From a virus: DNA of 28,381 bases. The notes under the pieces are model-generated. The model made no database searches, had not been told where the DNA came from, and saw nothing but the letters and a program-made list of their open reading frames with translations. The translations under genes were made by a program, and so were the position numbers. Shown here piece after piece: positions 1 to 28,381 of the stretch (position 1 is the stretch's first letter; every line of letters begins with the position of its first letter). The stretch covers positions 1-28,381 of the IMG/VR virus record IMGVR_UViG_3300025030_000356, one strand, 5' to 3'.

Positions 1-1
1 T

Positions 2-73
2 GTATTCGCCCTGGACCTGTCCATGCTGACGTGGGCCTGCGAGTACGGGATCAAGAGACTGATGGAGGAGTGA
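2..73 (+). CDS. C-terminal end of an upstream gene (partial)
   Basis: An open frame enters from the left edge and stops with TGA at 71-73. It encodes 23 residues ending in GIKRLMEE. The next gene starts at 75, one base after this stop, and its Shine-Dalgarno GGAGG (64-68 region) lies inside this frame, which is the tight spacing seen throughout the window. Too little is present to suggest a function. Confidence 0.55.
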   Translation, partial: VFALDLSMLTWACEYGIKRLMEE

Positions 74-74
74 G

Positions 75-299
75 ATGGGAATTACACGGTCGCCAGAATC
101 GATCTCGAATATGTACTGTGATACGTATATATCCACTATGTCCATGACATCGGACAGCACCGGGGCGCTTTATACCTACCATCCCCAAGTCTACACACAG
201 GAGACCCTGGCTAAGAGGCCCCATTGTATTTGGTGTGGGCAGAGGTTGCCCTTTGATGTCTACGACTGTCCGTTCTGTGGCGGCTACCAGGATGAATGA
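75..299 (+). CDS. Small zinc-ribbon-like protein, 74 aa
   Basis: A 74-residue protein with two cysteine pairs, C51-xx-C54 and C65-xx-C68, in the C-terminal third (HCIWCGQRL and DCPFCGG). Paired CxxC knuckles of this kind usually bind one zinc ion. The first 45 residues are Ser/Thr/Tyr-rich and match nothing I recognise. The ATG is one base after the upstream stop and is preceded by GGAGG at good spacing. It is the first of at least four small CxxC proteins in the window. Whether it binds nucleic acid or a protein partner cannot be told from the sequence. Confidence 0.75.
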   Translation: MGITRSPESISNMYCDTYISTMSMTSDSTGALYTYHPQVYTQETLAKRPHCIWCGQRLPFDVYDCPFCGGYQDE

Positions 300-498
300 G
301 GACCGCCTGTTTGTGGCGACGATCTATATGGGTCCCAAGACCTACTACTCGTTGGACATCCGGGCCGGGGATATGGTTGAGGCGGCCAGGGTAGCCGTCG
401 GGGCCTGTCTGGAGGCCAATCCGTTCTGGCGAGTAGTGAGGCTGTCAGAGATCTCGAAGATCGCTGACGAAGCGCCGCTGGCGTTGGGAGTCGAATAA
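292..498 (+). CDS. Hypothetical protein, 68 aa
   Basis: The frame is open from 235, but the start is more likely ATG at 292, which overlaps the upstream stop by a few bases (ATGAATGA), the usual arrangement here. The predicted product begins MNEDRLFVATIYMG and reads as a compact alpha/beta protein with no cysteine clusters or membrane segment. It resembles small phage proteins with a regular beta-alpha-beta pattern (a Tyr/Ser strand, then an Ala-rich helix VEAARVAVGACLEAN, then a strand), but I cannot name a family. The upstream AGG is a weak ribosome binding site, so translation is probably coupled to the preceding gene. Confidence 0.6.
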   Translation: MNEDRLFVATIYMGPKTYYSLDIRAGDMVEAARVAVGACLEANPFWRVVRLSEISKIADEAPLALGVE

Positions 499-499
499 A

Positions 500-967
500 G
501 TGATCAAACGTATCCTTTATCGGATTAGCTATGTCCTATACTGGTTGCCCTGCCTATGGAAAGTGTGGTGGTGGGATGGGACCTATCTCCTTGGGATACT
601 AATACATGCTTTGGCGTACAATGCCAAAGCATTCCGTAAGTGGGGACATCTGGAGAACAACGAGGAGGTGGCGGCGCAGATCGATGGAGTTGTCGCCGCC
701 CTGGCTCGTCTGATTGTGGATGCATACGTTAGCGAAGACCTGCATCGATGGTCCGAGAAGTGGGGAGAGATGGTATGGAAGCCCTGTGAGGATCATTCGG
801 GGTACTCTGAACTCGTAGGCTTTGAGAACGAGAAAACGCCGGAAGATAGTGAGCAGTGTCACAAGGAATGCAGCGAGATGGACGATAAGCACCTTCGCCT
901 TCGCACGGCGGACCTGGAGTTGGTGTTTGGTACCCTAAAGCGCGAGCTGGATGGATGGTGGGACTGA
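500..967 (+). CDS. Hypothetical phage protein with aromatic-rich N-terminus, 155 aa
   Basis: Starts with GTG at 500, one base after the upstream TAA, with GGGAG at 486-490 as ribosome binding site. Residues 5-45 are very rich in Trp, Tyr and Leu and could form an amphipathic or membrane-associated helix, though there is no clean transmembrane segment because charged residues interrupt it. The middle part (ALAYNAKAFRKWGH, then an Ala-rich helix, then SEDLHRWSEKWG) has the pattern of a small helical phage protein in which W-x-GTY is followed by a helix ending in a Gly turn. I have seen similar proteins in phage genomes only as hypotheticals. No function is assigned. Confidence 0.75.
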   Translation: MIKRILYRISYVLYWLPCLWKVWWWDGTYLLGILIHALAYNAKAFRKWGHLENNEEVAAQIDGVVAALARLIVDAYVSEDLHRWSEKWGEMVWKPCEDHSGYSELVGFENEKTPEDSEQCHKECSEMDDKHLRLRTADLELVFGTLKRELDGWWD

Positions 968-1669
968 ATGAATAAGACGGAAGGGTACGCCAAGTTCAAG
1001 GACTATCACAAAGGACACATCGCCCTTCTGATCGGGGCCGGGCCGGGGCTATACAACGTCCCCTTGCCCTTTCTGACACTCTATCCTTCCTTTGCGTCCA
1101 ACCGCTTCCACATTTACTATGACCAGACTGGGTTCGCCCCAACCTACTACTTGGACCTGGGGATCAACCATCTGGTGACGGATGAGCAGCGAGAGCCACT
1201 CCTGCCGATGCTGGAGGAGGTTGAGGCGGCCTTTGTCAACCGCTTTACGGCTCATCGTTTGCCTTTTGACAACGTGTGGGGGATCCTGGGGCCGCAATAC
1301 TACAGCCATCCGAAGGGCCTGTACTTCTCATTCGACCCGCTGGACATCATGGGGATCGCCCCGTCCAACATCTTCAGCATGCTCCAGATCGCCTACTACA
1401 TGGGGTTCAAGACCGCCCTGATCGTAGGCATGGACCATTACTACGACACCTCCAGTGAGTACAAGCACTTCTACCCTGATGAGCAGGCTCCGCATTGGGA
1501 GAAGTCGCCGGGGCACAGGATCTCTGAGGAGCAGTGGTACGAGCATACCGATGCGGCCTTTGCGATGGCCCGGACGGTCTATGAGATGGATAAACGCCGG
1601 ATCGTGAACCTATCGGAACCTACTGAATGTACGACTTTTAGGAGAGAAAAGTGGGAGGATTGGGAATGA
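968..1669 (+). CDS. GT42/DUF115-like Rossmann protein, putative CMP-nonulosonate (sialic acid-type) transferase
   Basis: The 233-residue protein has the landmarks of the family that joins MptE-like (DUF115) proteins to the CstI/CstII sialyltransferases (GT42). A nucleotide-binding turn LLIGAGPGL lies at 20-28, where Cst-II has GNGPS. SFASNRF follows at 41-47, with an Asn matching the conserved Cst-II Asn. PTYYLDLG is at 58-65. NIFSMLQIAYYMGF precedes GMDHYY at 154-159. A late GHRIS at 182-186 is placed like the catalytic His region of Cst-II. These enzymes transfer a CMP-activated nonulosonic acid to an acceptor sugar. The CMP-sugar synthetase-like gene at 1980 supports that role, but the acceptor is unknown. 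The Gly-Pro-Gly replacing Gly-Pro-Ser is a deviation. An uncharacterised DUF115 role remains possible. The start is directly after the upstream TGA. Confidence 0.65.
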   Translation: MNKTEGYAKFKDYHKGHIALLIGAGPGLYNVPLPFLTLYPSFASNRFHIYYDQTGFAPTYYLDLGINHLVTDEQREPLLPMLEEVEAAFVNRFTAHRLPFDNVWGILGPQYYSHPKGLYFSFDPLDIMGIAPSNIFSMLQIAYYMGFKTALIVGMDHYYDTSSEYKHFYPDEQAPHWEKSPGHRISEEQWYEHTDAAFAMARTVYEMDKRRIVNLSEPTECTTFRREKWEDWE

Positions 1670-1983
1670 GCGACATGGAAATCAAACACGGACTTTGTGA
1701 CTGGTGCCAGAAAGAAATCCACGCTTCCACTTGGGGGCAGGTGCAAAGGAAAAATGTTAGGGTTAGCAAGATGACAAAGGACGAAGTGGCTTCCGCCATG
1801 AAATACAACCGTGAGATGGGGGAGGCCGCTGGGGACGAGTATGATAGGCTGGCGAAGGAGGCCAAAACGAACTGTGTGATTGTGGCTAGCTTCTTTGATG
1901 ACTTTGTCCCAGGGGGTGATGGGCTCGAAGAGGCCCTGATGTGCAAACGGCACCTTCAGGAAGCCCTGGATTTGCTATCATGA
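1666..1983 (+). CDS. Hypothetical protein with CxxC pair, 105 aa
   Basis: I prefer ATG at 1666 because it overlaps the upstream stop as ATGA and has GGAGG at 1653-1657. A GTG at 1651 with its own GGAG upstream is the alternative and would add five residues. The product has an N-terminal CDWCQ pair, one cysteine near the middle (NCVIVASFFDDF) and one in the C-terminal helix (ALMCKRHLQEAL), so a four-Cys metal site is possible. The central part is a charged helix (KDEVASAMKYNREMGE). It sits between the putative sugar transferase and the cytidylyltransferase and is coupled to both by overlaps, which suggests co-translation but gives no function. Confidence 0.65.
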   Translation: MSDMEIKHGLCDWCQKEIHASTWGQVQRKNVRVSKMTKDEVASAMKYNREMGEAAGDEYDRLAKEAKTNCVIVASFFDDFVPGGDGLEEALMCKRHLQEALDLLS

Positions 1984-2666
1984 GTATCCTCTGCATCATC
2001 CCTGCTCGTGGGGGTAGTCAGGGTCTACCCAAGAAGAACATCGCCATGCTGGCTGGCAGGCCCCTCTTGGCACACTCGATCGATCATGCTTTCGCGACGC
2101 CGTATTCGCCGGGGATCAAAGAGGTTGTGGTGTCGACCGACAGTGCAGAGATAGCCGAGGTTGCAGAGTTGTGGGGAGCGCGGGTGGTCATGCGTCCCCC
2201 GGAACTGAGTGGCCCAGATTCTCCGTCCGAGGACGCCTTGCGGCACGTGTTGAAGAACATTGATTACAGGCCGGACATTGTGGTGTTCTTGCAGGCAACC
2301 AACCCCCTTCGTTCTCCTATCCATATCGCCCAGGCCATCTCCCTGGTAGATAGTGGCATCTTTTCGAGCGTCCTATCCGCGGTCCGTCTTCATCAGTTCG
2401 TGTGGGTGAAAGAGGATACGGAGGCGGTATCGTTGAACTATGATCCGAAGGGGAATCGGCCCATGCGGCAGGATGTATCGGAATTCGTCGAGAATGGATC
2501 GATCTACTGTTTCCAGACGGGGGTACTGGAGATGTATGGGACTAGGCTGGGGGGCAAGATTGGCATTGTGGAGATGCCTGGGTGGTCGCGGTTTGAGATT
2601 GACACCCCCGAGGACTTGGAGTTGTGTGAGTGGATCATGACCAAGAAAGGTCTACTTGGAGGTTGA
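1980..2666 (+). CDS. neuA: CMP-N-acylneuraminate (sialic acid-type) cytidylyltransferase
   Basis: The 228-residue product has the family's usual length and all main motifs. The CTP-binding signature IIPARGGSQGLPKKNI is at 6-21. The VVVSTDS strand carries D54. The sequence RPPELSGPDSPS runs from 72. LQATNPLR is at 104-111. A C-terminal FEIDTPEDL carries D208, part of the metal-binding pair. Enzymes of this family join CTP to a nonulosonic acid (sialic, legionaminic or pseudaminic acid) to give the CMP-sugar donor. Which sugar is used cannot be read from sequence. The chosen ATG at 1980 overlaps the previous stop (ATGA). An upstream in-frame ATG at 1941 would add 13 non-family residues. It is a cytoplasmic enzyme, and a phage would need either host-made nonulosonate or synthesis genes outside the window. 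Confidence 0.88.
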   Translation: MSILCIIPARGGSQGLPKKNIAMLAGRPLLAHSIDHAFATPYSPGIKEVVVSTDSAEIAEVAELWGARVVMRPPELSGPDSPSEDALRHVLKNIDYRPDIVVFLQATNPLRSPIHIAQAISLVDSGIFSSVLSAVRLHQFVWVKEDTEAVSLNYDPKGNRPMRQDVSEFVENGSIYCFQTGVLEMYGTRLGGKIGIVEMPGWSRFEIDTPEDLELCEWIMTKKGLLGG

Positions 2667-2667
2667 G

Positions 2668-2886
2668 ATGGACAACAGGACATGGACGCCTTGGTACTAT
2701 GAGTATCCATGGTACAGCAAGACGGAGCAGGTCGTTCGGGAGCGGGACCAGGCCCGACGGGTAGCGAGGGCGCTGTATGCGGTATATCTTCAGGTGAAGG
2801 ACATCAGCCTTGATGGCAGAGAAGATTATCTACTGTATGAGGCGCTGCGTCAGGCCCGCCGTGTTTTAGCAGAGGAGGCAAGGTGA
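2668..2886 (+). CDS. Small helical protein, 72 aa, unrecognised
   Basis: ATG at 2668 has an excellent GGAGG at 2658-2662, which decides it over the in-frame TTG at 2656. The start overlaps the very end of the cytidylyltransferase region. The N-terminus is aromatic (TWTPWYYEYPWY). The rest looks like two charged helices (VVRERDQARRVARALYAVYL and a second Arg/Leu/Ala helix), compatible with a small coiled-coil or helical hairpin. No family is recognised. Confidence 0.7.
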   Translation: MDNRTWTPWYYEYPWYSKTEQVVRERDQARRVARALYAVYLQVKDISLDGREDYLLYEALRQARRVLAEEAR

Positions 2887-2892
2887 GCGAAG

Positions 2893-3669
2893 ATGACCTG
2901 TCCAATCTGTAACGGACCAAGGAAGGATATCGTCCTTCGAGCAGAAGGAAGGAGGCCCAACGAGAAGTGGGCTCGGTGTGATGCGTGCAAGGTCTTCTTT
3001 TTGAAGGACCTACCTACGCCCGAAGAATCCCTGGCGATCTACAAGACCGGGGAATACCGGAAGCAGGTCTACAAGGATCGAAAGAACCTACGAGGTCTGA
3101 ACATCCCTGACGCCTTCGTTTCCGAGTTGGTCAACGAGGCACTTCGAGCGCAACATACGCTGATGACCATTGTCGCCTTTGGGGTTACTCCAAGGCGGCT
3201 CCTGGACATCGGGGCGGGCATGGGGGTTATGGCCTGGTCGGCCCACAGGGAGTGGCAGGAAGCAATCGTTAGTGCTGTTGAGCCTCTCAAGGAATACGTT
3301 ATTGTGAAGGGTATACCTCTCTTCGAAACCTTGGATGAAGTTACCGAAACTTATGATACCATCACTTGCATTCACGTCCTAGAACACGTTCCGGACCCGA
3401 TTCAGTTCCTTAGCAAGATCGCTAAACATCTGGAACCGGGGGGCAAGCTGTTTTTGGAGGTTCCGAACTACAGTCCCAAGGATGGTAACAACCCATTCCA
3501 AAGGTCCCACCTCTTTGCCTACACGGTGGAAGGGCTAGCGAATGTGGTGAGGCGGGTGGGTCTAAACCCTATAACGTACATGACCCACGGATGGCTATTC
3601 CGTCAGGGAACCGATGTCAGTGTCATGATGGTGGTGGAGGGAGACAATGAGAACCGATCACAAGGATAA
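2893..3669 (+). CDS. Class I SAM-dependent methyltransferase with N-terminal zinc ribbon
   Basis: The 258-residue product starts with a zinc ribbon (C3-xx-C6 and C29-xx-C32), followed by a linker and a Rossmann methyltransferase domain. Motif I LLDIGAGMG is at 103-111, an acidic E130 ends the second strand, HVLEHVPDP is at 161-169 and PGGKLFLEVPN at 182-192. This layout (two CxxC pairs, then Methyltransf_23-like domain) is common in surface-polysaccharide and sugar-modification clusters. It is much less typical of DNA methyltransferases, and no (D/N)PPY motif is present. In this context methylation of a sugar or glycan is a reasonable inference. A small-molecule or protein substrate is also possible. 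An AAGG lies nine bases before the ATG. Confidence 0.82.
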   Translation: MTCPICNGPRKDIVLRAEGRRPNEKWARCDACKVFFLKDLPTPEESLAIYKTGEYRKQVYKDRKNLRGLNIPDAFVSELVNEALRAQHTLMTIVAFGVTPRRLLDIGAGMGVMAWSAHREWQEAIVSAVEPLKEYVIVKGIPLFETLDEVTETYDTITCIHVLEHVPDPIQFLSKIAKHLEPGGKLFLEVPNYSPKDGNNPFQRSHLFAYTVEGLANVVRRVGLNPITYMTHGWLFRQGTDVSVMMVVEGDNENRSQG

Positions 3670-3865
3670 GCCAAAGAAGGACCCAAAGTGTCCGATTTGT
3701 GAAAAGCGGTACCGATTTACTCAGGGCGCTGAGTACGTTTGCTCACAACATGAACACTGGTTTGTGACCAGGTGCTCTGGCTGTCACAGGTACGTCTTCT
3801 CCGACGCCCGTTCGATATGCCCCGACTGCTCCCCCACGGACTTGCGTCCCGACCCCAAACTCTGA
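3647..3865 (+). CDS. Small double zinc-ribbon protein, 72 aa
   Basis: A cysteine-dense protein with C15-xx-C18, C32, H35 and H37, C43-xx-C46 and C58-xx-C61. That is enough ligands for two zinc sites. The N-terminus is strongly basic (DHKDKPKKDPK). The start overlaps the methyltransferase stop by 23 bases and has a strong GGAGGGAG ribosome binding site. Small zinc-ribbon proteins with basic tails often touch nucleic acid or polymerase, but nothing here proves that. It is the last gene before the 38-base gap at 3866-3903. Confidence 0.75.
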   Translation: MRTDHKDKPKKDPKCPICEKRYRFTQGAEYVCSQHEHWFVTRCSGCHRYVFSDARSICPDCSPTDLRPDPKL

Positions 3866-3903
3866 TAGACTACACTAGACAATAACTACCTTGGAGGTTT
3901 GCT
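3866..3903 (+). promoter_or_regulatory. Short intergenic gap with possible promoter
   Basis: The gap follows a tightly packed block. TTGCGT at 3842-3847 is 18 bases before TAGACT at 3866-3871, a weak sigma-70-like pair, and the gap contains GACAATAAC (3878-3886), which recurs at 18905-18913 in another gap. The strong GGAGG at 3894-3898 serves the next gene. The promoter is a guess from spacing only. Confidence 0.25.
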
Positions 3904-4359
3904 ATGGCCAAGATGCTTTATCCTGCCGCGTATAGAAGTCCTACCCCGAGGCCGGACCCGTCTAAGAGCCGCATGAGCCCGCGGCCAGGCTCTCTGCCCG
4001 TTATTAGGCCGCCTGCTCCTCGCGCCGGGGGTGGGGGTCCTACGAAAGACCCCTCGAGGGGGAAAGTACCGTATTCCCCAAACATGATCCGACCAGGGAT
4101 CCGGCGGATGCTTCCTACTATGGGGCGAGCCCCTGGCCCGGCCTCGATCCGTCCCCGGAACCTGTTAGGTGATGGGATTGGGAAAGACCCCAATCGCGTC
4201 AACCCTGTACCGTTCAAGAACCCGGCGATTCTTGCGAACAGGGAGGCGATGCAAACCTACGGCCCTGGTGGACAACTAGACAGGAGTATTCGTGGGGATT
4301 TGCCGGCACGTTTGATGGAACTATGGACGGCTCTAACAGGGGGAGGAGCCCCACAGTAG
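3904..4359 (+). CDS. Pro/Arg/Gly-rich protein, 151 aa, unrecognised
   Basis: A low-complexity basic protein, mostly disordered by composition: repeated Pro-Arg and Arg-Pro pairs, a GGGG stretch near 43-46, and little predicted secondary structure until a short amphipathic helix near the end (LPARLMELWTALTG). The start has a GGAGG seven to ten bases upstream. Such basic, Pro-rich proteins near packaging genes may bind DNA or act as minor virion parts. I cannot identify it, and it lacks the helix-turn-helix expected of a small terminase. Confidence 0.7.
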   Translation: MAKMLYPAAYRSPTPRPDPSKSRMSPRPGSLPVIRPPAPRAGGGGPTKDPSRGKVPYSPNMIRPGIRRMLPTMGRAPGPASIRPRNLLGDGIGKDPNRVNPVPFKNPAILANREAMQTYGPGGQLDRSIRGDLPARLMELWTALTGGGAPQ

Positions 4360-4512
4360 GTGCCCTACAAGATCATAAAGTCTGGGAATGGCTACTACGT
4401 AGTCAACTCTGAGACCGGTGAACGCAAGAACGCCAAGCCGTACCCAAGTCGGGAAGCGGCTATGCCCTATTTCAAGAAGCTCTGGAGCACTGTGAAGAAG
4501 GAGAAGAAGTGA
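4360..4512 (+). CDS. Short conserved-looking protein, 50 aa, GTG start
   Basis: The GTG at 4360 follows directly on the TAG of the previous gene, with GGGAGGAG at 4341-4348 as ribosome binding site. The 50 residues begin PYKIIKSGNGYYVVNSETG and continue with a Lys/Pro segment (KNAKPYPSREAAMPYF) ending in a Lys-rich helix. This is the pattern of a small phage protein family with an N-terminal beta hairpin (YYVVNxETGxR), a 'KPxPxxxA' turn and a helix. The function of that family is not known to me. The end overlaps the next GTG by GTGA. The frame fills what would otherwise be a gap of about 150 bases. Confidence 0.75.
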   Translation: MPYKIIKSGNGYYVVNSETGERKNAKPYPSREAAMPYFKKLWSTVKKEKK

Positions 4513-4760
4513 GCGACGGCGCGGGAATCTCGGTCGCAGTCTTCCTCTTCCTAGCGATGTTGGTCACGACCTGTATGGCGGGGCGAGCTGCTCGTCCATT
4601 GACGGACGAGGAGAGATACTTCTTCAATGGAGAGATGGATATCTGTATTGACTGTGGGAAGCGGCTGCGTCGTCATGAATGGCTCCTGTCTGATGGAAGA
4701 TTGCAGGTTCAGGTCTGGTGTGGCAAGTCGGGCCATGAGCACTATCGGTGGATTGAGTAA
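4509..4760 (+). CDS. Membrane-anchored zinc-ribbon-like small protein, 83 aa
   Basis: Starts with GTG overlapping the preceding TGA (GTGA) and has AAGGAG just upstream. Residues 6-24 form one hydrophobic segment (ISVAVFLFLAMLVTT), a likely transmembrane anchor or signal. The following part has C46-xx-C49 (CIDCGKRL) and C71 with H76 and H78 (WCGKSGHEH), a plausible Cys/His zinc site. The VTTC sequence near the segment end resembles a lipobox only loosely. The location just before the HNH and terminase genes may be incidental. No function assigned. Confidence 0.7.
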   Translation: MSDGAGISVAVFLFLAMLVTTCMAGRAARPLTDEERYFFNGEMDICIDCGKRLRRHEWLLSDGRLQVQVWCGKSGHEHYRWIE

Positions 4761-5155
4761 TGACTACGGCCTCCAGGAAGGCCACCCTGAAGCGGTACTA
4801 CGAAACGCACAAAGAAGAGCGGAAGGCCCAGAACAAGGAGTGGTATTCCAAGAAGGTAGGAAGTGGGTACAACACAGGGAAGCGGCGCAAGAGAGTAAGC
4901 GCCGACTTCAACAATGACGACTGGGAATGGTGCTTGCGTATCTTTGACCATAGGTGCTTGCGGTGCGGGTCGAGAGACAATCTAGAGCGGGACCACGTGA
5001 TCCCGATCGATGAGGGGGGCAAGAAGGGACTTGACAACTTGCAGCCTTTGTGTAGGGCGTGTAATGCGATGAAGAGGACTTCCCTCCAGGACTATCGCAA
5101 GGGTACCATCGCCCGATTGTTTGGACTCGGCTATCACGGAAGGGGGATGTTGTAA
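4760..5155 (+). CDS. HNH endonuclease
   Basis: The 131-residue product has a complete HNH core. A first zinc knuckle C66-xx-C69 is followed by RDHVIPI with the catalytic D78-H79, then GG, LDNLQPLCRACN with N93 and the second pair C98-xx-C101, and a final K105. The N-terminal 45 residues are a basic helix likely to touch DNA. HNH genes placed right before the large terminase are frequent in phages. In HK97 and related phages such a nuclease takes part in DNA packaging or terminase activity (established), and I infer the same here. A free-standing homing nuclease is the alternative. The ATG shares its first base with the previous TAA. Confidence 0.9.
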   Translation: MTTASRKATLKRYYETHKEERKAQNKEWYSKKVGSGYNTGKRRKRVSADFNNDDWEWCLRIFDHRCLRCGSRDNLERDHVIPIDEGGKKGLDNLQPLCRACNAMKRTSLQDYRKGTIARLFGLGYHGRGML

Positions 5156-6690
5156 TGCGGGGCTTCGTGGACTGGGTGAAGGACAACGGGTTCTTATGTA
5201 GTTCAGAGGTTGTGGATAGCGGTCACTATGAGCTATTCCCCATAGCCGAGAGGATCCTTCGCCACTGTCTGACACCAAAGGAGGATGGGACATTACCATA
5301 TAGGCGCATCATTTGGGCGTGTCCTAAGAAGTCTGGGAAGACCCTGCTGGCGGCTGCTATTGGTACTTGGTACATCCGGGAGGTCGGGCCGCCTGGAAGT
5401 GAAGTGTATGTTTGCGCCAATGACATAGAGCAGGCGGAGGCGCGGGTGTTCGCTGCGATGCGTTGGCATTTCGATCACGAGAATGAGGAACTTCCTCCAT
5501 CTGACCGGTCGCGGACCCAGAAGTTCCGTATTGACCTCCCCAACGGCTCGTTTGTCAAGGTGCTTGCGAAGCACTATCGGTCGGCGGCAGGCGCTCAACC
5601 TGGATGTACGTTGTTTGATGAGTTGTGGGCCTACACGAGTGAGGATGCAATGCGGATGTGGGCTGAGATGACCATCCCTCCAACAGTCAAGAATCCAATC
5701 CAAGTTATCGTAACTTACGCTGGGTATGAGAACGAATCTCCGAACTTGCTTCTCGATATGTACAACAAGGTTGTGAAGAATGGGACGGTCGTTGAGGAAT
5801 TGAAGGACATCACGGACTCCAAGGGTCCGGTTTGTTATGAGAGCGGTGGGACGTTCTGCTATTGGGACCATGAGCCCAGGATGCCTTGGCAGACTCCGGA
5901 GTATTACGAGACCGAGATGCAGAGCCTTCGTCCCTCGGACTTCCTGAGGATGCACCGGGTCGAGTGGGTGACGACAGAAGAGCAGTTCATGCCGATCGAA
6001 TGGTACGACAAGTGTACGACCCTTACGGCACCGCTAATGCTTCAGCCCCAGAACCCCGCCAGGACACTGCCAATGGTGATTGGGGTGGATATTGGGGTCA
6101 AGCACGACTGCACGGCTGGGCTGGGGATGTACTACGATATGATGAGGCCCCAGGTCGGGCTGGGCTTCCACCGGATATGGACCCCGCCCCCAGGGATGAT
6201 TGGATTGGATCTTGAGGAGACGATTGAGGCGTGGATCATACAAATGGCGAAGGCATTCAAAGTAGCCGCGATTGTTTACGATCCGTCCCAATTCCACCGT
6301 TCGATGGTGACTTTACACAAACGGGGTCTGCCTCTAGTGGAGTTTACACAAAGCTCCACCAACATGATTGCGGCAACGCAGAACATGTATGACCTATTCC
6401 GGCAGGGGATCATGGCCGTCTACCCTGATGACCAACTTCGTCAGCATGTCCATTTCGCCAAAGCGAAGGTAGACGAGCGTGGGTTCCGTTTGGTCAAGGA
6501 TAAGGAATCCACCTACCCTATCGATGCCGCGGTAGCCATGGCCATGGCGTCTTACTATGTGGTGAAGGTAGGGGGTATTGATACGAGCAACCGGATTCGG
6601 ATCGAATCCCCGTTCTCGGATGCAACAGGCTGGGACGCAAACTACATAGACCAGTCGATGCTACCCGAGCCGTTGCGGGATAAGAGGTAA
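5155..6690 (+). CDS. terL: Terminase large subunit (packaging ATPase and nuclease)
   Basis: The 511-residue product has both terminase halves. The ATPase has Walker A CPKKSGKT at 56-63 and Walker B TLFDELWAY with D155-E156, followed by a coupling-like VTYAG near 187. The RNase H-like nuclease has three acidic residues in context: D312 in IGVDIG, D376 in IVYDPSQ and D457 in YPIDAAVAMAMA. It pumps DNA into the procapsid through the portal and cuts the concatemer. No recognisable small terminase lies upstream. The start codon overlaps the HNH stop by one base. The family is the TerL_1-type group of siphovirus-like terminases by motif style, though the exact subfamily is uncertain. Confidence 0.95.
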   Translation: MRGFVDWVKDNGFLCSSEVVDSGHYELFPIAERILRHCLTPKEDGTLPYRRIIWACPKKSGKTLLAAAIGTWYIREVGPPGSEVYVCANDIEQAEARVFAAMRWHFDHENEELPPSDRSRTQKFRIDLPNGSFVKVLAKHYRSAAGAQPGCTLFDELWAYTSEDAMRMWAEMTIPPTVKNPIQVIVTYAGYENESPNLLLDMYNKVVKNGTVVEELKDITDSKGPVCYESGGTFCYWDHEPRMPWQTPEYYETEMQSLRPSDFLRMHRVEWVTTEEQFMPIEWYDKCTTLTAPLMLQPQNPARTLPMVIGVDIGVKHDCTAGLGMYYDMMRPQVGLGFHRIWTPPPGMIGLDLEETIEAWIIQMAKAFKVAAIVYDPSQFHRSMVTLHKRGLPLVEFTQSSTNMIAATQNMYDLFRQGIMAVYPDDQLRQHVHFAKAKVDERGFRLVKDKESTYPIDAAVAMAMASYYVVKVGGIDTSNRIRIESPFSDATGWDANYIDQSMLPEPLRDKR

Positions 6691-6693
6691 TCA

Positions 6694-8607
6694 ATGTCAG
6701 TTTATCTTGATCAAAACTCAGTTGACAACAAGAGAACCCTTGATGCTATCGTGAAGTACCGAGTTGAGGCGGAGAAATTCTCCAACCCTTGGCACGAGAA
6801 CATTCGTCGGTGGCGTCGTCTGTATGAGTTTGACCACTACAAAGGACAGCCCAAGGCTGGAGAGGAAAGGTTCCCCGACCCTACCGCCACCAACGTTACA
6901 GACTTGGCAGTCGGGATCATTATGGCCAACGGTCTGGAGTTCCGGGCTTTAGGCTTCAGCCCATCGCATGGGGAGCGGGAGGATACCAGCCGGATCGAGA
7001 AGTTCCTGGTGGGTCTAGTGGATGTTGCATCGGAGCGGGAGGGCTACGATATTCAGTATGAGAGCATCCTGCAAGCCTGCCGGGATGGGTCGTCTGTGCT
7101 CTATACGGTTTGGGATCCCAAACTTGATGAATCCGAGAAGACGATGGGGCAGCATCCTAAGACTGGAGAGCCGATCCAGGTCTATAAGACCCCGCCTATG
7201 TGCCTCAAGGTTTTGGACGCTACGGAGATCAAGTTCATTCCTGGCGGGAAGGGCGGGTTCGATCACATCTTCCGGATCGTTCAGATGAGCCCCTATCAGG
7301 TTGAGCAGGAATTCGGGATGTTGCCTCCGAAGTACGCCACCTGGAGTCTATCACAAAAGATGGACTTGGCCTCCAAGGCCGAATTGGTGGACTACTGGTG
7401 CCGAACAGAGATGGAGATCGAGCAGCCGGTTATTGGTCCGGATGGGATGCCAAGATTCAATCCCGTCCTGGGACAGCCGGAGGTCTACACAGTCAAGAAG
7501 GAAGTGATCCAGCACGCCCTGACGTACTCGGGCGAGGTGATGTGGCCATTGGCGATCGCTGATGGGTACGAAGATCTCCCCTTCGAGATTGGCAAGTTCA
7601 AACCTACAAGGAAACTAGACCCTGTTGGGTTCGACAGCATCATCCGACCTTTAGAGGGAACTATTGATTTCTTGGAGAAATCTGTCAACCGTAGGATGCA
7701 TCAGGTCAAGGTATATACCGGGATGCCTATGGTTGCGAGGGTAGCGGCGGGCCGTGGAGTAGACATCGACCCCGGCCTAACCAAAGTTGTGGAGTTGACC
7801 CCGGACGAGAGTCTAGAGTTTCCCAAATGGCCCGGCAACCCGCCGGATGTTGATCAGCAAATCAACTACCTAAGGGCCAGGCTTCAGCAGTCCGGGTTTG
7901 CAGATGTGATGTTTGGATCGGGGACCGGACAAGTCGCCGGTTACGCCCTGTCCCAGATGGGAGACCAGAACCGCATTCGGTTGGAGCAGCCGGTTCGGCA
8001 TCTGGAGCGGATGTGGTCGGAATGGGGCCGGAAGGTCCTACGGCTGATTGCAACCTTTGGTGCCGGCTCGATGATACGAGCCTATGGGCGGATGCGAGGC
8101 AAGGACTTCGTTGAGCAGATATTTGGGCAGGAAGTATCCGAGTATCTGGTGCGGGCCTATATCAAGCCCAAGTTCCCTAACGATCAGGTACGCAACCACG
8201 CCATGGCGACGCAGGCCGCCCCTTGGCTGTCTCCTTGGACGATCATGGAGCGGTACCTGGACATTGAGCAGCCGGATGATGAGGTTGACAAGCTGATCCA
8301 GTGGCAGGCAACCCAGCACCCAGCCTTCAAACAGTATGCCGTCATGGCGGCCCTGAAGGAAGCGGCTGATGAGGGCGATGAGATTGCCCAGCAAGTCCTG
8401 GTGATGATGCAGCAGGGACAGTTGTCTGGGGAGCCTGGGCGGCCCAAGGAGCCTAGCAACCCTGAGCAGATGATGGGCGGGATGGGGTCGACTGGCCAGC
8501 CAACTAGGCAACAGGCAGGTGGGGAAGCCCCAGGCCAGGCAGCCACGGACATGATGGATGCTCTGGCGAATGCGGCTCCTGGGATGCTGACAGGAGGAGT
8601 TCAGTGA
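6694..8607 (+). CDS. Portal protein
   Basis: The 637-residue product is placed directly after TerL and has the portal signature of this group: an N-terminal helical region with RRWRRLYEF, a stem part, and a segment at about 400-452 that starts SGFADVMFGSGTG and continues with SQMGDQNRIRLEQPVRHLER. Such segments form part of the crown and wing helices in large portal proteins. The C-terminus is Gln/Gly/Met-rich and probably disordered. Twelve copies would form the DNA channel at one capsid vertex. The ribosome binding site is weak (AGAGGT), so coupling with TerL translation is likely. Confidence 0.93.
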   Translation: MSVYLDQNSVDNKRTLDAIVKYRVEAEKFSNPWHENIRRWRRLYEFDHYKGQPKAGEERFPDPTATNVTDLAVGIIMANGLEFRALGFSPSHGEREDTSRIEKFLVGLVDVASEREGYDIQYESILQACRDGSSVLYTVWDPKLDESEKTMGQHPKTGEPIQVYKTPPMCLKVLDATEIKFIPGGKGGFDHIFRIVQMSPYQVEQEFGMLPPKYATWSLSQKMDLASKAELVDYWCRTEMEIEQPVIGPDGMPRFNPVLGQPEVYTVKKEVIQHALTYSGEVMWPLAIADGYEDLPFEIGKFKPTRKLDPVGFDSIIRPLEGTIDFLEKSVNRRMHQVKVYTGMPMVARVAAGRGVDIDPGLTKVVELTPDESLEFPKWPGNPPDVDQQINYLRARLQQSGFADVMFGSGTGQVAGYALSQMGDQNRIRLEQPVRHLERMWSEWGRKVLRLIATFGAGSMIRAYGRMRGKDFVEQIFGQEVSEYLVRAYIKPKFPNDQVRNHAMATQAAPWLSPWTIMERYLDIEQPDDEVDKLIQWQATQHPAFKQYAVMAALKEAADEGDEIAQQVLVMMQQGQLSGEPGRPKEPSNPEQMMGGMGSTGQPTRQQAGGEAPGQAATDMMDALANAAPGMLTGGVQ

Positions 8608-8822
8608 ACAATCTCGCACGGATGAAAGGCAACTACAAGAAGGCCCTGAACATGCTCAAGGGCCAGGCCGGGATGGCAATGGACCCGGATCTTGACTTCT
8701 ATATGAAGATATCTCCGGACAGCATCAAGACTCTGCGAGAGCATTATGGGGATGAGCAGGTCGAGCGGTACTTGATCGACATGGAGAAAAGGAAGGCCCA
8801 CAATGCCAAGGACAACGGGTGA
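8604..8822 (+). CDS. Small helical protein after portal, 72 aa
   Basis: GTG start overlapping the portal TGA (GTGA) with a strong GGAGGAG just before. The product is Lys/Met-rich with two likely helices: an N-terminal one (LARMKGNYKKALNMLKGQ) and a second with SPDSIKTLREHYGDEQVERYL. It may be a small accessory head protein, going by position alone. No family is recognised. Its last 20 bases overlap the next gene. Confidence 0.72.
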   Translation: MNNLARMKGNYKKALNMLKGQAGMAMDPDLDFYMKISPDSIKTLREHYGDEQVERYLIDMEKRKAHNAKDNG

Positions 8823-9870
8823 TTTTGCACCTGCCTATAAGTCGTCTAGGCGCACGACGACTACACGTTCACCAAGAGGCACTACGTACACTGCGCCAAG
8901 GACAACAAGCCCTAGATACTTCCGGGATGAGACTAGATCAGATGTTCCAGTTCTGCCTGGAGAGAGGGCTGATGTCATCCGCCCGAGCAGCCTGACCCCC
9001 TTTGGAGAGGTCAGTCAATGGCGTCGTTCCTATTTAGGGACCTCAATGAGCCCCGATTGGTGGAACCAGGAAGCAGTGAACTGGAGTGGTGGCCCTTCCC
9101 AATATACCCCGCCCGAGATTATGGGAGGGAAGATGCCAGGTTTTATGCCCCCCAAAGAGTACCTTGGGGGAGGTGGGGGTGATGGGGGCTGGGGTGGCGA
9201 TGGTGGGGGCGGAGGTGCTGCGCCTACCATCTCGTGGACAACGGGGACCTATCAGGCTGCGGGGCCGAATGTCCCGGCTTGGTGGAAGCCTTGGGTTCCG
9301 ACCGATCGTGCCCTGATGGACCAGCCGGACGTAGCCTGGACGGTGATGGCGAATGCCCTGATCCCCTATCTATCTCCAGAGGACCAGGCGAGGGTTGCAA
9401 ACCAACTGTACACGGTTTGGGGGAAGGATCTTACCCCCTACTCCCCTGAGTCTGTGACGGGCGGAGATGCTTGGGAGGAAAGAGACTTTGCCTTCATGGA
9501 AGGACGTAAGCAGGACACGTCATACTTCATGGGAACCCAGCGATCGCAGGACGCTATCCAAACCCTGTCTAATCTCATTGCATCCGAGGCTGGAGGGGAT
9601 GCAAGCAAGTTGGGGGCCGGGTATCGGTGGCTCCAGGACGTTCTGGGTGGAGTGACATCAACGGGCGGAGGCAAGACACGCCAATCCTACATGGAGATGC
9701 TCTCTAATGTGGATCCTTTGCTAGCTACGGCTAAGGGTGGGGAGTTGGGTGCCTATGGTCCTCTCGGACAATCCCTAACACAGCCCTATTTTACCAATTT
9801 CAATCTACGACCTACGACCCAGGCCGGGACGTTTGGCCGGGCTCGTGGTTCGAAGTACCTATATTTCTAG
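8803..9870 (+). CDS. Gly-rich virion-associated protein candidate, 355 aa
   Basis: The N-terminal 45 residues are Thr/Arg/Ser/Pro-rich and disordered. A Gly/Asp tract follows at about 122-138. The C-terminal half is an ordered domain rich in Trp, Tyr and Asp (WWKPWVPTDRALMDQP, then YLSPEDQARVANQLYTVWGKDL). The end is a flexible tail ending SKYLYF. It begins inside the preceding gene with AAGGAAGG upstream. It sits between the portal and the giant protein, so an internal head or ejection role is plausible, but I cannot identify it. The Gly tract echoes one at the C-terminus of the giant protein. Confidence 0.7.
   Translation: MPRTTGDFAPAYKSSRRTTTTRSPRGTTYTAPRTTSPRYFRDETRSDVPVLPGERADVIRPSSLTPFGEVSQWRRSYLGTSMSPDWWNQEAVNWSGGPSQYTPPEIMGGKMPGFMPPKEYLGGGGGDGGWGGDGGGGGAAPTISWTTGTYQAAGPNVPAWWKPWVPTDRALMDQPDVAWTVMANALIPYLSPEDQARVANQLYTVWGKDLTPYSPESVTGGDAWEERDFAFMEGRKQDTSYFMGTQRSQDAIQTLSNLIASEAGGDASKLGAGYRWLQDVLGGVTSTGGGKTRQSYMEMLSNVDPLLATAKGGELGAYGPLGQSLTQPYFTNFNLRPTTQAGTFGRARGSKYLYF
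9166..9215 (+). repeat. G-run tract with G-quadruplex potential
   Basis: Within a gene, five runs of four or five G in about 50 bases separated by one to six bases, encoding a Gly/Asp/Trp tract. The coding strand could fold as a G-quadruplex in DNA or mRNA. Codon choice is skewed to GGG and GGT here, so part of this is simply the protein's glycine content. Confidence 0.5.
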
Positions 9871-9885
9871 CCCCAGGAGGCTGAG

Positions 9886-10086
9886 ATGAAATACGAGTAC
9901 AAGATTACCCGAGTGACGGCTACCAACAACATAGAGTCAGAGAAGAGTCTGAACGAGTTTGGTATGGACGGATACAAGGTTGTTGCGTGGGCTCCCTTCA
10001 ACATGGACGTGGTGCTGGTCCTGATGAAGGAAGTTACCCAACCTCCCCGCGCACGGCAAGTGACGGTCGAAGCTCCCAAGGAATAA
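9886..10086 (+). CDS. DUF4177-like small protein, 66 aa
   Basis: The product starts KYEYKITRV, has a helix ending LNEFGMDGYKVVAWAP, then a hydrophobic strand VVLVLMKEV. This beta, helix, Gly-turn, two-strand pattern matches the DUF4177 group (EYKVxxV ... LNxxGxxGWELV), common in phages and of unknown function. The C-terminal 15 residues are a Pro/Arg tail. It has a good AGGAGG and lies between two virion-type genes, which suggests co-expression with them rather than a shared function. Confidence 0.7.
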   Translation: MKYEYKITRVTATNNIESEKSLNEFGMDGYKVVAWAPFNMDVVLVLMKEVTQPPRARQVTVEAPKE

Positions 10087-10089
10087 CCT

Positions 10090-13000
10090 ATGCCGCTCAA
10101 ACAATCGAGATTTCCTCGACTGGATCCACGCTCCAAGGAATTCAGGGACGTTGCTACGGGTCGGGGGATAAAGGGGCCTGGTGATCCGGGGCCAAAGAGA
10201 CGGCCCGCGGATTCTCTTCTTCTTCATCCCGCCCAGGGGGCTCCTCCTGCCCAGGGGGCATGGTCTCCAATGTCCTTGGTCCGGGGAAAACCCGGCCCGC
10301 GGGTCGGAGAGATTCCTATGGAGGCGGAGGCGGCCCCACCCGAACATGCTCAGATCCCAGAAGCGATTTTGGCGGGCGGGCACGTCATTCGTCCGGCAGG
10401 TCCTCAGAACTGGGACGTAGTGGAGATCAACAACCAGATTTCACAGATGGAGGCGGAGGGGAACCTAGAGGGGATTGAAAACTCAGAACGGATGAGGGAA
10501 TACCAACATCTGGTGACACAAAGGGGGGTTCTTCGAGAAAATGGGTGGCTGAACTTCCCATCGGCGCTGGGCATCACAGGACGACCGCCGGCCTCGGGTG
10601 AGAGTGTTTATCTGTACCATCGAGGAGAGACGGAACTAAGAACATTCTCCGTACAGCCTTTTGAGGATCGGGATCTATTACAACATGCCGGCTCTTTGTG
10701 GAACCGCCTAACCTTCAATCGGATGCAGGACTGGATTGAGTTGCGTAGGCGGAACCCTGTCGTAAACTTCCTCGTAAAAACGTCCTCCATTTCTTGGCGT
10801 GGGCTCATAGTGGATTGGTCTCTTATCAAGAATGCGATTCCTGGTATTTTGAGGACGTATTTTCAGCCGGCCTACACTTTGAGTGCCGAGCCGCGTGCGT
10901 TGATAAGTGGGCGGGCCGGCGTCGGAGAAATACGTCAGGAGCCAATAGAGCAGGCTCCCTTTGTTGAGAGACTAGAAGAAGACGCGGGGTGGCAGACGTT
11001 CTCGCAAGATGTAACCAACTTCGTTGGATTGCTGGAAGCCGAGATTCCGGCTGCTATTGTGGAGGTGGTCAAGTCCGTCTTTAGTGAAGAGGTTGAATCT
11101 CCAGTGCCCCATGACGAACTGCTTGGGGTATCTCGCCATCATGTGATAAATCAGATCCGAGCGGACGACCTGGATGGGGCTCGTCAGACGATGTTGTTGT
11201 CGGGCGTCTCCCCGGAGATGACCGAGGAGATTATCCAAGAATCTGTTGAAATCCGGGATGCCCCACTTCGGCGCATGGAGGATATTCAGGACCTTGTGGA
11301 CCAGTACAATCGATGGATGGACCCCAAAAGCATAATTAGGTGGACAAGCGGGCGTCAGGCACAAGATGAAATGAACGCTCTGTTTGAGAGGGGATCTGCG
11401 GCGGTTGGGGCCTTGCGGGACTCGTATGATCCCGAGTTCCATTCGGTTGGAATGGGTGGATGGACAGCCAGTTACATGTTTTTGGCGGACGGCCAGGAGC
11501 GATGGGAGGCCGATAACCGAAACATCTGGTTATTCATTCTTCAACAGGGACGCTTGCCTGGCCAAGACGAGATGCGCCAGCTTACGATGGTCAATGCGGA
11601 CCAAGGTCTGGAGTTTGCTTGGCAGGGCCTCACGGACGTATTCAACTATGTTTCCATCCCGTTTGCTGATGATATTGTAAGGTCATTGGGTGGGGCTCTT
11701 GGGAAGGGGGTTCGGGCGGCATGGGAGATGGCGGAACACGCCCCGGTCGTGGGGCGGGGATTTGTGGCTGCCCGAGAGATCTTCAGAGGGATGGCACATC
11801 TATCGGCTTCGTATGTTTGGGGTCGGTCATGGGGTGGGCGCATTATGGGCACGATCGCCCGCGCTACGGAGCGGGTGACGGGGACGGATGGGATGTTGCA
11901 TGTTATTCATCGGATGTTTGATAGGACGAATCCGATGACCGGCGTCGAGCGGGTACGGTATGGCCTGACCGACAACCTGATGAGACGGTTCAGGGGACTC
12001 ATTGAGAGACTAGGAACCGAAGCTGCCCCCTTTACGGAGCGGCAGTTTGTTGCAATGGTATCGGATGCCGCCGATGAGGTAGCGGAGGCTCGGCTAGTCG
12101 TTTTGCGTCGGGAGGCTGGGGCGGGACGGACTGCGGCAACTGATCTGGAACTGGTCCGCTCGGCCAATGCGTTTGCCAGTGAGCCTCGGAGCCTAGTGCA
12201 CGCGCTTTCCGAACGCTTCCGGCAGAGGTATTTGGAGTTGAGAGTTCTTCCGGGGCTTGGGGGAGCACGGGGGACTCGGTATTTGGATGAGGGTCTGATT
12301 GCTTGGGCGTATCACCAAACCAACGAGCCGGCCACGATTGGGAGAGTGCGTCGAATTCTGAGAGAGCTAGGTCTGGATAGTGTTGATCCACAACAACTAT
12401 TTCGTGACTTCTCAAGAAACATAGATAACGTTTGGGATCTTCACGGGATCCCTGAGGATGCGATTGGTCGGCTCGAAGGTGTGATGGTGCGCCCTTCATC
12501 CAACGTTAGTGGCTTGGTACGGGCGATGGTGGCTATCAACGACACCTATCAGGGGTTCATGAGCTTCTGGACGACAATGGTGCTGAGAGCCCGGCCTTCC
12601 TTTGTCATCAACAACATCATTGATACCTACTTCAAAGCCATCATCACGGGCTCAAACCCTTTCCAGTCCTTGGACACAATTCTGGCCAGATTCCAGGAAC
12701 TTGGGACCTTCTTCCCCGAGGATCTTAGGATGGTCCTACATTCGACCCAACTTGGGGGCCGTAGCCTAGAGGATCTGGCACTCGAGGGCCGTCTACCAAG
12801 GAACTTCGTAGAGTGGTTCCGCATGGGTGCTGAGGAGGGAGTGCGCCACGGACGGATACCGGCCTGGAACGGCTGGCTTGGAGGTTTAGGGGCCATCTGG
12901 GAGGGGACCGAAGTCACCGCCCGAGCCGCAACCTACCTGCGCCTGTATGAGACTGATGTTTCCATCATGGCACACCATCTGGATAATTGGCTTTCCGCCG

Positions 13001-16000
13001 CTCTTCTTGAGAGTCAGGCAGATCCGGTGGCATCGGCCCTGTTGAGAAGCCTTCGTTATCGGGTGAGTAGGAGTACGACGGGGTACGGGATTGCCAACCC
13101 GTCCCGGATGACAGAGGTCCTGGATCTCCTTGCCGGGTTGAGGACCCGAGGCCGTGTCCCCCTGATCCTGAGCGAAGACCTGATGAACCGGATGATGAAC
13201 CTGTTGGGGAACGACCCCAACGCCCGTGCCGCCCATGCCGTGATTGAACAGGGCGTCCGGGACATCCTTCAGCAGGGTGGGACGCCGGAGGAGATTGATC
13301 GTTCCATAGGGCAGTTGTTTGATGACATCCTGGCCGGCTTCGAGGAGGATCAGGCGGCCCAGAACTTGCAGAACCTCCGCAACATGCCAGGTGCTGACGT
13401 GCCGATCGATCCCGAGAGGATGAACGGGGCGGCCAATGCTGTAGACGATGCGATGGAGGCTGGGACCCTCCCGGAGGTGCCCCCAGACGCTCCACCTCCT
13501 GAAGCCCCTGCACATCCTGGGCCGACGCAGAATGTGAGACCAGCACCAAGAGAAACTCTCACCCGCTCATGGCGCGCTGGACATCGACAAGCCGAGATTA
13601 CCTTCGCCTCTGATGTTCAAAGGGATCTCTATGATGCCGGCTCCAAACTTTCCCGGACCATGCGGGGGCAGAATCCTCTACCCGCTTCGGAAGCTCGGGC
13701 GGCCATTGCGAGTGTTGCTGGGCGGTTAGGTATAAGCGAGGATGACGCGTCTGCTCTTGCCACCCGTGTATATCGGGATATTCGAGATCAGATGCGAGGC
13801 ATTGCAGACGGGGAGGCTAGGGTCGTTGTTGACAATGTAGGCTTGCCTTCAAGGGCGGCTGTTGAGGCCGCGCCCACGGCCATCCCCGAAAGGATCAGGG
13901 TTGAGGGACCCACTGGCGTATGGGAGGGAACCAGGGGGGAAGCACAGGCAGAATTACAGCGCCTAGAAGACATCCTCCTGGGCGAGGGAGCATACGAGGA
14001 GGGAATGCAGGAATTCTACCTCATGAGAGAGGATGCCCGCCTTCTGAGAGAGGCATTGGATGCTATGCCCGCCGCCCCAACAGCCGCCCCAGAAGTTACC
14101 GTAACTCCGGCAGCGGCCCCGGAGGCTGTCGACATTCCTCCTGGGCGGAACCTTTTGGATGAGGCTGATGCTGGCTTGCGAGATGACATAGGTCGTCTGC
14201 GGGCGGATGGTAACGAGGCGGGGGCTCAGCAGTTGAATGAACTCTTTAGTGAGGAAGGGCCATCTATCCGAAGGGACGCAGCGAGGGCAGGGGCGCAGAT
14301 GGGACGGACATCCGCCGCCCTATCGAACCTGCGGGCCGATCTCAACGAGGCAGCCCAGGGGGCTTTGCAGGCGGCAAGGACGGCAGCCGATGTCACGGCA
14401 TCTCGACTGGCCCTAGAGCAGGCTGCTCAACTGAACTTGCAGTCGTTGTATCTGGGAGATCTCGATCTAGCTCTTGGTCGGTTTGCCCGAGTTGGAGACC
14501 ACCGAAATTGGGTTTTGGCCTGGGCGCTCAATGTCCCCTACTCCCCTCGTACGCGGAACATGCGTTGGCGACAGGTCTATGAGATCATCGCAGGGGAGTA
14601 CCGGGCCGCAGACACCATTCTCACAAGAGCCCTGGAGGAGTCCCAGCATCTAATGCAGGCAGATCCGGCGGCCTTTCAGGCCCTGGTTGAATCCGGCGAA
14701 CTGTTTACGCCGCGATCGTTCTTGGAGGCGGCGGGCTATACGATAGAACTAAACCCTGATGGGTCGTTGAGAGTCCTTTCTCATACGGGTGGGGCATTTA
14801 CGACGGTCTCATCGACTTGGGGTTCCGTACCTAATGAGTTTCTCCGGGGCCTTGGATTCAATGGAACCGCTGCCAGCCCCGAAGTTGCTACCTGGTTGGA
14901 TACACCGGTGCGGACGCTTCGGAATCAGCAAGGGGAACTCCTAGGGGCCGCGGAACTCATTGCCAGAGAACAGGCCGAGGCCGCCGAGCGGATCGCCAGG
15001 GCAACCAGGCCGGTTACGGTTCCGGAAGCACCCCCGCCCCCGTCCCTACGTCAGATTGCAGATAGGAACCGGGAACTAGCTGAACATCAAGGGCTAAGGG
15101 TTGTCTACCATGGGCAACCTGACCCAAGTGCCCAGCCGGGAAGATTTGGTAGATTTGGCGGAACTCTAACGGACGCCGAAGGATATGCCGGACTACGGGT
15201 TGGAACGTGGACGGATCACCAAGAGAGAATACGGGTTGCCTATGTAACAGAGCAACAATACCAAGATGGTCGGCGGGCGGCTATTCGGTATGAGTTTGAA
15301 CATGGTCAGGGTGTCAACAATGTAACGGTTGCGCCCGGACCGGACTATGAGAGAAGACTTCAGGAGGCCATTGACGCGGCCACAAGCCGAACGGATCAAC
15401 CCTACCGCTATGTCCTGTTCCCCGAGGGATCTGTAGAGTGGTTGCCGTTGGATGCGTCCCCGCCTGGGGTTCAGGCTCCTGCTCCCGAGGTAGCCCAGGC
15501 TAGAGCGGCGGCACAAGCATCGCTACAGGCTCGACAGGAAAACCTGAGGCGGGGTGTATGGGGAGAGATGATAGGGCCGAATGTTCAGGAGCCCTTCAGT
15601 TTTGACAGCGGTCGGAGTGTCAACGATCTGTATGGGGGACAGAGACTTCCTGATGGACGAATGGCGACTGATTCATTCGATAACTTGGCTGAACATCTTC
15701 GGATGCGGATGCACGCCTATGCGGCGGCTGGTGACTTTCGTCGGGAAGCACAGATCGAGAGGCATCTTGAGGAACTAATCTCGGCGTGGGAAGCCCGTAT
15801 TATGAGAGAGGCCGAGCGCGAGGGCATCCCGATGGGGCTTGGTAGTCGTCGGTTCCGATATCCTAGCCGGGAGATGATGGACCCGAACGTGGTGGCTTAC
15901 TTCCGGGCTCTGGACGACCAAACAGCCTTCGTCAATCAGTTCCGTCAATTGACGGATGACATACGCTCTCACATTCGTAATCGAATGGTTGAGGGGGATG

Positions 16001-18897
16001 TCCTCTTCCGTCAGCTATCTCCTGAGCAGCAGACCCTCATCCAACGCATTGGGCGTGGCTACGTCGAGAACATGGCGCTTGGTGAAGAGGCCGTCATGAG
16101 TGGGGGCGAGTTCTTGGGTCGCAACTATCGGGGCGTCCTCGAAGAGACCAACCGTATCTTCATCGGCTACCATCAGTTCTCTCAGTTCGACCGGATGATG
16201 AAGAATGTCGTCCCGTTCTGGATGTTCCCATCCCGATCGATCCCATTCTGGTTGGGGGCCATGGTTCACGATCCAGAGTTGGTTGGATGGTACCTACGGT
16301 ACATGAGCAACACCAGCATGGTCGCCTGGCAGCACGGCTTTGCAACATCCAGGGGGGAACCGCTGCCGTCCATGCGGGGCCTGATCCCCTTGGGGAACGG
16401 GATGTGGTGGAACCCGACTGGGCCGTTATCCATGCGCTACGTCTTCCCAAACCTGGATTACTACGATCTTCAGGAGATGACCGACCAGGATGTAGGGTTT
16501 GGGACTATCGCAACCAGCATCGCGTTGCGTTCCCTGTCGATGTTTGGGGCATCCCCATCGCCTTGGGTGCCGCTTCTCTTCCGGGTTACGGGGACGTTGG
16601 ACGCTGACATCTACCAGCCGATGGGTTTGCTGCCCCAAGCACAGCTTATCCCACCGGTTGCTAATGCCCTTCTGAAGAGAGTGGCCCGGCAGACGACATT
16701 TGGTCGTTTGGCGATGGAACTTTTGGATCCCGACGCATCCTACATCGACTTCCTAGTCGAGCAGCAGATCCTAATCAGCTTCCTGGAGCAAATTGCCGAT
16801 CCAAGCATGACGGACGCTCAAAGGTGGGCGCTTCTGGATACGGCACAGAATGCCTTGGACATGTATGCTCGGGGCGAGGACCCGGCGGCCCAGAGGCTAT
16901 GGGAAGAAGCCTACGGCCATATTCAGACGGATGACTGGTTGACTGCGACTCTGGGCTACTTCACGGGGATCTATCCAAGAATGCACACAGACGCGGATGC
17001 CCGCCTACTCTACACCAGGGCCGAGAATGCCCGCCTGCGGTGGGCTGCCAACGATGTTCTTGGGGCGCACATGTTGGAGCTACCGAAGGATATCGAGCAG
17101 ATGTGGGGCATCATCACCAGCCGCATCAATGACGTGCCAGCGAACTACGCCGCCAACCTCTATACGGCTTTCTCCTGGGTTCGGGTTCCGTCTGGATCAG
17201 AGCCCTATGACCCGACCCGAGAGAGCCCCCAGGCATATTATGATCGGGTCAGTCGGGTTTCCTCATCCTACGAGTCTGTGGATGGGATGAGCTACAACGT
17301 CATCGTGGCGTTCAACATAGAATCCCAGCGCCAGCGGCATGAGTATATGGCTGAGTGGGAGCGTATTCGACAGGTGAGAGACCAAGCTCTACATGCCCTG
17401 CCGGCCGGTAACAACCCCGCGGTCGAAATTGAAATCCAGCGGCGATATGCGGCCGAGGTAGCAGACCTGGAACTGCGGTACCCCTTAGCGCCCCGTGATT
17501 GGGTTATCGGCTACAAGCCCGAACAGTTGGTCTACGAGGACTTCCGTAACCTGTGGTGGCACACCCTACTGGATGGGGCTCCGTCGTGGGATCCTGATCG
17601 GTATGAGGTCTACGCTGACTACCAGCGGGACTACCAGACGTGGCTGGACCGCCTACCTGCCATTGCGGCCCCCATGATGAGGGAGATGCAGACCCGTTTT
17701 GCTGAGGCCAACTTCATGAACGCCGCGCTCAACCGGCCGGAGGACCTAGGTCTCATGCTGGTTGCGGAGACCAATGCGGCTGGGTTGGAGCAGTGGCGGA
17801 TCGAAACCGACGATATTCACTCGGCAATCAACTACGTCTGGGTTCACAACTTCCAAGAGCGGTACTACGAAGAGGTTGGGAAGGCAACAACCCCCGAGGG
17901 GCGGGAACTTCTTGAGAGGAACTTCCTACGTCAGTTTGGGCCGGATGGTCGTCCGACTGAGGAAGACATCATCGAGTGGATGCAGGCCCGGTACGGGGAT
18001 CGTTTCACGGTTCAAGACATTCGGCAGGGCCTTTATGGGCGGGCCATCCTATCCATGGAAGATCGTCAGGCTCAGAATGCAGAGTTGCGGGTTGGAGAGG
18101 CCGCTGCGGGACGGGATGAGCGCATCTGGAACCTTCTCAATCGTGTCCCACCTGGGGCCGCCTACGACGACTTTATGGATACATTCCGTCGGAATGAGGG
18201 CGATGACGGGTGGATGGAGGCGTTCCGACGGACAACCTCCACGGCCGATTGGCGGAATCCCGAAGACGCCCAGCAGTTTGAGGCCATCCTAGAACGGACC
18301 TTGAGGGAGCTTGGATACAACCAGCCGGTGGGTGATGAGGAGCTTGCGAGCCGCTCACAGGCCCGAGAGGAGCAGGACCAATTTCGGGGACTTGTGACGG
18401 GGCGGCTTGGGGAGGACTTCTGGACAACCTTCAGTTGGTACATGTCCCTCAGCCAATCGGAGCGGGCCGCTGCCAGGGAGCAGGATCCAACCTTATCTGG
18501 CCTGATCGATCAATACTATGCCATGAAGGATATGTGGGGCATGTCCCATCCCGTCTGGGCACAGTATTACCTTGGTGAAGTTACCACAACTAGAGGGGGC
18601 GGAGGTGGCGGTGGAGGGGGAGGCAGGCGTGGAGGGGGTGGTGGAACCCGGACGCCTACCCGGCGTTTGTCCTACATCCCTCTGGGCTATCGTGGTGCTG
18701 CCGAGGGGCGAGAACTGCTCCAGGCCGGGAGGAGGTTGGGCTCTGGTGGGGCCGGGGGCAACTTGCCCCCATTGGGAGGGGCCAGCTTGACCCGATCGGG
18801 CGGGGGTGGAGGAACAACTGGGGGCTTATCACCAGAGGAAGAGGAACTTCTGGCCAAGATGGCAGAAGGTCAAGAAAAGGCTAAGGTTCGTAAGTAA
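10090..18897 (+). CDS. Giant polyvalent-type virion/ejection protein, 2935 aa
   Basis: One uninterrupted 8.8 kb frame. Residues 1-80 are basic and Pro-rich. A segment at about 833-845 (RPSFVINNIID) and another at about 2025-2052 (GYHQFSQFDRMMKNVVPFWMFP) recall paired motifs of LPD38-like regions in phage polyvalent proteins, but they are about 1,200 residues apart. Between them are modules separated by Pro/Ala linkers at about 1128-1150, 1327-1353, 1640-1653 and 1790-1802. The first module (about 1157-1245, AEITFASDVQRDLYDAG) recalls a segment common in polyvalent proteins. The third (1654-1790) is ADP-ribosyltransferase-like. The C-terminal 900 residues are Trp/Arg/Glu-rich helices, ending in a Gly-rich tail. 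By position between portal and scaffold I infer an internal protein ejected with the DNA. AAGGA precedes the ATG. I see no RNA polymerase, lysozyme or protease motif. Confidence 0.88.
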   Translation: MPLKQSRFPRLDPRSKEFRDVATGRGIKGPGDPGPKRRPADSLLLHPAQGAPPAQGAWSPMSLVRGKPGPRVGEIPMEAEAAPPEHAQIPEAILAGGHVIRPAGPQNWDVVEINNQISQMEAEGNLEGIENSERMREYQHLVTQRGVLRENGWLNFPSALGITGRPPASGESVYLYHRGETELRTFSVQPFEDRDLLQHAGSLWNRLTFNRMQDWIELRRRNPVVNFLVKTSSISWRGLIVDWSLIKNAIPGILRTYFQPAYTLSAEPRALISGRAGVGEIRQEPIEQAPFVERLEEDAGWQTFSQDVTNFVGLLEAEIPAAIVEVVKSVFSEEVESPVPHDELLGVSRHHVINQIRADDLDGARQTMLLSGVSPEMTEEIIQESVEIRDAPLRRMEDIQDLVDQYNRWMDPKSIIRWTSGRQAQDEMNALFERGSAAVGALRDSYDPEFHSVGMGGWTASYMFLADGQERWEADNRNIWLFILQQGRLPGQDEMRQLTMVNADQGLEFAWQGLTDVFNYVSIPFADDIVRSLGGALGKGVRAAWEMAEHAPVVGRGFVAAREIFRGMAHLSASYVWGRSWGGRIMGTIARATERVTGTDGMLHVIHRMFDRTNPMTGVERVRYGLTDNLMRRFRGLIERLGTEAAPFTERQFVAMVSDAADEVAEARLVVLRREAGAGRTAATDLELVRSANAFASEPRSLVHALSERFRQRYLELRVLPGLGGARGTRYLDEGLIAWAYHQTNEPATIGRVRRILRELGLDSVDPQQLFRDFSRNIDNVWDLHGIPEDAIGRLEGVMVRPSSNVSGLVRAMVAINDTYQGFMSFWTTMVLRARPSFVINNIIDTYFKAIITGSNPFQSLDTILARFQELGTFFPEDLRMVLHSTQLGGRSLEDLALEGRLPRNFVEWFRMGAEEGVRHGRIPAWNGWLGGLGAIWEGTEVTARAATYLRLYETDVSIMAHHLDNWLSAALLESQADPVASALLRSLRYRVSRSTTGYGIANPSRMTEVLDLLAGLRTRGRVPLILSEDLMNRMMNLLGNDPNARAAHAVIEQGVRDILQQGGTPEEIDRSIGQLFDDILAGFEEDQAAQNLQNLRNMPGADVPIDPERMNGAANAVDDAMEAGTLPEVPPDAPPPEAPAHPGPTQNVRPAPRETLTRSWRAGHRQAEITFASDVQRDLYDAGSKLSRTMRGQNPLPASEARAAIASVAGRLGISEDDASALATRVYRDIRDQMRGIADGEARVVVDNVGLPSRAAVEAAPTAIPERIRVEGPTGVWEGTRGEAQAELQRLEDILLGEGAYEEGMQEFYLMREDARLLREALDAMPAAPTAAPEVTVTPAAAPEAVDIPPGRNLLDEADAGLRDDIGRLRADGNEAGAQQLNELFSEEGPSIRRDAARAGAQMGRTSAALSNLRADLNEAAQGALQAARTAADVTASRLALEQAAQLNLQSLYLGDLDLALGRFARVGDHRNWVLAWALNVPYSPRTRNMRWRQVYEIIAGEYRAADTILTRALEESQHLMQADPAAFQALVESGELFTPRSFLEAAGYTIELNPDGSLRVLSHTGGAFTTVSSTWGSVPNEFLRGLGFNGTAASPEVATWLDTPVRTLRNQQGELLGAAELIAREQAEAAERIARATRPVTVPEAPPPPSLRQIADRNRELAEHQGLRVVYHGQPDPSAQPGRFGRFGGTLTDAEGYAGLRVGTWTDHQERIRVAYVTEQQYQDGRRAAIRYEFEHGQGVNNVTVAPGPDYERRLQEAIDAATSRTDQPYRYVLFPEGSVEWLPLDASPPGVQAPAPEVAQARAAAQASLQARQENLRRGVWGEMIGPNVQEPFSFDSGRSVNDLYGGQRLPDGRMATDSFDNLAEHLRMRMHAYAAAGDFRREAQIERHLEELISAWEARIMREAEREGIPMGLGSRRFRYPSREMMDPNVVAYFRALDDQTAFVNQFRQLTDDIRSHIRNRMVEGDVLFRQLSPEQQTLIQRIGRGYVENMALGEEAVMSGGEFLGRNYRGVLEETNRIFIGYHQFSQFDRMMKNVVPFWMFPSRSIPFWLGAMVHDPELVGWYLRYMSNTSMVAWQHGFATSRGEPLPSMRGLIPLGNGMWWNPTGPLSMRYVFPNLDYYDLQEMTDQDVGFGTIATSIALRSLSMFGASPSPWVPLLFRVTGTLDADIYQPMGLLPQAQLIPPVANALLKRVARQTTFGRLAMELLDPDASYIDFLVEQQILISFLEQIADPSMTDAQRWALLDTAQNALDMYARGEDPAAQRLWEEAYGHIQTDDWLTATLGYFTGIYPRMHTDADARLLYTRAENARLRWAANDVLGAHMLELPKDIEQMWGIITSRINDVPANYAANLYTAFSWVRVPSGSEPYDPTRESPQAYYDRVSRVSSSYESVDGMSYNVIVAFNIESQRQRHEYMAEWERIRQVRDQALHALPAGNNPAVEIEIQRRYAAEVADLELRYPLAPRDWVIGYKPEQLVYEDFRNLWWHTLLDGAPSWDPDRYEVYADYQRDYQTWLDRLPAIAAPMMREMQTRFAEANFMNAALNRPEDLGLMLVAETNAAGLEQWRIETDDIHSAINYVWVHNFQERYYEEVGKATTPEGRELLERNFLRQFGPDGRPTEEDIIEWMQARYGDRFTVQDIRQGLYGRAILSMEDRQAQNAELRVGEAAAGRDERIWNLLNRVPPGAAYDDFMDTFRRNEGDDGWMEAFRRTTSTADWRNPEDAQQFEAILERTLRELGYNQPVGDEELASRSQAREEQDQFRGLVTGRLGEDFWTTFSWYMSLSQSERAAAREQDPTLSGLIDQYYAMKDMWGMSHPVWAQYYLGEVTTTRGGGGGGGGGGRRGGGGGTRTPTRRLSYIPLGYRGAAEGRELLQAGRRLGSGGAGGNLPPLGGASLTRSGGGGGTTGGLSPEEEELLAKMAEGQEKAKVRK
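15049..15459 (+). other. ADP-ribosyltransferase-like module inside the giant protein
   Basis: Residues about 1654-1790 of the giant protein, bounded by Pro-rich linkers. VVYHGQ at 1672-1677 resembles the first strand of ART toxins and ART-PolyVal domains (h-YHGT), followed by GRFGRFGGTLTDAEGYAG, where such domains have a Phe/Asp turn and an A-x-x-Y/A helix, and a late strand YRYVLFPEGSVEWLP. A clear catalytic Glu motif is not certain: candidates are E in EGSVEW or in RYEFEHG. If real, it would modify host proteins after ejection. A degenerate or unrelated fold is possible. Confidence 0.35.
18595..18645 (+). repeat. G-rich tract encoding poly-Gly tail
   Basis: Near the 3' end of the giant gene, about 50 bases made almost only of G runs with single-base breaks, encoding the Gly/Arg tail TRGGGGGGG. 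It has quadruplex potential like the tract at 9166-9215 and ends a 900-residue helical region. It may act as a flexible hinge in the protein or a slow-translation site in the mRNA. Confidence 0.5.
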
Positions 18898-18978
18898 CCG
18901 TCTTGACAATAACACTTGCGCTAGGCCCATCTGGTGTGGTAGTCTAAGTGGTGAACCTTACAATAAAGGAGAAAGACG
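18898..18978 (+). promoter_or_regulatory. 81-base gap before the scaffold gene, weak promoter candidates
   Basis: One of two gaps over 80 bases. It holds TTGACA at 18903-18908 (no good -10 at 16-18 bases), TTGCGC at 18916-18921 spaced 18 from TAGTCT at 18940-18945, and TACAAT at 18959-18964 with no matching -35. GACAATAAC at 18905-18913 repeats the motif of 3878-3886. AAAGGAG at 18966-18972 is the ribosome binding site of the next gene. A promoter for the capsid genes here would be sensible, but no single pair is convincing. Confidence 0.3.
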
Positions 18979-19800
18979 ATGTTTCCGATGCCAAGAGTTG
19001 AAGGCGCTACTGGCGGTTCTGAGGGTGATAAGCCCACGGTGCCCGCCACGGGAGTTCCTGCACCTGCCCCTGTACAACCAGGCGCAGTTGGTGTAGTGGA
19101 TGCCCCTGCACAGCCTGTCGATGCCGAGGCTGAGTGGAACACCCGCATGGCCAAGGAGCGGGATGCCATTGAGGCCAAGTGGAAGAGAGATATGGCTGGT
19201 CTCCAGTCCAAACTCGATTCCCAGTATTCCCGTCAATTGGCAGAGCGGGACCGCGAGATTCGTGATTTGACCTCTAGGTTGGAATCGGATCTTCTGGCAA
19301 GAATGACGCCGGAAGAGCGTTCAGCCTACGAAGCCGAGTCTCGAACGGACAAAGAGCGAAGATTGCAGGAAGAGTTGGAGCAGGAGAAGGGTGCTCGCCA
19401 AGCAGCCATCTCCATGATCAACTATGCTCAACGTCTGACCAGGTTGGGTGTCAACTTGGCAGACCTAGAGTTCTCCGACCCTGATGTATTCTTCCGTGAG
19501 GCGGACAGCCGGTTCGAGGAGTATATCCGAGACCTGCGCGCCAAAGCGGAAGCGGCACCTGCGGCCGTTGCTCCGGTCCAACCTGCGGCCCCCGTACCTG
19601 GACGCCCAACGCCACCTCAGGTCGTGACGGGAACAGGTACGCCGCCTGCACAGATGACCCCGAATGAGGCATTTGCGCAGTTGCAGAAGTTGTACTCCGA
19701 GAAGGTCGGCAGACCACTCTCCGAAGAGGAAATCTGGCGGATCTTCGAGACGGGACAACAAGACCTGAACAAACAAATCCCCGGCTTGTCTACGCCGTAA
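18979..19800 (+). CDS. Capsid scaffold-like protein, 273 aa
   Basis: Located directly before the major capsid gene. The first 50 residues are Pro/Ala/Val-rich. Residues about 50-150 form a long charged coiled coil (TRMAKERDAIEAKWKRDM, then Glu/Arg heptads, EERSAYEAESRTDKERR). A Pro/Ala linker follows, then a compact C-terminal helix-turn-helix (NEAFAQLQKLYSEK and SEEEIWRIF). An acidic coiled-coil protein with a small C-terminal capsid-binding domain right upstream of the capsid gene is the usual scaffold design. Assembly of the HK97-fold procapsid around it is inferred. No protease domain is visible. AAAGGAG lies at good spacing before the ATG. The stop codon lies in a hairpin (19785-19814). 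Confidence 0.78.
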   Translation: MFPMPRVEGATGGSEGDKPTVPATGVPAPAPVQPGAVGVVDAPAQPVDAEAEWNTRMAKERDAIEAKWKRDMAGLQSKLDSQYSRQLAERDREIRDLTSRLESDLLARMTPEERSAYEAESRTDKERRLQEELEQEKGARQAAISMINYAQRLTRLGVNLADLEFSDPDVFFREADSRFEEYIRDLRAKAEAAPAAVAPVQPAAPVPGRPTPPQVVTGTGTPPAQMTPNEAFAQLQKLYSEKVGRPLSEEEIWRIFETGQQDLNKQIPGLSTP

Positions 19801-19814
19801 GGCGTTCTGACAAG
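19785..19814 (+). promoter_or_regulatory. RNA hairpin with GNRA-type loop across the scaffold stop codon
   Basis: CTTGTC (19785-19790) pairs with GACAAG (19809-19814), and ACGCC (19792-19796) pairs with GGCGT (19801-19805), closing a GTAA loop that contains the TAA stop. The internal loop is small (one base against three). No T-run follows, so it is not a classical terminator. It lies 24 bases before the capsid ATG and could stabilise the capsid mRNA or affect termination and coupling. Confidence 0.5.
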
Positions 19815-19837
19815 GGGGATAAACTAGGAGACTTACG

Positions 19838-20827
19838 ATGGCTCACGCCAATGTTGCTGCTTTGAGTGATGCCGTCAAGACGCTTTACGAGAAGCGGCTA
19901 CTCAGCCGTGCTCTCCCGCGCCTTGTTCACGGCAAGCACGTCACCTCTGCACGACTCAATCAGTTTGGTGCTTACGAACTTCGCAAGTACGCCGGGCTTT
20001 CAGCCGTTACATCCGAGTTGACGGAGGGGAACACCCCCAACGAGCTGGCTAGCCCGACCGTGGCCACGACCACCATCACGCCCCTGTGGTATGGTGCTTG
20101 GCTTGGCTTCACGGACAAGATCATCATGACGGCCTACGATCCTTTGCTCTCTGAGTTCTCCAGCATCCTGGGCGAACAGGCAGGGCTGTCTGTGGACACC
20201 CTGATCCGCGACGTTCTTGAGGCTGGGGCGACGGCGGACTACGCAGGTGGGGCCACCACGACCGCTACGGTTGACTCCACGAATGACAAGATCGCGTTCT
20301 CCGACTTCCTATCCCAGGTGGCGAACCTCGACAGTGCGAATGCCATGCCCATCGAGGGTAATAGCTACTGGGTTGTGGCTCACCCCTTCACCTGGCTCAC
20401 CCTGATGCAGGACTCGATGTTCGCTACGCTTATCACTCGTGAGGGCGGAGAGGCGTACCGACGTGGCGAGATGGGTAGCCTTCTGCGTTGCAAGATCTAT
20501 GTGACCAGTAATGCCTATGTGAACTCGGCCGCGGGCACCAGTTCGATCGATGTGTATACGACCCTCTTCATGGGTAACGAGGCCATCGGAGCGGCAGGGA
20601 TCGCGGCACTGACCCCGAACGTGAGTTTGGATGCAGGCGGTGGGGAACTGGCTGTCCAGACCGGACGCCCGCAGCAAAAACCGGTTGAACTCATCATCAA
20701 TGACCTTGGTGGGACTGGGTTCGACCCGTTGAAGCAGCGTGGGACGATCGGCTGGAAGATGGTCCACAAGTCCGCGGTTCTGAATGCCGTTTGGGTCCGC
20801 GCACTAGAGCACGCAGTTAGCTCGTAA
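19838..20827 (+). CDS. Major capsid protein, N4-gp56 family-like (HK97 fold)
   Basis: The 329-residue product follows the scaffold. It has the N4-gp56-family pattern: a basic N-terminal helix, then SELTEGNTPNEL near 58-69 with strands ending in PLWYGAWLGFTDKI, a long helix (LLSEFSSILGEQAG), a Ser/Thr/Ala-rich loop region with ATVDSTNDKIAFSDF, and a C-terminal block at 295-307, FDPLKQRGTIGWK, that is close to the typical DPLxQRGTxGWK end of this family. It forms the procapsid shell. A second domain or fused protease is absent. Ser/Thr/Gly-rich loops (ATADYAGGATTTATV) may be exposed on the outer surface. The ribosome binding site is AGGAG at about 19826. Confidence 0.93.
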   Translation: MAHANVAALSDAVKTLYEKRLLSRALPRLVHGKHVTSARLNQFGAYELRKYAGLSAVTSELTEGNTPNELASPTVATTTITPLWYGAWLGFTDKIIMTAYDPLLSEFSSILGEQAGLSVDTLIRDVLEAGATADYAGGATTTATVDSTNDKIAFSDFLSQVANLDSANAMPIEGNSYWVVAHPFTWLTLMQDSMFATLITREGGEAYRRGEMGSLLRCKIYVTSNAYVNSAAGTSSIDVYTTLFMGNEAIGAAGIAALTPNVSLDAGGGELAVQTGRPQQKPVELIINDLGGTGFDPLKQRGTIGWKMVHKSAVLNAVWVRALEHAVSS

Positions 20828-20851
20828 TCCGGTAAGTAAGGAGATTTTGCA

Positions 20852-21343
20852 ATGGCTAAAACCCTTCCTCCGTATGGAGATCAGTACCTAGGCGATAACC
20901 CCTGGGCCGTGCGAGTGGACGAGGTTATCATGTACCTGACAGGCCAGAACACATCGGCTGTGACCTACGGGACGGACGTGGACAGCGACGATATCGCTGT
21001 AACGGCGTCTTCGGCGGCCCAGACGGTGGGCCTGTGGGTTCTACCTGCGGGAGCGTTCGTGAAAGCGATCTATGCCAACACGGCCGACTCTTGGGGAACC
21101 AACAGCGACGATGGCAACATCACGGTTGGGGACACAGGCGCAGTGGATACGTACTTTACGGACACGCTGCTCGCCCCCTGCGCGACCGATGCCGCTGGCG
21201 TCTTCAAGACCAACGCCTTGACGCCTCCGGCCGGAAAGTTCTATGACACGGGTGCAACCATCTCCGCCACCTTCCCGCTTGCCCACTCGGCCGTTGTGAC
21301 TGGACTGACCAAGTTCGTACTCGTTTGGTCTATGGCTCGATAA
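20852..21343 (+). CDS. Small beta-rich virion protein, copy A of a tandem pair, 163 aa
   Basis: A Thr/Gly/Asp/Val-rich beta protein lying right after the capsid gene, with AAGGAG before the ATG. Its first 67 residues match the next gene product in 58 positions, and both end in SMAR. The repeated pattern of short strands (VGLWVLPAGAFVKAIYA, NITVGDT, then GKFYDTGATISATFPL) suggests a beta sandwich. Capsid decoration (cement) proteins often lie here and are small beta proteins, so that role is likely, but not proven. A head-fibre or tail-tube piece is the alternative. Confidence 0.72.
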   Translation: MAKTLPPYGDQYLGDNPWAVRVDEVIMYLTGQNTSAVTYGTDVDSDDIAVTASSAAQTVGLWVLPAGAFVKAIYANTADSWGTNSDDGNITVGDTGAVDTYFTDTLLAPCATDAAGVFKTNALTPPAGKFYDTGATISATFPLAHSAVVTGLTKFVLVWSMAR

Positions 21344-21353
21344 GGGAGGAATA

Positions 21354-21842
21354 ATGGCTAAAACTATTCCTCCCTACGGTGACATCTACCTAGGGGACAA
21401 CCCCTGGGCGGAGAGAGCCGACGAAGTCATCATGTACCTGACGGGTCGGAACACATCGGCTGTGACGTGGGGTACGGATGTCGATAGTGACGACATCGCC
21501 GTGACCGGCTCTTCGGCCGCACAAACCGTGAACCTGTGGACACTACCTGCGGGGGTCTTTGTTCACGGCATCTATGGCATCACCCCGGACTCTTGGGGAA
21601 CCAGTGATGATGGAAACATCACCGTTGGAGATACGTCCAGCGTAGATACCTGGTTCACTGACACTCAACTCGCCCCGAACGACTCGGCCAACGGGCCTAC
21701 GGGGATCGGTCGGCAAGCTAGCAACGCACTAGGCAAGTTCTACGACACGGGAGCGACCATCGCGGCTACGTTCCCCCTCAGCACGACTGCCTGTGATGCT
21801 GGACTGACGAAGTTCATCCTCATCTACTCGATGGCCAGGTAA
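21354..21842 (+). CDS. Small beta-rich virion protein, copy B of the tandem pair, 162 aa
   Basis: Paralogue of the preceding gene. It shares MAKT, PPYGD, YLGDNPWA, DEVIMYLTG, NTSAVT, GTDVDSDDIAVT, SSAAQTV, NITVGDT, GKFYDTGATI and the C-terminal SMAR. The two differ most in one loop region (about residues 105-130), so this loop may be exposed and specialised. Many synonymous changes separate the copies at DNA level, so the duplication is not recent and both are under protein-level constraint. It has a GGGAGG ribosome binding site at about 21344-21349 inside a short gap. Confidence 0.72.
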   Translation: MAKTIPPYGDIYLGDNPWAERADEVIMYLTGRNTSAVTWGTDVDSDDIAVTGSSAAQTVNLWTLPAGVFVHGIYGITPDSWGTSDDGNITVGDTSSVDTWFTDTQLAPNDSANGPTGIGRQASNALGKFYDTGATIAATFPLSTTACDAGLTKFILIYSMAR

Positions 21843-21854
21843 AGGAGACCAACC

Positions 21855-22295
21855 ATGTCAGTAGTGCTTATCAAGCCTGCACCAAAACTCGGTTGGCCTG
21901 CCCAAGAACTGGCTGAGGCGATGCTCTGGGAAGCCTATGGTGATGCTATCACCTACTCGGATACGTCCCCGGCCGCAATGTTCACGCTTCCTGGTAACTG
22001 CGAGGTCGTGGGTATCGGGTTTCGTGTTAGCACAGCATGGGCCGACTACATCACGGCAACCGTTGACGACTCAGATGGAAACCATCTGATCAATCTTGGT
22101 CAAGGAACCCTAGCAGACACAGATTCCAGGCCGTTCTATTGGAGGTTCGAGAAGTACACGGATACGGACTATCCCGATGGAGCGACCCTGAGTTTCGTGT
22201 GGGGTTCTGGTGCGAGTGCTGGTGTTGTTACCCCCGTGTTGCTTTACCGTCTGAATAGCGGAAAGCAGTCTTGGGTAACGGGTGCTTTCCGGTAA
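21855..22295 (+). CDS. Beta-rich virion protein, 146 aa, possible divergent member of the same group
   Basis: The product has alternating short strands (AMFTLPGNCEVVGIGFRV, YITATVDDSDG, then FYWRFEKYTDTDYPDGATLSFVW and VTPVLLYRL). Its strand order resembles that of the tandem pair upstream, with the GATLSF segment placed like their GATISATF, but identity is too low to be sure of homology. It lies last in the run of small capsid-proximal genes and is followed by a structured 101-base gap. A decoration or head-fibre role is inferred. Confidence 0.6.
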   Translation: MSVVLIKPAPKLGWPAQELAEAMLWEAYGDAITYSDTSPAAMFTLPGNCEVVGIGFRVSTAWADYITATVDDSDGNHLINLGQGTLADTDSRPFYWRFEKYTDTDYPDGATLSFVWGSGASAGVVTPVLLYRLNSGKQSWVTGAFR

Positions 22296-22311
22296 CAATC
22301 TACCATAGTTA

Positions 22312-22394
22312 GGGGAGGGGACTAGGGCCAGATCCCGAGGCGGAGCTATCCTGGAGTTCCGTGTCCTCTCCCCGACAACAACCAGGAGGTTGTC
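22312..22394 (+). promoter_or_regulatory. Structured RNA leader with two stem systems before the second GT42-like gene
   Basis: The largest non-coding gap in the window (22296-22396) can fold strongly. An 11-bp outer stem (22312-22322 with 22363-22373, one G-U pair) encloses a short GGG/CCC hairpin (22325-22327 with 22334-22336) and a 7-bp hairpin (22341-22347 with 22355-22361, one G-U pair), giving a three-way junction. Immediately after, 22378-22383 can pair with 22388-22393, placing AGGA of the Shine-Dalgarno site in a four-base loop just before the ATG at 22397. No T-run follows, so it is not an intrinsic terminator. A translational or processing control is plausible. Confidence 0.5.
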
Positions 22395-22396
22395 CT

Positions 22397-23554
22397 ATGA
22401 ACATGGACGATAAGATCTTCACGATGCCCGTGGAGGATATCCCTGTTGAGCGTCGGGAGGTCCCCGCACGGGAGAAGAGGCCAGGTCCGACTGGTAGGGT
22501 CACCGATCCTTGGAAACGCGTGACCGATAAGGTGGCGATCGTTGCGTTCTCTAAGACGACCCGCCACTTTGCTCCATTTGACGACCCTACATGGGAAATC
22601 TGGGGTCTCAATGAGGAGTACCGCTTCCAGTGGATGAGGCGCTGGGACCGATGGTTCCAGATACACCCCTACCTCGATTTCATGCGCCAAGGCAATCCAA
22701 ACGACCCTAAGCACCCGGAGTGGTTGAGAGCACAGAAACCTCTCGGGGAGCCCAAGGCATTCCCGATCTACATGCAGGATCAGTTTGCCGACGTTCCCGC
22801 ATCCATCAAGTTCCCCTTAGATGAGATCGAGAGGGACCTGGGGATCAACTACTACTGTAGTTCCATATCCTATATGCTGGGACTTGCGGCCTGGATGGGC
22901 TACAAGGAAGTCGGGATGTATGGTGTCGAGATGGCCAGTGACACCGAGTACAAGTATCAGCGACCGAATGGGGAGTTCTGGATTGGCTTCATGATGGGGC
23001 GGGGAGTCAAGATACATCTGCCCAAGGAAGCCAACCTGCTACGGGGGCAGCGGTATGGGTTCGACTGGCTCCCAAACGTCGGGCGGCAGGCCATTGAGTT
23101 TGATCTGGTCCGGATGAAGAATGAAGAGGGCCAGGCGATGGCAAAGCTCAATTCCGTTCAGGGGGTCAGGAACTACTTTGCAGGACAAATCCAGGCGGCA
23201 AAGACGCCGGATGAGAAGGCCCGCTGGGAGACAGAACTTGAGAACGCCATGAAGCAAATTGAGCAATCGTTCGGAAGGCTGAATGCCGTAACGGGTGCTC
23301 GTCAGTATATCAATGGGTTGCTGAACCGTATAGATAGGCAGATTGCCCCAACCTTTGGGGCCGATGTTCGTCTATCGGAACAAGAAGGCCCGGTCCTCTA
23401 CGACCCGAACGGACACAAGATTGAGGACCCTAAGAAGGAAGAGAAAGAAAAGAACCTCAAGCTGATTGAGGAGTACATTGATTACTACGACGGGGAGGAG
23501 GTCCCAGATGAGCAGCCGACGCAAGCGCCGAGCGGCAGCCCAGCAGCGGGCTGA
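22397..23554 (+). CDS. Second GT42/DUF115-like protein with C-terminal coiled coil, 385 aa
   Basis: ATG at 22397 with AGGAGG at 22384-22389 is chosen over the in-frame GTG at 22361. Residues 45-56 (KVAIVAFSKTTR) mark a Rossmann-type nucleotide-binding start. WGLNEEY at 69-75 follows, then WDRWFQIH. A block at about 155-179 (SSISYMLGLAAWMGYK, then MYGVEM) parallels the late block of the first GT42-like gene (NIFSMLQIAYYMGFK, then GMDHY). After 225 the protein is helical, with a long coiled-coil-like stretch and a charged tail ending PSGSPAAG. Similar genes occur in phage structural operons, where their function is unknown to me. I infer a nucleotide-sugar-related protein that may act on virion proteins. 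The catalytic His of the first gene has no clear match here. Confidence 0.72.
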   Translation: MNMDDKIFTMPVEDIPVERREVPAREKRPGPTGRVTDPWKRVTDKVAIVAFSKTTRHFAPFDDPTWEIWGLNEEYRFQWMRRWDRWFQIHPYLDFMRQGNPNDPKHPEWLRAQKPLGEPKAFPIYMQDQFADVPASIKFPLDEIERDLGINYYCSSISYMLGLAAWMGYKEVGMYGVEMASDTEYKYQRPNGEFWIGFMMGRGVKIHLPKEANLLRGQRYGFDWLPNVGRQAIEFDLVRMKNEEGQAMAKLNSVQGVRNYFAGQIQAAKTPDEKARWETELENAMKQIEQSFGRLNAVTGARQYINGLLNRIDRQIAPTFGADVRLSEQEGPVLYDPNGHKIEDPKKEEKEKNLKLIEEYIDYYDGEEVPDEQPTQAPSGSPAAG

Positions 23555-24302
23555 GGAGATTCTTCGTTCCAAGGTCCGTCTGGATGGGATTGGGGAAGAC
23601 CCGGCGGTCAGGGCATTCCTGACCAAGATGCCGACGGCCAAGCAGGCAGAGGCGATGGAGCTTGCCTTAGCTCTGGATCGGTACCTGATGGGGGATCAGT
23701 CAGTCCTAGAGAACCCGAAGTATGCCGATCACATCAACAAGATGCGGGCACGGGCCTCTGAGATTGAAGACGCCGAGCGTCGGTGGTCTGAGGATCCGGT
23801 GAAGTTCTATGACGAGGTTTGGTCGGACGCCGAGAAGCGGATTGCTACGGGCGATAAGAAGGCCCAAATGGAAGCTCGGGCGTCCAAGATGTATCAGGAC
23901 GCTAGGACCAAGTCTGTTGCTACCAGGGAATCTAAGAAGCTGCAACTGGACTGGATGATCGCCAATGGGCCAAAAGAAGACGTGCAGTGCCCAGGGGTGG
24001 TGGAGACGATTATGGTCAATGGTACTCCGACGCCTAGGCTCCTGCCGATCCGGGTACGGATTATGCATCAGTATTACGACCTGAAGCCCGGCCACAACCT
24101 TGGGGTGCCTTCAGTCTTTGCGGACCGCTATCGACATGTGAAGACGGCAATGGATGACGAGGCCGCCCGAGAGGCCGCCCTGACTTCGGGGATGAGATCG
24201 CGGGACTTAGAGGCTGAACAGGATAGGATTTCCGTCCGGCTTGGGACGGGTAGGGACCGCCAGTATCAATCACAGATTTTGGCGGTGGATAACGCGAGGT
24301 GA
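23508..24302 (+). CDS. Highly charged helical protein, 264 aa, unrecognised
   Basis: ATG at 23508 follows GGAGGAGG and begins MSSRRKRRAAAQQRAEE. This start is chosen over the in-frame start at 23466 because of that ribosome binding site. It overlaps the upstream gene by 47 bases. The product is mostly alpha-helical with an Arg/Lys-rich N-terminus, Glu/Arg/Met helices (YADHINKMRARASEIEDAERRW and DDEAAREAALTSGMR) and a small folded segment in the middle (VVETIMVNGTPTPRLLPIRVRIMHQYY) that may be a beta hairpin. No family recognised. A structural or assembly role is inferred from its place between virion genes. Confidence 0.7.
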   Translation: MSSRRKRRAAAQQRAEEILRSKVRLDGIGEDPAVRAFLTKMPTAKQAEAMELALALDRYLMGDQSVLENPKYADHINKMRARASEIEDAERRWSEDPVKFYDEVWSDAEKRIATGDKKAQMEARASKMYQDARTKSVATRESKKLQLDWMIANGPKEDVQCPGVVETIMVNGTPTPRLLPIRVRIMHQYYDLKPGHNLGVPSVFADRYRHVKTAMDDEAAREAALTSGMRSRDLEAEQDRISVRLGTGRDRQYQSQILAVDNAR

Positions 24303-24306
24303 GCAA

Positions 24307-24723
24307 ATGGACTGGAAGCCTTACTTTCACAATGACAGCACGTTGACGGGGGCAGGGGATACGCTCCCCGTTCCCACTGGGCGAATCCTTCACATCACTG
24401 GGGTCCATCTGAAGTACACAGCGTCCGATACGGTAGGGAACCGGACCCCCGTGGTTCGGATGACAGACTCGGATGGGGACATCGTGTTGGAGGTTCGGGG
24501 TGGAGCGGTGCTAGCTGCGTCGGCGGTTCGGTTCTACAACTTCGGGACCAGCCTTGCCGACCAGACAGCCTTCGTAGACACTGACCAACTGACCAATACC
24601 CTGCCGGACGTTTGGTTGCCCGAGGGCTGCAACCTGGTTGTGTTAGAACAGTCGGCCCTAGACCCTGGCAGCGACCTGATGGAACTTCAGGTCTTTGGCG
24701 AGATCGCCGGATACGAGGCGTAA
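24307..24723 (+). CDS. Beta-rich virion protein, first of a second tandem pair, 138 aa
   Basis: ATG at 24307 is preceded by GAGGTGAG and lies four bases after the upstream stop. An in-frame upstream start would add 22 residues without family support. The protein is a beta-sandwich-like sequence: ILHITGVHLKYTASDTVGNR, VVRMTDSDGDIVLEV, VRFYNF, then FVDTDQLTNTLPDVWLP. The next gene product repeats the same order of blocks, so they are paralogues. Small, acidic and Thr-rich, it would suit a decoration or fibre role. Confidence 0.7.
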   Translation: MDWKPYFHNDSTLTGAGDTLPVPTGRILHITGVHLKYTASDTVGNRTPVVRMTDSDGDIVLEVRGGAVLAASAVRFYNFGTSLADQTAFVDTDQLTNTLPDVWLPEGCNLVVLEQSALDPGSDLMELQVFGEIAGYEA

Positions 24724-24724
24724 C

Positions 24725-25207
24725 ATGGCCGCTGACTATGAATGGAGACCCTTTCTATACTCGGACACAGCAGCTGGGGCGGCGGATGGGGAATGGGTGT
24801 TTGGGACATCCAGCGCCCCGACTGACGGGAACCTGATCTACCTGATTGATTCCATTCGGATACAAATGACTGCCACGACAGATACGGCAGGGAACCGTAG
24901 GCTCCAGGTCATCTATCAGGACTCAGATGAGGACCCTATCTTCCGAGCGGTGTCGGCGGTCAATCAGGCGGCGGCGGACAGTGCTACGGCGGGTAGTGGA
25001 GTTCGATACTACAACTTCTTCGTTGGGGGCCAGGATATGACCTCCTTTGTCGATACCGACCATCTGACCCGAACGCTACCGGACATCATCATGCCGAACC
25101 ACTGGTCGATGAAGATCCTTGACTGTGACTCGATCGCGGCGGATTCGGACAAGCTGGAGATATTCGTCCTGGGGAGAGTAGCGACCGTCCGCTCTGTGAC
25201 GACATAG
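24725..25207 (+). CDS. Beta-rich virion protein, second of the tandem pair, 160 aa
   Basis: ATG at 24725 follows GAGG at good distance. It repeats the blocks of the preceding protein: TATTDTAGNRRLQVIYQDSDED, VRYYNF, FVDTDHLTRTLPDIIMP, then SDKLEIFVLGR. It has an N-terminal extension (EWRPFLYSDTAAGAADGEW) and Ala/Ser-rich insert AVNQAAADSATAGSGV. The pair, like that at 20852/21354, shows that this phage repeatedly duplicates small virion proteins. Whether the two pairs share an ancestor cannot be settled by eye. Confidence 0.7.
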   Translation: MAADYEWRPFLYSDTAAGAADGEWVFGTSSAPTDGNLIYLIDSIRIQMTATTDTAGNRRLQVIYQDSDEDPIFRAVSAVNQAAADSATAGSGVRYYNFFVGGQDMTSFVDTDHLTRTLPDIIMPNHWSMKILDCDSIAADSDKLEIFVLGRVATVRSVTT

Positions 25208-25215
25208 GGAGTAAG

Positions 25216-25941
25216 ATGATGCGTAGAGTTCGTCGATCAAAAGGTATAGCTGCGGCCGCTTGGGCACCTACGGATCTTGTGGGGCTTGTCTTGTGGCTGG
25301 ACGCCAGCGAGATAACAGGACTGGCGAATAACGACCCCGTCGCCTCCTGGAGTGACCTGAGCGGCAACGCTCGTCATGCCACTCAGACCACTGAGGCCAA
25401 GAAGCCGATCTACATGACCAACCAGCAGAATGGCCTACCGGGGGTAGATTTCGACCGCACCAATCATGGGATGCTGGTCGATTTTTCTACGGGAGTGAGC
25501 GCACAAGACTACACCTTCATCTTTGCTACCAAAACAGAGACAACAAATGTAAACGCGGATCAACGGCTCTTTGACTTTCAGACCGGGAGGTTCATTGTCT
25601 CTAGTGTTACGGCGACAGTCGGCTGGGTCGGCTGGATCACTCTTCCGGAGGGATGGAACAACGCCGTTGCGGCAACCAATGCCGTTCAAATCCTCTCGTT
25701 TGTTTTTGATGATGCGGGGGCAAGCGTCTTCCGTGATGGGGCGTCCATAGCGACCGGTAAGGCGTGGGCGCAGAAGGCTCTTGGGGGGACGGTGGGTATG
25801 GGGCGCGAGTATGACATGACCCAGTATGGGTTCGATGGTCAACTCTATGAGGTCGTCGTCTACACGGGCGCACTCTCTAGTGCCAACAGGGGCCTTGTGG
25901 AAACCTATCTATCCGACAAGTGGGGCATAGCATTAGCATAG
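25216..25941 (+). CDS. LamG/concanavalin-like lectin-fold protein, 241 aa
   Basis: After a short basic N-terminus (MMRRVRRSKG) and an Ala stretch, residues 24-60 have the pattern that opens many phage and bacterial LamG_3-type jelly-roll domains: VLWLDASEITGLANNDPVASWSDL (split here) followed by SGNARHATQ, and a later NGLPGVDFD. The C-terminal part has GQLYEVVVYTGALSSANRG and YLSDKWGI, which match the closing strand and helix of the same fold. Such domains bind glycans or proteins, and on a phage surface they are thought to aid adhesion to host or mucus. GGAGTAAG is the ribosome binding site. Confidence 0.8.
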   Translation: MMRRVRRSKGIAAAAWAPTDLVGLVLWLDASEITGLANNDPVASWSDLSGNARHATQTTEAKKPIYMTNQQNGLPGVDFDRTNHGMLVDFSTGVSAQDYTFIFATKTETTNVNADQRLFDFQTGRFIVSSVTATVGWVGWITLPEGWNNAVAATNAVQILSFVFDDAGASVFRDGASIATGKAWAQKALGGTVGMGREYDMTQYGFDGQLYEVVVYTGALSSANRGLVETYLSDKWGIALA

Positions 25942-25950
25942 GATGGGCGC

Positions 25951-27123
25951 ATGACCGAACCGACCGCAACTCGACAAGCATTGAGACGGGCAATCGCCCT
26001 GAAGGCCAGGATGCCATTCTTCCTTGCCTATGGGGACACGGATGTTGCCTTAGCTGATCCCACGTCCGCAACTATCCAGACGACGGACGTGATCTACGCT
26101 CCGTCTCTAACCCAAACAGAGAACTTCTGGCAGAATGCCTGGGTATACGTTTCCGATTCGGCCGGGGTCTACGGCACAGAGCGGCGTATCCAAGCGTTCG
26201 AGCGAAGTGGGAACAAGATCATCCCCGAGTGGCCGTTTGATACTGCTCCGGCTGCCGCAGACCGTATTGAGATCTATCACATCTGGCCTCCTTCCCAGAT
26301 CAACTCTGCTATCAACGACGCCCTCGAGGAGGGTGGGGAATACTGGCCCGCCCAGACGGTTGATGAGTCTATGATTGTGGTGGAGGACCGGCTGGCCTAC
26401 GATATCTCTGGCTTATCCGTGACACCCTGGAAGATGCTTCAGATACGGGTAGAAAGATCCAGTAAGTCAGTTACAGGAACGTGTACGTCTGCTTGTACCT
26501 CTGCGGTGGTTGGGGTCGATACGGACGATGACCTGTCGGGGATTGATACGGATTGGTACGTCTCGATCTATGATGGCCCTGGAAAGGGTCAGGTTCGCTC
26601 TGTCATCTCTGGGGACACCTTGACTAACCTCATCACGGTAGGCAACTCGGCGGCAACCTATTTGACGACGGACGCCGATTCAACATCGAAGTACCGCTGG
26701 TGGGATGCGGACGAGCAGTGGCACGACTGGGTAAGCCTGCTTGGCATCCACTTCAACCGCAAGGATTATCCGGACAAGATGTATCTCCAGAATCTTATGC
26801 CGAGCGTGTATGGGTTCCGGTTCCGGCAGACGTATCTTGGGTGGCCATCAGCTCTGTCTGCGGACTCGGATGTGACCTCAGTACCGAAGGAGTTTGTAGT
26901 CAACAAGGCTCTGGCGACCCTGCACGACAGCATGATTGGGGACAACCGGGTTGATCGGACGATGCATGGGGGGACGGCAGAATACTACGCCGATCGGGCT
27001 GCGGAGTACGCTAGGCTCCATCGACGGCGTGTGCTGGCGGGCTCGCTATGGCAGGATGAAGATGAAGATGGAACACACGTCTCTTCGGCGGGTGATGATA
27101 TAGGGAACCCCTTGGGGTGGTAA
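25951..27123 (+). CDS. Probable neck/tail structural protein, 390 aa
   Basis: The product has an N-terminal helix with RQALRRAIALKARM, then beta-rich regions (TIQTTDVIYAPS, AWVYVSDSAGVYGTERRI), then a region with SQINSAINDALEEGGEYWP, a pattern often seen in phage head-tail connector or adaptor-like proteins. A beta insert with Thr/Asp/Ser-rich strands (TCTSACTSAVVGV) and Trp-rich segment KYRWWDADEQWHDW follow, and a C-terminal helix (AEYYADRAAEYARLHRRRV). Its place between the LamG gene and a tail-like gene fits neck or tail assembly. Exact role unknown. AGGAT precedes the start at usable distance. Confidence 0.65.
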   Translation: MTEPTATRQALRRAIALKARMPFFLAYGDTDVALADPTSATIQTTDVIYAPSLTQTENFWQNAWVYVSDSAGVYGTERRIQAFERSGNKIIPEWPFDTAPAAADRIEIYHIWPPSQINSAINDALEEGGEYWPAQTVDESMIVVEDRLAYDISGLSVTPWKMLQIRVERSSKSVTGTCTSACTSAVVGVDTDDDLSGIDTDWYVSIYDGPGKGQVRSVISGDTLTNLITVGNSAATYLTTDADSTSKYRWWDADEQWHDWVSLLGIHFNRKDYPDKMYLQNLMPSVYGFRFRQTYLGWPSALSADSDVTSVPKEFVVNKALATLHDSMIGDNRVDRTMHGGTAEYYADRAAEYARLHRRRVLAGSLWQDEDEDGTHVSSAGDDIGNPLGW

Positions 27124-28381
27124 ATGGATGAGAAGCGTGGCAACATCCACCTGAATGGCAAGGACTATCGGATCGATCTAGCTTCGTACAAGGCTAGGGA
27201 CGTTACCGATTTCTCCCCACGCTCATCGACACCTGGGGGCGGGATCGTGTTTGGGGAGATGGGACTGTATCAGGTCTTGGTCATGACGGACTGGAGCCGG
27301 GGCTTTGGGTTCCAGTGGATGACCGAGGCTGGGGCTGCCTCCGGCTACCTGCGGACGACGGGCAATCTAGACACCCGACATATGGGCCTTGTAACACTCA
27401 TGACCCAAGCGACTGCCAGCGATACGGCGGCCGAGCAGAAGAACGGCTTCACCCTATTTGATGATCACCTGTTCGCCTGGACGGACAAGGGCGGCCGGGT
27501 GTCTGATACAGCCTTGGCCGACACGGCAACCCCTACATGGACAGAAGCCGAGCCGCTAGCCACCTCCGCTGCTATCCATACTGGGTGGTCGAATGGGAAG
27601 TACCTGTTCGCCTTTGTTGATGATGAGCAGCCCTACTACACTACCAACCCGACTTCTGCCGCCACCGATTGGACGGGGGCCGGGGCTACGACGGCTCAGA
27701 TCGATACCTATTGGATCCAGCATCATGACGGCTTTGTCTACTCTGGTCGGCAGTTGAATGCCAGTGGTCTCTTGGGCAACCAGGTTCACTACTCAGATGC
27801 GGTGGATTTGTCGGATCTATACACCGTAGCATCGGATGATCCCAATGTCCTATATGCGGGGATAGATGGAATGCAGATTCTTGGGGCCTTCTCCTTCCTT
27901 GGAGATATAGACTTTCGTCGTCCTGATGGTCTTTGGAAGATGGACCGGGACAAATCGGCTATCCGCAAGGTCTTGGATTACGGGGATCAGACAAGTTCTG
28001 AGAACTTTGCTTCCGGGGCGATTTACAATAATGCCTACGTCTACCCTATCCGGAACACCTTGTACTCCTGGAACGGAATGCGCGTCACCAACATCACCCC
28101 GCCCAGGCTGACCGAACAGTTCCCCTACACTACCTACGGCCGGTTCCGGAACTTCGTGACTGTAGGCTCCTATCTATTCATGACGGCCAGGACCAACGAG
28201 ACGACCTACACCGAGAGCATTGTGGTATGGGATGGGGTTGGTTGGCATCGCCTAATGGATCCAATTACGGATGGTGACGGATCGGTCACGGCCATGTATT
28301 TCGACACGTCCCGGAACTACCTCTGGTATCACGTTACCAAGGCGGCATCGAACTTGACCTCTTATATCCCCTTCCAGGACA
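27124..28381 (+). CDS. Propeller-like phage tail protein, 3' end missing
   Basis: An open frame from ATG 27124, the base after the upstream TAA, runs without a stop to the window edge (at least 419 codons). The protein begins MDEKRGNIHLNGKDYRIDLA and continues with repeated short strands around Trp, Gly and Asp (YLRTTGNLDTRHMG, FTLFDDHLFAWTDKGG, IHTGWSNGKYLFAFVDD, GDIDFRRPDGLWKMD). A RDVTDFSPR segment near the N-terminus and the repeated pattern resemble beta-propeller-like tail or baseplate proteins found in phage genomes. Tail association is inferred from this and from position. The total number of blades cannot be counted because the gene is cut. Confidence 0.7.
   Translation, partial: MDEKRGNIHLNGKDYRIDLASYKARDVTDFSPRSSTPGGGIVFGEMGLYQVLVMTDWSRGFGFQWMTEAGAASGYLRTTGNLDTRHMGLVTLMTQATASDTAAEQKNGFTLFDDHLFAWTDKGGRVSDTALADTATPTWTEAEPLATSAAIHTGWSNGKYLFAFVDDEQPYYTTNPTSAATDWTGAGATTAQIDTYWIQHHDGFVYSGRQLNASGLLGNQVHYSDAVDLSDLYTVASDDPNVLYAGIDGMQILGAFSFLGDIDFRRPDGLWKMDRDKSAIRKVLDYGDQTSSENFASGAIYNNAYVYPIRNTLYSWNGMRVTNITPPRLTEQFPYTTYGRFRNFVTVGSYLFMTARTNETTYTESIVVWDGVGWHRLMDPITDGDGSVTAMYFDTSRNYLWYHVTKAASNLTSYIPFQD

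Follow-up and report, generated by a model that had tools for sequence, protein, structure and literature searches.

A phage late-strand gene cassette predicted to make and use a CMP-activated acidic sugar

A gene for a GT42/DUF115-like transferase lying next to one for a NeuA-like cytidylyltransferase in a viral fragment raises the question of whether a phage carries the means to activate an acidic sugar with CMP and, if so, on which acceptor that sugar would be placed. The DNA analysed (hereafter, the window) is the whole 28,381-nucleotide stretch of a tailed-phage record, IMGVR_UViG_3300025030_000356 (G000). In our reading it holds the downstream portion of a phage cassette making and using a CMP-activated acidic sugar, with a probability of about 0.66, all of the enzymes being predicted from their sequences.

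Gene content and phage context

The features of the window are listed in Table 1. Both ORFs of the original prediction are present, with the motifs described for the transferase (GAGPG, SFASNRF, GMDHY and GHRIS). The 310-base spacing, the intervening small CxxC gene and the two ATGA overlaps, located at 1666-1669 and 1980-1983 and coupling transferase, CxxC gene and NeuA1, were also correctly described; the region considered there, 968-2666, spans only part of the cassette. The two main ORFs are not chance reading frames, because NeuA1 matches CTP_transf_3, the transferase yields a confident fold, and dN is far below dS in both (0.035/0.37 for the transferase and 0.15/0.64 for NeuA1, in comparison with a relative). 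Purifying selection, with dN well under dS, was found in all four cassette genes compared.

Table 1. Features of the window, with the evidence on which each assignment is based.
Feature	Position	Strand	Basis or remarks
HpcH/HpaI-type (class II pyruvate) aldolase, 3' end	2..73	+	full gene 250 aa, L001:1405-2157 and L009:2918-3670
DUF115/GT42-type putative CMP-sugar transferase, 233 aa	968..1669	+	fold, profile, weak PF01973
CxxC gene, 105 aa	1666..1983	+	CDWC; ATGA overlaps on both sides; no family match
NeuA1, predicted NeuA-type CMP-(nonulosonate) synthetase, 228 aa	1980..2666	+	CTP_transf_3, PDB matches, tree
Small ORF, ~72 aa	2668..2886	+	next in operon; homologue in L009 near 5569-5793
Predicted SAM methyltransferase, N-terminal CxxC pair, 258 aa	2893..3669	+	PF13489, 4.5e-19
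HNH endonuclease	4760..5155		immediately 5' of the large terminase
Terminase	5155..6690	+	PHROG, 4e-44
Portal	6694..8607	+	weak PHROG match, 4e-4
Single 2935-aa ORF	10090..18897		between portal and head genes; without PHROG match
Major head protein	19838..20827	+	PHROG, 4e-37
Three consecutive ORFs, possible decoration proteins	20852..22295		3' of the major head protein; first two near-duplicates
DUF115/GT42-like paralogue	22361..23554	+	3' of the major head protein and the three putative decoration-type ORFs

As far as the fragment reaches, the late strand opens with the cassette, and the structural genes lie on the same strand. This placement follows from contig G002, which extends the window by 22 kb: + strand genes without assigned function, probably encoding the tail, continue first, and a run of opposite-strand genes is found only beyond them. 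One of the latter encodes a 321-aa protein that is RecA-like by eye. An HNH endonuclease directly ahead of the large terminase, as seen here, is a common arrangement among cos-type phages. The 2935-aa product has the look of a giant virion protein, structural or internal.

Only the last 23 codons of the aldolase gene fall within the window (bases 2-73), and the full gene was read from L001, a contig 99.97% identical to the window over 7.7 kb, which extends 2.1 kb further upstream (window base 1 is L001 base 2085). There, a second NeuA-like gene (NeuA2) precedes the HpcH/HpaI aldolase, and the 3' end of a second transferase is detected at the very start (G001:4-111). A diverged cassette, about 80% identical in NeuA1 and 95% in the transferase, is carried by the 5.9-kb contig L009, which was assigned by binning to a Gammaproteobacteria MAG. 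Its gene order is: DUF115-like gene, second DUF115 gene (37% identical to the window transferase), small gene, NeuA2, aldolase, transferase, NeuA1. In the window lineage, two transferase-NeuA pairs thus flank the aldolase. The CxxC gene, whose homologues were found in near-identical contigs only, is missing from L009, in which position 4890 is both the end of the transferase gene and the start of NeuA1, the two overlapping directly.

Predicted enzymes of the cassette

NeuA1 matches the Pfam family CTP_transf_3 with an E-value of 2.1e-24. Among PDB chains, it matches PpNeuA (3e-30), mouse CMAS (8e-27) and meningococcal NeuA (2e-22) best; NeuA chains as a whole range from 3e-30 to 5e-13 (108.7 to 52.6 bits), against 4e-10 at best and 43 bits or less for KdsB. 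The motif set tested comprised ARGGSxGxPxKN, QxTxPLR, RQ...NG and [DE]xD near the C-terminus. The corresponding NeuA1 segments PARGGSQGLPKKN, QATNPLR, MRQDVSEFVENG (RQ...ENG) and EIDTPED align with solved NeuA chains, and presumably have the roles established for the family. A 51-row maximum-likelihood tree groups E. coli KdsB with the KdsB-like bacterial genes in a single clade (100/100) and leaves NeuA1 outside it. PDB scores and the separate clade together rule out a KdsB identity, and the NeuA-like assignment made originally was upheld. The PseF equivalog (TIGR03584) was also rejected, at 91.5 bits against a curated cut-off of 205.7. NeuA2 keeps ARGGSKSIPHKN and has lost the QxTxPLR (QPTSPLR-type) motif, so its substrate may differ or the enzyme may be weak. 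By strong homology at the family level, both proteins would transfer CMP from CTP to a sugar acid.

Single-sequence searches with the 233-aa transferase gave no match in PDB, PHROG or phage records, and when only the three transferases served as queries against viral sequences, the same phage alone was returned. The originally proposed comparison with PF01973 (MptE-like/DUF115) produced a match, which is weak (E 0.0022) and, at 18.2 bits, below the gathering score of 34.6 bits. An iterated profile search of the ORFs on viral contigs with NeuA gathered about sixty relatives. With a ten-row profile of the closest kin (alignment A8), Cst-II ranked first at 2.9e-7 and MptE was found at 0.03; with a 48-row profile, the values were 2e-15 for Cst-II, 2e-4 for Maf, 2e-3 for MptE and 0.008 for the GT29 enzyme ST8SiaIII. 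Twenty of the 48 phage relatives match PF01973 at 1e-3, that of L048 at 46.6 bits, and the Pfam families GT29 and CST-I are matched by three and two of them, respectively.

The structure was modelled by AlphaFold: an input of three sequences gave a pLDDT of 36, and 32 relatives were needed for a confident model (pLDDT 80.9, pTM 0.85). Compared by VIA, this model gave Z scores of 12.3 with MptE (8sd5), 9.5 with ST8SiaIII and 7-9 with thiamine pyrophosphokinases (TPKs), while unrelated folds drop to about 4. The match to Cst-II anticipated in the original prediction was obtained (1ro8, Z 11.5), Maf (5mu5) being better at 15.3; the alignments to Maf, MptE and Cst-II cover 159-189 residues. Foldseek ranked MptE 8sd5 at the top. 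In BFVD, a region matching the model (E 1.8e-5) is held by a 714-aa phage protein named as a methyltransferase, A0A6J7X5Q0. Model and profiles agree on a GT42/Maf/MptE fold, as originally proposed, and an unrelated family is not indicated; we regard this modelled sialyltransferase-type fold as settled.

The fold does not by itself settle the putative transferase activity, since one of its branches moves pyrophosphate and the catalytic histidine of Cst-II is without a clear counterpart. In the profile alignment, GAGPGL and N45 of the window protein coincide with the CMP-binding GNGPSL and N31 of Cst-II. The nearby His183 and His193, candidates for the position of His188 in Cst-II, are absent from the sister transferase L009:1101-1898, and the equivalent region of the model is a low-confidence loop (162-183) with the helix that follows. 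The linkage to NeuA tips the balance to sugar transfer.

GT29-type sialyltransferases, a family known mainly from eukaryotes, are likely to be present among the rows of the phage profile (alignment A6; 3 of 48, best 2.4e-12; possibly L034 and L035, 9574-10203). Virus contigs bearing GT29 near NeuB/NeuA merit attention.

Upstream of the pair, where a neuB/legI-type gene had been looked for following the original prediction, the HpcH/HpaI aldolase was found instead. NeuB was not detected in G001 or G002, a genome which is incomplete upstream, so that NeuB could lie beyond. The aldolase is the unusual part of the cassette. It matches PF03328 at 2.4e-22 (79.7 bits against a cut-off of 25) and HpaI/GarL/YfaU in the PDB, and it shows DxEH, R, QxE and GPxDL, which we take to be catalytic as in the established family. 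The HpaI, GarL and YfaU equivalogs themselves were rejected by NCBIfam scores (102.9 vs 368.8, 94.1 vs 406.75 and 69.5 vs 441, respectively). Among the six best homologues of the phage aldolase, a small set drawn from 398 genomes of the L009 MAG's phylum, five lie about 3.5 kb or less from a cytidylyltransferase (L108, L109/L112, L110/L113, L114 and L115); those cytidylyltransferases that were placed in the tree are KdsB-type. In the simplest reading, the aldolase would make a 3-deoxy-ulosonic acid which the synthetase activates; alternatively, the phage would use a nonulosonic acid made by the host and the aldolase would do something else.

Distribution among viral contigs

A scan with two NeuA types identified 68 viral contigs, reduced to 55 after removal of near-identical ones. 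In 28 of these 55, NeuA has a DUF115-type gene no more than 2 kb away, and in twelve the distance is at most 50 bp; the pair, thought uncommon in the original prediction, thus belongs to a recurrent gene set of environmental phages. Per 10 kb, there are 2.1 DUF115-type genes in the first kb from NeuA and 0.85 in the next, falling to between 0 and 0.4 at greater distances. The detection profile was built from these same contigs; since it was run over whole flanks, each contig provides a fair internal control for the peak near NeuA. By whole-contig searches, the DUF115-type family was found in 43 of the 68.

Of 48 NeuA-bearing records, 41 also carry NeuB, in agreement with a CMP-nonulosonate reading for the phage set at large; in 21 of 55 flanks, no more than 50 bp separate the two genes. 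A terminase was recognisable in 15 of 50 NeuA-bearing records, a lower bound, because both terminase families used missed the window lineage (G001, G002). Some of the records could be host flanks of prophages. In G030 and G054, NeuA lies 5.1 and 1.3 kb, respectively, upstream of terminase on the same strand. HpcH/HpaI was found in 3 of 50 NeuA-bearing viral records, always within the NeuA-DUF115 group: the window lineage, L048 and L052.

In L048 and L052, a DAHP/KDO8P-type synthase and a cytidylyltransferase precede the DUF115 gene and the aldolase, the last two sharing a single base. These two phage contigs (79.7 and 61.8 kb) carry an extended sugar cluster, comprising a KDO8P/DAHP-type synthase, cytidylyltransferases, DUF115, HpaI aldolase, a SIS domain, an FkbM methyltransferase, a DUF4910 peptidase-like protein, NeuB, NeuA and a 2-hydroxyacid dehydrogenase.

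No true phage record with this NeuA was found in the annotated phage collection, where the sole match, FPLJ01000048.1 (L118), is a non-phage sequence, a Moritella viscosa capsule locus filed among phages. The genes neuA and neuB have already been listed among virome reads (Roux et al. 2013, PMC3877843). Beyond these read counts, no report of NeuA/NeuB-DUF115 transferase linkage in phages was found in a limited set of open-access papers, a weak negative, as most subscription papers and all preprints fall outside it.

Proposed pathway, acceptor and related systems

The best reading of the cassette is a late-operon module handling a 3-deoxy-ulosonic or nonulosonic acid. The aldolase would join pyruvate and a sugar aldehyde into a 3-deoxy-2-ulosonic acid, unless a nonulosonic acid of the host is used; NeuA1 and the upstream NeuA2 would move CMP from CTP onto the sugar acid; and the two DUF115/GT42-fold proteins, judged by fold, motifs and linkage, would pass the sugar from CMP to an acceptor. 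The 2893-3669 product, a possible modifier of the sugar or glycan, would perhaps add a methyl group.

The paralogue at 22361-23554, which the iterated phage profile picked up at E 6e-25, is probably a further part of the cassette. It is homologous to L009:60-836, which adjoins the second transferase, and a profile of its own family matched GT42 enzymes (sialyltransferases) alone, at E 0.03-0.9. With L009:60-836, L039, L027, L040 and L058, it makes up a second phage family of distant GT42 kin, sharing the motif ...CSSISYMLxLAxxxGxxEIxLYGVDM...EFWIGxAxGRGIxVxLP, which may be a separate, uncharacterised family of phage transferases. The first two of the ORFs that follow the major head protein share the sequence MAKT[LI]PPYGD.YLGDNPWA...; all three are possible decoration proteins, and as such candidate acceptors.

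For the acceptor, we give a virion protein slightly better than even odds and the host envelope about one chance in three, other targets taking the rest. A virion protein is the likelier because the cassette heads the late strand of structural genes, 22361-23554 lies among such genes, export and polymerase genes were not recognised, and NeuA is near terminase in G030 and G054. With the same enzymes acting on LPS, capsule or another glycan of the host envelope, the acidic sugar would hide receptors from competitors or stop re-adsorption of the progeny. GT42 enzymes are known to act on lipooligosaccharide, and the clusters of L048 and L052 resemble a polysaccharide set, as they also include 2-hydroxyacid and nucleotide-sugar type dehydrogenases, an FkbM methyltransferase and GT-like genes; modification of the host surface is, in addition, how published work interprets the sugar clusters of cyanophages and other jumbo phages (PMC7824862, section 3.4.10). 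The cassette of the window is small by contrast, has structural genes as its late-strand neighbours, and comes with no recognised flippase, polymerase or export gene in the window, L001 or L009, while late timing is a poor fit to the blocking of superinfection.

The other readings are less probable. That the 968-1669 product is a pyrophosphokinase-like or ligand-binding protein of the MptE/TPK side, with NeuA serving something else, is unlikely: the Pfam name, the top Foldseek rank and TPK scores up to Z 9 speak for it, MptE and TPKs both being enzymes that move pyrophosphate, but both profiles place Cst-II far ahead of MptE (3e-7 vs 0.03, and 2e-15 vs 2e-3 in the wider family), VIA scores the Maf glycosyltransferase highest, and the linkage to NeuA would be left unexplained. 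Phages do use glycosyltransferases for DNA modification, and the sugar might be destined for a hypermodified base; we consider this very unlikely, as we know of no CMP-ulosonate DNA modification, the cassette is on the late strand, and no base-hydroxymethylating enzyme was recognised among ORFs of the window and of 20 kb downstream, which were read by eye and mostly unprofiled. The least credible reading is a chimeric assembly, or a phage sequence wrongly joined to capsule genes of a host. Such errors exist, as the misfiled Moritella contig proves, but cassette and terminase/portal share one contig in two separate records (the window and L001), a third, IMGVR_UViG_3300025015_000047 (L003), joins NeuA1 to terminase, L009 is a diverged form under purifying selection, and the overlaps between genes are conserved.

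If the cassette works as a module making and using a CMP-activated sugar, many uncultured phages would hold a compact set to activate and attach acidic sugars. This would change their adsorption, the way in which hosts and competitors see them, and the annotation of DUF115 (MptE-like) proteins in phages. The aldolase form suggests a NeuB-free route to CMP-ulosonic acids. A bolder version, which we hold as a rather doubtful conjecture, is that the HpcH/HpaI aldolase replaces NeuB, giving the phage its own non-canonical 3-deoxy-ulosonic acid, two CMP synthetases, two or three sialyltransferase-fold enzymes and a virion target, with CMP synthetase plus DUF115 as a general virion-glycosylation module. 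Concrete enzymes and candidate acceptor proteins are now available for testing.

Several known systems are close to the cassette. The virome NeuB-NeuA genes of Roux et al. 2013 (PMC3877843) are known from read counts alone, without transferase linkage or an aldolase variant. LPS or capsule clusters of cyanophages and jumbo phages (P-SSM2; PMC7824862, PMC3037559) are similarly phage-borne and combine sugar biosynthesis with glycosyltransferases, but the enzymes described there act on NDP-sugars, and the text of PMC7824862 has no mention of sialic, neuraminic, NeuB or CMP. In the bacterial loci L112, L114 and L115 (KdsB-like gene, HpcH/HpaI aldolase and 2-hydroxyacid dehydrogenase), the aldolase also adjoins a CMP-sugar synthetase, but their cytidylyltransferase belongs to the KdsB clade and no DUF115 gene was detected nearby. 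With the GT42 enzymes Cst-I and Cst-II of Campylobacter, the window protein shares the fold, the GxGPSL start, the Asn after the second strand and the GxD strand end; it differs in its 12-15% identity, in a catalytic His that is not clearly conserved and in its location in a phage late operon. The Maf/DUF115 (PF01973) nonulosonate transferases of flagellin are linked with the use of CMP-Pse/Leg. Unlike them, the window protein is a single 233-aa domain, below the Pfam cut-off and with no flagellin gene in the window, but it is to Maf that it shows its best structural match, with a Z score of 15.3 over 189 residues.
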